Positions 1-64,000 of a DNA stretch of 64,000 nt are shown in pieces (the first letter of the stretch is position 1; each line of letters opens with the position of its first letter). A model generated the notes under the pieces. The model was not told the DNA's origin. It saw only the letters and a program-made list of their open reading frames with translations, and did no database searches. The stretch spans positions 1-64,000 of the forward strand of contig PFGG01000047.1 in NCBI GenBank assembly GCA_002783405.1. The letters run 5' to 3'. Made by a program: the position numbers and the translations under genes. Source of the DNA: a bacterium (Candidatus Blackallbacteria) CG13_big_fil_rev_8_21_14_2_50_49_14 (lineage in GTDB: Bacteria > Cyanobacteriota > Sericytochromatia > UBA7694).

Positions 1-40
1 TGGATTCACCGATTAAACGACCTGTCTCCTGGAGGATAAA

Positions 41-979
41 ATGCGTACAGGTTTTATTGACTATTACCAAACCCTGGGGCTGGATAAAAAAGCCAGTGCC
101 GATGAAATCAAAAAAGCCTATCGCAAACTGGCGCGAAAATACCATCCCGATGTCAACCCCAACAATGAAGGTGCCTCGCGAAAATTCAAACAGGTAAACG
201 AAGCCAACGAAGTACTTTCAGATCCTGACAAACGCAAGAAATATGATACCTATGGCGAACAATGGCAGCATGCCGATCAGATCGAACAAATGCGCCGACA
301 CCAGGGGCAAGGTCAGCAATATACCTATAATACGGATTTTGGCGACGGGTTTTCAGACTTTTTTCATTCGGTGTTTGGTTCCATGTTTGGCAATAACCCG
401 TTTGCGGGCGGAGGCAATCCTTTCGCAGGGGGAGGGCCCCGTCCAGGCCAAAACCGGCGCCCGGCAAAGGGCCAGGACTATGAAACCGAAGTGCAGCTCA
501 CACTTGAAGATCTGCTCCACGACCACAAACGCACCCTGACGATTGATGGGCGTCAGATTCGCCTGACGATCCCTGCCGGGGTGCCTGATGGTCAAACCAT
601 CCGGGTGCGCAATCAAGGCGGCGAAGGGGGCCCCGGCACAGAAAAGGGAGATCTCTACGTGACCTTCCGGGTTCGATCACACCCCAGCCTGGAGCGCAAA
701 GAAGCCGATCTGCATCTAAAATTGGATTTGGACCTCTATACCGCTATTTTAGGGGGCGAGCTTGAAATTAGAACCCTTGAAGGCTCTCTCAGACTTAAAA
801 TTCGACCCGGTACACAAAATGGGACCCGCATGCGCCTTCGGGAAAAAGGACTGCCTGTGTATAAAAACAATACCCAACGCGGTGATTTATTTGTCAATCT
901 GGAAGTCCGCCTGCCCGAAGAACTCAGTGCAGAAGAAAAAGAACTCTTCGAAAAACTGGCAGCACTGCGAAAAAAATAA
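41..979 (+). CDS. cbpA: DnaJ/CbpA-type Hsp70 co-chaperone
   Basis: J-domain co-chaperone that should stimulate DnaK ATPase and deliver client proteins in the cytoplasm. The J domain covers about residues 7-72, with the HPD motif at 35-37. A Gly/Phe/Asn-rich linker follows (about 80-145), then two beta-rich DnaJ C-terminal substrate-binding domains to residue 312. The Cys-rich zinc finger of true DnaJ is missing, which is the CbpA (type II) arrangement; 312 residues is the usual size for that class. The ATG has a GGAGG Shine-Dalgarno just upstream (about 31-35). No dnaK or grpE is in the window. An exact 11-bp tandem repeat (CACAAATCAAA twice, 981-1002) follows the stop codon. Class is certain; cbpA versus a second dnaJ paralogue is not. 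Confidence 0.92.
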
Positions 980-1079
980 ACACAAATCAAACACAAATCA
1001 AAGCTCTGCTTAACAAACCCAAAAACTAAGTTTGCATGTAAACTGTCATAAATGACCATATGCAGATACAGAGTAATTT

Positions 1080-2840
1080 ATGAGTAATTCCCACTTGGAT
1101 CCTGAGCTGAGCGATATTTATCTGGAGCGCCTGGCTGTTGCGCACCAATCGCTGCAACATATCCACCGCGATATGCGTGACTACCAAAAAGCAGTTCAAG
1201 CTGCCTATAAAATTTTGGAGCAGCTCAGGGTTCACCCCCAACTGGCAGGTGCGCTTTCGCTCTCTGCAGCCATTCCCCTGCCCTCAGAAGAGGAATTACC
1301 GATCTATCTGGATTTTCTCAGTCGGGTCATCGAACAGCTCTTAAAATCAGGCTTAGAACCCGAATTATTACGTCGTATCCGCCAGGGTTTGACTTTTCTT
1401 TTGCCTCGCCTCTGGACCCCCCCAGAATACCAGTTGAAAGCCTTTGCAAAACTCAAGCCCACCCTGCGCAAGGGGGCTCAAATTTTTGACAATCAGGTTT
1501 TACTCAACACACTGAGTGAAATTGAAGGTTTAAATCCTGAAAAACAAATCGAACAGGTCATGGCGGGCATTCAAAGCAATCTTGTCGCCTATGAACCGGA
1601 AGAGGTCGGGCTGATTGTGGCTTCCTCTATGCCCTTTGTGGAACAGATTCTGATGTTCTGTACCCTTCCTGGCCTCTACTGGCAAGTCTGTATTACCTGG
1701 CAGGAAGCCATTCAAACGGCCATGATTACACCTCCTGCCCTGGTAGTTTTTCAGTGGGACCCCACTGAAAGTCAAACCTTTCCAACCCCTGAAGCCCTCA
1801 ATAAAATGGACAATGCGGATATTCTGGCTGTAACCAGTGATTTTAGCACTACCGAATTGGAAGGTCTGCCCGAACGTGTCGATCAGGTTCTGGAATTAAA
1901 ATGGCTGCCCCGTTTTCTGCCCCGCCTTTTACGTAAAAGCCTCTTGCGTCAACGCCATTTGTCCCATCATCGCCGCCAGGATTTTCTCACGGGCTTGCCT
2001 TCTCCTTTGGGCATCAGCCATCAGTTCGAACAATTGCAAAATCTGATCAGTCGTCTCAAAGCACCCTTATCCATGGCTGTGCTTAAACTTGAACGTTTCA
2101 AACTGGTCGAAAAAGAACAGGGCCCCTATCTGGCCAGTCAATGGCTCAAATCCTTCGCTCAGAAACTTCAAGGTGCCTTACGTAAAACCGATCATATTTC
2201 CCGTTGGTCCCCCGATCGCTTTATTTTACTGTTTCCCCATACTCCCATGGCAGGCGCTTTGATTGCCCTCGAAAAACTCCAGCATGGCCTGGAGCAAGAT
2301 CAGCCTTTTTTGAACAATCCTGAGTATCTTCCCGCTTTTTCTGCCGGTTTGACCCAGGTCAAACCCGATATGATCTTTGAAGAAGCCCTCTTGGATGCCT
2401 GGCAATTGATGAAAGAAGCTCAAACACCAGGCAGCTCCCCTGTGCGCTGCCGGGCAGAAGACATCACCAGTGAAAGTCAACCGCATATTCTTTTGTTGGA
2501 TGACGATCCCCTGATCTTGCAAATGCTGCGCTTTGTCATGTCAAAACAAGGTTTTCAGGTCACACAACTCAGCGATGGCAATCAGATTTTGGATATTTTG
2601 GCTTCCAAACCTGTTTCGCTGGTGATTATGGACGTCAAAATGCCTGGCATTGACGGGTTCGAGGTTTTGGAAATGATTCGCAAACAACGTGAATTTGATG
2701 AGTTGCCCGTGGTCATGCTCACCTCTCTCAAAGGCGAAGAACATATTGCCAGAGGCTTTGAGCTCGGTGCCAGTGACTATCTCTACAAGCCCTTTTCACC
2801 CTCTGAACTGGTGATTCGGATCCGGCGTTTTCTCAAATAA
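1080..2840 (+). CDS. Signalling protein: pseudo-receiver, degenerate GGDEF, C-terminal receiver
   Basis: Two-component signalling protein of 586 residues. The N-terminal 170 residues are helical and unassigned. Residues about 175-290 have a receiver-like alternating pattern, but the phosphoacceptor strand reads LVVFQWDP, so it looks like a pseudo-receiver. Residues about 300-445 look like a GGDEF domain (DFLTGLPS start), but the signature position reads WSPDRF at 375-380, so diguanylate cyclase activity is unlikely. The last 120 residues are a canonical receiver: acidic residues D474-D476, phosphoacceptor D518, T548 and K570. The output is therefore probably protein-protein contact controlled by phosphorylation at the C-terminal receiver. 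No strong Shine-Dalgarno is seen before the ATG. It sits alone between dnaJ and the convergent glmS unit; the partner kinase is unknown. Confidence 0.85.
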   Translation: MSNSHLDPELSDIYLERLAVAHQSLQHIHRDMRDYQKAVQAAYKILEQLRVHPQLAGALSLSAAIPLPSEEELPIYLDFLSRVIEQLLKSGLEPELLRRIRQGLTFLLPRLWTPPEYQLKAFAKLKPTLRKGAQIFDNQVLLNTLSEIEGLNPEKQIEQVMAGIQSNLVAYEPEEVGLIVASSMPFVEQILMFCTLPGLYWQVCITWQEAIQTAMITPPALVVFQWDPTESQTFPTPEALNKMDNADILAVTSDFSTTELEGLPERVDQVLELKWLPRFLPRLLRKSLLRQRHLSHHRRQDFLTGLPSPLGISHQFEQLQNLISRLKAPLSMAVLKLERFKLVEKEQGPYLASQWLKSFAQKLQGALRKTDHISRWSPDRFILLFPHTPMAGALIALEKLQHGLEQDQPFLNNPEYLPAFSAGLTQVKPDMIFEEALLDAWQLMKEAQTPGSSPVRCRAEDITSESQPHILLLDDDPLILQMLRFVMSKQGFQVTQLSDGNQILDILASKPVSLVIMDVKMPGIDGFEVLEMIRKQREFDELPVVMLTSLKGEEHIARGFELGASDYLYKPFSPSELVIRIRRFLK

Positions 2841-2849
2841 AGCCTTCGA

Positions 2850-3398
2850 TTACAGCCTGTAAAGCAGTGCAAAACCCAGCCCAAAATACAATTGATCGCC
2901 TCGGTTTTCGCTATTAAAAAGAGCTGAAAAAACATCATAGCGCAAAAGCCCAAAAACATCAGCGTAAAGCTGAGGCAAAAACTGAAGCTGAACACCTGGA
3001 CGCAAAGCCAATGAAAAACCGCCATTTTGACGGGTCAAATAGCTGAATTGCGCCCCCAGATAAGGTTCCACCAGAGGCAAAGGCCAATACCAGCGGGCAT
3101 CCAACTGCAGGGCCACAGAATTGTCGGCCTGAGCAAAAAGCAAGCTGCCCCCCGTGCCAAACCAGGGATCCATGCGATGTAAAACAGACAGACCCCACCA
3201 ATTTTCTCCTGCGAGGGGCTGGTTCAAAAGGCGATCGTAGCCCAGACCGTCATGGCTAAAAACCGGGCCCCAATACCATTGCGAAACAACGGGTTCAGAA
3301 GCGACTTGCACATCAGGCGGGGGCGGCTCCTGAGCCTGCAGTGGCAAGGCGGCTATCAGCAGGAAAAGCAAAAAGCCAAAGGCCAGCGAAAACCTCAC
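2850..3398 (-). CDS. Small secreted beta-barrel-like protein downstream of glmS
   Basis: Protein of 182 residues, not recognised as a named family. The first 22 residues are a clear Sec signal peptide with a likely cut after LPLQA. The mature part alternates hydrophobic and polar residues and is rich in Tyr, Trp, Phe and Gly, with strand-like segments (for example ALQLDARWYWPLP). It ends in LLYRL. This pattern fits a small outer-membrane beta barrel of about eight strands. Its start codon lies only 3 bp after the glmS stop codon on the same strand, so it is very likely co-transcribed and perhaps translationally coupled with glmS. Barrel assignment is inference from the amphipathic pattern; function is unknown. 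Confidence 0.7.
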   Translation of the reverse strand: MRFSLAFGFLLFLLIAALPLQAQEPPPPDVQVASEPVVSQWYWGPVFSHDGLGYDRLLNQPLAGENWWGLSVLHRMDPWFGTGGSLLFAQADNSVALQLDARWYWPLPLVEPYLGAQFSYLTRQNGGFSLALRPGVQLQFLPQLYADVFGLLRYDVFSALFNSENRGDQLYFGLGFALLYRL

Positions 3399-3401
3399 CC
3401 G

Positions 3402-5237
3402 CTATTCTACCGTCACAGACTTGGCCAGATTGCGGGGCTGATCTACATCATAGCCCCGACGCAGAGCGACATAATAGGCCAGTAGCTGCAAAGGCAAAAC
3501 ATTGATCACAGGGGAAAGCAATTCAGAAACCAGGGGCACATAGATCACATCATCGGTCACTTCCCGAATCCGTTCATCCCCCTCTGTGGCGATGGCAATG
3601 ACCTGGCCTTCACGGGCGCGAACCTCTTTGAGATTGCTGATCACCTTGTCATAGGAGCTGCCTGCAGTGACCAGGGCAATGACGGGCATCAGCGGGTCAA
3701 TCAGGGCAATCGGGCCATGTTTCAGCTCCCCAGCAGCATACCCTTCGGCATGAATATACGATACTTCTTTCAGCTTCAGCGCGCCTTCCAAGGCAATCGG
3801 GAAATTAATCCCACGCCCCAAATACAGACAATGGTGGTAACGCAAAAGACGCGTTGCGGTTTCCTGAACCTGGGGTTCTACCATCTTCAGAGTTTCTTCC
3901 ATAATCCGGGGCAGCTTGCGCAATTCGCGCATATAAGCAACCAAGGCCGCTGTTTCCATCCGGCCTCGGGCATGGGCAAACTGCAGGGCCAAAAGCTGCA
4001 TTGCTGCCAGCATCGCAATAAAGGCCTTGGTCGAAGCCACACTGATCTCAGGGCCTGCATGAATATACAGGGTGCCGTCAACTGAGCGGGTAATCGCACT
4101 GCCTTTGACATTGACCACCCCCAAGGTACGTGCCCCCATCTCCTTGGCCATGCGAATCGCAGCCAAGGTATCCGCTGTTTCACCCGACTGGCTGATGGCC
4201 ACGACCAGGGTGTCGTCATCCAGGATCGGATCGCGGTAACGGAATTCAGAAGCCAAATCCACCTCAACGGGAATACGCGCCAGGGATTCCAAAAGATATT
4301 TGCCCACCAGACCCGCATAATAAGCCGTGCCACAGGCCACCAGGTAAATTCTGCGAATGCCACGCAACTGATCTTGGTTGAGATTCAGTTCATCGAGATA
4401 CAGGCACTGATGAGACTCTGACAAACGACCCGCCAGGGTTTGCCCAAAAGCTGTGGGTTGCTCGTGAATTTCCTTGAGCATAAAATGGTCATAGCCCATT
4501 TTTTCAGCGGCCACAATATTCCAGTCAATGGTATGCACTTCATAGGGCAGGCTCTTGCCCTGCAAATCGTAGATTTCAATCCGATCTGCCGCAACCAGCG
4601 CCATCTGTTCATCTTCAAGGTAAATAATATCGCGGGTATGCCGCAAAATCGCAGGAACATCTGAGGCAATAAAATTGGCATCGCGCCCTTTGCCCAAAAG
4701 CAGGGGACTGTTTTTCTTGGCTGCCATCAAATAATCGGGCTGATCAATATGCATCACACAGATCGCATAACTGCCTTCAAGCTGGGCAATGGTCTTCTGA
4801 ACCGCCAGCTTGAGATCCCCCCGGTAATGGTATTCCACCAAATGCGCAATCACTTCGGTATCTGTTTCAGAATCGAACTGATGGCCTTTTTCACTCAGAA
4901 ACTGCTTGAGGTCGAGATAGTTTTCAATAATGCCATTGTGCACCACCACCAAACGCTTTTGAGAATCGGTATGTGGGTGCGCATTGAATTCTGTCGGACG
5001 GCCATGGGTGGCCCAACGGGTATGGCCAATCCCGATATGGCCCGGCAAAGGATGCACTGCAACTTTTTTAATCAAATTCCCCAGCTTACCCACCTCACGT
5101 TGGATCGTCAGACCCGTTTCAGGATGGTAAACGGCAACACCTGCGGAATCATATCCACGGTACTCAAGCCTTTGAAGGCCCTCAATCAAAATATCGATGA
5201 CTTCTTCGTGACCAATATATCCAATAATTCCGCACAT
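3402..5237 (-). CDS. glmS: Glutamine-fructose-6-phosphate aminotransferase (isomerizing)
   Basis: Makes glucosamine-6-phosphate from fructose-6-phosphate and glutamine, the first step to UDP-GlcNAc for peptidoglycan and LPS. The start was set at 5237 so that the protein begins MCGIIGYIG, because Cys2 becomes the N-terminal catalytic nucleophile after Met removal. An AAGGAAC Shine-Dalgarno precedes this ATG. The protein is 611 residues (E. coli 609): an N-terminal class II glutaminase domain (to about 240), two SIS sugar-isomerase domains, and the diagnostic C-terminus PRNLAKSVTVE. A TATACT -10 is visible about 40 bases upstream. The leader to hutI is only 77 bp and shows no glmS ribozyme. The barrel gene follows after 3 bp. 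Confidence 0.97.
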   Translation of the reverse strand: MCGIIGYIGHEEVIDILIEGLQRLEYRGYDSAGVAVYHPETGLTIQREVGKLGNLIKKVAVHPLPGHIGIGHTRWATHGRPTEFNAHPHTDSQKRLVVVHNGIIENYLDLKQFLSEKGHQFDSETDTEVIAHLVEYHYRGDLKLAVQKTIAQLEGSYAICVMHIDQPDYLMAAKKNSPLLLGKGRDANFIASDVPAILRHTRDIIYLEDEQMALVAADRIEIYDLQGKSLPYEVHTIDWNIVAAEKMGYDHFMLKEIHEQPTAFGQTLAGRLSESHQCLYLDELNLNQDQLRGIRRIYLVACGTAYYAGLVGKYLLESLARIPVEVDLASEFRYRDPILDDDTLVVAISQSGETADTLAAIRMAKEMGARTLGVVNVKGSAITRSVDGTLYIHAGPEISVASTKAFIAMLAAMQLLALQFAHARGRMETAALVAYMRELRKLPRIMEETLKMVEPQVQETATRLLRYHHCLYLGRGINFPIALEGALKLKEVSYIHAEGYAAGELKHGPIALIDPLMPVIALVTAGSSYDKVISNLKEVRAREGQVIAIATEGDERIREVTDDVIYVPLVSELLSPVINVLPLQLLAYYVALRRGYDVDQPRNLAKSVTVE

Positions 5238-5314
5238 AGCTCTGTTCCTTTGCAAATGGCTGCATGCAGTATAATCCAAAAGACCAGAGAGCGAATACTA
5301 CTATAAGCCAGGGG

Positions 5315-6574
5315 CTAAGCCTGCCAGACTTTCAAGCCTCGCTTATACACACTGTGCACCAGATTCACGCCAAAATGGTAGGGAATGGCCCCATGATTGG
5401 CAGCCTCTAAAACCACCAGATCAGCAGCCCGGCCAGGAGCAATCATACCCGCCTGTTCCCCGCGATCGATAGCGTAAGCCGCATTCAAGGTCACACCCGC
5501 CAAAGCCTCAATTGGCAGCATCCCCATTTGGGTACAGGCTAAAACACACATAAACAATTGCGACTCACAGTAACACCCCCCCGGATTCAAATCCGTAGAC
5601 AAAGCCAAGGGCAAATCCAGTTCACGCATGGCGAGCGTATCTGCGTAGGGGAGCCCTAAATAAAAGGCTGTTCCAGGTAAAAGCACAGGAATTGTACCTG
5701 CTGCTTTCATGGCCTGGAGCCCCTCAAGCGGCGCAAACTGTAAATGGTCAGCCGAAACCGCCCCCAATTCCCCCGCCAAAAGGCTGCCCCCCGAAGCCGC
5801 AAGCTCATCCGCGTGAAGTTTCAGTTTCAAGCCCTGCTCACGCGCTTTTAATAAAATTCGGCGCGTATCTTCAGGCGTAAAAAAACCTGCTTCACAAAAG
5901 ACGTCGCAAAACTCTGCCAGTCCCTGCGCTGCCACAGCAGGAATCATCGCGACCACCTCATCAACATACTCCGCATGGGGGTGATCATGTGGAACAGCAT
6001 GCGCTCCCATAAAGGTCGAGACCAAATCAATGGGATGCGCCTGATCTGCCGCTGCGATCACCTGTAAAATCCGCAATTCATGTGCCAAGGAAAGGCCATA
6101 ACCGCTCTTTGCTTCTGCAGTGGTGGTGCCATGGGCCAACATGCGATCCAAACGCTGCAAAGCCTCTTCCAAGAGTTCTTCAAAAGAGGAGGCGCGGGTA
6201 CGCGCCACCGTATAATTAATCCCCCCCGACATGCGCGTGCCCTTCGGTTGGTTGCGAGCCGTCCGAATCCGCTCGGTCAACTCATGTTCACGGGTCCCTG
6301 CAAAGACCAGATGGGTATGGGGATCCACCAGACCGGGTATCACAGCCCTTCCCTTCACAGAGTAGGCAGGCACACCCTTTGGGTTGGAAAACAGATTCAT
6401 CGTGCCATAATCTGCAATCAGACCTTTTTCAATCCGCAAAAAAGCATCCTGTAGAATTTCAATCTGATCCATTTGAGAAGGCAAAATCGGCCCCTGGTGT
6501 TCGGGAATATACAGGGTGACCAGCTCACCAATATCTGTCAGAAAATAATCAGAATTCAAATCAGATGCTGTCAT
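5315..6574 (-). CDS. hutI: Imidazolonepropionase
   Basis: Hydrolyses 4-imidazolone-5-propanoate to N-formimino-glutamate, step three of histidine degradation. It is a metal-dependent amidohydrolase with the DPHTHLVFAG metal-binding box near the N-terminus, the HADELAASGG and SADHLQF boxes in the middle, and LSTDLNPG near the C-terminus. The product is 419 residues from the ATG at 6574, which has AAGGGAG about 9 bases upstream; a TTG 24 bases earlier is less likely. No hutH, hutU or hutG lies nearby, so the pathway is either scattered or incomplete. The upstream region is shared with the divergent histidine kinase gene. Confidence 0.95.
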   Translation of the reverse strand: MTASDLNSDYFLTDIGELVTLYIPEHQGPILPSQMDQIEILQDAFLRIEKGLIADYGTMNLFSNPKGVPAYSVKGRAVIPGLVDPHTHLVFAGTREHELTERIRTARNQPKGTRMSGGINYTVARTRASSFEELLEEALQRLDRMLAHGTTTAEAKSGYGLSLAHELRILQVIAAADQAHPIDLVSTFMGAHAVPHDHPHAEYVDEVVAMIPAVAAQGLAEFCDVFCEAGFFTPEDTRRILLKAREQGLKLKLHADELAASGGSLLAGELGAVSADHLQFAPLEGLQAMKAAGTIPVLLPGTAFYLGLPYADTLAMRELDLPLALSTDLNPGGCYCESQLFMCVLACTQMGMLPIEALAGVTLNAAYAIDRGEQAGMIAPGRAADLVVLEAANHGAIPYHFGVNLVHSVYKRGLKVWQA

Positions 6575-6724
6575 CACTTCGTACTCCCTTGCGTTCAACT
6601 CGCTCTGGTGTCAAGCTAACATATCTCAAGCAATCCTGGGTTTGTCTTTTTGCAAAGATAGGATTAAACTGCTTATTCACATGGGCACTTAAGCATAAAA
6701 CCAGACAAACAGTCAGGAACCCCC

Positions 6725-8317
6725 TTGAAAAAAAGAATGCAGCAGAAAGAATCAGGCACAGCATCTACTTTGCAACTGCTCAAACAGATGCCCATGATGA
6801 CTCTGCTTTGGACCCCTCCACCGGAAGCAAGTCTGGTTTTCCTGAGCGCTCCCCTTTACCATCGCCTCGGGCTTGACGAAGAACTGCCTGCTTCTGAAGA
6901 ACTGCTGAAGGTTCATCTTGCTCCAGAAGATTTTGAAAAACTTTATACCCTACTGCACACGGGCCCTTTTCCTCAATCACTGGATTTCACATGGGAACCC
7001 GCCCTCAAGCCTGGCTTTCAAAGCCGCTTAACCCTCACACTTTTGAAAGGGCATCAAGGCATTTTGGGAAGCCTTGAACCCCTCCCCCCCCAATCTGCAC
7101 TGCAGATGAGCAGCCAGCAACCTGATCTGAGCCAGAAACTACTCACTGCGATTATCCAAGCTTCTCCCCTGCCCATTTATTCCATTACAGCCCAGGGCTT
7201 TGTCACCAGTTGGAACCCTGCCGCAGAAAAAATTTTCGGGTTCAGCAGCGAAGAAGCCATGGGAAAAATCTTACCGATCGTGCAAGCTGAAAATCAATCT
7301 GAATTTCAGTTTTTACGCAGCCAGGTGCTGCAGGGGAAAATTTTTCAAGGAGTTGAGGTGATTCGCAAAAATCGCAAAGGTGAAGAAATTTATCTCAGCT
7401 TGAATATTGCCCCCCTTTACGATCAAAACCAGCAAGCCACAGGCATGATTGCCATTACAGAAGACATCACACGGCGTAAACAAGCTGAAATAGAGCTGCT
7501 GGAGCTGAACCTGCACCTTGAAGAAAGGGTGCAGGAACGCACGCATGAACTGAAAACTGAAATCACGCAAAGAAAAGGCATTCAAACTCAACTGCAAAAG
7601 ACCAATCAGGAGCTCTCGCATGCGCTGCGCATCAAAGATGAATTTCTTGCGAATATGAGCCATGAATTGCGCACCCCCCTGACCGCCATTCTGGGTTTAA
7701 CCGAACTGATGCAGGAAAAAGAAAAAAACTCACAAAATCTGCAATACCTAGAAACCATCCATGACAGTGGCCAACACCTGCTCTCATTGATCAACGATAT
7801 TCTCGATCTTGCCAAAATTGGCGCTGGGCATTTATCCCTAAAAACAGAAAACATCAATCTGCATTTACTCTGCGAAAAGAGCCTGCGCCTGGTCAAACAG
7901 ATGGCTGTGCACAAACGGCAAACATTACGCTATGAGCCAGAAACAAAAGATATTCAATTGGAAGCAGACCCCTTACGTCTCAAGCAAATTTTGGTCAATT
8001 TGCTTTCGAATGCGATTAAATTCACTTGGCCCGGTGGACAAATTGTCTTGCGTATAAAACGGCAGGACTCGGGTGAAATTGTGATTGAAATTGAGGATAC
8101 CGGCATTGGCATCAAGCCCGATGATCTGGAAACAATTTTCGAACCCTTTGTACAGCTTGAAAGCGGCATCAGCCGCCAAGCTGGAGGAACAGGTCTGGGG
8201 CTGGCGCTGGTCAGGCATCTGACACAACTTCACAAAGGCAAGATCACAGTCAAGAGCACGCCCGGAAAAGGCAGTTGCTTCAGACTCAGCTTACCCGACC
8301 AGCAAAGCCAGGCCTAA
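6725..8317 (+). CDS. PAS-domain sensor histidine kinase, soluble
   Basis: Histidine kinase of 530 residues with no transmembrane segment. Residues 1-125 are a weakly conserved, possibly PAS-like region. A clear PAS domain with PAC tail spans about 137-255. A coiled-coil linker runs about 255-305. The HisKA dimerisation domain carries the phosphoacceptor H313 in MSHELRTP. The ATPase domain has N-box LLSNAIKFT (N429), G1 DTGIGI (458-463) and G2 GGTGLGL (487-493), so it should be catalytically active. The start is a TTG at 6725 with AGGAAC upstream; the ATG at 6737 is an alternative. No response regulator is adjacent, so the partner is unknown. It probably senses a cytoplasmic signal. Confidence 0.93.
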   Translation: MKKRMQQKESGTASTLQLLKQMPMMTLLWTPPPEASLVFLSAPLYHRLGLDEELPASEELLKVHLAPEDFEKLYTLLHTGPFPQSLDFTWEPALKPGFQSRLTLTLLKGHQGILGSLEPLPPQSALQMSSQQPDLSQKLLTAIIQASPLPIYSITAQGFVTSWNPAAEKIFGFSSEEAMGKILPIVQAENQSEFQFLRSQVLQGKIFQGVEVIRKNRKGEEIYLSLNIAPLYDQNQQATGMIAITEDITRRKQAEIELLELNLHLEERVQERTHELKTEITQRKGIQTQLQKTNQELSHALRIKDEFLANMSHELRTPLTAILGLTELMQEKEKNSQNLQYLETIHDSGQHLLSLINDILDLAKIGAGHLSLKTENINLHLLCEKSLRLVKQMAVHKRQTLRYEPETKDIQLEADPLRLKQILVNLLSNAIKFTWPGGQIVLRIKRQDSGEIVIEIEDTGIGIKPDDLETIFEPFVQLESGISRQAGGTGLGLALVRHLTQLHKGKITVKSTPGKGSCFRLSLPDQQSQA

Positions 8318-8385
8318 AACAGGCCAAGCCAAACAGAGGGCTGGTAAAAACAAACCCTGTCTTGAAATAGAGGTTGGAAAAGAAC

Positions 8386-8940
8386 TTAAAGCGAAAGCTG
8401 GTAGCTCAGAACAGGTGTCTTGTCGAGACTGTAACTCAGTGAAAAAGGCTCTAAAAACTCGCTGATGCGGTATTTGTTTTCTAAGCCATAGTTGTATTCG
8501 GTGGCTACCATATAGGCATCACGTACATTCCAGAGATGGTAACCCAACATGCTTAACGTAATCATGGTATTGCCTAAGCTTGAAGCTTCTTCAGGGCGAT
8601 TGGAAAGCAAGGCAAACCCCATCAGGCCTCCGGCCAAAATCAAGGTGCCTCCCCCCATAATCCAGAAACTGCGGGGATTGTCATTGCCGACATACAGTTG
8701 CCCCAAGCCCGGATAAAGTGCTGAAAGCAAAAAAGCCTTTGCAGGATCTTTTTTCATTTCAACCAGGGTTTCCTGGCGGCGTTTATCAAATTGAGCCAAT
8801 TCCTGCTTGTCCAAAGAACTCAGACCAAAGGTTTGCGTGCTTGCAAAAATTTCGCTTGCGGGCGCTGCCTGAACGGCAAACACCTGGGAAGCGACCAGAA
8901 TCAGACTGAGGGACAAGGATTTCCACTGAAATTTTCTCAT
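8386..8940 (-). CDS. Secreted/membrane protein with a DUF5683-like segment
   Basis: Hypothetical protein of 184 residues from the ATG at 8940 (TGGAAC Shine-Dalgarno just upstream; a TTG 27 bases further up is rejected). It has a Sec signal peptide ending around VFAVQAAPA. After a short charged helix comes LLSALYPGLGQLYVGN, a motif typical of DUF5683/TM2-like membrane proteins, then hydrophobic segments at about 95-115 and 130-145 and a C-terminal part that may be strand-rich. Function is not known. It lies 64 bp downstream of pgeF on the same strand and may be co-transcribed with it. Confidence 0.7.
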   Translation of the reverse strand: MRKFQWKSLSLSLILVASQVFAVQAAPASEIFASTQTFGLSSLDKQELAQFDKRRQETLVEMKKDPAKAFLLSALYPGLGQLYVGNDNPRSFWIMGGGTLILAGGLMGFALLSNRPEEASSLGNTMITLSMLGYHLWNVRDAYMVATEYNYGLENKYRISEFLEPFSLSYSLDKTPVLSYQLSL

Positions 8941-9004
8941 GTGTTCCAGAATACCATAAGTTTTCAAGATTGTTGATAGCCCCGATCACAATTTCTCTTC
9001 GGCA

Positions 9005-9811
9005 TCAATCAGCCCAGGCAATCAAGCCTCCCAAACGCCCAGTAAGCCCCTGATCCCGTCGGAAAGAGAAAAACAGTTCAGGCTCACTGACTGTACAACG
9101 ATTCAAACTGAACAGTGTTTCGGGCTGAATACCCGCTCTCAAAGCCTGACGTCTGTTAATTTCTACCAAATCAAGATGGACTTTTTCGCCTTTGACACGC
9201 GCCACTTGTGGATCACGAATATCCACATGATCCGCAAACGCCTCAGCCACCTCAGTGCCCACTTCAAATTGTTCAAAGCCAATGCCTGGACCAATTGCCA
9301 CTTGAATCCGATCGGCCTGGGCACCAAACTCAGCTTGCATACGCTCAATCACCCGCCTGAGAATCTGGGCCTGGGTTCCCCGCCAACCGGCATGAACGGC
9401 TCCGATCACATGCGCCACAGGCTCAACCAAAAGAATCGGCAAGCAATCCGCAACCTGAATCAAAAGCGGAAGGTCTGTCTCGGCAGTGATCAGCCCATCG
9501 GTATCCGCAATGCCTTCTTCCTGGCTGAAAGCCCCCCGCCCCGCATCTTCAGCTTTTACGGTATAAAGCCCTGCCCCATGACACTGCCGACAAGCCACCA
9601 GACGCTCGATATTCATGCTCAAGCCAGCCCCCAAACGGCGGCGGTTTTCAAGCACAGCCTCATAGGCTTCTGTTTCCTGACCCGTGGGATATTTGAGATT
9701 GAGTGATGCATAAGGCGCTTCGCTCACACCCCCGGCTCGGGTTGAAAAGCCATGGCGCAGACCGGAAATATTCAGCCAGGCAGGGTTTTGTAAAAACAGC
9801 GGATGGGTCAT
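9005..9811 (-). CDS. pgeF: Laccase-domain purine nucleoside phosphorylase / peptidoglycan editing factor
   Basis: YfiH/PgeF (DUF152) family protein, 268 residues. The family includes enzymes with purine nucleoside phosphorylase and adenosine deaminase activity and, in E. coli, a protein that keeps the wrong amino acid out of peptidoglycan stems. Visible zinc-site residues are H78 (QCHGAG), C123 (ADCLPILL) and H140 (GAVHAGWRG), followed by the GPGIGFEQFEVG loop. The start at 9811 is set by a perfect AGGAGG Shine-Dalgarno; the longer open frame upstream has no family similarity. The gene is transcribed away from the secreted metzincin at 9980, with a 168-bp divergent promoter region between them. 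Confidence 0.93.
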   Translation of the reverse strand: MTHPLFLQNPAWLNISGLRHGFSTRAGGVSEAPYASLNLKYPTGQETEAYEAVLENRRRLGAGLSMNIERLVACRQCHGAGLYTVKAEDAGRGAFSQEEGIADTDGLITAETDLPLLIQVADCLPILLVEPVAHVIGAVHAGWRGTQAQILRRVIERMQAEFGAQADRIQVAIGPGIGFEQFEVGTEVAEAFADHVDIRDPQVARVKGEKVHLDLVEINRRQALRAGIQPETLFSLNRCTVSEPELFFSFRRDQGLTGRLGGLIAWAD

Positions 9812-9937
9812 GAAAAGCCTCCTGAAACAGCATACTGCATGCCTCCAGTATCTCACAGAGTACAAAGCAATGCTCCGCCGCAAGCCCGGTGGTGGGTTTG
9901 CACTCAAACAAAGCCCAGAAAGATAAGTTCTTGATGG

Positions 9938-9943
9938 TAAAAT
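9938..9943 (+). promoter_or_regulatory. Probable extended -10 element (TGG-TAAAAT) for the metzincin gene
   Basis: TAAAAT preceded by TGG, 37 bases before the ATG at 9980. No good -35 is seen at the expected place, so it would act as an extended -10 promoter. Read from sequence only. Confidence 0.45.
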
Positions 9944-9979
9944 GCATGCAATTCGTGATTGACAGAGGTAAATCGTTCC

Positions 9980-12604
9980 ATGTTGCAACGCCGTCTTTCT
10001 CTGCTGACGCTTTTGCCGCTCTTAAGCCTGAGTCTTTGGCTAAGCCCTGCTTGCCAAGTTTCCGCCCAAGCCAGCCCAAATCAAGCGGGAGAAGAAAATG
10101 CTCCCAGTTTTGAAAAAACCATCAAGGGTTTTACTGCCTTGCCGGGACTGTTTACGTTTTATCTCAAAGAAAGCGATCACAAAATCCTGCTCGAAATTCA
10201 ACCCGCTCAGCTGGATCAGGTTTTTTTGCTCAGTATTACCCGCGAAGCCGGAGACGGCGCATTTTTTGATTCTTCCTCTCAGGAAAATACCTTGCCCGTT
10301 TATTTTCACAAGGTCGGAAAAACCATTCAGCTTCTGGTCAAAAACTACAATTACCGCGCCGATCAGAACACCGCCATTCAGCGGGCCATTCCACGCGGGG
10401 TCAGTGATGCCCTGCTGGGATCGACACAGGTGATCGGCCCTCCGCATCCTGAAAAAGGCGCCTTGCTGGTGGACGCCGCCGAGCTCTTCGTCAGCGATTT
10501 GGCCAATACCGGCCGTTTTTTTCAAATGCTGCAACGCGAAGGTCTGGCCAGCTATCGTTTAGACGAACGCAACAGTTATTTACAGAAAATCAAATCCTTT
10601 CCTGAGAACAATGAGATTGAAGTGCTCTTGAATTATCTGGGGGAGGGCACAGATTTCCCCACCCCCACCCTGGCCGATGACCGTGGTTTTCGGCATCTGA
10701 TGCATTACAGTCTCAGCAAACTACCTGAAACCAGCTATCAGCCGCGTTTGGCTGATGATCGCGTGGGACACTTTACCACCATGTATTGGGACTATAACCA
10801 ATTCTCCAAAGAGGATCCCTATGTCCGCTATATTAACCGCTGGAATCTTGAAAAAGCAGATCCCCGGCTGCCCCTCTCTCCCCCCCGCGAGCCGATTGTG
10901 TTCTGGCTCGAGAATACCATTCCCACAGAATATCGCGATGCCGTTCGAGAAGGCGTTTTGCTCTGGAACACTGCCTTTGAAAAAATTGGTTTCAAAGACG
11001 CCATTCAGGTCAAGCAAATGCCTGATGACGCCGACTGGGATCCCGCTGACGCCCGTTACAATACCATCCGTTGGATGGTGAATCCAGGTGCCAGTTATGC
11101 TGTGGGCCCCTCGCGTGCTCACCCTCTGACAGGCGAGGTCTATGATGCCGATGTGCGCATCAGTGCGGATTTTATCCGTGCCATGTATAACGAATACGAT
11201 TTTTGGGCCACCCCTTTGGCTGAGGCCCCCAAAGCCCAAAACCAAACCAAGGCCCGCAAAAACAGCCAGCAGCGCTGTGAGTATTCTCAGGGGCTGGCAC
11301 ATGAACTGAGCTTTGGTCGCCAGCTGATGGCCGCACGCGGAAGTCTCTCACCGGCCGCTTCCGCTCAATTTATTCACGATGCTATTATTGCGCTGGTGGC
11401 CCATGAAGTTGGGCATACCTTGGGTCTGCGCCATAACTTTAAGGCCAGCACCCTGCACAAGGCCTCCGATCTGCATTTGCTCAATCAAACCCGCAGCAAG
11501 GGCCTGACCAGTTCTGTCATGGATTATGTGCCCGTCAATCTCGCCCCCAAGGGTGTTAAACAGGGAGAATACTACCAAACCACCCTGGGGCCCTACGATT
11601 ACTGGGCGATTGAATACGCCTACCGCCAATTCACCAAAGACAGCGATCTCAGCGAAAAGGGCCAGCTCGAAAAGATTGCAGCCCGCTCCAGTCAACCCGA
11701 ACTGGCCTATGGAACCGATGAAGATGTCTATGGCGGCCCCTTGTCAGTAGATCCCTTGGCCAATTTTTGGGATCTGGGGGCAGATCCCCTGCTTTTTCAA
11801 CGCCAACGCCTGGAATTGGCCCAGGAGCTGTTCAGCAAACTGGAAAAAGAATTTGAAAAACCCGGCGAACGCTATCCACGCCTGCGTCAGGTTTTTTCGA
11901 TGGCTCTCAGTGAATACTTTGTCTCTGTACAGGGCATTGTCAAATATGTAGGCGGCATCTACACCCACCGCAACCATATCGGAGATCCCCAGGCCCGCGT
12001 ACCCCTGGAAGTTGTACCCGCAGCCAAACAGCGCGAAGCATTGGAGCTGGTTGCAACGCAGTTGTTTAACCAGGAAGCGTTTCAATTCAGCCCCGAACTG
12101 CTGAGCAAAATGGGCCCCGAACGCCAATGGGATTTTGAAGACAGTTTGCTGGATTCAAGCCTGGATCTGCCTCTGCATCAAATCGTCAAATCCTTGCACA
12201 GTCGAGTCTTGGGCTATTTACTCAGCTCTCCACTTTTGAACCGGATTCAGGACAATGAACTGCTGTTTAAAAAGGGAGAAGCCCGCTTTACGCTGGAACA
12301 GCACTTCAGTTTTCTGCGTGACAGCATTTGGAAAGAGCTCAAACAAGGTCAAAATATTGTCAGTTTCCGGCGCAATTTACAAAGAATCCACCTTGAACAG
12401 CTCAAACAGATTTATTTAAACAGGAATTTGTTCTTATCTGCAGATGCCCGCACCTTGGCCCGTCAGGATTTAATCCAGTTGCGTCAGGGAATTGATCAGG
12501 CCTTGAAGGTTTCAGGAGTCAAACTGGATGCCTTGACACGTGCGCATTTAGACGAATCGCGTGCCATCATGGATACCACGATCAAAGCCAGCATCGCGCG
12601 TTAG
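9980..12604 (+). CDS. Secreted zinc-dependent metalloprotease (DUF5117/DUF4953 metzincin family)
   Basis: Exported zinc protease of 874 residues. The N-terminal 30 residues are a hydrophobic signal peptide; cleavage near VSA-QA, or less likely lipidation at the Cys in LSPAC. A DUF5117/5118-type beta-rich N-terminal region leads into a metzincin core. The zinc site HEVGHTLGLRH starts at H475 (H475, H479, H485; catalytic E476), and a Met-turn SVMDYVP follows about 35 residues later. A long helical C-terminal region completes the protein. The start is the ATG at 9980 with AGAGGT upstream. Its substrate is unknown; family members are periplasmic or surface enzymes. The gene ends 18 bp from the convergent rimO stop. 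Confidence 0.88.
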   Translation: MLQRRLSLLTLLPLLSLSLWLSPACQVSAQASPNQAGEENAPSFEKTIKGFTALPGLFTFYLKESDHKILLEIQPAQLDQVFLLSITREAGDGAFFDSSSQENTLPVYFHKVGKTIQLLVKNYNYRADQNTAIQRAIPRGVSDALLGSTQVIGPPHPEKGALLVDAAELFVSDLANTGRFFQMLQREGLASYRLDERNSYLQKIKSFPENNEIEVLLNYLGEGTDFPTPTLADDRGFRHLMHYSLSKLPETSYQPRLADDRVGHFTTMYWDYNQFSKEDPYVRYINRWNLEKADPRLPLSPPREPIVFWLENTIPTEYRDAVREGVLLWNTAFEKIGFKDAIQVKQMPDDADWDPADARYNTIRWMVNPGASYAVGPSRAHPLTGEVYDADVRISADFIRAMYNEYDFWATPLAEAPKAQNQTKARKNSQQRCEYSQGLAHELSFGRQLMAARGSLSPAASAQFIHDAIIALVAHEVGHTLGLRHNFKASTLHKASDLHLLNQTRSKGLTSSVMDYVPVNLAPKGVKQGEYYQTTLGPYDYWAIEYAYRQFTKDSDLSEKGQLEKIAARSSQPELAYGTDEDVYGGPLSVDPLANFWDLGADPLLFQRQRLELAQELFSKLEKEFEKPGERYPRLRQVFSMALSEYFVSVQGIVKYVGGIYTHRNHIGDPQARVPLEVVPAAKQREALELVATQLFNQEAFQFSPELLSKMGPERQWDFEDSLLDSSLDLPLHQIVKSLHSRVLGYLLSSPLLNRIQDNELLFKKGEARFTLEQHFSFLRDSIWKELKQGQNIVSFRRNLQRIHLEQLKQIYLNRNLFLSADARTLARQDLIQLRQGIDQALKVSGVKLDALTRAHLDESRAIMDTTIKASIAR

Positions 12605-12621
12605 ACAGATCAGGCGGGCAG

Positions 12622-14037
12622 CTAACGCCCGCCTGCCAATTCAATTTTCCAGGGAGCCAGGCCCACGACTTCGCCAAAAAGGTCGTAATCATCAGAGGCC
12701 TCAATGCGCACACGCACGCGATCTCCGATCTTGATCGAACCTGCAGGCAGGGCACGGGCTTCTGGGGTCTCCGCCAGATCACCATGCACACAGAAAACCT
12801 GTCCGTCAATTTCAGGGGCATCGGCCCAACTGCGCCCAATCAATTGGCCGGGTTCCTCATTATAATCGTCGATCACCACATCCATTTCGGAGCCAATGCG
12901 GGCAGCCAGTTTTTCAGCTGAAATCGCCTGCTGAAGCGCCATAAAACGCTCATAGCGTTCCTGTTTCACTTCTTCAGGCACCAAATCTGAGAAATGGGTA
13001 GCATCAGCTTCTTCAACCTCAGAATAGGTAAAACAACCCACCCGATCTAAACGGGCTTCCTGGAGAAAATCAAGCAGCAATTGAAAATCTTCTTCAGTCT
13101 CCCCCGGAAAGCCAACAATAAAGGTTGAGCGCAGCACAATTTCAGGACAAATCTGACGCCAGCGGCGCACGTACTCCAATTGCTGTGCCGCACCCGGTCG
13201 CCGCATGCGTTTCAGCACCGCTGGGCTGGCGTGCTGAAAGGGCACATCCAGATAGGGCAAAAGTTTGCCTGCGGCCATCAGTTCCACCAGTTTATCGACA
13301 AAGGGATAAGGGTAAACATAGTGCAACCGCACCCAAGCACCGGTTTCTCCCAATTGTGTCGCCAAATCAACCAAATGAGCGGGAATCTCCCGCCCTTGAA
13401 AGGCCGTGCTGCGGTGGCGAAGATCCACGCCATAGGCGCTGGTATCTTGTGCAATCACCAAGAGTTCACGTGTACCACTGCGCAGCAAGCGCCAGGCTTC
13501 GCCCAAAATATCTTTGCTGTCGCGGGAAACCTGCTTGCCCCGCAATTTGGGAATAATACAAAAGCTACAGGTATGGTTACATCCTTCTGCAATTTTCAGA
13601 TAACTGAAATGGCGAGGCGTCAGTTTAATTCCCGCTTCAGGCACCAAAGCCGTATGCGGGTTCTGATCCGGGGGAATCAGCTCATGAATGGCATGTAAAA
13701 CTGCATCATCGGCCATCGAGCCTGTAATCGCATGCACCATCGGATAGCGTTCACGTACCGTTTCAGGGCGTTCGCCCAGGCAACCGGTCACAATCACTTT
13801 ACCCGTTGCATCCATGGCTTCGCCAATGGCTTCCAGCGATTCTTCAACCGCAGGGGTAATAAAACCACAGGTATTGACGATCACGGCATGGGCTTCCTCA
13901 TAACTGGGTGCCACTTCATAGCCTTCGGCCCGCAGTTGGGTCAGAATACGCTCACTGTCGACCAAGGCCTTGGGACAACCCAGACTGACAAAACCGACTT
14001 TTTTAATTGCAGAAGAGGGAGATTTAATTTTAACCAT
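12622..14037 (-). CDS. rimO: Ribosomal protein S12 methylthiotransferase RimO
   Basis: Radical SAM methylthiotransferase that adds a methylthio group to a conserved Asp of ribosomal protein S12. The protein is 471 residues. The N-terminal UPF0004 domain carries the second cluster cysteines C21 ([12 protein letters not shown]), C57 and C86. The radical SAM cluster is C153-C157-C160 ([10 protein letters not shown]), and a TRAM domain ends the protein. S12-type specificity is inferred from the [12 protein letters not shown] box, which differs from MiaB. The start is uncertain: ATG at 14037 is preferred, ATG at 14046 is possible. A perfect TATAAT lies 7 bases before 14037, which would give an almost leaderless transcript. 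Confidence 0.94.
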
Positions 14038-14044
14038 AGCCTGC

Positions 14045-14050
14045 ATTATA
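14045..14050 (-). promoter_or_regulatory. Extended -10 (TGC-TATAAT) directly before rimO
   Basis: On the minus strand TGCTATAAT is followed by only 7 bases and then the rimO ATG at 14037. This would place the transcription start at or next to the start codon. No matching -35 is seen at 17 bp. Confidence 0.5.
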
Positions 14051-14124
14051 GCAGAGGGCAGAGGCAAGAAAGAGAGAAAAGGAAAGCGAAAATAAGATGC
14101 TATACTCAAAAGAAAAGTCTCAGC

Positions 14125-14655
14125 ATGCCACCTATTGAAAATTGGCTTCCAGATCGCCGCTTGATTTTTTGGTCACCCCCTCTCGCCATATTCTCGCATC
14201 GCTGGCGTTCACTGACTCCCCAGGCGAAAGAAGGGTTGCTCATGCAGGGGTTGCGTCAATTCCTGAACCTGCCAGCACCTTGTGCCCCCCCTGCTGATGT
14301 CTGGCTGATTCGCTTTGATGCCCAAGCGCAGCAGATTGAACTGCTGGGGCCATTTGAAAACCTTCCCGTGCGGCCGGAGCAGCGACGTCAACCCCGCGTG
14401 ATCTGCCTGCCACTTAAAAAAGCACAGCTGATCAAACAATTTCACCGCAGTTTGCCCTGGTCAGATCTTTATGAGCCAGAAGACAACGAATTTGACAATC
14501 TTTCCCTACGGCTCAAACTGGAATCCCGCCATGCAGAACTCACTGGAGAATTTGATCTGCTCTCTGACCTGGAACCGGATTCGGGGTATGGCCATTCAGC
14601 CCAGAGTCAAGAGGTTCAAAGACGCGTGGCAATTGTAGAAGATTGGCTGAAATAG
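14125..14655 (+). CDS. Hypothetical protein, 176 aa
   Basis: Not recognised. It starts at the ATG at 14125; the open frame extends upstream into rimO but that part is antisense shadow. The product has no signal peptide and no membrane segment. It is rich in Leu, Pro and charged residues, with a basic middle (about 95-115) and an acidic segment [10 protein letters not shown] (about 115-125). It ends just before a strong stem-loop. A TATACT -10-like box lies at 14101-14106. It is a single gene divergent from rimO. No function is proposed. Confidence 0.55.
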
Positions 14656-14657
14656 CC

Positions 14658-14685
14658 AGAAAAAAACCCCGGTCGAAACCGGGGT
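14658..14685 (-). terminator. Rho-independent terminator of the subtilase gene
   Basis: Perfect 8-bp stem ACCCCGGT / ACCGGGGT with a CGAA tetraloop (14666-14685). On the minus strand it is followed by a run of T (complement of the A-run at 14660-14666). It therefore terminates the minus-strand protease; on the plus strand the T-run is missing. Confidence 0.8.
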
Positions 14686-14711
14686 AACAGTGTGTGTGTG
14701 GAGATTATTGC

Positions 14712-16076
14712 TTAACGGCGGACAGGGGCAGTACTCAAAGCTTTGAGTACATTGATACGGCCATGTCCATAGTATTTGTCAAAACCGACATCGCCACGAT
14801 CATCGGTAGTGGCTTCAAGATGAGCCTTGACTTGTTCCTGCTTCAGATCAGGCCACTGGCTGCGAACCAGGGCTGCCAAACCAGCCACAGCGGGGGTGGC
14901 CATGGAAGTGCCACTGATAGAGCCGTAATCCTTGCTGGGCATGCCACTTGCATAGGTCGGGAAAGTAGAGAGGATGCCAACGCCAGGAGCACTGACCGAA
15001 ATCCAAGGGCCATACTGTGAGAAATTGGCACGGGTATCATTGCTGTCGGTCGCACCGACAGCCACCACCCCAGGATAGGCAGCGGGATAGGATTTTTGTT
15101 CACGACCGGAATTACCCATCGCAGCCACCACAACAGCATCCTTAGAAATGGCGTGTTTTACAGCGTCTCCCACCAGTTGGGAATCAGAACCGCCACCCAA
15201 ACTCAAGCTAATGACTTTGGCGCCATTGTCTGCAGCCCACATAATGCCTGAAGCCACATCGGCCCAAGAGCCTGAACCACGGTTATCCAGCACGCGTACG
15301 GGCAAAACCTTGACGCCAGGTGCATAACCGGCAACACCAATCTGGTTATTGGTGATCGCTGCAGAAATGCCTGCGCAATGGGTGCCGTGCCCCTGACCAT
15401 CGTTGGGATCTTCATCTTTGTCTACGAAATCATAACCTTTGACCAGTTTAGCAGCCAGGTCAGGGTGTTTCAGATCCACGCCAGTGTCCACAATCGCGAG
15501 CAGCAGATCGGGGTTCCCTTTTTGAATTTCCCACCCTTTTTGAGAGCTGGTCAATTTGTGAGCATATTGCTTTTCAAACATTTCATCGTTGGGGAAACCG
15601 GGCGCATCCCCTTCACGGGAGATCTGGTAAGGAACGGCTTGCTCAGGGCTGAGGCTGATAATGCCATTGGGTTCAGCATAGAGTACGGAAGGATTTTTGC
15701 GCAGGGCATCAATCGCTTGAGCCGTATTGGCAGCGGGCGCCTTTACAAGTTGAATACCGAGGTGAGGTAAGCCTAACGTTTGAACAGAACTCAGACGCAA
15801 AGTGCTAAGCACTGACTGGGTTGAGCTGACACTCACCCCGGGTTTAAATCTGACTATGATTTCTCCAGGAATAGCTGAGGTTGATGCGTAAAGTGATGCT
15901 TTAAGTGGAGTACGGTTAACCTGGGCAGAAGACACAGCAGACGCCGCGCCAACACGGGCGGCCAATTGCTGGGAAGTAACAGCCGGTGCAAGACCGGACT
16001 GACAAGCTGACAATGCAGTCAGCAAACTGCCGCTGGCAAGAAGAACACTTGTAAAACGAATAGAATTTCGGATCAT
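14712..16076 (-). CDS. Subtilisin-family (S8) serine protease lipoprotein
   Basis: Exported serine protease of 454 residues. The signal peptide ends in a lipobox LSAC with C25, so it is likely lipid-anchored. A pro-region at about 65-145 (EIIVRFKPG start, inhibitor I9-like fold) precedes the S8 catalytic domain. The triad is visible: D197 (AIVDTGVD), H230 (GHGTHCAG) and S391 (SGTSMATP), with oxyanion N322 (AMGNSGR). The enzyme should be active after self-removal of the pro-region. The Shine-Dalgarno AGGAG is about 12 bases from the ATG. The upstream 140 bp are very AT-rich and contain a motif shared with the promoter at 56.1 kb. It is followed by a clear terminator. Confidence 0.94.
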   Translation of the reverse strand: MIRNSIRFTSVLLASGSLLTALSACQSGLAPAVTSQQLAARVGAASAVSSAQVNRTPLKASLYASTSAIPGEIIVRFKPGVSVSSTQSVLSTLRLSSVQTLGLPHLGIQLVKAPAANTAQAIDALRKNPSVLYAEPNGIISLSPEQAVPYQISREGDAPGFPNDEMFEKQYAHKLTSSQKGWEIQKGNPDLLLAIVDTGVDLKHPDLAAKLVKGYDFVDKDEDPNDGQGHGTHCAGISAAITNNQIGVAGYAPGVKVLPVRVLDNRGSGSWADVASGIMWAADNGAKVISLSLGGGSDSQLVGDAVKHAISKDAVVVAAMGNSGREQKSYPAAYPGVVAVGATDSNDTRANFSQYGPWISVSAPGVGILSTFPTYASGMPSKDYGSISGTSMATPAVAGLAALVRSQWPDLKQEQVKAHLEATTDDRGDVGFDKYYGHGRINVLKALSTAPVRR

Positions 16077-16122
16077 GTGGCGATAAATCTCCTGAAAAAA
16101 TCTTAGCTAAAAATTATTATAT

Positions 16123-16140
16123 TGTTAAAATAAGATTAAG
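16123..16140. promoter_or_regulatory. AT-rich motif TGTTAAAATAAGATTAAG upstream of the subtilase
   Basis: An 18-base element in the AT-rich divergent region between the subtilase and the 404-aa secreted protein. It differs at one base from TGTTAAAATAACATTAAG at 56081-56098, which overlaps the promoter of the 95-residue-repeat protein. At 56 kb the copy belongs to a perfect palindrome; here the symmetry is imperfect. Possible shared regulator site; inference only. Confidence 0.35.
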
Positions 16141-16212
16141 TCAATTAAAAAATTTAATATTTTTTTAATTTTTATTTAACAACATTATTTTTAACGTGAG
16201 AAGATCCCTCAC

Positions 16213-16218
16213 TATAAT
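16213..16218 (+). promoter_or_regulatory. Perfect -10 TATAAT six bases before an ATG
   Basis: TATAAT is followed by GAAGGC and then the ATG at 16225. A TTAACG-type -35 lies 16 bp upstream at 16191-16196. The predicted transcription start coincides with the start codon, so the mRNA may be leaderless. Confidence 0.5.
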
Positions 16219-16224
16219 GAAGGC

Positions 16225-17439
16225 ATGTTGACGCCATTTTTAATCTTTTTAGCCTGGATCCTGGGCTTTTTTCAATTCATGCAACCCGTCTTCCCGGCTT
16301 CGTCACCGGCCGAAGAACAAGCCTTGTATTGGGCTCCCGTGATTTACCAGCAAACCGATCCCCGTTTACCAAAAGCTGACTATATCACCCGCTTTGATTT
16401 CGATGGGGATTTTGATGGTTGGAATAATTGGGAAAATCTGCAAAAATTTCCACTTCAGGCTGCCGTCTATTACCATGTGGCAGAAACTGAAAATTTGCTT
16501 TTTATCTATTATGGGATTTTTCATCCCCGTGACTGGGAACCCGGTTTTGACAACCCCCTCAGCAGCCATGAAAACGATCTTGAAGATTTGCTCCTGGTGA
16601 TTCACAAAGACGGTTCTCCCCGAGGGCGTTTGCTTTTGCTCGAAACCCAGGCCCATTTTGATTTTCATGCCTATGCTGCAGCCCGCTTAAAATCTCGCTC
16701 CACCCCGATTGAAGGCCCCTTGCCCCTCGCAGGCCAAAGCCCCCGCATCCTGATTCCCCCAGGGGGGCACGGCAATTATGGTCTGTACTCAACCCGTCCT
16801 GAAGGCAGCGGTATTCTCTACCAAGCGGCAGAACAGGCAGCCGTTCCCCAAGGCCCTGACAGCTTTCAAAAAATCTGTAACTATCGCCTTTTGCCCTTTG
16901 ACGAACTCTGGCAACGTCGCAACCAGACCGGCCCCGGCACCCCCTATCGACGCTTTGGTGAATTCGGAGCCAATGATTATACCTGGTTGAATGCGGCTTC
17001 TGCCCCTTGGGTTCATGATGATCAAAACGATGGCCCTGTGTGGCCTGGCGATATTTTCGCAGATCCTGACTACGCCGTGCATCAACATGTCTCGGGTCTG
17101 CCCGCTTCTTCAGAAAATTATCTGCAGGCCCCCCTCTATACCCACCGTCTGGAAATTCAAGCCCTTCGAATCTTACGCCCAGTAGAGGCCCCACGGCTTG
17201 AAGTCTGGCAAAAAGAAACCCTGCTATGGAGTGTTCCTTTAAACCACCAAAGCGCTGAATATTGGCAATTACCGATTCAAACGCGTTATTTTTCACTGGC
17301 TCCCGGTGGCCTGAAACTCAAACTCACCAACCAAAACCAGGAACTTTCCAGCTTTGAATTTCCTACAGAAAATTCCCCCATGGCCTGGTATGGAAAAGAT
17401 TCTTTTTGGTTTCAAGCCAGTTTAAAACTGAAGCCTTGA
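16225..17439 (+). CDS. Secreted protein of unknown function, 404 aa
   Basis: Not recognised. The first about 25 residues are a signal peptide with a likely cut near FPASS. The mature part is Trp/Tyr/Pro-rich and probably all-beta. Near residue 55 there is an Asp-rich loop FDFDGDFDGWNNWEN that could bind calcium (D-x-D-x-D-G pattern), and HENDLEDLL follows at about 113. The pattern is loosely like Vps62/DUF946-type secreted proteins, but I cannot confirm it. It is divergent from the subtilase and shares its AT-rich upstream region. Confidence 0.65.
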   Translation: MLTPFLIFLAWILGFFQFMQPVFPASSPAEEQALYWAPVIYQQTDPRLPKADYITRFDFDGDFDGWNNWENLQKFPLQAAVYYHVAETENLLFIYYGIFHPRDWEPGFDNPLSSHENDLEDLLLVIHKDGSPRGRLLLLETQAHFDFHAYAAARLKSRSTPIEGPLPLAGQSPRILIPPGGHGNYGLYSTRPEGSGILYQAAEQAAVPQGPDSFQKICNYRLLPFDELWQRRNQTGPGTPYRRFGEFGANDYTWLNAASAPWVHDDQNDGPVWPGDIFADPDYAVHQHVSGLPASSENYLQAPLYTHRLEIQALRILRPVEAPRLEVWQKETLLWSVPLNHQSAEYWQLPIQTRYFSLAPGGLKLKLTNQNQELSSFEFPTENSPMAWYGKDSFWFQASLKLKP

Positions 17440-17486
17440 GCCTCAGACTTGACAGTCTCTGGCCTTCGGGCTTAATCTTGAAGAAA

Positions 17487-17507
17487 AAACAGCCTTTCGG
17501 GCTGTTT
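17487..17507 (+). terminator. Stem-loop between two plus-strand genes
   Basis: Perfect 8-bp stem AAACAGCC / GGCTGTTT with loop TTTCG. The T-run after it is only three bases on the plus strand, while the minus strand has a longer T-run. Probably ends the 404-aa gene, but weakly; it lies only 14 bases before the next ATG. Confidence 0.5.
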
Positions 17508-17521
17508 AAAGGCAGTGCGTC

Positions 17522-18106
17522 ATGCAAAACTTAAGTCTTAACCTTCCGATCAACGACTATTTGATGACTCCTGTCTCCTGCGAAAAGGTTTTTAGCCCCG
17601 AAGAATGCCAAAAATTAATTGAACTCCCCTGTTCCTATCAAAAATATGGGGAAACCATGCAAGCGACCGGCGAGCACAAAGAAGTCAGAGACTTCAGTAT
17701 TCGCTATACCATGAGCAAATATGTCGATCATCTGCCTGAAAACGAATGGGTCTTTGCACGCATTCACCAATTGGTGAAGGAAATCAACCAGGAAACCTTT
17801 AAATTCCGGCTCTTGGGATTTCCCAATTTACAGATTTTGGAATATCCTCTCAATGGCTTTTACCGCATGCATACGGATCTCGGTCAAGGGGTTCATTCTA
17901 CGCGCAAACTCAGTGTGGTCACCCTGCTTTCCGATCCCAAGGATTTTGAAGGCGGAGAATTAATGGGGGCCGATGAAGAGCCCATTCCCTTGTCTCAGGG
18001 CATGGTGGTCATGTTTCCAGCCTATCTTCCCCACCAGGTCAAACCTGTGCTCTCCGGCAAGCGTTACAGCATGGTCACCTGGGTTTTGGGCCCTCCCTAT
18101 CAATAA
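17522..18106 (+). CDS. 2-oxoglutarate/Fe(II)-dependent oxygenase (prolyl-4-hydroxylase-like)
   Basis: Cytosolic Fe(II)/2OG oxygenase of 194 residues. The iron triad is visible: H117 and D119 in RMHTDLG and H171 in LPHQV. R181 in GKRYSMVTWV is placed to bind the 2OG carboxylate. The segment RKLSVVTLLSDP...FEGGEL before the distal His is typical of the P4H/PKHD-type family, whose members hydroxylate proteins or small molecules. The substrate cannot be read from context. It follows a stem-loop and precedes the small haem-motif protein, with no clear operon. Confidence 0.88.
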   Translation: MQNLSLNLPINDYLMTPVSCEKVFSPEECQKLIELPCSYQKYGETMQATGEHKEVRDFSIRYTMSKYVDHLPENEWVFARIHQLVKEINQETFKFRLLGFPNLQILEYPLNGFYRMHTDLGQGVHSTRKLSVVTLLSDPKDFEGGELMGADEEPIPLSQGMVVMFPAYLPHQVKPVLSGKRYSMVTWVLGPPYQ

Positions 18107-18145
18107 AACACAGGCCAGCAACGTATTCATCAGAAACGCTTATGC

Positions 18146-18151
18146 TACAAT
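18146..18151 (+). promoter_or_regulatory. Extended -10 (TGC-TACAAT) six bases before an ATG
   Basis: TACAAT preceded by TGC, then AAGCCC and the ATG at 18158. As at rimO and 16225, this spacing predicts a leaderless or nearly leaderless mRNA. Confidence 0.45.
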
Positions 18152-18157
18152 AAGCCC

Positions 18158-18520
18158 ATGAAATATATTTACAGTTTCTTATTTGTCGGTGGCCTGCTGT
18201 GGGTCTTGACCCCAACCAGCGAAAGTCATTCGGGCTATCTCGATCAAGTCAGATACAGCTATCAAAATGCGTACCGATGCACTCTCTGCCATGCTCCCAG
18301 CGCCTTGAATCAACTGGGACAGGATCTCGCAAAACTCAACCCACAGGCCCATACCCTGCAAAAAGCCATGAAAACCTGGGCTTTGCTCGACAGTGATGGG
18401 GACGGCTTTAGCAATGAGATCGAATTAAAAACAGGCTGTAATCCTGCGCTGGCAACAGAAAATCCCGGCTTAAACAATTGTGCTAATAAATCCCAGCAAA
18501 AAGGCCTGCAAAAACGCTGA
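18158..18520 (+). CDS. Small exported protein with one CxxCH haem motif and a Ca2+-binding loop
   Basis: 120-residue protein. The N-terminal about 20 residues form a hydrophobic export signal. A single CTLCH motif (C41, C44, H45) would bind haem c covalently if the Ccm/Ccs system acts on it. At 78-90 there is a D-x-D-x-D-G loop (D78, D80, D82) followed by NEIELKTGCNP, as in dockerin or thrombospondin type-3 repeats, so calcium binding is likely. Two more cysteines (in TGCNP and NNCAN) could form a disulfide. No distal haem ligand is obvious. The last 38 bp overlap convergently with the membrane protein at 18483. Function unknown; perhaps a small electron carrier. Confidence 0.72.
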   Translation: MKYIYSFLFVGGLLWVLTPTSESHSGYLDQVRYSYQNAYRCTLCHAPSALNQLGQDLAKLNPQAHTLQKAMKTWALLDSDGDGFSNEIELKTGCNPALATENPGLNNCANKSQQKGLQKR

Positions 18521-19376
18521 AAAGACTGAGTACAACTGCATTTTCAGAGTAAAGGCCAAAGAACAAAAGTCCACCGGCCAAAATCAAACGGCCCCCCAAT
18601 TGAAAGAGATTGTCCCGAAAAGCGTTGGGTTCTAAATGCGACGGGCGCATTAAGAGCCAAGCCAGGCCCAAGCCGATTAAAAGAGAGCCAAAAAGTAAGG
18701 CGTAATCTTGCGCAAAAAGATGCAAATAGCCCAATCCCAAAGGGGGAATCACCAAGGTAAAGAGACAAAATAGCGGAAGTAAAAGTCGCAGATAAATTTG
18801 CCCAATCAACAAAGAATGGCGCAAAGGAAACTCGGGAACCAGATTATGTATCAAGGCCTGGGGCGGTTTCTCGGGACGATCTTCTGCTTGCACAACCCGG
18901 TAGTGAAGAATGGGTAAAATCATGACCCCCAACATAAAACCACTCCAACACACACTGATATAAAGCAGTTTTAAACCTGGAGCACCCATCAGTCCCAAAA
19001 CAAGGATTACCCCAGCCCCCAAGCCCCAACAAACAGCACTCAGCAGTATTTCCCGCAAAGAAGCTGGCCAGCGGCGATACCAAACCGGATAAATCTTCTG
19101 TAAAAAACGGTAAAGATTTTGAATGGGTTTGATTTTCCATTCAAGAATATAACCTGTCACCAAAAGACAAATCCCCAACCCAAAGAGCAAAAGCGCATGC
19201 ATCACCTGGGGATTCTGACCCAAATTTTGACCCACCGACTGTGCCAGTTCAGGTTGGGCCTGAATCAACTCAGCAAGATAATCCTGGGGGTGGGGCAACC
19301 AAGAAAAGCCGACAATTTCAAGCACCCAAAAAAAGAGTGTGGCACAAAGCCACACCAATAAAACATAAATAATCAC
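18483..19376 (-). CDS. Multi-pass membrane protein, unknown function
   Basis: 297 residues with about seven or eight hydrophobic helices (roughly 2-22, 62-80, 110-135, 140-160, 195-218, 225-245, 258-296) and a cytoplasmic Arg/Tyr-rich loop near 95-110. The pattern loosely resembles Yip1-like membrane proteins, but no motif proves it. The start is a GTG at 19376 with a poor Shine-Dalgarno, 30 bp after the stop of the coiled-coil gene on the same strand, so the two are likely one transcript. Its 3' end overlaps the haem-motif gene by 38 bp on the other strand. Confidence 0.65.
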   Translation of the reverse strand: MIIYVLLVWLCATLFFWVLEIVGFSWLPHPQDYLAELIQAQPELAQSVGQNLGQNPQVMHALLLFGLGICLLVTGYILEWKIKPIQNLYRFLQKIYPVWYRRWPASLREILLSAVCWGLGAGVILVLGLMGAPGLKLLYISVCWSGFMLGVMILPILHYRVVQAEDRPEKPPQALIHNLVPEFPLRHSLLIGQIYLRLLLPLFCLFTLVIPPLGLGYLHLFAQDYALLFGSLLIGLGLAWLLMRPSHLEPNAFRDNLFQLGGRLILAGGLLFFGLYSENAVVLSLFSVFAGLFAGIY

Positions 19377-19406
19377 GCGGGAAGAGACTTCAATTCAGCT
19401 TGAAAA

Positions 19407-20273
19407 TCAAACACGTGCTTTGGAAAATTGTGAAGAAATCTCATCATAGGTTGAGAGATTTTCCTGCAATTCTTCCAGCAACATGTCCATAGCCTCTTCA
19501 TACTGGGCATCAGCGGCAGCATCTTCTTTAAGGGCAGAGGAATCTGCCTGAGCTGCAGTTGCAGCTGCAGCTTTTGCCGCCTGGCGCTCTTCATAGGCCT
19601 GACGGGCCAGTTGTTCGTAATGGTTTTTCTTTTCTTCGAGATCAGCCAATTTCTGTTTCATTGCATTCAATTCGTCGAGATATTCAGTCGTTTGCTGATT
19701 GCCCGTAGAACGCATGCGTTTTTGAAGCGCGTAAACATCGGCTTCCAGATTTGCTACTTGGGTAGAAATGCGTGAAATAATGCCATCTTTGGCTTCAAGT
19801 TGATAAACAAATTCTTCATTTTTGTTTTCAAGGTCCCGAATAAACTGATCCTTTTCAAGAATCATGTCACGGAGCGTATCCAATTCAGCAATGTCCTGCT
19901 GAAACTCACTGTTCTGGCCTTCATACTGTTGAACCAGACGTTTCAGCACGGAAACTTCTTTTTTCTGGTCAGCAATGGTTTGTTTGAGATCTGAAAGAAA
20001 ATCTTCCTGATCCCCACTTTCTCCCATAATCTGATTCAGTTGTTGTTGCAAAAAGTGATTCTCTTTCTGCAATTCACGGTGTTTGGTCAAAAGAGCCTGC
20101 ACAATCACCTGCATCTCTTTTTTGTAACGGGCACGTTGTGCCTCTTTGGTTTTTTGCAACAGATTCAGTTTCTGACGAAGTTCACTGATCTCTACATAGG
20201 GATCCTGTTCTTCCTCTGCTGCGTAATCACCAGATTCCTCCAGTTCGTCATCCGCATCAAAATCGTCAGCCAT
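19407..20273 (-). CDS. Long coiled-coil protein
   Basis: 288 residues, not a recognised enzyme. Residues 1-25 are very acidic (DDFDADDELEESG). Residues about 28-225 are an almost unbroken coiled coil rich in Glu, Gln, Lys and Leu with heptad-spaced Leu/Ile. An Ala-rich stretch (about 228-245) and a last acidic helix follow. No signal peptide or membrane segment, so it is cytoplasmic and probably a scaffold or tether. AAGGGA lies before the ATG. It is divergent from the giant protein at 20627 across about 350 bp and precedes the membrane protein at 18483. A role together with the giant protein is only guesswork from position. Confidence 0.65.
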   Translation of the reverse strand: MADDFDADDELEESGDYAAEEEQDPYVEISELRQKLNLLQKTKEAQRARYKKEMQVIVQALLTKHRELQKENHFLQQQLNQIMGESGDQEDFLSDLKQTIADQKKEVSVLKRLVQQYEGQNSEFQQDIAELDTLRDMILEKDQFIRDLENKNEEFVYQLEAKDGIISRISTQVANLEADVYALQKRMRSTGNQQTTEYLDELNAMKQKLADLEEKKNHYEQLARQAYEERQAAKAAAATAAQADSSALKEDAAADAQYEEAMDMLLEELQENLSTYDEISSQFSKARV

Positions 20274-20626
20274 TCAGCTCTTCCCTTCGTTGATAAAAGT
20301 TAATCGTGGTTGATAGATTGAAGAAAGGACAGTATATCCCCGATCATTATAATACAAGCTTTTGGATCGTGCTTAAAAAATTTTACAAAAAACCAGATCC
20401 TCAAGACTGGAATGCCTGCACTTTATTCATTAAATAAGGATTAAATATATTTTTTAAGAATTAAATTTACGTCAAAAAATCATTTCAAGGGTCAAGAACA
20501 ACAGCTTAGATCAGGATATGTGGACGTGGATAGTTATCTTCACAACGAAGATTTGAGTAGAAAGTTCTGTTTTAAATAAGATTTTTCATTGTTGAGTTTT
20601 ACCACCAAGGGGTTAGTTGAAACACC
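20274..20626. other. AT-rich divergent intergenic region, 353 bp
   Basis: No open frame with coding character. A TATAAT (minus strand, near 20347-20352) could start the coiled-coil gene. On the plus side there are several TTAA-rich stretches (20425-20470) but no confident -35/-10 pair; TTGAGT at 20553 with a TAAATA 14 bases later is a weak candidate. AAGGGG at 20606 is a rather distant Shine-Dalgarno for the giant gene. Its length and AT content suggest a regulated divergent promoter. No RNA gene recognised. Confidence 0.5.
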
Positions 20627-23600
20627 ATGACCAGCATTTTTTCTGGACAACTGTATAATAATTTTCTGACGGATAATAACCAATACCGGTTAGAAAACTA
20701 TGATGTCAATCGGTTTCAGCGCACGATCGAACAGCAGTCCGATCAAGGACAGCGCGAAAAAGAACTGCGTGAAGGCCTGGAATATCACCAGGCCAAAATG
20801 GCAGATCTGCAAACCAAACTCAACGAACTGACAGAAAAACTCAACACCCTCTACCGTCGTTTTATTGATAATAAATCCGCTTTCCGCAAAGTTTCACAGG
20901 AGCCCGAATATTTTGGCACCAGTTCTGCATTAAATGGTTTGGCCAATATCAACTCCACGCCCGATACAGGAGGCTACCCCACTGGGGCTGCTGGCATTAC
21001 CCCCGACGATGACTACGATAAAATCCGCAACTATTCCTGGAACCCCTTCTTTGGCTCTAAAGCGATTGACGAAAGCGACAAAACCGTCAACCGTACCTTC
21101 TGGCAACAACCCGGTGAGATTCTCGAAAAATCCTATACTGAAAATGGGGCCTTCTGGTCAACCGTCTCCTATCTCTGGGGCTGGGATCTGGATCGTATCA
21201 ATGCGACCTATGCCACAACCGATAACAACAATACCCTGCAGGTAAACGTCACGGCCCTGCAACCCAATAAACCGCAATATCCTCCCATGAAAGCAGGTGA
21301 TCGTTTCCCTGTTTATACAGGAGCAGCCGCCAATTATCCGGGTTACCCCGCTGTCAATATGTCGGGAATTCGCCCCGGCGGCGTAGATTATAGCCATGCC
21401 AGTGATACCATCAATACCGGGGGCGACTCCAGTGCAATTTACGCCACAGCGAATATCAGTACCGGGAATGGTACAGGTTCTCCACCTGGAGGAAACCCCA
21501 TTGAAGTTGATAATGCAGCGCCCTTTTTAGTTGGGGACAGTATTACAGTCACCAAAAATGGCTCTACGCCCGTTACCGTCACCATTACAGCCATTGACTA
21601 TGTTTTGAATAAAATCTGGACAGATTCTCCCGCAGGTTCAAATAACAGCAGCGGCGTTCTGACCAAATTGGTAGGGGGGGCATCCTCCTCTGCCAATTTC
21701 AACGTGGTCGGCAAAGACAGTGTCAATTTTGGCTGGGAATTCGATGATCTGCCGATGGCGCTTGAAGTGGTCAGTGTAGACACCCGCCCGGATGGAACCA
21801 CCGTGCCCACCGAATACAAAATGGTCTATGATATTCCACCCACCCACCCCTTTTATGACAGTTTAAAAGTCTTGAACGGTACTGAACCTCAAATTTTAGA
21901 TGCCCCCACTGCAATCAGCCGTGATCGTATTGCCAATAATGGTTTTGATTACAGTGCCTATACCTATATTCCAGGCACCCAGAGCGGCGCAGTCTCCTAT
22001 TCAGTCGATGGCATTCACAATACCGGTGGTCAGGCCTGGAAAGACAATACTGCCGAAAATGAATATCCCCCCCCCAAACTCTATACCTCTGGCACAGTCA
22101 CCGGCGCTTCTTACCCCACCACCAATACCTATGGTGCCAATGACTTCGGCACCGTCGCCAATCCGATTACCGTTTCAACGGCTACCCGTCAGCTCTTTGG
22201 TGCAGGCAATACGATTACCCTGCAACCCCAGGGCATTTCAACCACGATTTCCCAGATCATGTGGAATACTTCCACGACCCGTTCAGATACCGGAACCGGC
22301 AATGCCCCCTCTGAAATTACGGTTGATGACGATCTTTCAGGCATTGCCAATGGTGACTACGTGAGATTCAGCAGCCAACCGGGTTTTATTTACCAGGTCG
22401 ATGCCAACCCCTCCAGCACAGGCTTTACCGTCATTCCCATCAATGGGGGGCCCTCCAATCCTGTTACAGCAGGTTCTGCAGGAGTCACGGTCAGTCTCTT
22501 CTCTGATGCTGCCGCCACCATTCCCAAATTTGCCAAAGAGGGGATTGTGGTCAACAGCCCTGCCGTCACCGATGTCGTCTCTATCAAAATGCCCGACGTG
22601 ATTGGGGCCACCGAGCCCCTGATCAGTTTCACCTTGGATGCCTGCAGTGATATCAGCATTACCAATGCCACCATGGTGAATATGAAATACGCCTTCCGCA
22701 TTCACCAGAACTACAAACAATTCGCATCCCCCGGCGATGACCCAATCCCCAAGCCTCCTCAGGATTACAGCAACCACGACTGGACCAGTTATCCCCCAGA
22801 CAGTGACTTTGTTGGCAAAGCTTATGGGACAAACACCTTTGCCCATGCCATGCCCCCTTTTACCTATCTGAGCAACTCCCCCATGGGGGCGGGCCCAGTG
22901 CTGCTGGGACAATCAGATCTGGTTGCGAATCTCTCAACCGATGCCTATTTCTCTGGTTCCACAGAAAAGGTAAGCGCCGAAGTGGTACAGGGCCCCAGTT
23001 CAAACCAAGTCGTAATCAATGTCTATTTCGACGGTGACCTGAATGGCTTTGAAATGAAAATCGAAGACGTGCAATTGGTCACCTATGACGGCACCTTGGG
23101 AACCTGGACCCAGGGCAAATACAATGCCGGCAATGTGCCCCCCATCATTCAAAATGGGGACCCCACCGTACTTCAGGCCAATAGCCCGGACGAAGTCATC
23201 AATAAATATATTCCTGGGATTTACCAATTTACCCAATTCAATGATCAATACAATATTCAGCATACGGCGGCTGATCGCAACGATATCGTGCGCAGCCCCT
23301 GGGAGTTTGCTGAATTGGATCTGGGCGCAAATTCAACCCTCAGTGGCGAATACTTTGTGGATCTCAACAGCCGCCGTTTGAATCTTCAATCGGATCCGCT
23401 TCAGGCCCAGATTGATGGCTGGGGCACCACAGGCAATGCTGCGGTTTCAAGCACCAACTTTAATTTGCTCACCAATGGCGTTGCCGAAGCCCATGACTTC
23501 GTAGCAGTAACCTTGCCAGGTGACACCTGTGCCACGGCCAGCAACCCCAGTGAAGCTTACCAGTTTGCCGATGCAGATCCGCTCACGTTTGCCGATGCAG

Positions 23601-26600
23601 GGGTCTATTCTGCCGCAACAGCGGCTCAGCGCGCCGATACCCAAATGGATGAGGTCATGCAGGGGGAAGCCCCACAAACATCGACCGTCCCCTATTTGGA
23701 TCCTCTGCGCACAGCCAATCCGGGTGCGGTGATTACCCCCGACTACTACAGTCTGAATTCCACCCCACCGCCCATTTTCAGTCCTGTGCCCAACTCTCTG
23801 ACAAATCCACCTGATACCGACTTTACAAATACGATTGACCGAATTGGGGCAGCGATTAAATCCAGCGATCCTGCCGGAACACCACGCCTGGATTTCAATC
23901 TCACCATTCCCACTTCAGACGTCAATGTTCTGCGCAATGAAAACAATCTGCTCATGAACTTGGGCTCGATTGAGCGCCGGGACATGTCGATCAATATCAC
24001 CTCGGCAGATATGTATGTACGTACGGTTCCTGGTTATACCACGGTTCCCCGTTACCGCGTAGACGCAGGTGGAAATATTTATGACCAGTTTGGCAAGGGC
24101 TATTATGATCCGCTCAATGCCAACGATGTACTCTCTTCGCAGCGTGTTTATACAACAGGCGGCGGAGCCACCAAAAATGGCCAAGTCAGTAACTTTGACA
24201 ATGCCAACAATGCGACCTTCAATGCGGCCTATAATACAACTTACGCCGGAGCAGGAAGTTTTGAAGCCTATGTCAACCAACACGATCGCTTGCCCATGGC
24301 CAATGACGACTACAATCTCTTTGACTATGTGCCCGACCTGAATCTGGTGCCAGGAGATACCGAAGGGCGTAGATTCGGAGAAAGCTATGTGGGTTCCTTG
24401 CCCAGTAATTTCTACTATTACCGTGAAGATCTCGATAATTCAGTAGATGCTGCAGGCGGAGCCAATACCCCCACCGGCAACTCCACCCTTCTGGGCGGGC
24501 CCAAAAACTTTAATAACGATGGCATGGCCGCACTGAACTTCGATGGTCGCAAATCCAATATGGCAGGAACCTATACCGGTGACCATACCTACGTTTCCAA
24601 TGCCAATATGCCGTCTTTTGCCAATGTGACCCTGGGGTATGTTGAGCAAAATGCCAAAATGTACAATACCCAACGCACAACCACGCAAGCAGTATGGTTG
24701 GGCTTTCCAGGCCTGAATGGAGAGACCAAATACGCAGAAAATGTGGTAAGTTCCAGCAATGTGACCAATGCCGTCAATGCCTTGGGCAATAATACGGCAA
24801 TTGCCACCATGAACTTCAACAACTCAAGTATTATTCTCGATATGGGGCAAGAGGTGAACCGAGGCGGTACATTGATCCTAAACGAGAAAAATGCCTTGGG
24901 CAATATTGATCCCCATGTCATTCCCTTGCCCCTGCTCGACTATACCGCCCCCTATCCTGATTTTGACGATCCGGATAACCCGGCCGACCCCATAGCCACC
25001 TCCTTTACCTTCAATGCCTATGGTGCAGAAACAGTCACCCGTACAGGCAGCAAGTACATGAGCTTCCGTAGCGTACTGGACGGAGTGGATGGCAATCTGG
25101 ATGGATCGATCAGTCTGGCCAGTGCCAAAACACTGCTTGGGCAAGCCGGGGGCGTTTTTGCCTCTGGTGAAGCTGAGCCTGATACCTGGCCCAATGGGGT
25201 TTTGCTCCATGTCGATGATGCCGAGGGCTTTATCATGGAAAACCCCAAGAATATTGTCACCCTGGGGACCGACCCGACAGAATACCGCGTGGTTTATAAA
25301 AATACAACCACAAGACCTCAAACCATTTTCTTGATCCGCAACGATGGGGGGGCGATCGGCAATACTTTAGGCAGTGCAGCCACCGTCTCAGATTTGGTTC
25401 ATGCCGATTTGCAAATCCGTGCGAAGACCGGTCAATATACCGTTCAAGTCACCGATGCTGCCGGCAACCCCGATCCCCACGGCAGCAATGTCAAAATCGA
25501 CTATGACGCCTTGGGCACCCAACAACCGGGTCAATTGGCCAGTATTGGTATTTCTTCTGACTATGACCGCGTGGGTCGCCTTGCTGGCGATGATCCGCGT
25601 ACCACAGCCGTGGAAAACAACCGAATTGCGCCGGAACTCTTTGATTCTCCTCATGGCTATGTACAACCCGATGCTCAGGTGGCTCTCAACCTGATCGCCC
25701 AGGATGATGATGGCAATCCACGCCCCCGCCGTCTCAAATCGGTAAAAGTACAAGTAGAAAGCGGAGAACAGCTGATTCCCAGTACCTTGAAACAATCCTA
25801 CTCCACTACCGGTGTAGGCGGTGTTTTCAACTATACCGATGGTGCCGGTGATTGGCCCATTGCCCTCTTTGAGGAAGATACACAGCTCAACCCGATTGTC
25901 ACCAATGACCTCAATTATTTCGTAGGGCTCTTCCAGGGGATTACGGCTTCAAATGCAACAGCCGCCACCCCCACGCTGACGGTAACAGACGCCTTTGGAT
26001 TGAGCATTGGTCAAAAGGTAACCATTAACGGAGAACGGCGTATTATTGCTGATATCTCGGGCACCACTGTCACCTTAGACGCCCCCCTTTCCACAGAACC
26101 GAAAGTCGGGGATGTGATCGGCGTGGGCAATGGTTTGGGCACCCAGGATATTCAAATGTACCTGAACCGCTCTGTGGCCATGTCGATGGGCGCAGGCATG
26201 AAGGTCACCCTGGAATGGGAAGAATATGATGTTACGGGCTTCCCTCCCAAGGTGGATGTCGCCAATACCCGCCCGGTTACAGAAACCATTGGTTTTGGAG
26301 ATACCTCACCGGCCACCCAATTCACTATTTCCAATACCAATGCGGGTACCACCACCATTAGCCTGGATGCACCGATTACAGCTGCACAAGCAGCCAAATT
26401 CACAAACGGCACCAAGGTGAATATCAACGGGATTACGCGCACCCTGACAGCCAATGCGGTTGCTGGAGCAAGCACCATTACCGTCGACCAACCGGTGGTG
26501 ACCTCTTTGGGACAGCCCTTAAAATCAGGTACCATCAGCCAGATCAATTATGAAAATTATCTGGCGGTCGGTGAAGGCCGTACCGGAGGCAGCAAAGAAA

Positions 26601-26815
26601 ATGAGTTTACTCAAGAACTCAAGCGTATTTTGGATAACCCTGAATACAAGGATGTCTTCAAATATGGCCTGTTCAAGAGTATCTTTATCAGCGCTGCCAC
26701 CAATGACCAGTTCAACGATTTGATCTCAAGCAAACTTTTCTTGAATTGGGATCGTATCCGCAAACAGGTCGAAGTTCAACAGACCTCGTTTATGGCTTAC
26801 TATAAGTCTATCTAG
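20627..26815 (+). CDS. Giant beta-rich structural protein, 2062 aa, helical ends, no signal peptide
   Basis: Not recognised. Residues about 20-95 form a coiled coil (REKELREGLEYHQAKMADLQ region). The central about 1850 residues are rich in Asn, Thr, Asp, Gly, Pro and Tyr, with few Lys and almost no Cys, as in surface or appendage proteins. At least four segments look like related small beta domains with the pattern hydrophobic-GxxVxINGxxRxI...TxxLDxP: about 290-350, 510-620, 1780-1833 and 1894-1971. The last about 90 residues are again helical (from about 1975, rich in Lys, Phe, Asp). Helical ends around a variable beta centre recall axial appendage proteins, exported without a Sec signal, but no family signature is seen. 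The gene is followed after 5 bp by the double kinase-like gene, clearly in one operon. Base composition matches its neighbours, so no sign of recent transfer. Confidence 0.8.
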   Translation: MTSIFSGQLYNNFLTDNNQYRLENYDVNRFQRTIEQQSDQGQREKELREGLEYHQAKMADLQTKLNELTEKLNTLYRRFIDNKSAFRKVSQEPEYFGTSSALNGLANINSTPDTGGYPTGAAGITPDDDYDKIRNYSWNPFFGSKAIDESDKTVNRTFWQQPGEILEKSYTENGAFWSTVSYLWGWDLDRINATYATTDNNNTLQVNVTALQPNKPQYPPMKAGDRFPVYTGAAANYPGYPAVNMSGIRPGGVDYSHASDTINTGGDSSAIYATANISTGNGTGSPPGGNPIEVDNAAPFLVGDSITVTKNGSTPVTVTITAIDYVLNKIWTDSPAGSNNSSGVLTKLVGGASSSANFNVVGKDSVNFGWEFDDLPMALEVVSVDTRPDGTTVPTEYKMVYDIPPTHPFYDSLKVLNGTEPQILDAPTAISRDRIANNGFDYSAYTYIPGTQSGAVSYSVDGIHNTGGQAWKDNTAENEYPPPKLYTSGTVTGASYPTTNTYGANDFGTVANPITVSTATRQLFGAGNTITLQPQGISTTISQIMWNTSTTRSDTGTGNAPSEITVDDDLSGIANGDYVRFSSQPGFIYQVDANPSSTGFTVIPINGGPSNPVTAGSAGVTVSLFSDAAATIPKFAKEGIVVNSPAVTDVVSIKMPDVIGATEPLISFTLDACSDISITNATMVNMKYAFRIHQNYKQFASPGDDPIPKPPQDYSNHDWTSYPPDSDFVGKAYGTNTFAHAMPPFTYLSNSPMGAGPVLLGQSDLVANLSTDAYFSGSTEKVSAEVVQGPSSNQVVINVYFDGDLNGFEMKIEDVQLVTYDGTLGTWTQGKYNAGNVPPIIQNGDPTVLQANSPDEVINKYIPGIYQFTQFNDQYNIQHTAADRNDIVRSPWEFAELDLGANSTLSGEYFVDLNSRRLNLQSDPLQAQIDGWGTTGNAAVSSTNFNLLTNGVAEAHDFVAVTLPGDTCATASNPSEAYQFADADPLTFADAGVYSAATAAQRADTQMDEVMQGEAPQTSTVPYLDPLRTANPGAVITPDYYSLNSTPPPIFSPVPNSLTNPPDTDFTNTIDRIGAAIKSSDPAGTPRLDFNLTIPTSDVNVLRNENNLLMNLGSIERRDMSINITSADMYVRTVPGYTTVPRYRVDAGGNIYDQFGKGYYDPLNANDVLSSQRVYTTGGGATKNGQVSNFDNANNATFNAAYNTTYAGAGSFEAYVNQHDRLPMANDDYNLFDYVPDLNLVPGDTEGRRFGESYVGSLPSNFYYYREDLDNSVDAAGGANTPTGNSTLLGGPKNFNNDGMAALNFDGRKSNMAGTYTGDHTYVSNANMPSFANVTLGYVEQNAKMYNTQRTTTQAVWLGFPGLNGETKYAENVVSSSNVTNAVNALGNNTAIATMNFNNSSIILDMGQEVNRGGTLILNEKNALGNIDPHVIPLPLLDYTAPYPDFDDPDNPADPIATSFTFNAYGAETVTRTGSKYMSFRSVLDGVDGNLDGSISLASAKTLLGQAGGVFASGEAEPDTWPNGVLLHVDDAEGFIMENPKNIVTLGTDPTEYRVVYKNTTTRPQTIFLIRNDGGAIGNTLGSAATVSDLVHADLQIRAKTGQYTVQVTDAAGNPDPHGSNVKIDYDALGTQQPGQLASIGISSDYDRVGRLAGDDPRTTAVENNRIAPELFDSPHGYVQPDAQVALNLIAQDDDGNPRPRRLKSVKVQVESGEQLIPSTLKQSYSTTGVGGVFNYTDGAGDWPIALFEEDTQLNPIVTNDLNYFVGLFQGITASNATAATPTLTVTDAFGLSIGQKVTINGERRIIADISGTTVTLDAPLSTEPKVGDVIGVGNGLGTQDIQMYLNRSVAMSMGAGMKVTLEWEEYDVTGFPPKVDVANTRPVTETIGFGDTSPATQFTISNTNAGTTTISLDAPITAAQAAKFTNGTKVNINGITRTLTANAVAGASTITVDQPVVTSLGQPLKSGTISQINYENYLAVGEGRTGGSKENEFTQELKRILDNPEYKDVFKYGLFKSIFISAATNDQFNDLISSKLFLNWDRIRKQVEVQQTSFMAYYKSI

Positions 26816-26820
26816 AGGCT

Positions 26821-29800
26821 ATGCAGGATAAAAACTGTCCGCACGGGCATTCGGTTCTTGCCGATGCCCGTGTTTGCGTGACCTGCGGTTGGATTTTTGC
26901 CTTGCCCCCCGGTACGTACTTGGGCGCCTGGAAAATTCTTGAATCACAACGTCGGCATGACCGCTATTTTTACCGTGTTACAAACGGTTCAGATACAGGT
27001 CTGATTGCAGAAACGCTTGAATACTTTCAAGCCAAAACCCGCGAAAAGATCTATCAAACACTCAACCCCATGCTTGCAGAAAGAGGGCAGGCCATTCTCG
27101 ACTATGGCCATTGGCAAGCAGAAAATTTACAGTTTTTGCATACCCGTTATACTGAAGATCTGTGGCCTATTGTACAAACGCCCTTAAGATCCCAGCTTGA
27201 CCAAACCGGTATTTTAGCCCCCGAAGATTTAGTGGGACTCTTTCAAAGCCTGCAAAGCCTGGGAATTCAACTGCAGGAAAGAAAACTGCTCAACCCCAGT
27301 TTAACTTCTCTCCTCACCGGAAAAGACGCCCAGGGTCAATGGCGTTTTCTCGAATGGGAATACTGTGTTTTTGAATCTCAGGAACTGCTTTACCCACGCT
27401 ATTTTCTGGGCTACCACAGTGCCCGCAACCGACAGGAAAAAGCTCCCGAAGCCTATCATTTTCATCTGATGCGCTCAGCACTTCGGGCCCTGCTTTTGGA
27501 AAGCATCACAGGTTCTTCACCTGTGGAGTGGTACCCTGAGCCCCTATCCATTCAGGCAGTAAAAGTCTTGCTCAGTACAGAATTCAGACGTTGGCTGGAA
27601 GATTTTGAAACAGCTCCTGATCCACGCAGAATCAAAAACCTGCCTGCCTGCTACAGTTCAGATCAGGCACGTCAAACCTTACAAAAATCAAGCCAACTCT
27701 TTGCAGAGGGCTACGCCCTGTTTCAGGCTGGAAAACTCCAAAACGCGCTCCCCTCTTTTGAACAGGCCTGTCGCCAGCATCTTTTGTTTTCACAAGCCTA
27801 TCGTTTTCAGGCACTTTGTCTGAGAAGCCAAGACTACCCGACCTTTTTACGCCTGATTGACCAAGCCTTAAGAAGTGAAGAGCGGGCCTGCTTTTACTAT
27901 GAAAAAGCGCAGGGCCATATTCTCAATCAAAAAATAGAAAAAGCGGCATCAGACCTGCTGCGCGCAATTGCGATTGCTCCCTATTATCCCGAAGCCTGGT
28001 ACCTCTTGGGTTCCTGCCAGGAAAGAATGTCCCAATTTAACCTGGCAGAAGCGGCCTATAAAAAAGCCTGGCAACAGCGCCACAATCCCCGCTTTAAACA
28101 GGCTCTCGCTGAATTGTTTGAAAAGCAAGGCCTGCCCGAACAGGCAAAAAAATATCGGCAGGGAACGTTAAGTTCAGGTACGCGGGCACGCTTTCACACA
28201 GAAACCGCTCAAACAGCTGAAACCATTCTTTGCCGCAAAGGTCACCGCAACTCACCAGAACAAGCCTGGTGCCAACGTTGTATGCTCCCTCTCGGTCTTG
28301 AGGTCGGAGATCAGATTCAAGGCTATACCATTCTGGAATGTCTGAAACACCGAAACCCAGATCTTGAAAATTTCAATTCCGTCTACCGCGCCCAAACAGA
28401 AGAGGGTGTAGAGGTTTTGCTGAAAGAACAGTTCATTCCAGCAGCTAAACGCCAGGATTTTTTGTATAAATATGAATATCTGCTTAAAATACAGCACGAT
28501 TATATTCAAAACATTCAAGACGTTTTTCTTGTTGAACCCTATGGTTATTTGATTTATCCCTGGCAAAAAGGAGAAACCCTTCAAGATTATCTGGAAAGAA
28601 AAGGAGCTGCGCCGGAACAGACTGTTTGGCAAATCCTGATCACCGTCGCCTCTGTCATCATACATTTACAAGCCCTCGATCCCCCCCTGGTGCATGGGGA
28701 TATCAAACCCGGCAATATTCTCTTGACTGAAACAGGAGATATCAAACTCTTCGACCTGGATTCCTTCCTGGCTATTCCCCCTGATTTTCAACCCTACCAA
28801 CCGATTGCGACTTTCCCCTATGCCCCTCCCGAACAGGAAAACCAGCATCAGGTCAACCAGACCAGTGATAGCTACGCTTTGGGCATCACGCTGATGGCAG
28901 CTTTGACGGGTATTTTTCCTGAAATTTTTCTTTCCTTTGGCCGCAAACGTTTTCTGAAATGGGAAAACTCTATTCCCCATATTTCAGTTCAACTCAAAAA
29001 TATTATCAACGAGCTAACGTACTGGGATATTCACAAACGCAGTCTTTTAAGTCGGGAAAAATTACGCCCATGGCTTCAAGATTTCAAAAATCTTCAACCC
29101 CTGCCCGTGCCTGAAAAATTCAAACGTTTTCAAGCGGCCTTTTGGGCTGTGCATCGCGCAAAAACAGAACAATTGGATGAAAAAATTCGGGCATTGCTGC
29201 AAATTGAAACCAGCCGTATTACCTTACATTTTTGTGCTTCTCGCCTGTATCAGGAAAACAAACTCACGGAAGCACTCCAACTCCTGCGCAATATTCAAAG
29301 CTTTGGAACAGTCCATGAAAACAGTCTCTGGTTATTGGGGGAGCTCTATCTCAATCTGGGTTATTTCAAATCAGCCGTTGAAGTGCTGAACCAGTCTTTG
29401 GACAGTTGCAAAGATAAATTCTGGCCTTATATTCTGCTGGCCCGCAGCTATATCGGACTCAAGCAGGATCGTCTGACTCTGGTGGCCTATGAACAGGCCC
29501 AAAGACGGAATGCGTCCTCAGGTTTTGTGCTGGAATATATCAGCGTGCTGTTTGAAAAAATGTATTTTCAAGAAGCCTTGGACAAAGCACAAAAACACCT
29601 CTTGCTGACGGATCTTCCCCATGAGCGCGCTTTTTTACACGGAATTTCAGGTAAATGTTTGAGTTCTCTCAACCTGAATGAAGAAGCACTCAAAGAATTA
29701 CAGGAATCCTTACGCTGGCAAGCAGAACAGCCTGCCATTCTGTTTGAAGCCGGAAAGATCTGTCTGCGCCTCAGCCAGCCAGAACAGGCACGTTTTTATC

Positions 29801-30195
29801 TCAAGGGTTGCCTGGAGCAAACACCAACACACCATGGCGCACGTTTTTATCTGGCACGCGCAGAAATTGAGAGTAAAAATTTTGAAACCGGGCTTGAGAT
29901 TTTAAACAGCCTGAAGCCTCAAACACATGAAGATCGGGTAGATCTGCGCTTTCAAAAAGCACGGGTCTTGACCTTGATGCAACGCTTTGACGAAGCAGAA
30001 GCGTGTTATCAGGAGTTAAAAGAGCTTGCGCCCTGTGAAGCGGTCAGTGTCAATTTTGGAAATCTCTGCCTGATTCTGCACAAATATGAAAAAGCCCAAG
30101 CCCTCTTTCAAGAGGCCCTGGGCTTTAATCCCGATTCATTTCAAGCACTGCACGGCTTAAAACTCTTGAATTCGCTCCCTGTTTCAGGAAACTGA
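26821..30195 (+). CDS. Tandem zinc ribbon / kinase-like / TPR protein, 1124 aa
   Basis: A large cytoplasmic protein in which the same module occurs twice. Half 1: zinc ribbon C6, H10, C19, C22 (CPHGH...CVTC); a kinase-fold remnant at about 30-260 without HRD/HGD or DFG residues; TPRs at about 290-445. Half 2: zinc ribbon C471, H475, C484, C487 (CRKGH...CQRC); a kinase domain at about 495-755 with candidate Lys K535, catalytic loop HGDIKPGN (D627, N632), metal motif DLD in place of DFG (D645) and APPE at 668-671; then about ten TPRs to the end. The second kinase keeps the key residues and may be active; the first looks like a pseudokinase. Its ATG lies 5 bp after the giant gene, with AGAGG across that stop. 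It may sense, assemble or regulate the giant protein (inference). Its 3' end overlaps the next, convergent gene by 12 bp. Confidence 0.85.
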   Translation: MQDKNCPHGHSVLADARVCVTCGWIFALPPGTYLGAWKILESQRRHDRYFYRVTNGSDTGLIAETLEYFQAKTREKIYQTLNPMLAERGQAILDYGHWQAENLQFLHTRYTEDLWPIVQTPLRSQLDQTGILAPEDLVGLFQSLQSLGIQLQERKLLNPSLTSLLTGKDAQGQWRFLEWEYCVFESQELLYPRYFLGYHSARNRQEKAPEAYHFHLMRSALRALLLESITGSSPVEWYPEPLSIQAVKVLLSTEFRRWLEDFETAPDPRRIKNLPACYSSDQARQTLQKSSQLFAEGYALFQAGKLQNALPSFEQACRQHLLFSQAYRFQALCLRSQDYPTFLRLIDQALRSEERACFYYEKAQGHILNQKIEKAASDLLRAIAIAPYYPEAWYLLGSCQERMSQFNLAEAAYKKAWQQRHNPRFKQALAELFEKQGLPEQAKKYRQGTLSSGTRARFHTETAQTAETILCRKGHRNSPEQAWCQRCMLPLGLEVGDQIQGYTILECLKHRNPDLENFNSVYRAQTEEGVEVLLKEQFIPAAKRQDFLYKYEYLLKIQHDYIQNIQDVFLVEPYGYLIYPWQKGETLQDYLERKGAAPEQTVWQILITVASVIIHLQALDPPLVHGDIKPGNILLTETGDIKLFDLDSFLAIPPDFQPYQPIATFPYAPPEQENQHQVNQTSDSYALGITLMAALTGIFPEIFLSFGRKRFLKWENSIPHISVQLKNIINELTYWDIHKRSLLSREKLRPWLQDFKNLQPLPVPEKFKRFQAAFWAVHRAKTEQLDEKIRALLQIETSRITLHFCASRLYQENKLTEALQLLRNIQSFGTVHENSLWLLGELYLNLGYFKSAVEVLNQSLDSCKDKFWPYILLARSYIGLKQDRLTLVAYEQAQRRNASSGFVLEYISVLFEKMYFQEALDKAQKHLLLTDLPHERAFLHGISGKCLSSLNLNEEALKELQESLRWQAEQPAILFEAGKICLRLSQPEQARFYLKGCLEQTPTHHGARFYLARAEIESKNFETGLEILNSLKPQTHEDRVDLRFQKARVLTLMQRFDEAEACYQELKELAPCEAVSVNFGNLCLILHKYEKAQALFQEALGFNPDSFQALHGLKLLNSLPVSGN

Positions 30196-32364
30196 ATTCG
30201 CGCGCAGATTGCTCGCTTCAGGATCAACCGTATGTGAAACACCTGAATTGCGCAAATTGCCCCCTGTTTTGGGCCAAGGCGCACTGGCGGGAACATTGGG
30301 TGTCGAAACCTTTAAAGCGTGCATCAAGACAAACTGACGATCGCCCCCATCCACAGTCGAGACATAAAGCAAGCCATTGCGCAGATTCAAACCGTTCCAG
30401 AGTGTTCCACCAGGAGAGGTTTCCCATTCCAATTGGCCTTGTGTACCCTTATCGCGAATAGCATAGAGTTTGGCATTACTCAAACCTGTATACAGCAATC
30501 GGCTGCCATCAAGCTCAGCACCAACCAAAAGCCCTGCATACACCTTATTCTCTGTTGAGGTGGTCACACGGAAAGGACTGGTCCATTTGGCGGTCCCGTC
30601 TTCCCAATAGGCGTAAATAAAAGCATTTTGAGCTGATGGAGTGGTTTGATCCTTGTTGGAGATCAGATAAATCACATCTTTGTTATTTTGGCGATCCACA
30701 ATCGGGGCATGGGAAAAAGGCACATTTCCAAAATTCACATCCGTTGTCCATTTGACGCTTCCATCAGGGTTAAAAGCTTTGAGACGGCTGTTCGAGGTGC
30801 TGGTAGATAAAACGTAAACCGTTCCATCTGTACCAATCACAGGGGATACCCTTGCGCCGGAACCCAGGCTGACTGTTTGCACCAAACTGCCGTCACTGCG
30901 ATTTAAAATAATCAGATCACTGGCTGTGCTGCTATTGGTAACAAAATAAAGTTTACTGCCATCTTTAGAAACAGCGCCGCCACTGACGGTAATACTGTTA
31001 TTTGCAAGATTATAGAACCAGACTTGGGAACCCGTTGTGCCGTCGGCTGCTGTTCCAGCACCACCTGCCCGGGCCTGTTTCAAAGCATAAATCCCACTGT
31101 GGGTACTGTCTGCATTGATATAGGTGTACACAAAGTCTTCATCATCACATTTGCAACTTGGATTGACTCCCTGATCACGCCAGAGCAAGAGCGGAGCATG
31201 CACTTTATCGGAAGAACCATAGTTATTGATCGAAAAAGGAAAGGTATAGGACCAAATCTCGGTGGCATTGCTTTGATCCAAGGCATGCACCCGACCAGTA
31301 TTGCTGCTTCCCACCTGTTCAATATCCAAATAAAACAGAGAGGCTTTTTCGGAATTGCCCGTGGGGTTGGTAGCCCCCAAAACAATTTCAGGACTCATAA
31401 TTTGATGCCCCGTGACAGGGTTAAAATTAGCCGTGAAGTTTTTCAAGCCCGAAGCCGCATCAAGGGTTGTGCTGGCAGACAGACCATAGACTTTTTCACT
31501 GGCGGTATTGCCGTCTAAAGCATCATTGAAAAAAGCCCAGCCATTATTGGCGTTCAGAGCGACTGCCTGATCAGCCCCATAGGTACCAGAGGTCATCACA
31601 TAACGCGCAAAGGCAAAGGGAGTAAGCTGGTAATTCGTGGGGGTCAGACCTGAACCTGTGGTATTGTTAACAGCCGCTATCGTGCCTTTGTTGATCTCAA
31701 GTGCCAAAGCCCGTGGTGAAAGTGCCTGCGGCGTCGCAGGGTTCAAAGACGTCAAACGGGTAAAGCTTAAAACATTATTGGTGACCGTGGCGCCTGTTAA
31801 GCCATTCACAAAGGATTGATAGGCATTCAAATCAAGTGCTGTATTGAGTATTGTTGAACTCATTTTGTGCAGTTCTTCAACAATGGCGCCAGTCAAATGG
31901 GTTTGCATACTCACCGAAACAGCCCCTGTCAAAGGCACATGGAAGGCATTTTTTAGCTCCAGAATTGGAGGGGAGGTTTTATTGCTATAGAACCCCACCG
32001 TGACCACCCAATTATTGCCATCGGGAATCTGGGCACCTAAAGAAAAAGGTGTGGCAGCATTCACAACCTGAACAAACCCCTGAGCATCTGCACGGGAGTC
32101 ATAAACAGTCTGAGCGCCATTCACAGCTGTCAGCTTAATATAATTGGCTTGGGCGGTTTGCTTCACAGCAAAGCCAGCCTGCGAAGGATCCACCTGGAAA
32201 CGCACAAAACGCGTTTGGGCAGATTTGGACAAAGTCTGACTGCCGGAAGAAACTTGAGGATCTAAGCTTAAAGCAGGTTGAATCACTGACTTTTCGGAAC
32301 AAGCAGAAAGCATTCCCAAAGAAATACTTAAAAGCAAGGGTACTGTCAACTTATGAAACTTCAT
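30184..32364 (-). CDS. Lipoprotein with PQQ-type beta-propeller
   Basis: 726 residues. The signal peptide ends in lipobox LSAC, so it is a lipoprotein. Residues about 45-250 form a beta-rich, Thr/Asn-rich N-terminal domain. From about 265 on there are WD/PQQ-like blades with motifs such as SDLIILNRSDGSLV, DGTVYVLSTS and GSVKWTTDV, ending near 715. A Cys cluster CKCDDEDF lies at about 405. Similar propellers include BamB-like scaffolds and quinoprotein-like proteins; the dehydrogenase active site is not visible, so a binding or scaffold role is more likely. GGGAGG precedes the ATG. It resembles the lipoprotein at 36423 in repeat type but not in N-terminal part. Confidence 0.82.
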   Translation of the reverse strand: MKFHKLTVPLLLSISLGMLSACSEKSVIQPALSLDPQVSSGSQTLSKSAQTRFVRFQVDPSQAGFAVKQTAQANYIKLTAVNGAQTVYDSRADAQGFVQVVNAATPFSLGAQIPDGNNWVVTVGFYSNKTSPPILELKNAFHVPLTGAVSVSMQTHLTGAIVEELHKMSSTILNTALDLNAYQSFVNGLTGATVTNNVLSFTRLTSLNPATPQALSPRALALEINKGTIAAVNNTTGSGLTPTNYQLTPFAFARYVMTSGTYGADQAVALNANNGWAFFNDALDGNTASEKVYGLSASTTLDAASGLKNFTANFNPVTGHQIMSPEIVLGATNPTGNSEKASLFYLDIEQVGSSNTGRVHALDQSNATEIWSYTFPFSINNYGSSDKVHAPLLLWRDQGVNPSCKCDDEDFVYTYINADSTHSGIYALKQARAGGAGTAADGTTGSQVWFYNLANNSITVSGGAVSKDGSKLYFVTNSSTASDLIILNRSDGSLVQTVSLGSGARVSPVIGTDGTVYVLSTSTSNSRLKAFNPDGSVKWTTDVNFGNVPFSHAPIVDRQNNKDVIYLISNKDQTTPSAQNAFIYAYWEDGTAKWTSPFRVTTSTENKVYAGLLVGAELDGSRLLYTGLSNAKLYAIRDKGTQGQLEWETSPGGTLWNGLNLRNGLLYVSTVDGGDRQFVLMHALKVSTPNVPASAPWPKTGGNLRNSGVSHTVDPEASNLRANSVS

Positions 32365-32579
32365 TCTCGCCTCCCTATTGGCTTCACATGGGCAGGCTCC
32401 CGCACGAACAGAACAAAAAATCTACCTTCCCGTATCACTCTTATAGACCTTCTCTCTGCTATGAATGTTCCAATTAATCGTAAATTAATCCTGATTAACA
32501 AGGGCTTAAAACTAAATAACAAAGAGAAGCGGTACAGCGCTCAAATTGCTTATTCTCAGATGTTTTTCCAGGGATCTGA

Positions 32580-32609
32580 TTTACATTTTCGGAAAGAGAC
32601 TGGTATACT
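32580..32609 (+). promoter_or_regulatory. Promoter of tRNA-Leu (TTTACA - 18 bp - TATACT)
   Basis: -35 TTTACA at 32580-32585 and -10 TATACT at 32604-32609 with a TGG extension before it. The tRNA begins 14 bases after the -10. Since no terminator separates the tRNA from the ABC transporter gene, this may also drive that gene. The rest of the 258-bp gap to 32365 holds nothing else I recognise. Confidence 0.65.
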
Positions 32610-32622
32610 TGTTTTCACCTGA

Positions 32623-32706
32623 GCCGAGGTGGCGGAATTGGCAGACGCACTAGTTTCAGGTACTAGCGCTCGCAAGGGCGTAAGGGTTCGACTCCCTTCC
32701 TCGGCA
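32623..32706 (+). tRNA. tRNA-Leu (anticodon CAG)
   Basis: Acceptor arms GCCGAGG (32623-32629) and CCTCGGC (32699-32705) pair perfectly, with A as discriminator base. The anticodon stem CTAGT/ACTAG encloses loop TTCAGGT with anticodon CAG at 32657-32659. A long variable arm (class II) and a normal T arm GGGTTCGACTCCC are present. CCA is not encoded. It reads CUG codons. The ATG of the ABC transporter lies only 14 bases after its end. Confidence 0.96.
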
Positions 32707-32720
32707 CTTTAACTTCACCC

Positions 32721-34490
32721 ATGTCAAACACATCCTCAGAGACAGCCTCTTTATCCTCAGCCCTTCAATGGCTTTGGCCTTTTTGGAAACCCCTCAGCCC
32801 ACGTCTGCTTTTTCTGATTTTCACCACTCCCCTGGTGGTACTCTTTGATGCCTGGGTTCCCATGTTGGTACGTCAGATTATCGACGAACTGCAAAAAAAT
32901 TCACTTCAGGAAGCCTGGCTGCTTGAAAAATCCTTATGGATTCTAGGCCTGGGCCTGGCGCATTTCATTCTCTACGTGGCCGTGCAAAGTACCCGTGGCA
33001 TGACCAATTTTCGTTTTGAACACGATTTTCGCATGCGTCTGGCGCGTAAAATTGTCACACAAGGCCAATCCTTCTTTTACCATTTTCGCACAGGCGATGT
33101 TTCTACCCGTTTGATTGACGATATCAGCGAGAATAAACTGGGTTGGTTTGCCTGCAGTGGTATATTCAGACTCTACGAAGCTCTGTTGATGATTGTGGGC
33201 TGTGTCTGGTTTATGTCGCAGTTGCATCTCGGGCTGACCTTGCTGACGACTGTGCCGCTGGGTTTTGTCAGCATTTTCTATATTCATTCTTCACGCCGTA
33301 CCCAAGCTTTTTCACGCCACAGCCAGAAAGCCATTTCTGCCCTTAACAGTTTTCTCACCAGCACCCTTGAAGGGATTCGGGTCGTAAAAGCCTATGACCA
33401 AGGTGAACGGCAGATTGCAAGCTTTTCTGAGGTTGTCAAACAACAGATGCAGAAAGAAATTGCCCTGGTCAAGGTCTCTTCTCTGCTCCAGCTGAGCTAC
33501 AGCCGTTTTTCTGAATTGGGCCTCTTGATTATGATTGGTATTGGGGGTTGGCTGGTGATTCACAAAGCCATGAGCCTGGGCTCTCTGATTGCCTTCAACT
33601 CCTATATTTTTATGTTGATCTGGCCCATGGTAGACCTGGGACAATTTTTTATCAAAGGACGTACGGCAGGCGTTTCAGTCGAAAGAGTGCGTGAAATGGA
33701 AGCCTTTCCCCCTGATATTCTGCCGCAGGCCGACGCCCTGCCCTTTCCCACCGGCAAATTTGCATTAAGCTTTGAAAATATTGATTATCAGTTTGCGACA
33801 GGCCAAGGGCTTGCAAAGATTTCTTTGGCGACCCATTCCGGCGAAACCCTGGCCCTGGCAGGCCCTGTGGGCAGCGGAAAAACTCTTTTGCTCAATCTTA
33901 TTCCCCGCATTATTCAGCCTCAAACAGGCAAACTATTGCTGAATGGACAAGAACTCTCTCGCTACGATTTGCAGGAACTGCGCCAGAAAGTAGGCTATGT
34001 CAGCCAAATTCCCAGTCTTTTTTCTGAAACCATTGCCAACAATATCCGCTTTGGCCGTGAAATCTCCCCTCAGAAACTGCAAGCAGCCATTCAAGTCGCG
34101 CAATTGGAACAGGATCTCGCACTTTTTCCAGAGGGGCTTGAAACCCGTGTGGGACAACACGGTGTGCGTCTTTCAGGCGGGCAAAAACAACGCATCGCAA
34201 TTGCCCGAGCCTTGGCGGGCAGCCCCCGAATTCTGATTCTCGATGATTGTACCTCTGCTCTGGACGCCGAAACAGAATCGCGGCTCTGGCAATCTCTTTA
34301 CCGCCTGATGCCCGATTTGATGGTCTTGCTGGTTACCCACCGGGTCAGCACACTGCAGCGAGCCGATCGCGTGGTTTTACTCTCTCAGGGCAAAATACGC
34401 GCCCAAGGCAGCCATTTAAACCTCTTGGCGAGCGATAAGCTCTACCAGGAAATTTATGGCCAGCCGGATGTATTTATCGATGAAGCTTAA
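32721..34490 (+). CDS. ABC exporter half-transporter (ABCB/YheI-like)
   Basis: Fused membrane and ATPase domains, 589 residues. About six helices span residues 25-310. The ATPase has Walker A GPVGSGKT (381-388), Q-loop near 429, signature LSGGQ (484-488), Walker B ILILDD (504-509) and H540. The residue after Walker B Asp is D509 where the catalytic Glu is normal. That is typical for one partner of heterodimeric exporters such as the BmrC/YheI type, where this half forms the degenerate site. No partner gene is in the window, so the second half may be elsewhere, or the Asp may suffice. Substrate unknown (lipid or drug). No Shine-Dalgarno is obvious in the 14 bases after tRNA-Leu. Confidence 0.92.
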   Translation: MSNTSSETASLSSALQWLWPFWKPLSPRLLFLIFTTPLVVLFDAWVPMLVRQIIDELQKNSLQEAWLLEKSLWILGLGLAHFILYVAVQSTRGMTNFRFEHDFRMRLARKIVTQGQSFFYHFRTGDVSTRLIDDISENKLGWFACSGIFRLYEALLMIVGCVWFMSQLHLGLTLLTTVPLGFVSIFYIHSSRRTQAFSRHSQKAISALNSFLTSTLEGIRVVKAYDQGERQIASFSEVVKQQMQKEIALVKVSSLLQLSYSRFSELGLLIMIGIGGWLVIHKAMSLGSLIAFNSYIFMLIWPMVDLGQFFIKGRTAGVSVERVREMEAFPPDILPQADALPFPTGKFALSFENIDYQFATGQGLAKISLATHSGETLALAGPVGSGKTLLLNLIPRIIQPQTGKLLLNGQELSRYDLQELRQKVGYVSQIPSLFSETIANNIRFGREISPQKLQAAIQVAQLEQDLALFPEGLETRVGQHGVRLSGGQKQRIAIARALAGSPRILILDDCTSALDAETESRLWQSLYRLMPDLMVLLVTHRVSTLQRADRVVLLSQGKIRAQGSHLNLLASDKLYQEIYGQPDVFIDEA

Positions 34491-36400
34491 AACGAGGTAC
34501 TTAAAAGGGTTTCGCGTGTCTGCAAACCCTTTGTGCCTGCCTGGGCCTCAAAGAACCAAAGCCCCGAACGCAAAGGCACCTGCTGACCACTCAGACCAGC
34601 CTGATAAACCTCCCAGATATTCCAATGCAGATTGCGCGCAAAACCGGCATGGCCAGGCAATGGGGTCATGAGTAAAGCCTGACTGAGTTCAAGGCTTTCT
34701 TTTAAGGCCTGTCTGGGCAAGCGCGGATCAGACTGAGCCAGTGAGACCAAAAGATCTTCGCTTTCAGCATAAAACTGCGCTAATTTCTCACTTTTTAATA
34801 AATACACCAGCGTAAAATAATCAGGCGACATCCAAACCCAGGGCCCTTGAGGAGATTCTTGTCCCTGACAGAACTCTCTCTTGCCTGCTAAAATTTCCTC
34901 AGCCTGGGCCTTGAGAAACTGATTCAGCGAAGCAAAAAACGGCGTTTCTGAGAAGCTCTGAAGCTCACAAAAGGCCTGCAAAATCGTCTGATAAGAAGCC
35001 AATCCCGCTTGGTGCATCAACATGATCGGCATTTGCAAAGCCTTGCTGAAATAAAGAATTTGGGTCATCCAGGCAAAAACCCGCATCTGAAGCCAATCTG
35101 CGTCTGAAAAACTCCGTGTAGCCACGATCATTTCCTGCCATTCCTGAAGCCCTTCAACAGGAGGCTGAACCCGACTCAGCGGCGTACGATAGGGCAATCT
35201 GACAGAAACAATCTGATGCTGTTCGCGATAAGCGGGTGCAGCCAACTCAGCATTGGGCAGGATAAACACATTATAAAAGCGCATCTCACGGTGCTGACCA
35301 CTGGCAATCATGCGCCCCACGCCCTCGCGAAAAGAAGCAAGGGTTTCGCCTGGCAACCCCACCAAGACATCGGTATAGGTGGGCATTCCCGCCTGATGAA
35401 AACGGGTTTGAAGCTCCTGATACGCTTTCAGGGAAATATTCTCCCTGAGAATCGCACTGAGTGCGGGCTCCGAAACCGTTTGTAGAGAAAGCGTAGTGCC
35501 CGCATGCAAACCCGCCTCAAACAGTACGCTTTGCGTTTCAAAGACGCGATCCGGCGCATTCTTCGCAGTTTGTGTATAAAACAAATGAGGGTAACCTGTT
35601 TTCTTGCGCAACTCTGCCATTGCTTCTGCGATTTGAAGATCTCGGGGAAAAATACCAAAATTGGCATCGGCACAAAAAATAACCTCTATTTTTTGGCGGG
35701 CAAACCACTCCAGTTCAGCCTGCAAGCGCTCCAGCGCAAAAGAAAGCACCTTGCTTTTGGTGGCAGACCCCCAATCACAAAAAGCACAGGAAAAAGGGCA
35801 GCCCCGGTTGGTTTCCCAAACGGTCACCCAACGGTAATCGGGGTATTGATAAAACAAGGGCTCAAAAACCCCCTTGAGAAAGGGCGAGACCATCCGATCC
35901 AAATTTCGGCTGCGGGAGCGCAGCTCTGTTTGGATCAAGTGCTTGTCGAATCGGTAACTGAGGCCTTGAATTTGTGTGTGTTCAAGAGCTGGATAGTTTT
36001 CCAAAATCTGCAGAAAGGTTTCTTCCCCCTCTCCATGCACACAGAGATCGACCCACGGGTTTTGCTGTAAAAAAAGATCCGGCTGATCGGGCACATGGGG
36101 GCCTCCCACGACCACCAGCACCTCGGGTTTTGCCAATTTCAAAGCGCGCGCCAGGGCCAGTGAATATTCTGCATTCCAAACATAGAGACTGAAGCCCACA
36201 ATATCTGCCAGAGACAGTTCACGTACCCTTTGTGCCAAAGGGCCCCGCTCAAAAATCGGCAAGGTGAATAAATAGCGACCAGGATCTGAAGCATGGGTCT
36301 GCGCATAGGCTTGCAGCAAACCGATCGCATAGGGAAGATTCACAAACTGCAGCATATCTTCGGTGATTTGCACCAAACTGACTACAACCGGCTTTTTCAA
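34487..36400 (-). CDS. B12-binding-type radical SAM protein
   Basis: About 637 residues. The N-terminal about 150 residues match a cobalamin-binding (Rossmann-like) domain with GFSLYVWNAEYS and VVVGGPHVPDQP, as in class B radical SAM methylases and relatives. The radical SAM cluster is C201-C205-C208 (RGCPFSCAFC). The C-terminal about 200 residues look like the DUF4080-type extension. Members modify unknown substrates or methylate unactivated carbons. The start is uncertain: TTG at 36400 has AGAGG 8 bases before it and avoids overlap; ATG at 36466 would overlap the upstream gene by 44 bases. It follows the propeller lipoprotein by 22 bp, so co-transcription is likely. Its 3' end overlaps the convergent ABC gene by 4 bp. 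Confidence 0.83.
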   Translation of the reverse strand: MKKPVVVSLVQITEDMLQFVNLPYAIGLLQAYAQTHASDPGRYLFTLPIFERGPLAQRVRELSLADIVGFSLYVWNAEYSLALARALKLAKPEVLVVVGGPHVPDQPDLFLQQNPWVDLCVHGEGEETFLQILENYPALEHTQIQGLSYRFDKHLIQTELRSRSRNLDRMVSPFLKGVFEPLFYQYPDYRWVTVWETNRGCPFSCAFCDWGSATKSKVLSFALERLQAELEWFARQKIEVIFCADANFGIFPRDLQIAEAMAELRKKTGYPHLFYTQTAKNAPDRVFETQSVLFEAGLHAGTTLSLQTVSEPALSAILRENISLKAYQELQTRFHQAGMPTYTDVLVGLPGETLASFREGVGRMIASGQHREMRFYNVFILPNAELAAPAYREQHQIVSVRLPYRTPLSRVQPPVEGLQEWQEMIVATRSFSDADWLQMRVFAWMTQILYFSKALQMPIMLMHQAGLASYQTILQAFCELQSFSETPFFASLNQFLKAQAEEILAGKREFCQGQESPQGPWVWMSPDYFTLVYLLKSEKLAQFYAESEDLLVSLAQSDPRLPRQALKESLELSQALLMTPLPGHAGFARNLHWNIWEVYQAGLSGQQVPLRSGLWFFEAQAGTKGLQTRETLLSTSF

Positions 36401-36422
36401 GCGCAAGACCTCTGATTTCAGC

Positions 36423-37682
36423 TTATTGCGGTTTAGGAGCCCGGAAGGCGTAAAGTTTTTTATCATTGCAGCCAATATAGACAGTGCCCTCTGGACTGAC
36501 CCAAGGGCTGGAATAAATACTATCGGGCAGCGCATAGCGCCAAAGTTCTTGGCCTTGCGCATTCAGCGCATAAACCGTGGCATCCGTACTGCCAAAATAA
36601 AGATGGCCCTGCTTGTCCAAAGCCAAACTGGATTCTAAAGCATCCAGGGCTTCAAAACGCCAGAGTTCTTTGCCTTGTGGATTCAGCGCATACAACTTGC
36701 GATCCGCACTGGGCACGTAAATCGTCCCGTCGGGGGCGGTGACAGGACTGCCGATCAGTTCATTCTCAGTGGTAAAGGTCCACTGTTTCTGCCCAAAGGC
36801 ATTCAGCGCATAGAGCTGATTGTCCATGCTGCCTACATAAATCATGCCATTGGGCCCCAAAGCCGGACTCGACCAGATTGCGTCTCCGGCATAAAAGACC
36901 CAACGTTTGGTACCATCGGTATTCAAGGCATGAAGAGAACCATCTGCCGCTGTAAAATAGACATGGCCACTCGCATCAAGAGCAGCGGTTCCCAAAATTT
37001 CTTCATCTGCGTAATAATTCCATTTTTCAGTGCCATCGGATGCAATCGCATGAAAAGCCCCCGTCACCGTGCCCACATAGATCGTGCCGTCAGTCCCCAG
37101 AGCAGGGCTGGCCTTGATCGCACCATCGGTCGCAAACTTCCAGCGCAAACGGCCATTGCTGTCTAAGGCAAAGAGAAAACCTTCACGGCTGCTGAAATAA
37201 ACCAAACCATTGGGCCCCACCAGAGGCCGACCGGCCAAAGCTGTGAAGGTCGGATATTTCCAACGCAAACTGCCATCCGGTTTCAGGGCATAAAGTGTAG
37301 AGTCATTGCTGCCGACATAGACCACACCCTGGGCATCACCTGTCGGACTGGCGTAAATCGCACCGCCCGTTTCAAAAGACCAAACCAAAACCCCTTCTCC
37401 AGGAGTCTGCGCAATCGGCTCGGAACTGGGCTCAGCTTGAGGTGTTTCAGAGGCAGAGGGGGGTTCGGGCGAAGCATCAGGTTCTGGCGAAGCTTCGGGT
37501 TTCGCGGAAGGAAAGACAGCAGGCACCGAAGGCAAAGGCAAAGGGGTGGGCACAGCGATTGCAGCAGCCGAGGGCCGTGCAGCAGGCAGAACAGAAGGCT
37601 TGGCCGAGGGAGCAAGAGAGCCTGTAGGGGTGCAAGCCAACAGCAAGAAAAGGCCCAGCAGAACAAGGGGAAAGGCATGCAT
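36423..37682 (-). CDS. Lipoprotein with Pro-rich stalk and eight-blade-like PQQ propeller
   Basis: 419 residues. The lipobox LLAC gives a lipid-anchored N-terminus. A Pro/Ala/Ser-rich stalk (about 20-95) leads to a propeller of about 40-residue repeats with the core YALNxxGxxxWxF and GTIYVGS. About eight repeats can be counted (e.g. NSTLYALK, GFLFALDS, GAFHAIAS, GSLHALNT, NQLYALNA, RKLYALNP, ATVYALNA, KKLYAFRA). This is the YVTN/PQQ type with no visible cofactor site; it is likely a surface or periplasmic binding protein. AGGT lies 8 bases from the ATG. It is upstream of the radical SAM gene in the same direction. Confidence 0.88.
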   Translation of the reverse strand: MHAFPLVLLGLFLLLACTPTGSLAPSAKPSVLPAARPSAAAIAVPTPLPLPSVPAVFPSAKPEASPEPDASPEPPSASETPQAEPSSEPIAQTPGEGVLVWSFETGGAIYASPTGDAQGVVYVGSNDSTLYALKPDGSLRWKYPTFTALAGRPLVGPNGLVYFSSREGFLFALDSNGRLRWKFATDGAIKASPALGTDGTIYVGTVTGAFHAIASDGTEKWNYYADEEILGTAALDASGHVYFTAADGSLHALNTDGTKRWVFYAGDAIWSSPALGPNGMIYVGSMDNQLYALNAFGQKQWTFTTENELIGSPVTAPDGTIYVPSADRKLYALNPQGKELWRFEALDALESSLALDKQGHLYFGSTDATVYALNAQGQELWRYALPDSIYSSPWVSPEGTVYIGCNDKKLYAFRAPKPQ

Positions 37683-37775
37683 GGAAATTTACCTGTATGA
37701 AGTTCAATGGCTTGATTCTAGCATATCCCCCCAGCAGGAAGGAGGTTATTTTCACCAGCCACTGATCAAAGCAGG

Positions 37776-37781
37776 TAAGAT
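37776..37781 (+). promoter_or_regulatory. Possible -10 (TAAGAT) six bases before an ATG
   Basis: TAAGAT, then ACTAAA and ATG at 37788. It fits the TANNNT pattern and the same spacing as three other genes here. Weak alone. Confidence 0.3.
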
Positions 37782-37787
37782 ACTAAA

Positions 37788-39053
37788 ATGGAGTCTTTAC
37801 AAGAAAAAACGCATGCTTTTAATTTACACATAATCCCCTGGCCCCGACACGGGGTTCTAACCTCTCTCGGTTTTTTTCTCAGCATTCAAATTCTGGGGTT
37901 GCTCTTACGCTGGCAGTTTATTCAAGGGATTCCGGGCTTCAATTTTAAATTTTTTCTGCATGCCCATTCCCATGTGGCGTTATTGGGATGGGTACATGCC
38001 CTGCTGATGCTGGCTTTGATGCGCGCCTTTGTGCCCCACTGGCAAGCTCAGGAAAAGTCCTGGAAGCGATTGTTTTGGGGTGCTCAGCTCTGTGTTCTGG
38101 GCATGCTCTTGAGTTTTCCTTTTCAAGGCTATGCCGCCGTTTCGATTGGTTTTTCAACGCTCTTTCTGTTTGTCTCCTACGCCCAAGCTGCCCGTCTAAT
38201 CCGACAGACCCGCACAGAACGCTCTTTGGCACGTTGGATGCTGGTGGCCAGCCTTTGGCTGATGGTTCTTTCTTCTCTCGGCCCCTGGAGCTTGGGGCCG
38301 ATTATGGCCCTGAAACTGAATCAAAGCCCGATCTATTTCCTCGCCATCTATTTCTATCTGCATTTTCAGTACAATGGCTGGTTCGTTTTTGCCCTGGCGG
38401 CTCTGTTTTTAAAATATCTGGAACTCAGGGGGCAAGACACGTCAAATCAGCTGCCCCGCCTTGCTTTTTTCACCCTTTTTCTCAGCGTTATCCCCGCCTA
38501 TGGGCTTTCAGCACTTTGGGCCCACCCACCGGCTTGGGTCTGGGGTTTATCCGGGCTCTCGGCCCTGCTGCAATGTTTCTCACTGGTGCTTTTGTGGCGG
38601 TGGGGGTTGCGCAGCCAAGATCTCTGGAAAAGTCTGGATTTCTGGCCCCGTTATCTGCTAACGCTGACCTGGTTTTGTTTTAATCTTAAATTGCTGCTTC
38701 AGGCCCTGACAGCCCTGCCCTATTTCGCGGATCTGGTTTACCACCAGCGTGCTTTGGTGATTTTTTATCTTCACCTGGTGCTCTTGGGCTGTGTCAGCGC
38801 CGGTTTGCTGGCCTGGCTCTTACAGGAAAAGGGGCTTCAGACCCACCCCAGTGTCAGCACCGGCATTCTGCTGTATCTGGCAGGTTTTGGCAGCAGTGAA
38901 ATTTTAATTCTGCTTCAAGGCATGGGCGGCTGGTTACTGCCTCCCTTACCCCTGCTGCCTGTGCTGATTTTTGCTTTCAGCCTGCTGATCCCAGTGGGCT
39001 GGGGCCTGATTTTTCTGGGGCAATTCCTGAAACCTGCTGGCGATAGGCCCTGA
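37788..39053 (+). CDS. Multi-pass membrane protein, haem-copper oxidase subunit I-like
   Basis: 421 residues with about eleven or twelve hydrophobic helices. The first helix pair contains the motif FFLHAHSHVALLGWVH (H58, H60, H62, H70), as in membrane proteins annotated as cytochrome oxidase subunit I-like or NnrS/CcoN-like. Other His residues are scattered, but I do not see a full copper site, so it may bind haem without being an oxidase. The protein ends with a hydrophobic helix. Its 3' end overlaps the convergent alkB-like gene by 77 bp, which is unusually long. The ATG has no clear Shine-Dalgarno. Family placement is tentative. Confidence 0.62.
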   Translation: MESLQEKTHAFNLHIIPWPRHGVLTSLGFFLSIQILGLLLRWQFIQGIPGFNFKFFLHAHSHVALLGWVHALLMLALMRAFVPHWQAQEKSWKRLFWGAQLCVLGMLLSFPFQGYAAVSIGFSTLFLFVSYAQAARLIRQTRTERSLARWMLVASLWLMVLSSLGPWSLGPIMALKLNQSPIYFLAIYFYLHFQYNGWFVFALAALFLKYLELRGQDTSNQLPRLAFFTLFLSVIPAYGLSALWAHPPAWVWGLSGLSALLQCFSLVLLWRWGLRSQDLWKSLDFWPRYLLTLTWFCFNLKLLLQALTALPYFADLVYHQRALVIFYLHLVLLGCVSAGLLAWLLQEKGLQTHPSVSTGILLYLAGFGSSEILILLQGMGGWLLPPLPLLPVLIFAFSLLIPVGWGLIFLGQFLKPAGDRP

Positions 39054-40101
39054 CACGGGGATCCATCACCCCTTTCCAGAGAGGGGGAATCAAAGCCAAT
39101 AAAAGCATGCCTGCATAACCTGCCGGCAATTGGGGGCTTTCTTCAAACTGGCGCAGAACAGGATAACGCCGGGACTGATGGGCATGGTGATCGGAATGGC
39201 GCTGCAACATAAACAAAAGGCAATTGGTCAATAAAAAATTGGCATTCCAGGAGTGTCGGATATTGACCCCTTCATAAACACCCTCCCGTATCTGCTGACG
39301 CTCCAAACCATAGTGCTCCACATAATTAACAGCCTCAAGCAGACTGAACGCAACAAGGCTCTGACCCAGATAAAAAAACAGAGCAGTCCAGCCCCAGAGC
39401 AGTGTCAGCCCCAGGCCCAAACCGCCTGAGTAAACAAAATACTGCAACATGCGGTTCTTGACGCTCCAAACCGACTGTTCGCGTTTCTTTAAGCGCTGCC
39501 CTTCAATTCCCCAGGCACTTTTCCAGGAGCCCAAAACTGAACGGAAATAAAAACGATAGACGGTTTCTCCCAAACGGGCGCTGGCAGGATCTTCTGGAGT
39601 AGCGACTCGGCGGTGATGCCCATAGAGATGTTCGATATAAAAATGCAGGTAGCAGACAGGCAAAAGCAAAGCCTGACCTAAAAAACGCTCCCAACGATTG
39701 ACCTTGTGAATCAGTTCATGGGCCAGGGTAATGCCCAAGCCACCGGTACAAATACCCACAGACAGCGTAAAGCCGATCTGTTCCCAAAGTGGCCAGTCAC
39801 GGTGGCTCAGTAACCAGGCTCCCCCAAGAATCAGAGCATATTGGATCGGAACCTGTAGCCAGGTCATCAGCCGGAAACTGAGGCTATTAAGCAGGGCTTC
39901 GCTCTCTTCCGGGCTGGGATTGTGCAGATAATGGCCCAAAATCAAATCCAAAACAGGAATCAGACCAAAGACAAACAAGGGAACGGCAAACTGAGCCACG
40001 CCTCCCTGTTGGGCTCCCCACACCACCAGCAAGGGAATAATATAACCCACCCCAAAAGATAATGGCGCAAGCGATCGGTTCGATTTTAAGGATATTTGCA
40101 T
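38977..40101 (-). CDS. alkB: Alkane 1-monooxygenase (AlkB-type), di-iron membrane hydroxylase
   Basis: 374 residues with four to six helices. All His boxes of AlkB are present: HELIHK (128-133), EHLYGHH (157-163), the HYG motif NYVEHYGL (259-266) and LQRHSDHHAH (299-308). The VATPEDPASA segment after box 2 is typical of alkane hydroxylases. It should insert oxygen at the end of medium-chain alkanes or related chains. A rubredoxin and reductase would be needed; neither is in the window. The ATG at 40101 is preferred over the GTG at 40107 (GGGGGTG upstream). The 77-bp overlap with the convergent gene is odd. Confidence 0.9.
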   Translation of the reverse strand: MQISLKSNRSLAPLSFGVGYIIPLLVVWGAQQGGVAQFAVPLFVFGLIPVLDLILGHYLHNPSPEESEALLNSLSFRLMTWLQVPIQYALILGGAWLLSHRDWPLWEQIGFTLSVGICTGGLGITLAHELIHKVNRWERFLGQALLLPVCYLHFYIEHLYGHHRRVATPEDPASARLGETVYRFYFRSVLGSWKSAWGIEGQRLKKREQSVWSVKNRMLQYFVYSGGLGLGLTLLWGWTALFFYLGQSLVAFSLLEAVNYVEHYGLERQQIREGVYEGVNIRHSWNANFLLTNCLLFMLQRHSDHHAHQSRRYPVLRQFEESPQLPAGYAGMLLLALIPPLWKGVMDPRVRAYRQQVSGIAPEKSGPSPLGSAG

Positions 40102-40219
40102 AGACACCCCCCATTGCTTTCTCCAATTATCGCCTTGAAAGCCTAAAAAATTGCTTTTAACTCAAGCATTTAATCTGCGCTAAAATAGAAACCAAATACC
40201 CTCTCGCAAAGAAAACAAG

Positions 40220-41140
40220 ATGGCACCCGTGATCGAAACCCACCAATTGTGCAAACGCTACGGAAAACTTCAGGCCGTAGACAAGGTTTCCATGTCTGTT
40301 GAAAAAGGAGAAATTTACGGCTTCCTGGGTTTAAATGGGGCAGGCAAAACCACCTTGATTCGCATTCTTTTGGGCCTGATTCGCCCCACTTCAGGCTCCG
40401 CATTCTTGAAAGGTCTCCCGGTGAAAGCCAGTCAAAATGAGCTGTGGCAAAAAATCGGCTATCTGGTTGAGACGCCTGCCGCCTATCCTGAACTGAGTGT
40501 CAGGGATAATCTCGAAATCAGCCGACGGTTGAGAGGAATCTCCGATGCACACGCCGTAGAGGCCGTGATCGCCCAGTTGAACCTGACCCCCTATCGGAAT
40601 CAACTGGCCCGACACCTTTCCCTGGGCAATGCCCAACGCCTGGGAATTGCCAAGGCCCTGATTCACCAACCTGAAATTCTGATTCTGGATGAACCCAGCA
40701 ATGGACTGGATCCTGCCGGAATGGTTGAAATTCGCCAGCTCTTACATCAACTGGCTTACGAGCAAGGAGTCACTGTCTTGATTTCAAGTCATCTCTTGGG
40801 CGAGATTGCCAAGTTTGCAACCCGCATCGGCATGATTCACCAGGGACAGCTGCTACAGGAATTCAATCTCCACACGGGAACACCTTTTCAGACACGTAAA
40901 CTGGTTATTCGTGTCAGAGAGCCCGAAAGAGCCCGTGCCCTTCTTGCCAGCAAAGGATTTTCAGCACTCCTGAACCCAACGGGAGAGCTGGAAATCAGTG
41001 ACCCCCTCGCTCTTGAACAGGCCGAAATGCTCAATAGCTGGCTGGTTCAAGCAGATTGCCCCCCTTCACGGCTGAATCTGGAAGAAGAAGATCTGGAAGC
41101 CTATTTTTTGCGTATGATTCAACGCTGGAGCACAGCATGA
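40220..41140 (+). CDS. ABC-2 type transporter ATP-binding protein
   Basis: ATPase of a BcrA/CcmA-type export system, 306 residues. Walker A is GLNGAGKT (about 37-44), the signature is the variant LSLGNAQRLG (about 138) and Walker B is ILILDEP (about 156), with the catalytic Glu present. SSHLLGEI follows. The C-terminal about 80 residues form an extra domain, as in BcrA/lantibiotic-immunity type ATPases. It overlaps the permease start by 4 bases (ATGA), showing translational coupling. The ATG is preceded by a poor Shine-Dalgarno. The exported substrate is unknown; peptide or antibiotic export is possible. Confidence 0.92.
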   Translation: MAPVIETHQLCKRYGKLQAVDKVSMSVEKGEIYGFLGLNGAGKTTLIRILLGLIRPTSGSAFLKGLPVKASQNELWQKIGYLVETPAAYPELSVRDNLEISRRLRGISDAHAVEAVIAQLNLTPYRNQLARHLSLGNAQRLGIAKALIHQPEILILDEPSNGLDPAGMVEIRQLLHQLAYEQGVTVLISSHLLGEIAKFATRIGMIHQGQLLQEFNLHTGTPFQTRKLVIRVREPERARALLASKGFSALLNPTGELEISDPLALEQAEMLNSWLVQADCPPSRLNLEEEDLEAYFLRMIQRWSTA

Positions 41141-41925
41141 ACATACTTTACGCAGCCCTGTGGACAGAGGGCTTAAAAATCCGCAAAGCCAAAATTTTTA
41201 TGCTCAGCCTGCTGGCCTTCGCCTTGATCGCGCTGATGCTCGCGCTACTGGTTCTGATCGCTCGTTATCCAGAAATTGCAGGACGCTCTTCGACCCTGGA
41301 AGCCAAAGCTTCGCTCTTGGGAAAAGCCGATTGGCCCTCTTTCTTGAGCCTCTTGATTCAAATCATTCTTTCCCTGGGCACGCTCGGATTTGGCATTATC
41401 ACCAGCTGGGTTTTTGGACGCGAAATTTCTGATCGCACCCTGAAAGATCTTCTCGCCCTGCCAACGCCCCGCGCGACAATCGTGCTGGCAAAATTACTTG
41501 CTTGCGCTTTTTGGGGGAGCCTATTGGCCCTGACCCTGTGGGGGGTCGCCCTGCTGGCGGGTCTCGCCTTTCAAATCCCCGGCTGGTCTACAGCAAGGCC
41601 CCTTGAAACGGGGCAGATCTATGCAAAGGCCAGCCTGCTCACGCTTCTGCTCTGCACGCCCGTGGCTTGGTTCGCCAGTTTTGGCAGGGGCTATCTGCTC
41701 GCCATCAGCTATGTGATTCTGACCCTGGTCATGACCCAATTGATAGCGGTCGGCGCCCCCGGCCTGATGCCTTATTTTCCCTGGGCTTTTCCAGCGCTTG
41801 TGAGTGGGGTTGCAGGCAGTGCCATACCGCCTGCCAACCTCTGGAGTGTTCTGATCTTTGTTGGCACCGTGCTGGGGGGAGGGCTCGGAACCGCTGGCTG
41901 GTGGCAATGGACAGATCAAAACTGA
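41137..41925 (+). CDS. ABC-2 type transporter permease
   Basis: 262 residues with about six hydrophobic helices and the typical ABC-2 sequence ending of helix 2 (FGREISDRTLKDLLALP). It is coupled to the ATPase by an ATGA overlap, so the true start is 41137 and not the longer open frame. The two proteins should form a simple exporter. The last hydrophobic helix is followed by a Trp/Gln-rich tail. Confidence 0.9.
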   Translation: MNILYAALWTEGLKIRKAKIFMLSLLAFALIALMLALLVLIARYPEIAGRSSTLEAKASLLGKADWPSFLSLLIQIILSLGTLGFGIITSWVFGREISDRTLKDLLALPTPRATIVLAKLLACAFWGSLLALTLWGVALLAGLAFQIPGWSTARPLETGQIYAKASLLTLLLCTPVAWFASFGRGYLLAISYVILTLVMTQLIAVGAPGLMPYFPWAFPALVSGVAGSAIPPANLWSVLIFVGTVLGGGLGTAGWWQWTDQN

Positions 41926-41933
41926 AGCAGCCA

Positions 41934-41963
41934 GCAAAAAACCTGGCAACAGATGCTGCCAGG
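41934..41963 (-). terminator. Terminator of asnS
   Basis: Stem CCTGGCA (41942-41948) / TGCCAGG (41957-41963) with an 8-base loop. The A-run at 41935-41941 gives a T-run on the minus strand, so it ends asnS. It could partly end the convergent ABC-2 unit, but there the T-run is short. Confidence 0.75.
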
Positions 41964-41981
41964 CCTTTATAAATAGAAAGA

Positions 41982-43280
41982 CTAGGGTTGAATACGGTAA
42001 ATCGTGCGGGGGAAAGGACTGGTTTCACGCACATGCTCAACGCCTGAGATCCAGGCAGTCAGGCGTTCAATGCCCAAGCCAAAGCCGCCATGCGGCACAG
42101 AACCATATTTGCGCAAATCAAGGTACCAGCTAAAGGCATCCATCGGCAAATCATGTTCCTGAATACGCTGAACCAGCAGATCGTAATCATCAATGCGCTG
42201 GCCGCCGCCAATAATTTCACCATAGCCATCAGGCGCGATTAAATCTGCTCCCAAAGCCACTTCAGGCCGCTCGGGATCGGGTTTCATATAAAAGGCTTTG
42301 ATCGCACTCGGAAAGCGGTGAACAAATACGGGCTTTTCAAAATGGTCGCCCAGAATCGTCTCATCGGGAGCGCCCAAATCATCACCCCATTGAATTTCAG
42401 AACCCTTTTCCTGCAACAGTTTCACGGCATCGTCATAGGAGATTTTGGGAAAAGGGGCGGTAATACTTTCAAGTTTTGAAAGATCGCGCTCCAGAATTTT
42501 CAGTTCCTGACCTCGCTTCTGCAAAACACGTTGCACCACATAGGCCACGTATTCTTCCTGCATGGCCAAATTCTCTTCAAAGGTCAGATAAGCCACTTCA
42601 GGCTCAATCATCCAGAATTCAGTCAAATGCTTACGGGTTTTGGATTTTTCAGCCCGAAAAGCTGGCCCCAGACAATAGACCTTGCCCAAAGCCAAGGCAG
42701 CGGCTTCCATATACAATTGTCCGGTTTGCGAAAGATAGGCCTTATCCTCAAAATAATCAATTTCAAAGAGATTGGTTGTCCCTTCACAGGCATTGGCCGT
42801 AATGATTGGCGCATCCACACTGGTAAAGCCACGCTCATCAAAGAAATCACGACTGGCAGACAAAACTTCAGCACGAATCCGCATGACAGCCATTTGAGAC
42901 GGTGTACGCAGCCAGAGATGGCGATGTTCCAAAAGAAAATCAGGGCCATGTTCTTTCAGACTGATCGGGTATTCACCTTCTACCTTGCTGACGATTTCAA
43001 TGCCTTGAATGCCCATTTCATAACCACAATAGGGGGCACGGTCATCCTGGCGAACAGAACCCGTAATGATCAGAGAAGATTCCTGGGTCGCAGTTTTTGC
43101 GGCTTCCCAAACAGCTTCATCTAACTCTTTTTTAAAGGCAACACACTGAATAAAACCAGTGCCATCACGTAGAATCAAAAAGACGAGTTTACCGCTCTCG
43201 CGTTTATTATAGAGCCAACCCCGCAGGGTGACCGTCTGGTCAGGGTATTTATGAATTTGGTCGATCGTGGTGACCGTCAT
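41982..43280 (-). CDS. asnS: Asparaginyl-tRNA synthetase
   Basis: Class IIb tRNA synthetase of 432 residues that charges tRNA-Asn. An N-terminal OB-fold anticodon domain (about 15-105) is followed by the catalytic core. Motif 2 ([16 protein letters not shown]) and motif 3 (GFGLGIERL) are present. [10 protein letters not shown] marks AsnRS rather than AspRS. A GAGGAG Shine-Dalgarno is at 8 bases. A terminator follows; it is probably monocistronic. The CsoR-type gene upstream is separated by its own terminator. Confidence 0.96.
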
Positions 43281-43376
43281 GGTATGCTCCTCAGAATTTC
43301 AAATTTAAGCACAGATCATCATACCGTGAAAGCCGGTATTCAGGCCATCTTATCAATCAAGAACCCAATGCTTGCC

Positions 43377-43414
43377 CATAAAAAAAAGACCCCTTTCCAG
43401 GCAGAAAGGGGTCT
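43377..43414 (-). terminator. Terminator of the CsoR-type gene
   Basis: Perfect 10-bp stem AGACCCCTTT / AAAGGGGTCT (43387-43414) with an 8-base loop and a run of eight A before it, i.e. a U-tract on the minus strand. A textbook intrinsic terminator. Confidence 0.92.
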
Positions 43415-43428
43415 CGAAAAGAAAGCTT

Positions 43429-43701
43429 TTAAAGCGTGAATGCCGAATAGACGACTTCTTGCAGGCCTTTTTCCATTTCTTCAGGCGAAACCTTGGAGCG
43501 GATACACTCATGTAAATGCTGAGCGACATAGGCTTCACCAAATTTTTTCAGGGCATTATTGGCCGCTTTCAGCAAACGTAAAGTTTTCAGACAATCCTTA
43601 TCATCACCAGAAGCCAGGGTTTTTTTAATCGCTTCAATTTGCCCTTGGGCGCGATTTAGGCGATGAATCAGTTCAATATTGGGGTTATCCATATTCAGCA
43701 C
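43429..43701 (-). CDS. CsoR/CstR-family repressor, likely persulfide- or copper-responsive
   Basis: Small all-helical tetrameric repressor of the CsoR/RcnR/FrmR family. Ligand residues at CsoR spacing are C37, H62 and C66 (numbered from GTG 43701). CstR also uses two Cys at this spacing, and the neighbours are sulfur genes, so a CstR-like role (sulfane-sulfur sensing) is likely. The retained His means copper sensing cannot be excluded. Start is uncertain: GTG 43701 has AAGG at the right distance; ATG 43692 is an alternative. The promoter holds an ATACAGGGTAT operator between its -35 and -10, so it likely autoregulates. Confidence 0.88.
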   Translation of the reverse strand: MLNMDNPNIELIHRLNRAQGQIEAIKKTLASGDDKDCLKTLRLLKAANNALKKFGEAYVAQHLHECIRSKVSPEEMEKGLQEVVYSAFTL

Positions 43702-43731
43702 GGCCAGCCTTTCTCTCAAGGAATAACTTTA

Positions 43732-43760
43732 ATTAAAGCATACGATACAGGGTATCACAA
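43732..43760 (-). promoter_or_regulatory. Promoter of the CsoR-type repressor (TTGTGA - 17 bp - TTTAAT)
   Basis: On the minus strand -35 TTGTGA (43755-43760) and -10 TTTAAT (43732-43737) are separated by exactly 17 bp. The spacer contains most of the operator at 43744-43756, so bound repressor would block RNA polymerase. Confidence 0.7.
43744..43756. promoter_or_regulatory. Operator 1: GATAC-AGG-GTATC
   Basis: Perfect inverted repeat containing the 11-mer ATACAGGGTAT shared with operators 2 and 3. It sits in the repressor's own promoter. CsoR-type operators are commonly GC-centred inverted repeats with ATAC/GTAT ends. Confidence 0.8.
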
Positions 43761-43814
43761 TTGTTTTAAAAATTATTGTTTTAAAAATAGCTGCAGTAAT
43801 ATTCTAAAAAAGAA

Positions 43815-43843
43815 TTGATCTTACATACCATACGGGGTATAAT
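43815..43843 (+). promoter_or_regulatory. Promoter of the TSUP-PDO-rhodanese unit (TTGATC - 17 bp - TATAAT)
   Basis: -35 TTGATC at 43815-43820, 17 bp, -10 TATAAT at 43838-43843. Operator 2 overlaps the spacer end and the -10. A strong promoter that repressor binding would close. The 5' leader to GTG 43915 is about 65 bases. Confidence 0.8.
43830..43840. promoter_or_regulatory. Operator 2: ATAC-GGG-GTAT
   Basis: Same 11-mer (ATACGGGGTAT) as at the other two promoters. A further half-site ATACC lies just upstream at 43825-43829, so cooperative binding is possible. Confidence 0.8.
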
Positions 43844-43914
43844 ATAATCAAATCCAAAAACACAAACACTTAATTTTCTGTGTTTTATAACTTCTCAAGA
43901 AAAGGAATATCAGC

Positions 43915-44736
43915 GTGGAACTCATACAAATCTTTGGCTATGTAGCCGCCGTTTTCATGGGCGGCGTGCTCGGTCTGATTGGCGGAGGCGGCTCAATTTT
44001 AACCGTCCCGATTTTGGTCTATCTCTTCAAAACGCCCCCCGTTCTAGCGACCGCCTATTCACTCTTTATTGTCGGTTTAACCAGTATTTTTGGCATGGCA
44101 GGGTATATCAAAGCCCGCCTCGTCAATTTTAAAGTCGGAATTATCTTCTCCATTCCCGCCATGATTGGGGTTTTCAGTTCCCGTAAATTTATCGTACCCG
44201 CCATCCCCAAACATCTCTTTCATTTGGGTTCAGTGGACATTACCAAGGATATGGCCATTATGGGCCTCTTCGCCATCATGATGGTACTGGCCTCTTTCTC
44301 CATGATCAAATCCAAAAAAGAAAAAGAAGATACGGGTCATGGCGAAGTTTCAGAGCTGAAGAAAATCGTGATGGTTTCTGCCGAAGGCCTGATCGTCGGG
44401 ATTCTCACTGGTCTGGTCGGCGCAGGCGGCGGTTTTCTGGTCATTCCAGTCCTGGTGATCTTCGCTGGGCTGGATATGAAAGAAGCAGTCGCCACCTCTC
44501 TGCTCGTGATCAGTATTAAATCTTTGTTCGGTTTCATGGGAGACCTGGGCGGAGATCGTCAGCTCGATTGGATGTTCCTGGGAGGCTTCTCAGTCTTTAC
44601 CATAGTAGGTGCCTTGCTGGGAACCTGGGTTTCAAAATTTGTCTCCAGTGAGAAACTCAAACCTGCCTTTGGTTGGTTTGTACTGGTGATGGGTATTTTC
44701 GTTCTGCTCAATACCGGCATAAGCGGCGGCCATTAA
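43915..44736 (+). CDS. TSUP family (TauE/SafE) sulfur-compound exporter
   Basis: 273-residue membrane protein with about seven or eight helices and the two family repeats GGVLGLIGGGGS (about 16) and GLVGAGGGF (about 163). TSUP proteins move sulfite, thiosulfate or sulfoacetate; here export of sulfite made by persulfide oxidation fits the neighbourhood. GTG start with AAAGGA 8 bases before. First gene of a TSUP-PDO-rhodanese unit under operator 2. A Lys/Glu-rich cytoplasmic loop lies between the two halves (about 130-150). Confidence 0.93.
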   Translation: MELIQIFGYVAAVFMGGVLGLIGGGGSILTVPILVYLFKTPPVLATAYSLFIVGLTSIFGMAGYIKARLVNFKVGIIFSIPAMIGVFSSRKFIVPAIPKHLFHLGSVDITKDMAIMGLFAIMMVLASFSMIKSKKEKEDTGHGEVSELKKIVMVSAEGLIVGILTGLVGAGGGFLVIPVLVIFAGLDMKEAVATSLLVISIKSLFGFMGDLGGDRQLDWMFLGGFSVFTIVGALLGTWVSKFVSSEKLKPAFGWFVLVMGIFVLLNTGISGGH

Positions 44737-44754
44737 ATCACAAGGCCGAGTAGG

Positions 44755-44779
44755 GGCGGAAAAAATTAATTTTTCCGCC
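44755..44779 (+). other. 10-bp perfect stem-loop between exporter and dioxygenase genes
   Basis: GGCGGAAAAA / TTTTTCCGCC with loop ATTAA. No T-run follows outside the stem, so it is not a standard terminator. It may lower read-through, protect the upstream mRNA end, or act as a processing site. A TAAAAT with TG before it at 44791-44796 could be a second promoter for the next gene. Confidence 0.6.
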
Positions 44780-44846
44780 TCATAGTTCTGTAAAATGATT
44801 CCAACTGCAATGCGTCTTAAATTAAATACATGAGGAGTAAGTGAAG

Positions 44847-45548
44847 ATGATATTCAGACAAATGTTTGATGCTGAAAGCTGGACCTATACTTATCTGATT
44901 GCCGATGAAGAGACCCGCGAAGCGGCCTTGATCGACAGCGTGCATGAAAAATCAGAACGCGATGCCAAGGTTCTGCAGGAATTGGGACTCAAACTCAAAT
45001 ACCTGCTGGAAACCCATGTGCACGCCGACCATATCACAGGAGTCACCGATCTCAAGCAGACCTTTCCAGGTGCACAATCTGTGGTTTCACAGTATGGCGG
45101 CGCTCCCTGTGCGGATATTCAAGCGGATGATGGCTATGTTTTACAGCTCGGAAAGTCTGAAATTAAGGTCATTTCAACCCCCGGACATACTGATGGCTGT
45201 GTTTCCTACCTGGTGGATGGAAAAGTGTTTACCGGAGACACCCTTCTGATCCGGGGCTGCGGACGCACCGACTTTCAACAGGGCGATGCGGGCAAACTCT
45301 ATGATTCCGTTACTCAAAAACTCTTCAGTCTGCCCGATGAAACCCTGGTCTATCCTGCCCACAATTATATTGGTCTGGAAGTAAGCAGTATCGGCGAAGA
45401 AAAACGCCTGAACCCCCGTTTGGCCAAGAAAAGCCGCGAAGAGTTCATTGAAATTATGAACAATCTTAAACTTCCCCAGCCTGCTAAAATTATGGAATCG
45501 GTTCCCGCCAATCTGAAATGCGGCAATCTGGCTGCATTGAATACTTAG
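44847..45548 (+). CDS. Persulfide dioxygenase (ETHE1/PDO-like metallo-beta-lactamase fold)
   Basis: Mononuclear-iron dioxygenase that oxidises glutathione persulfide or similar to sulfite. 233 residues. THVHADH (H57, H59, D61, H62), GHTDG (H113), FTGDTLLI (D130) and PAHNY (H171) are the MBL-fold residues; in ETHE1 the iron is bound by the equivalents of H57, H113 and D130. RGCGRTDFQQGD is typical of PDOs. ATG 44847 is chosen because GAGGAG is 9 bases before it; a GTG 6 bases upstream is too close. It belongs with TSUP and rhodanese. Confidence 0.94.
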   Translation: MIFRQMFDAESWTYTYLIADEETREAALIDSVHEKSERDAKVLQELGLKLKYLLETHVHADHITGVTDLKQTFPGAQSVVSQYGGAPCADIQADDGYVLQLGKSEIKVISTPGHTDGCVSYLVDGKVFTGDTLLIRGCGRTDFQQGDAGKLYDSVTQKLFSLPDETLVYPAHNYIGLEVSSIGEEKRLNPRLAKKSREEFIEIMNNLKLPQPAKIMESVPANLKCGNLAALNT

Positions 45549-45588
45549 CGCTCACCCAGTTACAGAAATAAACAGGAGTATCACTGCA

Positions 45589-45909
45589 ATGTCTTTTCAT
45601 CAAATGTTTCTCAAGGATATTTACGAACTCTATCAGGAAAAAAAGTCTGATTATGAGTGGATCGACGTACGCCGCCCCGATGAATGGGAAATCGGAACCA
45701 TTCCCGGTGTACAACGCATTGTGCTGGATGATTTGCCCGATCATTTCGACAAAATGGACAAATCCCGCACATATATCATGATCTGCCGCAGCGGTGGACG
45801 CAGTGGCAGAGCCTGTCATCACATGGCAGAGAACGGTTTTAAAAATCTGATCAATTTTGAAGGGGGCATGCTCAGTTGGTATGCCGCCGGCCATGAGCTT
45901 GAAAAATAG
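45589..45909 (+). CDS. Single-domain rhodanese
   Basis: 106 residues with DVRRPDEWEIGTIPG and the active loop ICRSGGRS with catalytic C66. It moves sulfane sulfur between thiosulfate/persulfide and acceptors such as glutathione, and in such operons supplies or uses the PDO substrate. AGGAG is 11 bases before the ATG. It is last in the unit and followed by a strong terminator. Confidence 0.93.
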   Translation: MSFHQMFLKDIYELYQEKKSDYEWIDVRRPDEWEIGTIPGVQRIVLDDLPDHFDKMDKSRTYIMICRSGGRSGRACHHMAENGFKNLINFEGGMLSWYAAGHELEK

Positions 45910-45935
45910 TTTTTGAGTATTTAACTCAAAGTAAA

Positions 45936-45965
45936 AAGGGGGCGGTAATTACCGCCCCTTTAGGT
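45936..45965 (+). terminator. Terminator of the TSUP-PDO-rhodanese unit
   Basis: GC-rich hairpin around GGCGGTAATTACCGCC with outer G/C and A/T pairs (one bulged G), followed by TTTAGGTTTTT. Good intrinsic terminator. Confidence 0.8.
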
Positions 45966-46019
45966 TTTTCCCCTTTTCTCAAAGCTTGGATATACTGAAT
46001 TTAGAGCAAGTCAAAAGGC

Positions 46020-46048
46020 TTGCGTTGGGTCTTAAAATATACTATACT
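46020..46048 (+). promoter_or_regulatory. Promoter of the YeeE/YedE pair (TTGCGT - 17 bp - TATACT)
   Basis: -35 TTGCGT at 46020-46025 and -10 TATACT at 46043-46048 with 17-bp spacing. The -10 lies inside operator 3. A TATAGT at 46052 is an alternative -10. Confidence 0.6.
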
Positions 46049-46057
46049 GGGTATAGT
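46041..46057. promoter_or_regulatory. Operator 3: ACTATAC-TGG-GTATAGT
   Basis: Perfect 7-bp-arm inverted repeat with the shared core ATACTGGGTAT. It overlaps the -10 of the YeeE/YedE promoter, linking these genes to the same repressor as the TSUP unit. Confidence 0.82.
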
Positions 46058-46079
46058 AAAAACAGGAGTTTAAACTGCA

Positions 46080-46526
46080 ATGGTGATTGAAAACTTTACA
46101 CCCGTTTCGGCCCTGATTGGGGGAGGACTTGTGGGCAGCGCAGCTGCGTTGCTAATGTTGTTTAATGGCAAAATTGCAGGGATCAGTGGGATAACCAAAG
46201 GAATCTTAGCAGAATGCCCCACTCCCCAAGAGCGCTTCTGGCGTATTGCCTTTGTCCTGGGACTGATTGTCGGCGGTTTTGCCATGGTACAGTTTCTACC
46301 TGCCGCCACCGCAAAAGTACTCAGCTTGAATCCGATTCAACTGGCCATTGGGGGGCTCCTGGTCGGGGTCGGTACCGCCATGGGCAATGGCTGCACAAGC
46401 GGTCACGGTGTCTGCGGTCTGGCACGACGTTCTCCCCGTTCACTGGCCTCGGTGACAACCTTTATGGGAATCGGATTTGTCACGATGTTTTTATTGACAC
46501 ATGTATTCGGAGTGGGGAGATTCTAA
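46080..46526 (+). CDS. YeeE/YedE family transporter, half 1
   Basis: 148 residues with four helices. The family motif GNGCTSGHGVCGLAR (about 101-115) carries the Cys residues thought to pass sulfur in this family (thiosulfate uptake in E. coli YeeE; PmpA/PmpB-like halves next to PDO genes). It is the N-terminal half of what is a single protein in other bacteria. AGGAG is 12 bases before the ATG. The second half begins 2 bp after its stop codon. Confidence 0.92.
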   Translation: MVIENFTPVSALIGGGLVGSAAALLMLFNGKIAGISGITKGILAECPTPQERFWRIAFVLGLIVGGFAMVQFLPAATAKVLSLNPIQLAIGGLLVGVGTAMGNGCTSGHGVCGLARRSPRSLASVTTFMGIGFVTMFLLTHVFGVGRF

Positions 46527-46528
46527 AC

Positions 46529-47023
46529 ATGAAAATCTATTTAAGCGCCTTTGTTTCAGGCTTGGTTCTGGCAATTGGCCTGGGCATCTCAGGCATGATG
46601 AATCCACAAAAAGTCCAGGGATTCCTGGATCTGGCAGGCCGCTGGGACCCCAGTCTGGCGTTGGTCATGGGCGGCGCTTTGGCCGTGACCTTTGTGACCT
46701 ACCCCCTGATTTTTAAGCGCAAACATCCCATTCTCAGCGAAAGTTTTTCACTGCCCAGCGGCAATAAAATAGATTTTAAGTTGATTGCTGGCGCCGCTCT
46801 CTTTGGATCGGGTTGGGCGATTGCAGGCCTGTGTCCTGGCCCTGCCCTGGCCAATCTGGGCAGTTTCAACCCCGCAGTCTTGGCCTTTGTGGTCACCATG
46901 CTGATCGGTTTTGTGCTCTATCAGCGCATTTCACTCTTTGAAATCAAACACGAAAAAATCTCAGAAGTAGAAAAGAAACACAAAACCGAAGAACTCTGCC
47001 AGGAGGAATGCCTGGTCGAGTAA
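46529..47023 (+). CDS. YeeE/YedE family transporter, half 2
   Basis: 164 residues with about four helices and the family motif AGLCPGPALANLG (about 89-101). The cytoplasmic tail is Lys/Glu-rich and ends with two Cys (ELCQEECLVE), which could take part in sulfur transfer. GGGGAG is upstream; only 2 bp separate it from half 1, so the two are surely made together. A longer open frame upstream is antisense-type shadow and not used. Confidence 0.92.
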   Translation: MKIYLSAFVSGLVLAIGLGISGMMNPQKVQGFLDLAGRWDPSLALVMGGALAVTFVTYPLIFKRKHPILSESFSLPSGNKIDFKLIAGAALFGSGWAIAGLCPGPALANLGSFNPAVLAFVVTMLIGFVLYQRISLFEIKHEKISEVEKKHKTEELCQEECLVE

Positions 47024-47043
47024 TACGATCCGATCAGAACCCC

Positions 47044-47082
47044 AAAAGCCCAGCACAGATGGGTCGTCTGTGTTGGGCTTTT
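47044..47082 (+). terminator. Terminator of the YeeE/YedE unit
   Basis: Long 16-bp stem (one G-T pair) with left arm AAAAGCCCAGCACAGA at 47044-47059 and right arm at 47067-47082 ending in TTTT. A strong intrinsic terminator, symmetric enough to work in both directions. Confidence 0.88.
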
Positions 47083-47154
47083 GCCATGAAAGGTATTCAG
47101 ATCAAGGCTGAACAGATAAAATAGAGAATCATTTCGAAGGAAAACAGCCCAAGC

Positions 47155-47613
47155 ATGTCTGAAGATTCAGCGCCCCCGATCTGGGTAGACGCCGATGCCT
47201 GTCCCAAACCTGTGAAAGAAATTCTCTACCGGGCCTGTCAACGGCACCGCAGGCCCTTGATTCTGGTCGCCAATATGCCCCTCAATACTCCCCAAAGCCC
47301 CTGGATTTCTACGCTTCAGGTCGAAGCCGGAGTAGATGTTGCAGACAATGCGATTGCTGAACGGGTGCAGGCTGGGGAGCTGGTGATCAGTGCAGATATC
47401 CCGCTGGCTGCTGACGTGGTCGCCAAAGGCGCCCTTTGCCTGAACCCACGCGGTACGCTTTATACCCGCGATAATATTCACCATTTTCTCAGTATGCGCA
47501 ATCTCTTTGATGAATTGCGCAGCAGCGAAGAAATTCGGGGAGGCCCCAAACCCTTCAGTCACAAAGACCGCATGGCCTTTGCCAATCAATTGGAAAAAGT
47601 CCTGCGCCGCTAG
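47155..47613 (+). CDS. yaiI: YaiI/YqxD family protein (UPF0178, DUF188)
   Basis: 152 residues. The family pattern VDADACPKPVKE at the start and ISADIPLA, RGTLYT and GPKPFSHKDRMAFANQLE later are clear. The fold is PIN/NYN-like and a nuclease role has been suggested, but no function is proven. AAGGA is upstream, rather far from the ATG. Monocistronic between two terminators. Confidence 0.93.
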   Translation: MSEDSAPPIWVDADACPKPVKEILYRACQRHRRPLILVANMPLNTPQSPWISTLQVEAGVDVADNAIAERVQAGELVISADIPLAADVVAKGALCLNPRGTLYTRDNIHHFLSMRNLFDELRSSEEIRGGPKPFSHKDRMAFANQLEKVLRR

Positions 47614-47646
47614 TGCTTGGCGGTTTTGATGGTTTTCGGACACACA

Positions 47647-47672
47647 AAAAGCCGACCCGAAGGCCGGCTTTT
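47647..47672. terminator. Bidirectional terminator between yaiI and acnA
   Basis: AAAAGCCG (47647-47654) / CGGCTTTT (47665-47672) with a partly paired interior. A and T runs on both sides make it work for both convergent genes. Confidence 0.8.
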
Positions 47673-47686
47673 CAGTCAAAATTCGT

Positions 47687-50389
47687 TTACTTCATAAACT
47701 GACGCAGAACCGTCTGAAGAATGCCCCCATTGCGATAATAATCGACTTCCACAGGGGTATCAATCCGGCAGCGGGCGTCAAAATTCACGCTCTCGCCATT
47801 GGCTTTACGTGCCGTCACCTGAACCATCTGCTGGGGTTTGAGCTGATCATCAACCACAATTGAGAAAAACTCAGAACCATCCAGGCCCAGGCTGCTGGGG
47901 TTTTCACCCTCTTTGAACTGCAAGGGCAGCACACCCATGCCCACCAAATTGGAGCGGTGAATCCGTTCAAAGGACTCCGCAATCACGGCCCGCACACCGA
48001 GCAGGAAAGTGCCTTTGGCAGCCCAGTCACGGGAAGAGCCCGTGCCATATTCTTTGCCCGCCAGAATCACCAGGGGTGTACCCGCCTGCTGGTATTTTTC
48101 AGAGGCCTCGTAAATAAACATCTGCTCATTGCTGGGCAGATAGGTGGTATAACCCCCTTCTGTGCCAGGAGCCATCTGGTTTTTCAGACGAACATTGGCA
48201 AAGGTGCCCCGGGTCATGACCCGGTCATTGCCACGGCGCGAGCCGTAGGAATTGAAATCACCGGGCTGAACACTGTTGCCGACCAGATATTGGGCAGCAG
48301 GTGTGCCCACCTTGATTGCACCAGCAGGAGAGATATGATCGGTGGTAATCGAATCGCCGACCTTGACCAGCACCCGTGCTTCGTTGATGGGCTGAATCGT
48401 CCCTGGCTCTTGCGCCATGCCCACAAAGAAGGGCGGTTCCTGGATATAGGTTGAACTGTCGTTCCAGGCGTATAAATCACCCGGTGTGACAGGAATAGCA
48501 TTCCACTCTTGATTGGATTGGGCGATGCCGTTGTACATCTGGTTAAACAACTCAGGATTCAAGGCATCATCCAAAAGGGCCGCAATTTCAGCATTGCTGG
48601 GCCAGATATCCTTGAGATAAACCGGCTGACCTTCACTGTCGGTTCCCAAGGCTTCTTTGACCAGGTCAATATCCACCGTACCCGCCAAAGCATAGGCCAC
48701 CACCAAAGGAGGAGAAGCCAGGAAATTGGCCTTGACGCTCTGGTGCACACGGCCCTCAAAATTACGGTTGCCTGAGAGGACACTGGCAGCAATCAAATCA
48801 CCGTCTTTAATCGCTTTTTCAACCGCATCGGGCAGGGGGCCAGAATTGCCAATACAGGTCGTACAGCCATAGCCCACCAGGTTAAAGCCCAATTGATTGA
48901 GATAGGGGCTCAAACCGGCTTTGTCGAGATATTCTGTCACCACGCGTGAGCCCGGAGCCAGCGAAGTTTTCACATAGGGCTTCACCTTCAGGCCTTTGGC
49001 TACGGCTTTTTTCGCGACCAGACCGGCAGCGAGCAGCACAGACGGATTGGAGGTATTGGTACAGCTGGTAATCGCAGCAATCACCACATCGCCATGCTTC
49101 ATGGTGATTTCTTGGCCTTGATCCGCATATACTCCGGTATTGCCCAGTTTGTCCTCGCTCAGTGAGAAACCACTGGTGGCCACAGTAGAAGTCAGGGCCG
49201 AACGGAAGGTTTCCTGCATCTGATTGAGGGGCACACGGTCCTGAGGACGCTTGGGGCCCGCCAGAGAGGGCTGAACAGTGGACATATCCAATTCAAGGGT
49301 ATCGGTGAAAACAGGGTCTGCGGTTTCATCGGTACGGAAAAGCCCCTGGGCCTTGGAATAGGCTTCAACCAGACTGACCAGATCTGCACTGCGACCACTG
49401 CGCGAGAGATAGCGCAGGCTTTCAGCATCGATGGGGAAAAAGCCCATGGTGGCACCATATTCAGGTGCCATATTGGCAATCGTAGCGCGATCAGGCAAAG
49501 AAATATTGCTCAAGCCGGAACCGTAAAACTCAACAAATTTACCCACCACCCCTTTTTTGCGCAGCATTTGGGTAATCGTTAAGGTCAAATCGGTAGCGGT
49601 CACGCCCTCAGGCAAACTGCCTGTGAGTTTAAAGCCAATCACTTCAGGAATCAGCATATAAATCGGCTGACCCAGCATCACGGCTTCGGCTTCAATCCCG
49701 CCGACCCCCCAACCCACAACGCCCAGACCATTGATCATGGTGGTATGAGAATCGGTGCCCACGAGAGAATCGGGATAGGCCACGGTATCGTCGCCTTCGG
49801 CTGAAGACCAAACCCCACGGGCCAGATACTCCAGGTTCACCTGGTGTACAATCCCGCGACCAGGCGGCACCACGCCAAAATTATCGAGGGCCTGCTGGCC
49901 CCAGCGCAAAAACTCATAGCGCTCGCGGTTACGTTCCATTTCTTTTTCAATATTCTTGCTGAAAGAATCGCTTTGACCAAAATAATCGACCTGAACAGAG
50001 TGGTCAATCACCAGATCCACGGGGCAAATCGGGTTAATTTTTTTAGGATCTCCCCCCATACGGGCCATGGCGGCACGCATCGCGGCCAAATCGACAACGG
50101 CAGGAACGCCTGTAAAATCTTGCAAAATGACGCGGGCGGGTTTAAAGGGAATTTCTTCCTGAACAGGTTGGGCGGCATTGTAGGTGGCCAGTTTTTTGAC
50201 ATCTTCACGGCTGACCACATAGTCATCACAATTGCGCAGGACAGACTCCAGCAAAACCTTGATTGAAAAGGGCAGGGAATGAATGGCTGAATAGCCTTGG
50301 TCAGCCAGTTTGGACAGGCTGTAATAATAGGAGATTCCGGCGCCCGTTTCCAGGGCTGTGCGGGTTCCCAAGAGATCGTGTGTGCTCAT
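47687..50389 (-). CDS. acnA: Aconitate hydratase A
   Basis: TCA cycle enzyme that interconverts citrate and isocitrate through a [4Fe-4S] cluster. 900 residues (E. coli AcnA 891). The cluster cysteines lie in [13 protein letters not shown] and [14 protein letters not shown]. The C-terminal swivel domain has [16 protein letters not shown], which carries the catalytic Ser. Start at ATG 50389, where AAGGA is at the right distance; 16 codons upstream are not used. A TATCAT -10-like box lies in the region shared with the divergent regulator. No other TCA genes nearby. Confidence 0.96.
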
Positions 50390-50528
50390 GAGAGGGATCC
50401 TTTCTGGTGATTCTGAATACAGATTCATGATACACAAATCTGACCTGATCCGGCCGAAATAGTAGGAAATTCAAGCGACTGGAAAGGGGTTTAAAATATA
50501 AAAGCACGCCGAAGGAACTTAATAAGGA

Positions 50529-50534
50529 TATAAT
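50529..50534 (+). promoter_or_regulatory. Perfect -10 TATAAT upstream of the OmpR-type regulator
   Basis: TATAAT at 50529-50534, 44 bases before the ATG at 50578. No good -35 at 17 bp, so it may need an activator. Confidence 0.5.
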
Positions 50535-50577
50535 AATATTTATAGTTTGGGTTAATCCAAGGGGAATGTGGTAAAAG

Positions 50578-51315
50578 ATGGCTCGAATCCTGGTCGCAGA
50601 TGATGATATCTTTATTCTTCAGTTTATAGATAAAATTCTGCACAGCTCTGAATACGAAACCATTTTGGTACAAAATGGTGAAGAGGCACTGCGCAAATAC
50701 TATGAATGCGCCCCTGATCTGGTACTCTTAGACGTGATGATGCCCAAAAAAAATGGACTGGATGTCTGCCGCGAAATTCGTGAGCAGAATGCCTTGATCC
50801 CCATTCTGCTGCTCACGGCCAAGCAACAGATCGAAAATAAAGTAGCGGGCCTTGAAAGCGGCGCGGATGACTATATCACCAAACCCTTTGACCGCCATGA
50901 ACTGCTCGCGCGAATTCAGAGTGCTTTGCGCCGTCAACAGGCGATTGAAGGCAAACAGGAAAGTCCATCCCCCGAAAAAGTTTCGATTGATCTTTTGGAT
51001 CTCTACCTGAATACCTGGCAGGCCGAATACAACCATACCCCGATCAAACTCTCGCGTACCGAATTCAAACTTTTACGCGTCTTCTGTGAAAACCCAGATA
51101 CGGTGATTGAACGACAGTATCTGCTCAACCATGTCTGGGATTACGAAGAAAACAGTTCTACCCGTACCGTGGATAATTTTATTATGCGGGTACGCAAAAA
51201 ACTACAAACCCTTGTTCAGGCCCAAGGCGAAAGTTTTCCCAATCTGGAAACCCTCTATGGCATTGGCTATCGCCTGAACTCATCTCAAGGTGCCGGGTGG
51301 CACGCAGAACCCTAA
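50578..51315 (+). CDS. OmpR/PhoB-family response regulator
   Basis: 245 residues. Receiver (1-120) with D8-D10, phosphoacceptor D52, T80 and K102, then a winged-helix DNA-binding domain (about 135-235) with LSRTEFKLLRVF and TVDNFIMRVRKKL. It should bind DNA as a dimer after phosphorylation. No kinase gene is adjacent, so it is an orphan; the PAS kinase at 6.7 kb is a possible but unproven partner. Followed by glgP after 40 bp, so it may share its transcript. Confidence 0.92.
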   Translation: MARILVADDDIFILQFIDKILHSSEYETILVQNGEEALRKYYECAPDLVLLDVMMPKKNGLDVCREIREQNALIPILLLTAKQQIENKVAGLESGADDYITKPFDRHELLARIQSALRRQQAIEGKQESPSPEKVSIDLLDLYLNTWQAEYNHTPIKLSRTEFKLLRVFCENPDTVIERQYLLNHVWDYEENSSTRTVDNFIMRVRKKLQTLVQAQGESFPNLETLYGIGYRLNSSQGAGWHAEP

Positions 51316-51355
51316 GCCCAGCGAAACCAGCATTGATACAGCAAGGAATACCCCG

Positions 51356-53812
51356 ATGAAAAAACTTGATTGCTCTCCCCTTGAAAACACGGCGGAGGCC
51401 CTTGAAACCGCGATTTGCCACCATGTGCGCTATCAACTTGCCAGCCGCATGAAAAATCTCTCGCGGGGAGATCTTTACCAGGCCCTGTCTCTGGCCGTAC
51501 GCGATCGTCTGGTGGAACGCATGCTGGACACCGAAGACCGCAACCAGGAAAAACAAGCCAAACGGCTCTATTATCTTTCAATGGAATTTTTGATGGGCCA
51601 GTTTCTTGAGAACAATCTCTACAATCTGGATATTCTCGAACCCACCCGTGCAGCTTTGAGCAATCTGGGCGTAGATCTGCGCGAAATTTGCGATTATGAG
51701 CCCGATGCGGCCCTGGGCAACGGGGGCTTGGGGCGTCTGGCCGCTTGTTTTCTCGATTCTTTGGCCAGTCTCAATCTGCCAGGCTATGGCTACGGCATCA
51801 ATTATGAGTTTGGGCTATTTAAACAGGAAATTCACAACCACTGCCAGGAAGAAAGACCCGATCACTGGATGGAAGAAGGCACCCCCTGGGAAATCGAGCG
51901 CCGCAGTGAAGCCTGTATTATTCCGGTTTATGGCCGGGTAGAACACGCTGCCGATCGCAATGGCGATTATAACCCCATGTGGGTCAACTGGCGCGTCTTG
52001 ATTGGCGTTCCCCACGATATTCCGATTGTGGGCTATGGCGGCCAGACGGTTAATTTCCTGCGTCTCTTCAGCGCCCGCTCTTCGCATGAATTTGATATGA
52101 AAATCTTCAACCAGGGCGATTATATCCGGGCCGTGGAACAAAAAATCTCAAGCGAAACCATCACCAAGGTACTCTACCCCTCTGACTCCATTGAAGCGGG
52201 CAAAGAGCTGCGTCTGCTGCAGGAATATTTCCTGGTGGCCTGTGCGCTGCGGGATATTGTCAACAACCACCTGCGTCAGCACAGCAGCCTGATTCACCTG
52301 CATGAAAAAGCCGCGATTCAGCTCAATGATACCCATCCTGCCCTGGCCGTAGCCGAACTGATGCGTTTGCTGGTCGATGAACAGCAAATTCCCTGGGACA
52401 AAGCCTGGGAAATCACCACCCGCACCCTGGCCTATACCAACCACACGCTCATGCCCGAAGCCCTTGAAAAATGGCCGGTTTCGCTGATGGCCAAAGTTTT
52501 GCCCCGCCATTTGCAATTGATTCAGGAAATCGAACGCCGCTTTTTAACCCAAATTCATTTACAGTGGCCCGAAAACCCACTCAAATGGCAAAAGGTTTCG
52601 CTCTTTGAAGGCGAAGGCGATTACCGCCAGGTGCGCATGGCCCATCTCGCCATTCTGGGTTCTCATTCTGTCAACGGGGTCTCGGCCCTGCATACCGAGC
52701 TGATCAAATCCCAGCTGGTGCCTGAGTTTTATGAGCTTTGGCCTGAAAAATTCAATAATAAAACCAATGGCGTCACCCCCCGTCGCTGGCTGCTCAAGGC
52801 CAACCCCCTGCTCTCCACCCTGATTACTGAAAAAATCGGCAAGGGCTGGATTCAAAATCTGGATCAACTGCGCCAGCTTGAACCCTATGCGGCTGACAAC
52901 GGTTTTCAGGAAGAATTCATGCGGATTAAACGCGCCAATAAAAGCCGTTTGGCCCGCGTGATTGAAGATACCACACATTATCTGGTGGATCCTGATTCCC
53001 TCTTTGATATTCAAATCAAACGCATGCACGAATACAAGCGCCAGCTGCTCTGCCTGATGCATGTCATTCACGAATACCTGACCATTACCGAAGAAGGCAA
53101 AGACCTGACCGTACCCCGCACGTATATTTTCGCGGGCAAAGCCGCTCCTGGCTATTGGGCCGCCAAACAGATCATCCGCCTGATCAACCAGGTAGCCGAA
53201 GTGGTCAATACAGATAAACGCGTGGGCGATCAGCTCAAACTGGTTTTTATTCCCGATTACCGCGTTTCACTGGCTGAAAAAATTATTCCCGCCGCCGATT
53301 TAAGTGAGCAAATCTCCACCGCTGGCAAAGAGGCCTCGGGCACGGGCAATATGAAATTTGCGCTCAACGGGGCCCTCACGATTGGCACCCTGGACGGTGC
53401 CAATATTGAAATTGGCGAAGAAGTGGGCGAAGACAATATCTTTATCTTTGGCCTGAAAGCCGAAGAAATTCAGGCCCTACGTGATCAAAACAGCTATGAC
53501 CCCTGGAGCTGGTACCAAAAGCCCGAGGTTCAGCGCGTGGTGGACACCTTTAATTCCACCCGTTTCTGTGCTGAAGAACCCGGTCTGTTTGAGTGGCTGT
53601 TTGAATCCCTGGTTACCCAGGACACCTATTTCCATCTTGCCGATTTCCCCTCGTATATCGCCGCCCAGGAAAAGGTGGGTCAAAACTACCTTCAGCGCAG
53701 TGACTGGGCCCAAAAGGCCATTCTGAACGTGGCTCGGGTGGGCAAATTTTCAAGTGACCGCACGATTTCAGAATACGCCAAAGAGGTTTGGAACATTCAG
53801 CCCACCGTCTGA
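51356..53812 (+). CDS. glgP: Glycogen/starch/alpha-glucan phosphorylase
   Basis: GT35 enzyme that releases glucose-1-phosphate from alpha-1,4-glucan ends with PLP as cofactor. 818 residues, the usual bacterial length. The Schiff-base Lys is K667 in EASGTGNMKF. AALGNGGLGRLAACFLDSLA and IQLNDTHPALAVAELMR are also typical. Start at ATG 51356 (AAGGA 9 bases before); the open frame upstream runs into the regulator gene and is not real. The close regulator gene (40 bp) suggests joint transcription, perhaps linking glycogen use to a two-component signal. No other glg genes are present. Confidence 0.96.
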   Translation: MKKLDCSPLENTAEALETAICHHVRYQLASRMKNLSRGDLYQALSLAVRDRLVERMLDTEDRNQEKQAKRLYYLSMEFLMGQFLENNLYNLDILEPTRAALSNLGVDLREICDYEPDAALGNGGLGRLAACFLDSLASLNLPGYGYGINYEFGLFKQEIHNHCQEERPDHWMEEGTPWEIERRSEACIIPVYGRVEHAADRNGDYNPMWVNWRVLIGVPHDIPIVGYGGQTVNFLRLFSARSSHEFDMKIFNQGDYIRAVEQKISSETITKVLYPSDSIEAGKELRLLQEYFLVACALRDIVNNHLRQHSSLIHLHEKAAIQLNDTHPALAVAELMRLLVDEQQIPWDKAWEITTRTLAYTNHTLMPEALEKWPVSLMAKVLPRHLQLIQEIERRFLTQIHLQWPENPLKWQKVSLFEGEGDYRQVRMAHLAILGSHSVNGVSALHTELIKSQLVPEFYELWPEKFNNKTNGVTPRRWLLKANPLLSTLITEKIGKGWIQNLDQLRQLEPYAADNGFQEEFMRIKRANKSRLARVIEDTTHYLVDPDSLFDIQIKRMHEYKRQLLCLMHVIHEYLTITEEGKDLTVPRTYIFAGKAAPGYWAAKQIIRLINQVAEVVNTDKRVGDQLKLVFIPDYRVSLAEKIIPAADLSEQISTAGKEASGTGNMKFALNGALTIGTLDGANIEIGEEVGEDNIFIFGLKAEEIQALRDQNSYDPWSWYQKPEVQRVVDTFNSTRFCAEEPGLFEWLFESLVTQDTYFHLADFPSYIAAQEKVGQNYLQRSDWAQKAILNVARVGKFSSDRTISEYAKEVWNIQPTV

Positions 53813-53863
53813 AGCTTTTCCAGTGCAGCTTTCAAACCCCTGTGCCAACAAAGGTATTTTTTG

Positions 53864-54439
53864 ATGTCTCTATTTTTCAGAAAATTTCTCGTTTACCCAC
53901 TGGGTTTGCTTTTGCTGCTGCCAGCACTGGCGCAGCCGCCAAGGGCTCAAGCCAGCTCCCAACCCCAGGAAACCCTTGTTCCGCTTCAGCAACCGGTACT
54001 GAGCTTAAGACTTCCTGCCGGTTGGCGTTTGCAAACAGAAGCCAGCCCGTGGTGGGGAAGCCAAACAGAAATGGCCCGCTTTGCCCCGCCAGAAACATCC
54101 CAAGGTCTGCCCGAATTGATCATCAGTCAGGAAAACATGATCGGGGCCCCCCTCGCGCTCCTGCCAGAGCACCTGCCCTCAGCCTATGCCCAGATTTATC
54201 CCGACTGGAAGCTTTACACCACAAGCCCACAGCCCTTCGGGCGCCAAGATCAGTACCTGATTGCCGGATATTTGCGCAAAGGAGAAATGGAGTTGGGAAT
54301 GGTACAGGTCTTTCTTTTTTATACAAGTGAACAGGCCTATCTTTTGACCTTTCTCTGCCAGGCCCCTGATCTGCCAAGCCATTATGATCACTTTGCCGAA
54401 ATCGCAGCCCAGACCCACCCGATTAAAACACCTGATTGA
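53864..54439 (+). CDS. Secreted protein of unknown function, 191 aa
   Basis: Not recognised. ATG 53864 is preceded by AAAGG at 10 bases. A Sec signal peptide ends near AQASS. The mature part has LRLPAGWRLQTEASPWWG near its start and a later strand-rich half ending with AYLLTFLCQAP. This layout (short beta domain with a LPxGW start) recalls PsbP/DcrB/LpqN-type folds, but I cannot confirm it. It lies 51 bp after glgP on the same strand. Confidence 0.65.
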   Translation: MSLFFRKFLVYPLGLLLLLPALAQPPRAQASSQPQETLVPLQQPVLSLRLPAGWRLQTEASPWWGSQTEMARFAPPETSQGLPELIISQENMIGAPLALLPEHLPSAYAQIYPDWKLYTTSPQPFGRQDQYLIAGYLRKGEMELGMVQVFLFYTSEQAYLLTFLCQAPDLPSHYDHFAEIAAQTHPIKTPD

Positions 54440-54556
54440 GCAGGGGTAAGGCCCATTGAAGCTGTTCAGAAAAAACCCTCAGCTACCCAGAAAAAGAAAT
54501 GCCCTGAGCCGTAGCTGGGTCAGAAGGGAGAGGCTGGACGCCAAAAAATGAAAAAG

Positions 54557-54629
54557 CGTGCCTGGCAGGAGTCGAACCTGCGACACCCGGCTCCGGAGAC
54601 CGGTGCTCTATCCACTGAGCTACAAGCAC
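54557..54629 (-). tRNA. tRNA-Arg (anticodon CCG)
   Basis: On the minus strand GTGCTTG pairs with CAGGCAC (one G-T pair) and G is the discriminator. The anticodon stem CCGGT/GCCGG encloses CTCCGGA with anticodon CCG (54594-54596 on plus). D arm AGCTCAGTGGATAGAGC and T arm GCAGGTTCGACTCCTGC are normal. CCA is not encoded. It reads CGG. A TGC-TAGAAT extended -10 lies upstream at 54657-54662 (complement). Confidence 0.95.
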
Positions 54630-54712
54630 GTTTGACAGGAAAACCTGTACGTTTCCCATTCTAGCACAGCCTCGCCCTGCTGTGTCCACAAGCAAAATGC
54701 CTTTTCGGCCGC

Positions 54713-55603
54713 TTATTTTGCCTTGAGAATTTTACTCAATTCAGCCTTGAGCTGCTCCAGATTCCAAGTGGGCGACAAGGGCTCCCGGGGGTCAGACATA
54801 ATCTGATGGGCCTTGAGATCAAAGCCTGCGGCCTTGACTTCATCAATATATTGAACCAGGCGTTTGGTTTCCCCCCAAATACGCTCTTTACAGGGCTTGG
54901 CACAATTTTTCCAGGAGCGGGCGAAATCATCGCGCAGACTTTTCTGAGCCCCTTCCAGATAATGGATCTTGACCACGGCATTGTGCCAGACCAATCCCTC
55001 TAACTGGGGTTTGGCCACCTGATCCCGAAAGACCTTCAAAACCGGATCACTTTCCATTTCCGGGCGTTTCAGCGTATCGGCCACAAATTTGAGGTTTTTC
55101 TCCAGCTTATCTGAAACCCCACTGCTGCTGCGCATGCTGTTAAATTTATCCTCAATCGAGCTGATAAATTTCAGCTGGGCCTCACCCACCTGCTGACCAT
55201 CGTATTCCCAGCGCTTCCATTCCCCGACATAAAGCCCAAGACGGGCCACGCGCGGGCGCAAATCCCGGATCTTTTGAGACACTTCCGCATATTGGGGATG
55301 GGCCTTCATTTCAGGCCAGGGTGGAGTAAAGGTCCAGCGCCGCAGATCATCATAGCTGGGAGGATTGCCTACGCGTTCCAGCACCTTACGCGGTTGGGCT
55401 GCCACCGCCGTGAGATAGTCATCCCATTTCTGAAGCTTATCGCGGGTCTCTTGAATATTGCGATCCATGCTCGCCATTTTGCGGGTGTCTTGAGGAGAAT
55501 TCGCAGGCAATTTGATCGGCAGTTGAAACTGTGCCAAAGCAGGTGCGGCCAGACTGCCCGTCATCAAACAAGTAAATAAAGCAAATTGAAACCCTTTTTT
55601 CAT
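54713..55603 (-). CDS. Exported helical protein of unknown function, 296 aa
   Basis: Not recognised. Signal peptide with a clear cut at APALA-QF. The mature protein is basic and mostly helical, with many Lys/Arg and Trp (RRWTFTPPWPEM, KRWEYDGQQ) and two Cys close together (NCAKPCKE, about 236-241) that may form a disulfide. It ends with a Leu/Lys helix. AGGG is about 7 bases before the ATG and TATAAT (minus) at 55694-55699. No relation to its neighbours, which are tRNA genes. Confidence 0.65.
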   Translation of the reverse strand: MKKGFQFALFTCLMTGSLAAPALAQFQLPIKLPANSPQDTRKMASMDRNIQETRDKLQKWDDYLTAVAAQPRKVLERVGNPPSYDDLRRWTFTPPWPEMKAHPQYAEVSQKIRDLRPRVARLGLYVGEWKRWEYDGQQVGEAQLKFISSIEDKFNSMRSSSGVSDKLEKNLKFVADTLKRPEMESDPVLKVFRDQVAKPQLEGLVWHNAVVKIHYLEGAQKSLRDDFARSWKNCAKPCKERIWGETKRLVQYIDEVKAAGFDLKAHQIMSDPREPLSPTWNLEQLKAELSKILKAK

Positions 55604-55827
55604 TTCCTGTCCCTTACTTCTTTTGTTGTTTTTGAGTTGAGCCTCTCTGCATCGGCATCCTTTTTACGATGCTCAGATTCAGACTTCTCGTTCATTATAG
55701 GAGGGAAAAGATTTTAAACACAGGGCCCAAACCACAACAAAAATGTGAGCCCGCTCTCTAGATTCTGAATGCAATACCCTTGCCCCCGAGATCTGAAACA
55801 GGTAAAATGATTTTCACTTGGTTATCT

Positions 55828-55899
55828 GGGCGGTTAGCTCAATGGTAGAGCATCTCGTTTACACCGAGGAGGTTAGAGGTTCGAGTCCTCTATCGCCCA
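55828..55899 (+). tRNA. tRNA-Val (anticodon TAC)
   Basis: GGGCGGT (55828-55834) pairs with ATCGCCC (55892-55898) with one G-T pair; A is the discriminator. The anticodon loop TTTACAC lies between TCTCG and CGAGG, giving anticodon TAC for GUA. D and T arms are normal (AGAGGTTCGAGTCCTCT). CCA is not encoded. A TAAAAT -10 (55803-55808) with TTGCCC 17 bp before it is a likely promoter. Confidence 0.95.
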
Positions 55900-56061
55900 C
55901 TTCTCTCTTATTTTTGATCTTTTTTTTCCATTTTCTGATTAATTCACTCCCCTCTTTAAAACCCACTTATTCTGCCATTTTCAGCTCTTTTTTGCTTGCA
56001 CAAAAACACTTTCCAGGCTAAATTTGCCACCGTTTACCTGAATTCAGTCATTTTTAGGGAC

Positions 56062-56097
56062 TTGATCTTTATAAAATTAATGTTAAAATAACATTAA
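56062..56097 (+). promoter_or_regulatory. Promoter with an overlapping perfect palindrome before the 95-residue-repeat gene
   Basis: -35 TTGATC (56062-56067), 16 bp, -10 TAAAAT (56084-56089). The -10 lies inside a perfect inverted repeat with arms TTAATGTTA (56077-56085) and TAACATTAA (56089-56097) around AAA. A regulator bound there would cover the -10. The right half matches the motif near the subtilase gene at 16123. Confidence 0.65.
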
Positions 56098-56125
56098 GAT
56101 CAGATTTAAAACTAGGTTAACTCAT

Positions 56126-57094
56126 ATGCAAATTCAAAGTGTTTCTTCACCCGTTTTGGGCCGGGTACTTCCTACCAGCACAGCTCCCCAAGCTCCCATT
56201 GCGCAGCCAGCACAAACGCTGCCCATCAAAGACAGCCTGCAAATCAGCCCCCTGCGTGGTGCAATTCCCGCCAGCATGTCTCTTTTTGCAGCCAGCAGCC
56301 CCATCGATCGGGCTTTACAAAAATTAAACAGCCACCCCAGCGAAGCCAATTTTAAAGACACCCAAGCCGCTTTCCGTGTCACCCTTCGCAGCCTTTCCGT
56401 TTCAGAACTGGAAGCGCTGGTCGCCCAACTCGAAGACCAAATCAACCAGACCCGCGATTACCGTTCACAGGTATTTCTGGATCGCGCCTTGGTAGATACC
56501 CGCATGGAAATCTATACCAAAGGCGGAAAACCCAATTTTCCTGAGCCCACCATGCCCCCTCTTCCCGGCAATGAACCCCAGAGTATTGTGCAAAACTCGC
56601 TCAAACAACTGGATTGCCATCCTTCTGAAGCCAATTTCCGTACCAGCCAAGCAGGTTTCCGGGTCGCTATCCGTGATTTGAGCCTGGATCAGCTCAAAGC
56701 GACAGAAGCCTTGGTGGCCCAGGCCATGGATGGCAGCAGCTCCTACCGCACCCAAAAACTGCTGAGCGGTCTGATGCTCGATGTCAAACTTGAAATTGCC
56801 CGCAAAGGAGGCCAACCCGGTTTTCCTGAACCCACCATGCCCCCTGTTCCTGGCAATGAACCCCAGAGCATTGTGGCCAATACCCTCAAACAATTGAACA
56901 GCAGTCCCACAGAAGCCAATTACCGCACAGCTGAAGCGGGTTTCCGGGTCGCTCTTCGCAGTCTCAACGCCACTCAGTTGAAAGACACCGAGAAACTGGT
57001 ACAGGCCGCCATTCAAAACAATAGCGATTACCGTGCGCAAAAATTGCTCGACGCCCTGCTGCTGGATCTCAAACTTGAAGCCAAACAGCGTTAA
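56126..57094 (+). CDS. Protein with three copies of a 95-residue helical repeat
   Basis: Not recognised. 322 residues, no signal peptide. After a Pro/Ala/Ser-rich start (1-58) the same unit occurs three times, beginning about 61, 156 and 251, with an exact 95-residue period. Each unit is a helical domain (SEANFxxxQAxFRVxxRxLS, then YRxQxxLxxxxxDxxxEI) joined by the linker FPEPTMPP(L/V)PGNEPQSIV at 138-155 and 233-250. The linker is nearly identical in both copies, so duplication is recent or the linker is under selection. The last copy lacks the linker. An operator-like palindrome precedes it and a strong terminator follows, so it is a single regulated gene. Confidence 0.78.
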   Translation: MQIQSVSSPVLGRVLPTSTAPQAPIAQPAQTLPIKDSLQISPLRGAIPASMSLFAASSPIDRALQKLNSHPSEANFKDTQAAFRVTLRSLSVSELEALVAQLEDQINQTRDYRSQVFLDRALVDTRMEIYTKGGKPNFPEPTMPPLPGNEPQSIVQNSLKQLDCHPSEANFRTSQAGFRVAIRDLSLDQLKATEALVAQAMDGSSSYRTQKLLSGLMLDVKLEIARKGGQPGFPEPTMPPVPGNEPQSIVANTLKQLNSSPTEANYRTAEAGFRVALRSLNATQLKDTEKLVQAAIQNNSDYRAQKLLDALLLDLKLEAKQR

Positions 57095-57108
57095 ATAGCC
57101 ATTGATCT

Positions 57109-57144
57109 AAAAATGCCGAATCACTTAAGATTCGGCATTTTTTA
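57109..57144 (+). terminator. Terminator of the repeat-protein gene
   Basis: Perfect 14-bp stem AAAAATGCCGAATC / GATTCGGCATTTTT with loop ACTTAA and a T-tail. Strong intrinsic terminator. Confidence 0.93.
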
Positions 57145-57227
57145 TTCGCAAGGGCTCACAAACTTTACTCAGCCCCAGAAAAAGCCAAGCAAAAAAACAC
57201 TAAAATTCTTCGTTCCTCAAATCAAGG

Positions 57228-57233
57228 TATAAT
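57228..57233 (+). promoter_or_regulatory. -10 TATAAT upstream of sppA
   Basis: TATAAT at 57228-57233, 30 bases before GTG 57264. The -35 region (57205-57210, ATTCTT) is weak. Confidence 0.5.
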
Positions 57234-57263
57234 GATACACCCTTGAAAGGATCGTAATCTGCC

Positions 57264-58292
57264 GTGGATGCTGAACTTCCTGAAACCCCTCTCGCCCCGC
57301 CACCTGAAAATCGCAAACAGGAAAAGCTGATGATGCTTTCCCTGCTTTTATTTTGCCTGCTAACCGCAGTGGGCAACTGGGTCTTTGGCATGCGCAAACC
57401 CAGCCATTCACAATCCCAAGCTGAAAGTGGCAGTAAACTGGCCGAACAACTGCTTTCAGAGAAAGTGGATATTGGTATTCTGACCGTAGAAGGCGCCATT
57501 ATGCACCAAAGTGAAGGTGGCTTCGGAGGCGGCAAGGGAGCGTCTGGCGAAAAGCTGGTCGCAGCCATTCAACAGGCCGAAAAAGATGGAGTCAAAGGTC
57601 TCTTGGTCAAAATCAACAGCCCAGGCGGAACGGCTGCTGCTTCACAGGCCATTTACCAGCGTTTGCAGGATATCAAACGCAAAAGCAAAGTAAAAATCGT
57701 GGCCACCATGGGCGATGTCGCCGCTTCCGGCGGGTATTATATCGCCTGCGCCGCCGATCAGATCGTGGCCAACCCTGCCACCTTAACAGGCAGTATCGGG
57801 GTCATTGCCCAATTCACCAAGCTTCAAGGTCTCTACGATAAGCTCGGTCTGGCCACCACCGTGATCAAAAGCGGTAAACACAAAGATATTGGCTCCCCTT
57901 TCCGCCCCACCACCCCTGAAGAGACCAAAATTCTACAGGCCATGATCGACGATACCTATCAAGATTTTGTACATGCCGTGGCAGAAGGTCGTCATTTACC
58001 CGAAGGCCGCGTGCGAGAACTGGCCGATGGCCGGATTTACACAGGCAACCAGGCCCTTAAAAACAAATTGGTAGATCGCCTGGGTGATTATAATTTCGCA
58101 CTTGAGCAATTGCAGAAAATGACCCAAACCGGCAAAAATGCCCGTCTAAAAGACTATAGCAAACCCTCATTTAACGAGTTTTTGCAAATGTTCAGTACCC
58201 GTTTACAGCACACCCCGCTGGACACTTTGGAACAAGCCAGTATGGTTCATTTGCAGCATTTAAATAAAATCCCACTCATGCTTTATTATTAA
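57264..58292 (+). CDS. sppA: Signal peptide peptidase SppA
   Basis: Membrane-anchored serine protease that degrades cleaved signal peptides. 342 residues, short (36K-type) form. One N-terminal helix (about 21-42). Catalytic S155 in DVAASGGYY and K207 in SGKHKDIG are 52 residues apart, as in B. subtilis SppA. INSPGGTAAAS and TLTGSIGVI are typical. GTG start with AAAGGA about 13 bases before. It may be in one unit with the amidase gene 63 bp downstream. Confidence 0.95.
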   Translation: MDAELPETPLAPPPENRKQEKLMMLSLLLFCLLTAVGNWVFGMRKPSHSQSQAESGSKLAEQLLSEKVDIGILTVEGAIMHQSEGGFGGGKGASGEKLVAAIQQAEKDGVKGLLVKINSPGGTAAASQAIYQRLQDIKRKSKVKIVATMGDVAASGGYYIACAADQIVANPATLTGSIGVIAQFTKLQGLYDKLGLATTVIKSGKHKDIGSPFRPTTPEETKILQAMIDDTYQDFVHAVAEGRHLPEGRVRELADGRIYTGNQALKNKLVDRLGDYNFALEQLQKMTQTGKNARLKDYSKPSFNEFLQMFSTRLQHTPLDTLEQASMVHLQHLNKIPLMLYY

Positions 58293-58355
58293 GCGCTTGA
58301 AGTCGAATTTTATTTGTGTTAACCTTAATTTAATCACTATTGGCTGAGGACATCT

Positions 58356-59225
58356 ATGCGTCGCAATTCCGCTTCTCTGATTGGTCTTACGGTTCTTGCC
58401 CTGAGCGCCTGTGCGCTCCAACCGGGTCTTATTCCCCAAAGTTTGAATCCGGCACAAGTTCAAAGCCAAAGCAAAGTACGAAGCCGTGTCGCGCGCCCTG
58501 AAGTTCAGGATTTCCCCTCTCCCAACCACAATGAGCGCCCTGCCGGTGCCCGGATTTCTGCGATTGTTCTGCATCATACTGCCATGGCTGGCAATGCCCA
58601 GGCTGTGGCACGATTTTTCGCCAATCCAAAAGCAGGCGTCAGCTCACATTATGTTATTGACCGCGATGGCAGCATTGTTCAACCCGTAGCCGATAACCTG
58701 CGTTCCTGGCATGCTGGCAAAAGTGAATTCAATGGTGTCGGCAATGTCAACGATTTTTCGATTGGGATTGAAATCTGCAATCTTGGCGATTCTCTGGAGC
58801 CCTATTCAGACGCCCAATACGATGGCATTATCCGATTGGTGGCCTGGCTGGTCAGCACCTATCAAGTTCCCCTGGAAAGCATTACCCGTCACCGCGATAT
58901 CGCAATTCCCGCCGGGCGTAAAATTGATACTTCCAATAATTTCTCAGTGGCCCGTGTTGTACAGGGCGTTCAGGCCCTGCTCAATGGCAGCTATACCTCA
59001 CCAGTGGCTCCTCCCCCCGCAACACCGCCCAACCTGCCTGAATTCCGCACGGTTGTCGTTCAGCAGGGGCAAACCACCCTACAGGATCTGGCAGATATCC
59101 ATCTCGACAATGCCAACCGTTGGGTCGAAATTCAAGCGCTAAATCCTGGTTTGAGCACCTTAAAACCCGGCTTAAAAGTCAAAATTCCAACCACCACAGA
59201 AATGTTTGATCGTCTGAGCCGTTGA
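58356..59225 (+). CDS. N-acetylmuramoyl-L-alanine amidase lipoprotein with LysM-like tail
   Basis: Zinc amidase of the Amidase_2 (AmpD/PGRP) family that cuts the bond between MurNAc and L-Ala. 289 residues. Lipobox LSAC with C19. Catalytic domain about 65-215: zinc residues probably H73 (VLHHTA), H179 (TRHRDI) and D191 (RKIDTS), with E139 in SIGIEI. A Pro-rich linker and a degenerate LysM-like domain (about 240-280, QGQTTLQDLADIH...WVEIQALNPGL...LKPGLKVKIP) bind glycan. GAGGAC is before the ATG. It should act in the periplasm on peptidoglycan or its fragments. Confidence 0.92.
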   Translation: MRRNSASLIGLTVLALSACALQPGLIPQSLNPAQVQSQSKVRSRVARPEVQDFPSPNHNERPAGARISAIVLHHTAMAGNAQAVARFFANPKAGVSSHYVIDRDGSIVQPVADNLRSWHAGKSEFNGVGNVNDFSIGIEICNLGDSLEPYSDAQYDGIIRLVAWLVSTYQVPLESITRHRDIAIPAGRKIDTSNNFSVARVVQGVQALLNGSYTSPVAPPPATPPNLPEFRTVVVQQGQTTLQDLADIHLDNANRWVEIQALNPGLSTLKPGLKVKIPTTTEMFDRLSR

Positions 59226-59305
59226 TAACAAGCCCCTTCCACGAAGAAGGGTTTGAAATTATCTGGATCCCTCTTCAATCAATAAAATTCGCTTTGTCGT
59301 ATCCC

Positions 59306-59671
59306 TCACGACTCATTCACTTTCAAAACAGACTTCACCCTTTTCACCAATTCCCGTAAATCAAAGGGTTTTTCAATATAGTCACAGGCCCCTGTTAATT
59401 TGGCATCTTCCCGGTCCATTTCTGAGGTATGCCCCGTTAAAAAGACCAGCGGAACCTCTGGCTGACGGTCATACAAAGCATGCGCCAGATGCACGCCATC
59501 CACATCTGGCAGCCCAATATCACAGAGAACCAAATCAGGGGGATTCTGTTCAAACGCCCGCAAACCCGCCAAGGCCGTTTCTTCCCAAATCACTTCAAAA
59601 GCGAGGGAACGAAATCCCAGTTTCACCAACGCGTAGATATCGGGATCATCATCGATCAATAGGATTCGCAT
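59306..59671 (-). CDS. Single-domain response regulator
   Basis: CheY-like receiver of 121 residues with D7-D9, phosphoacceptor D51, T79 and K101, and no output domain. TAGGAA is 7-8 bases before the ATG. It starts 9 bp after the stop of the OGT-type gene on the same strand, so both are translated from one mRNA. It may relay phosphate or control the glycosyltransferase by contact. Confidence 0.92.
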   Translation of the reverse strand: MRILLIDDDPDIYALVKLGFRSLAFEVIWEETALAGLRAFEQNPPDLVLCDIGLPDVDGVHLAHALYDRQPEVPLVFLTGHTSEMDREDAKLTGACDYIEKPFDLRELVKRVKSVLKVNES

Positions 59672-59680
59672 CTTGTATTC

Positions 59681-62086
59681 CTAAGCCTCTCCAGCCACAG
59701 ATTGCCAAAACTTTTCCAAGAGCAGCGCCTCAAATTCCCGCACGGCTGCAGTATTTTCATAGACCCGATTCAAACCGGCCAAGATCGCATCACGGGCAGC
59801 AGCCCGAAACCCAGGTTCATGTGCAAAACGCAGCGCTTTGGCGATATAATCCTGGGGTGTCTCAACAATACAGCCCGTATAACCCAATTGCTGATAAATA
59901 GCGGCACTTAGACGATGATAAATCATTTTCCCTGTCATTGTCACCAGGGGGGTCCCCGTCACGAGGGTATCGAGGGTCGAATTCCCTCCGCACAGGGGCC
60001 AGGAATCGAGATTCACATCGCAGAGCGCAACCAATTCTAAAAAGTTTTGCTCATTCTGTCGCGGTAAAAAGACAATCCGCTCATATACCTGGGGCACGCT
60101 TTGCTGCAAGCGCTGGCGCAAAAGCGTCACCCAGCGGGGGTGAACCCCTTCAAGCAGAATTAAATGTGCGTCTGCATCCTGACTGAGAATTTCGCCCAGA
60201 ATCGCGTCAAAAGCAGGATGCAATTTAAACAAACTCTGAGGGCAAATATACAGAGCGCCCTCAGCAGGCAGCCCAAAATCTGCACGGGTCTTGCTCAAGC
60301 CCGCAAAGGAAGGACGTTTGTAATAGGGCAATAGGTTTTGCATTTCTATCAATTGCCCGCGATACAGAGGGCGCGAAAATGCGGTTTCCAATGAAACGCT
60401 TGAAAAATAACCGTCCAAATTGTCCATGCCCGGAGTATAGCCGTGCCCCCAGGTAAAAACCTGCAAAGGAGCCAAACGGGCCATGGCCAGAAAATAAGAA
60501 AGGCTTTCCATGCCAATATCCGGATAAAAGAGAATATCCAGTTTTTCCTGGGCCAATTCTTCACGTGCGGCATAGAGAGAGGGAGTCAGAACCTTGGCAA
60601 GATCGGCCCCTTCCATGATTTCATGTCCCATCGTATCATCGGGTGCAATCAAAGGATAGACACAGACCTCAAAATGCTCACGATCCAATTGCTCTATCAG
60701 CCCCTGCATCAGTTTTCCAATCGAATGCCCACGCAAATGCTTGGAAACAAAACCGATTTTAAGCCGCCCCTCAGGGGGCTGATACGCCTGACAATGCGGC
60801 GCTGTAAAATGCAAGGCAGGACAAGCCTTTTGAAAAAATTGCGCAAGTTGAATGCCCGGTTCAATATCTGGCTCTCCCTGATAATGCAGATAAAAAGGCA
60901 GTTCCCCAACCTCTGCATCAGGGTCGGCCAAGTGCAAATCAGCGTGCAGCAGGGTTTGCAAATTTTGAAGGTAGCGTGCCCGCCACTGCTGAAGTTCGGC
61001 TTCAGACTGGTAAATGGCGGGAAGAAGCAGAGCCTGACGAACCTTTAAGCCTGCCCGTGGCCGCAAGCGCAGGGCCTCGGCATAGGCCTGCTCTACCTGC
61101 TCAAGATCATGGCGCTCACGCGAAATCACGCCCAGGTTTTCCCAGGCGTCGACAAAATCAGGGGCCAAATCAAGTGCCTGTTTGACATAGGCCAAGGCCT
61201 CATCATAGCGACGCTGGGCCATGCGGATCCCCGCTAAATTGTTGATCACCTGGTAAAAATCAGGGGCCAATGCCTGGGCTTTTAAAAAATGAGCTTCGGC
61301 TTTGTCCATCCGATTGCAGCGGTACCAAGCCTGTCCCAAACCATTATGCGCCAGTGCATTTTCAGGTTTGAGGGCCAAAACACGTTCATAACAGGCAATG
61401 GCGTTGGCATAATCTGCCCGACCCAGAAAAATTTCAGCAAGCCAAAAGACAGCATCCACTTGAGTGGGTTCCAATTCTATGGTTTTGCGGTAAAAGGCTT
61501 CAGCAGCCTCAAGATCGCCCTGCTGATGTTCTAAATGCGCGAGATAAAACCAGGCCTGCCACAGCTGCGGAGCCTGACGACAAACCTGTTGATAAGACAT
61601 CCGAGCCGCTTGCCAATGTTGAAGTTTCTCCTGCATCTGCCCATAAGCCAGGCGAATTTCAGGGCGTGCGGGCCAACGCTTCAAGGCCTCAGCATAATAA
61701 CCCAGCGCCTTTTCCCAAGCCTGCTGGTTGCGGTAAATATTGCCCAGATTGTGCCAGGCCTCAGGCAATTCTGGGTTGAGTGCCAGGGCCGCTTCATAGG
61801 CCGCTGCAGCTTGCGCATGCCGCCCCAACTGGGCACAGAGATTGGCAAGATTGTTGTGGATATGTGCCGCCTTGGGCGCACATGCCAAAGCCTTTTCAAG
61901 GCAGTTCAGACCGGCTTCAGCTTGGCCTGACTGGGCCAGGGCAATTCCGCGCAACTGCCAAGCGTCAGCATTTTGAGGATAGTCTTTGATCAATTGCGCT
62001 GCGACTTCGGCGAGTTCTGGCCAACGCCCCGCCTGCTGCAATTGCATGCAGGCCTGCAACTGCGAAATCTCGTGGGAAGTATACAT
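59681..62086 (-). CDS. TPR / O-GlcNAc transferase-like (SPINDLY, GT41) glycosyltransferase
   Basis: 801 residues. Start at ATG 62086; the open frame extends further but with no TPR or family similarity. About ten to eleven TPRs span 1-390, then a linker and a GT41 domain (about 440-790). Its marks are KIGFVSKHLRGHSIGKL near 445, WGHGYTPGMDNLDGYFSS and PLCGGNSTLDTLVTGTPLV. The family adds GlcNAc or another sugar to Ser/Thr of proteins; bacterial members often glycosylate flagellin or surface proteins. TATAAT (minus) at 62105-62110 is 18 bases before the ATG. The receiver gene follows after 9 bp. Confidence 0.92.
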   Translation of the reverse strand: MYTSHEISQLQACMQLQQAGRWPELAEVAAQLIKDYPQNADAWQLRGIALAQSGQAEAGLNCLEKALACAPKAAHIHNNLANLCAQLGRHAQAAAAYEAALALNPELPEAWHNLGNIYRNQQAWEKALGYYAEALKRWPARPEIRLAYGQMQEKLQHWQAARMSYQQVCRQAPQLWQAWFYLAHLEHQQGDLEAAEAFYRKTIELEPTQVDAVFWLAEIFLGRADYANAIACYERVLALKPENALAHNGLGQAWYRCNRMDKAEAHFLKAQALAPDFYQVINNLAGIRMAQRRYDEALAYVKQALDLAPDFVDAWENLGVISRERHDLEQVEQAYAEALRLRPRAGLKVRQALLLPAIYQSEAELQQWRARYLQNLQTLLHADLHLADPDAEVGELPFYLHYQGEPDIEPGIQLAQFFQKACPALHFTAPHCQAYQPPEGRLKIGFVSKHLRGHSIGKLMQGLIEQLDREHFEVCVYPLIAPDDTMGHEIMEGADLAKVLTPSLYAAREELAQEKLDILFYPDIGMESLSYFLAMARLAPLQVFTWGHGYTPGMDNLDGYFSSVSLETAFSRPLYRGQLIEMQNLLPYYKRPSFAGLSKTRADFGLPAEGALYICPQSLFKLHPAFDAILGEILSQDADAHLILLEGVHPRWVTLLRQRLQQSVPQVYERIVFLPRQNEQNFLELVALCDVNLDSWPLCGGNSTLDTLVTGTPLVTMTGKMIYHRLSAAIYQQLGYTGCIVETPQDYIAKALRFAHEPGFRAAARDAILAGLNRVYENTAAVREFEALLLEKFWQSVAGEA

Positions 62087-62169
62087 TGAATTTTTACCTG
62101 CTCCATTATAGCAACGGCTTAAATAAAAGGCATGTTTCAAAATAAGAGACAAGCATTCCAGCCCCATGT

Positions 62170-62175
62170 TAAAAT
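62170..62175 (+). promoter_or_regulatory. Extended -10 (TGT-TAAAAT) of the bifunctional-nuclease gene
   Basis: TGTTAAAAT with TAAAAT at 62170-62175, 26 bases before the ATG at 62202. It sits in the 115-bp region divergent from the OGT-type gene. Confidence 0.5.
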
Positions 62176-62201
62176 AAGCGCAGACAAAAGGAGCTGATTT
62201 C

Positions 62202-62711
62202 ATGATAGAAATGCGCGTTTCTGGGATTGTTCTCGATCCCCAATCCCGTAACCCGATTGTTGTTTTGCGGGATACTCCCGAACGGCGAGCCTTGATGATC
62301 TGGATCGGCCCCCCTGAAGCCAACTCGATCATGCTGGCGCTTGAAAATGTCACGCTGGCCCGCCCCGCGACCCATGATTTGTTCGTGAACACCCTTGAAA
62401 TGATAGGGGCAACAGTCAATAGTGTGGTCGTTAATCGCATGGAAGACAATACCTTTTTTGCAGTGCTCAAAGTCACCACCAAAGAGGGTAAAAGTCTGGA
62501 AATCGACTCCCGGCCCAGTGATGCAATCGCAATTGGATTGCGTACAGAAAGTCCGATTTTTGTCTCTGAAGAGGTCATGCTTTCCAGCGGCATTCCCATC
62601 AATGCCGCCCAGGAAGAAAAAGATGCCAAGGATTTTAAAGATTTTATTCAAAATCTCAAACCCAGTGATTTTATCAAACAATCACAAGAACGTGATGGTG
62701 AAATTAACTGA
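62202..62711 (+). CDS. Bifunctional nuclease family protein (DUF151)
   Basis: 169 residues. The family core is clear: VVLRDTPERRALMIWIGPPEA, THDLF, TLEMIGA and SRPSDAIAIGLR. Plant and mycobacterial relatives have DNase/RNase activity or control nuclease activity. The C-terminal about 35 residues are a Lys/Asp-rich helix. AAAGGAG is 9 bases before the ATG. The next gene starts 57 bp downstream in the same direction. Confidence 0.92.
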   Translation: MIEMRVSGIVLDPQSRNPIVVLRDTPERRALMIWIGPPEANSIMLALENVTLARPATHDLFVNTLEMIGATVNSVVVNRMEDNTFFAVLKVTTKEGKSLEIDSRPSDAIAIGLRTESPIFVSEEVMLSSGIPINAAQEEKDAKDFKDFIQNLKPSDFIKQSQERDGEIN

Positions 62712-62768
62712 GCCCCACAAACGGCTTTAAATCGTTTGAGTTCATAACCCAAGAAAGGGGAACCTTAC

Positions 62769-64000
62769 GTGGAAGTTCCCGGCCTCAATCCACTCCAGAA
62801 TCGCGGTCCGATTCAGGGCCCCAGTTCACCTGTCACGCCACAGCCGGGAGTTCCCGATCTGATCCTCAATGCGCCTGGGGGGCGTACGGCTCCAGCAGCC
62901 CCCCAGGCACCCGCTCAAGCTCCCTATCAAGCCCCCGCCCAAGCCATTGTTCAACACAGTACGCAAAATATTATGAACGCGCTGATGGAAATGGGCGTAA
63001 ACCCTTCCAATCAAAATATGAGCATCGCTCAAAATCTTGCCAATTATGGCCACCCTGTCAGCAATCAGACCCTGCAGATCGTACAGCAGGCCTTGTCAGG
63101 TCTGCCCGACCGCAGCGCAACAACGATTGAAGCCGCCGTGATTCTCTTGACCCAGGAACTGCCCGTCAACAGCCAAACCGTCATGGCTCTGAAACAGTTG
63201 ATGAACGGCCAACCTTTGCCCCAGCAATTGCAAAATTTGCCTCAGAATCTGGCTCCAGTTCTGCAACAGATGCAAAATCTGCCGCCGATTCCAGCCCCCA
63301 TTCCAGCGCTGACCAACGCGCCCCAAAACCTGGCCCTGCCACCGGGTCAGACAACTGCAAATGCCGAAGGCTTACCCACCCAGACAGCCACCACCGGGCA
63401 GGCCAATGCCACAGTACAAGCCAATGCCCCTGCGCAGACAAGCACGGCTGCTCAGCAAGGCGTACAGACAGCAACAGGCCTGGCCCAGGCCAGTGTGCCC
63501 AATGCTTCCTCCCCAGCAGGTAGTCCTGCCGCGCTTGCACAAACGGGCCTGCCTCAAAGCGGCCAAACACCGACCCTCACCAACAGTCAAGTTGCGGCGT
63601 CCCAGGCTCCCAGCAGCCAAGCCATCACCCAAATAGCCGTTCAAAGCAGCGCAGTACAACAGGTCGCCGGGCAAGCCCAAGCGATTGAAAATCGCGGCGA
63701 TGGCGTGAGCAAAACCACGCAGCAAAGCACGGCTCAAAAAATTCAGGCGATTGAAAATGGCGAAAACCGGCAGCAGGCTCTGGAAGCGGTTAGTTCTGTC
63801 GAAGGCGGCAAAAGCTCAAGCCAAAGTCTGAATATTAACCAGCATTTGCCTCAAGCCTATGCCAAACAGGAGCAGTCGGCCCTTGAACAACTCTACCTGC
63901 ACCTGACCGGCGGCGATCCGAGCACACTTGAAAAACTAAACGCTGGTGCGGCCAAACAGGTCATGAGCACCGATGAAGGACTCTTTCAGATGCTGCGCCT
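62769..64000 (+). CDS. Gln/Pro/Ala-rich protein, possibly FliK-like (truncated by window end)
   Basis: Open from the GTG at 62769 to the window edge (410 codons, no stop), so only the N-terminal part is seen. AAAGGGG is 9 bases before the GTG. Residues 1-55 are Pro/Gln/Ala-rich. Residues about 60-160 hold helical units with a GxPVxxxN pattern (MGVNPSNQNMSIAQNL, YGHPVSNQTLQIVQQ, LPVNSQTVMALKQLMNG), seen in N-terminal regions of FliK-like hook-length proteins of some bacteria. A long low-complexity Gln/Ala/Thr/Ser stretch (about 180-310) and a more helical part follow. No signal peptide. FliK is a guess; only the conserved C-terminal domain, outside the window, could prove it. Confidence 0.6.
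   Translation, partial: MEVPGLNPLQNRGPIQGPSSPVTPQPGVPDLILNAPGGRTAPAAPQAPAQAPYQAPAQAIVQHSTQNIMNALMEMGVNPSNQNMSIAQNLANYGHPVSNQTLQIVQQALSGLPDRSATTIEAAVILLTQELPVNSQTVMALKQLMNGQPLPQQLQNLPQNLAPVLQQMQNLPPIPAPIPALTNAPQNLALPPGQTTANAEGLPTQTATTGQANATVQANAPAQTSTAAQQGVQTATGLAQASVPNASSPAGSPAALAQTGLPQSGQTPTLTNSQVAASQAPSSQAITQIAVQSSAVQQVAGQAQAIENRGDGVSKTTQQSTAQKIQAIENGENRQQALEAVSSVEGGKSSSQSLNINQHLPQAYAKQEQSALEQLYLHLTGGDPSTLEKLNAGAAKQVMSTDEGLFQMLR

What the first reader, a model, noticed from the sequence alone, without database searches (positions are those of the whole stretch)
20627..30195. Two-gene unit: giant beta-rich protein plus a tandem zinc-ribbon/kinase/TPR protein
A 2062-residue protein with helical ends, a long Asn/Thr/Asp-rich beta centre and no signal peptide is followed after 5 bp by an 1124-residue kinase-like/TPR protein. 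I know no described system with this pair. A structural protein (appendage, sheath or internal scaffold) served by its own kinase/TPR assembly or control factor would be new. This is the best candidate in the window for an undescribed system.
Basis: partly seen in the sequence, partly recalled or inferred. Interest (0 to 1): 0.8.

Follow-up and report, generated by a model that had tools for sequence, protein, structure and literature searches.

The report
Giant surface-protein family with kinase partner
A 2,062-residue protein without known relatives and the kinase encoded beside it belong to a set of very large proteins seen so far only in some non-photosynthetic relatives of cyanobacteria, where they are likely exported by a second flagellum-like machine and would build an undescribed cell-surface structure, with the kinase predicted to control that step.

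Summary
Both genes are real and as described. The giant matches no Pfam, NCBIfam, PHROG or PDB sequence. Relatives occur in 8 of 292 sampled genomes of the phylum, all in one class (Candidatus Sericytochromatia by record names). In the window's family 5 of 5 genomes have giant and kinase side by side (6 loci); second copies and giants of other families lack the kinase. The giant's last 80 residues lead to a second, syntenic operon of large, cysteine-poor proteins without signal peptides (326, 395, 1025, 1563 aa) plus a TPR protein. These genomes also carry a second flagellar-type gene set. Its long hook occurs in 7 of 8 genomes with giants and 0 of 10 without; a 221-aa companion family in 8 of 8 (one weak) and 0 of 10. 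A TTAAA-N5-ATTAA repeat precedes giants, second operon and second hook. Best reading (0.42): outer or axial proteins of a second, flagellin-independent flagellar-type system, with the TPR/kinase as cytoplasmic partner. Common descent of the protein ends, co-occurrence and adjacency are shown; export, assembly and phosphorylation are inferred. Against: the base of the second system also exists in ten genomes without giants, and no flagellar fold or family was detected.

The parts
20627..26815 (+). Giant protein, 2062 aa, cysteine-poor, acidic, no signal peptide seen
20627..20911 (+). N-terminal region of the giant (about aa 1-95); aa 28-92 of the giant profile match the 1025-aa family
   Evidence: profile-profile match 92.4%, E 5.3e-7
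24710..25564 (+). Giant aa 1362-1646: predicted beta-sandwich with an insert, like carbohydrate-binding-type domains
25925..26143 (+). Giant aa 1767-1839: predicted small beta-barrel, like part of a phage tail tube protein
26570..26812 (+). C-terminal domain (last 80 residues) shared by the whole superfamily
   Evidence: profile A3; profile-profile match to the 1025- and 326-aa families
26821..30195 (+). Kinase/TPR protein, 1124 aa: Cys ribbon, degenerate kinase-like part, TPRs, second Cys ribbon, kinase, TPRs
28381..28920 (+). Kinase domain (aa 521-700) with Lys535, Asp627, Asn632 and Asp645 invariant in 6 of 6 orthologs
30184..32364 (-). PQQ-propeller lipoprotein, convergent with the kinase gene; a relative lies by the giant in 8 of 9 loci of the family
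19407..20273 (-). Coiled-coil protein (288 aa), divergent from the giant; kept in 4 of 5 kinase-type loci with this flank visible
18483..19376 (-). Predicted membrane protein (297 aa), after the coiled-coil gene in the same 4 loci
17522..18106 (+). 2OG-Fe(II) oxygenase; related enzymes lie next to two giants of G005. Possible modifier, unproven
20430..20444 (+). Repeat TTAAA-N5-ATTAA, 197 bases before the giant's start codon

Best explanation
The giant protein is likely an exported, axial-type structural protein of a second, flagellin-independent flagellar-type system, and the kinase/TPR protein encoded behind it is predicted to be its cytoplasmic partner that holds it and gates its release by phosphorylation. 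Shown: the giant shares its N- and C-terminal regions with proteins of a conserved operon that also encodes a TPR protein. Shown: genomes with this set carry a long second hook protein and a 221-aa companion family, and giants, operon and second hook share an upstream repeat. Inferred: export through the second system, assembly outside the cell, chaperone action of the TPRs, and control by the kinase.
For: Superfamily: the giant's C-terminal profile finds a second conserved locus, an operon syntenic in G000, G001, G002, G004 and G006, with a TPR gene at its end; N- and C-ends of the 1025-aa family match the giants at 92-93%. Outside character: median Cys 0.10% in 44 giants, pI 4.2-4.8, no N-terminal hydrophobic stretch. 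Second flagellar set: two full FlhA in 12 of 18 class genomes, two FliF in 13 of 18; in G000 the second set is on C57 and C4. Co-occurrence: long hook 7 of 8 against 0 of 10; 221-aa family 8 of 8, one of them weak, against 0 of 10. Chain of neighbours: in G007 the 221-type gene follows a superfamily member and its TPR gene; in G000 and G003 a 259-aa homologue is one and two genes away from a second FlhB. Repeat: 13 of 149 intergenic gaps, 9 of them before giants, second-copy loci, second operon or second hook; five control patterns give 3, 1, 3, 1 and 0; the hook sites in G000, G001 and G002 were not used to define it. G005 and G006 have giants but no flagellin hit.
Against: The base of the second system (FliF, FlhA) is also in the ten class genomes without giants. 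G005 has giants and the long hook but no FliF or FlhA was found, and G004 no FliF (87% and 73% complete). No giant or operon lies next to a gene of the second set. The FlhB neighbourhood is seen in 2 of 5 genomes examined (not in G002 or G004; G001 contig ends nearby). The 221-family match in G006 is partial and weak (E 3.8e-4). Genome-wide the repeat is only 57 against 38 control hits and is absent before the giants of G003 and G004. No flagellar, type III chaperone or hook family is met by the giant or the TPR part. The 395-aa family matches the giants only through the 326-aa family (direct score 4.6%). Export and kinase activity are untested. Confidence lowered from 0.45 to 0.42 on recounting these links.
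Confidence: 0.42

Rival explanations
1. The giant is likely a large surface adhesin or S-layer-like protein exported by a type I or another route unrelated to the second flagellar set; the shared repeat and co-occurrence would reflect a common surface regulon only.
For: Large, acidic, Cys-poor, Asn/Thr/Asp-rich protein without signal peptide; predicted carbohydrate-binding-like sandwich; PQQ lipoprotein beside it; an ABC exporter-type gene at 32721-34490 with a relative in G001.
Against: No RTX or other type I signature in Pfam; no HlyD/TolC-type partner was noticed beside the giant in the loci read; relatives of the ABC gene were not grouped with it next to giants outside the genus.
Confidence: 0.22
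2. The giant is likely a cytoplasmic or cell-pole scaffold that the kinase/TPR protein assembles; it is never exported.
For: No signal peptide; cytoplasmic-type kinase/TPR partner directly downstream in 6 loci; divergent coiled-coil gene.
Against: Cys content far below that of the window's other long ORFs (0.10% against a median of 0.69% in 33); PQQ lipoprotein neighbour; co-occurrence with a long hook.
Confidence: 0.2
3. The giant and its relatives are likely parts of a domesticated phage tail or a tailocin.
Against: Best PHROG E 0.35; TM-scores by target length reach at most 0.34 in the 50 viral rows listed; the same barrel region also matches cellular proteins; I noticed no tail genes in the loci read, but did not search them all for phage families.
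Confidence: 0.03

Closest known systems
Flagellar axial proteins (rod, hook, hook-associated proteins, flagellin)
   Same: Several paralogs with common N- and C-terminal regions and very different middles, no signal peptide, few cysteines, found with a flagellar-type export gene set
   Different: No Pfam flagellin, rod or hook match to the giants or the operon proteins scanned; the C-terminal region is modelled as short helices plus three strands; about four times flagellin size
Type III secretion TPR chaperones (SycD/LcrH, SctY)
   Same: A TPR protein is encoded beside the giant and beside the 1025-aa protein; weak matches to both models
   Different: Far below the cut-offs (SctY 42 of 70 bits, LcrH/SycD 25.6 of 104.8); fused to Cys ribbons and a kinase
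Non-motile flagellar bodies of Buchnera (PMC8109811, start of abstract seen in a search listing)
   Same: Flagellar basal bodies and export machinery kept without an ordinary filament
   Different: Here most genomes also keep an ordinary flagellin, and the second set comes with a new family of giant proteins
Hanks-type Ser/Thr kinases with Cys ribbons and TPRs
   Same: Pkinase match and invariant Lys535, Asp627, Asn632, Asp645
   Different: Glycine loop not recognisable; two kinase-like parts, the first without a catalytic loop by reading

Membership tests
Flagellar axial proteins | Match to flagellin, rod or hook family models | tested here: not met
   No such match for the giant, the compact relative, the 611-aa member and the operon proteins scanned; the 395-aa protein was not scanned
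Flagellar axial proteins | Common N- and C-terminal regions across several paralogs | tested here: met
   1025-aa family against giants: 93.3% (C-end) and 92.4% (N-end); 326-aa family 96.3% (C-end only); 1563-aa family 60-66%
Flagellar axial proteins | Terminal helical coiled-coil fold and polymerisation | tested here: inconclusive
   Compact relative modelled poorly (pLDDT 41.6); N-terminal half of the giant not modelled; no fold match listed
Flagellar axial proteins | Export through the flagellar-type export gate | not testable with these tools
   Only co-occurrence, neighbour chain and repeat
Type III secretion TPR chaperones | Score above the SctY or LcrH/SycD cut-off | tested here: not met
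   42 of 70 and 25.6 of 104.8 bits
Hanks-type protein kinases | Pkinase match with catalytic residues kept | tested here: met
   E 6.4e-21, 75.4 bits against a cut-off of 31.7; Lys535, Asp627, Asn632, Asp645 in 6 of 6 (roles assigned from recall)
Phage structural proteins | Match to a PHROG structural family | tested here: not met
   Best E 0.35, unknown function
Phage structural proteins | Tail-tube-type fold over a whole domain | tested here: inconclusive
Type I-secreted RTX adhesins | RTX repeats with an ABC/HlyD/TolC export set beside the gene | tested here: inconclusive
   No RTX match in the giant; an ABC exporter-type gene lies three genes downstream but the other parts were not searched for

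The most novel reading that the evidence does not exclude
Part of the Sericytochromatia carries a second, flagellin-free flagellar machine whose outer part is built from a new superfamily of giant beta-rich proteins, each set with its own TPR partner; in the window's family that partner has become a Cys-ribbon kinase that licenses export of a 2,000-residue subunit.
Probability: 0.33. Interest if true: 0.88.

Novelty: new variant of a known kind. Interest (0 to 1): 0.67.

Why it matters
If true, a flagellar-type export system can build an outer structure that is not a flagellin filament, from subunits about four times the size of flagellin, in a sister class of the cyanobacteria. It gives concrete targets (second FlhA and FlhB, long hook, 80-residue end domain, kinase) for asking what a second flagellum without flagellin does, and it would make phosphorylation control of such export testable.

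Tried and rejected
AlphaFold of the compact 864-aa relative failed (mean pLDDT 41.6). The window's C-terminal part (aa 871-2062) reached 62.5 overall, with most of aa 1320-2060 at 70-93. Foldseek gave nothing in the PDB at E 0.001 or better and only partial viral matches. No flagellar fold was listed, which does not exclude one.

A FliA-type promoter was sought before the giants and not found. A looser form of the repeat with variable spacing was too common to mean anything: 69 hits in 773 kb. Of the 57 exact sites in G000, 9 were already in view, 43 were read in 40 fetched regions and 5 were not looked at. Several of the 43 lie before lipoprotein-like genes, others inside ORFs; with 38 control hits genome-wide I claim no regulon from these. 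Three stand out because they fit: before the 221-aa gene, the 259-aa gene and a 265-aa hook-type gene. The repeat precedes the 259-aa gene of G001 but not the 221-aa gene of G001 nor these genes in G002, G003 and G004.

Four searches of the held paper library listed no description of such a system; only listings and starts of abstracts were seen, and no paper was opened.

Idea dropped: giants as replacement flagellin, since 6 of the 8 genomes with giants have flagellin hits. Idea left open: hydroxylation of the giants by neighbouring oxygenases; the G002 neighbour and one of the three candidate genes in G006 had no Pfam match.

Rows left out or partial: of the 9 hits, the 501-aa P0052 was not aligned in A1. 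G004 is fragmented, and one giant there has no visible 3' end (L023). G003 (83% complete) lacks the long hook. The 149 gaps come from loci chosen for this study, not a random sample, and the repeat was first noticed by eye in some of them. In one search the promoter of the second operon of G001 was masked by an overlapping ORF; it carries the repeat.
Full report
WHAT IS THERE. The window lies in genome G000. Its same-genus relative G001 has a contig that agrees in length and match position with a record titled 'MAG: Candidatus Sericytochromatia bacterium isolate MAG_89'. The giant has no family match, 2 cysteines, pI 4.4 and no N-terminal hydrophobic stretch. A protein search gave 44 relatives of 1686-2202 aa; the five source names that show an organism all say Candidatus Sericytochromatia. 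An alignment of 51 members is conserved along its length, with low-occupancy inserts near aa 251-350 and 501-650 and, less so, near 1901-1950.

HOW CONSERVED IS THE PAIR. Of 59 genomes, own included, 8 have a giant. In the window's family 5 of 5 genomes have a giant directly followed by the kinase/TPR protein (6 loci; G004 has two), and the five best kinase matches among 18 class genomes, each over most of the protein, are these loci. The second-copy loci of G000 and G001 have a PQQ lipoprotein upstream and no kinase downstream; a third, in G004, is cut before its 3' end. The giants of G005 and G006 (about 1700 aa) and the compact relatives of G007 have no kinase next to them. So the pair is a trait of one family. 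The PQQ lipoprotein is by the giant in 8 of 9 loci of this family where that flank is visible and in 0 of 5 fetched loci of the other families, some of them short. A coiled-coil gene and a membrane-protein gene lie divergently upstream in 4 of 5 kinase-type loci with that flank visible.

THE KINASE. Six orthologs align over both halves (21-55% identity to the window's protein). Lys535, Asp627, Asn632 and Asp645 of the second kinase domain are invariant in 6 of 6; the glycine loop is not recognisable; by reading, the first half lacks a catalytic loop. Cys6, Cys19 and Cys22 are invariant; the second ribbon is there in 4 of 6. I infer an active kinase with a degenerate twin.

A SUPERFAMILY. A profile of the last 80 residues, built from 12 sequences, found a second locus besides the giants. 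In G000 (contig C60) an operon encodes proteins of 161, 211, 326, 395, 1563, 1025, 179 and 299 aa, the last a TPR protein; a tRNA-synthetase-like gene (by reading) lies inside it in G000 only, as far as seen. Its order is kept in G001, G002, G004 (contig cut) and G006; the 161-aa gene was matched only in G001, and the 395-aa gene was not matched in G006. Profile-profile comparison joins the 1025-aa family to the giants at the C-end (93.3%, E 2.8e-7) and N-end (92.4%, E 5.3e-7) and the 326-aa family at the C-end (96.3%). The 326- and 395-aa families match over their full length (100%), while the 395-aa family alone does not reach the giants (4.6%). The 1563-aa family is weaker (60-66% to the giants, 85% to the compact set). 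None of the six non-TPR operon proteins scanned has a curated family; the 395-aa one was not scanned. G007 has a 611-aa member followed by a 129-aa gene, a TPR protein and a 221-type gene. The set is found in 8 of 292 genomes drawn from the phylum. A search with the 326-aa family gave 64 relatives; one source name says Sericytochromatia and one Melainabacteria.

A SECOND FLAGELLAR-TYPE SET. FlhA-type proteins are in 17 of 18 class genomes, with two full-length copies in 12. FliF is double in 13, single in G003, G006 and G016, and not found in G004 and G005. In G000 one FlhA is on contig C55 and one on C57, both above the flagellar FlhA cut-off. The C57 copy sits with FliF and, by reading, FliE, FlgC, FlgB, a sigma factor, FlgJ-like, FlgI, FlgH, FlgA and two rod proteins, ending in an Ala/Pro-rich, FliK-like frame. 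Contig C4 ends in a similar frame and carries FliJ, FlgD and a 567-aa hook-type protein; the two contigs are probably neighbours (inference). FliJ is above its cut-off and the 567-aa protein above that of the FlgE/F/G subfamily, while FlgD, the FliA/WhiG-type sigma factor and the FlhB of contig C11 (a piece was scanned) are below theirs. None of G000's four flagellin hits lies on C57 or C4. G005 and G006 have no flagellin hit, and G006 has only the second-type FliF and FlhA; both genomes are incomplete (87% and 74%).

LINKS BETWEEN THE TWO. (a) Long hook: matches over most of its length in 7 of 8 superfamily genomes (E 3.4e-72 or better; in two or more pieces in G006 and G007), only end-domain matches in the other ten (best E 3.0e-25); G003 has none of the former. 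(b) The 221-aa family: 8 of 8 and 0 of 10, but the G006 match is short and weak (E 3.8e-4). In G007 it follows the 611-aa member and its TPR protein. Its 259-aa homologue is one gene from FlhB in G000 and two genes from FlhB in G003; no FlhB lies near it in the stretches of G002 and G004, and the G001 contig ends nearby. (c) Repeat: TTAAA-N5-ATTAA lies 150-200 bases before the giants of G000, G001 and G002, before the second-copy loci of G000 and G001, and before the second operon of G000 and G001. It was first noticed there by eye; it was then also found between flgD and fliJ of the second set in G000 and, in stretches fetched afterwards, in G001 and G002, not G004. In 149 intergenic gaps of fetched loci it occurs in 13 (9 of them the above kinds), while the reversed pattern and four other spacings occur in 3, 1, 3, 1 and 0. 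It was not seen in the fetched stretches with flagellin, FlgE, FlgK/FlgL and FliF genes of the ordinary flagellum (for contigs C20, C65, C11; for C64). Genome-wide the excess is modest: 57 against 38.

READING. Proteins with common ends and different middles, no signal peptide and almost no cysteine, encoded with TPR proteins and co-occurring with a long second hook, are best explained as outer or axial proteins of the second flagellar-type system. The giant would be the largest subunit and the kinase/TPR protein its cytoplasmic partner. Export, assembly and phosphorylation are inferred. The main weakness: the base of the second system is also present in ten genomes without giants, so the link rests on hook, companion family and repeat. 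Confidence 0.42 (0.45 before the links were recounted).

NOVELTY. Four searches of the held library list no paper that describes such a set in this class (listings and starts of abstracts only). As a system it would be a variant of a known kind, flagellar-type export; as a protein superfamily it has no relatives found by sequence.

Noticed in passing
L037:5318-6556 (G000:C80): A 413-aa protein joins a helix-turn-helix domain (HTH_17) to the C-terminal, cytoplasmic half of FlhA (FHIPEP, 6.9e-49), beside what read as FliP, FliR and FlhB genes: a possible DNA-binding sensor of export.
   Followed up: partly
G000:C20:75071-77524 and many G007 contigs: Many extra hook/rod-like proteins: 43 match rows in G007 alone, and 646-649-aa hook-like ORFs in G000 with counterparts in G001, G002, G003 and G004.
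   Followed up: no
window 16077-16224: The same TTAAA-N5-ATTAA repeat lies between divergent genes (a lipoprotein that reads as a subtilisin-like protease, and a 404-aa protein) and is kept in G001.
   Followed up: partly
window 55604-56125: The repeat also lies before a 322-aa protein whose start is rich in Ser, Pro and Gln.
   Followed up: no
L028:2832-4058 (G005): Fusion of a sulfotransferase domain and a 2OG-Fe(II) oxygenase, four genes from a giant; a second 2OG oxygenase is its direct neighbour.
   Followed up: partly
L030:1841-5761 (G006): Four genes run on directly behind the giant; one has a clear JmjC_2 match, one a match just below the cut-off, two none.
   Followed up: partly
L005:5492-6898 and 15458-16144 (G000:C53): The second giant copy is flanked by genes that read as a histidine kinase and an OmpR-type response regulator, candidate regulators of the repeat.
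   Followed up: no
window 59681-62629: 982-aa protein with many TPRs and a glycosyltransferase family 41 (O-GlcNAc transferase type) match.
   Followed up: no
window 9959-12604: 881-aa protein with DUF5117 and a Met-zincin domain (DUF4953).
   Followed up: no
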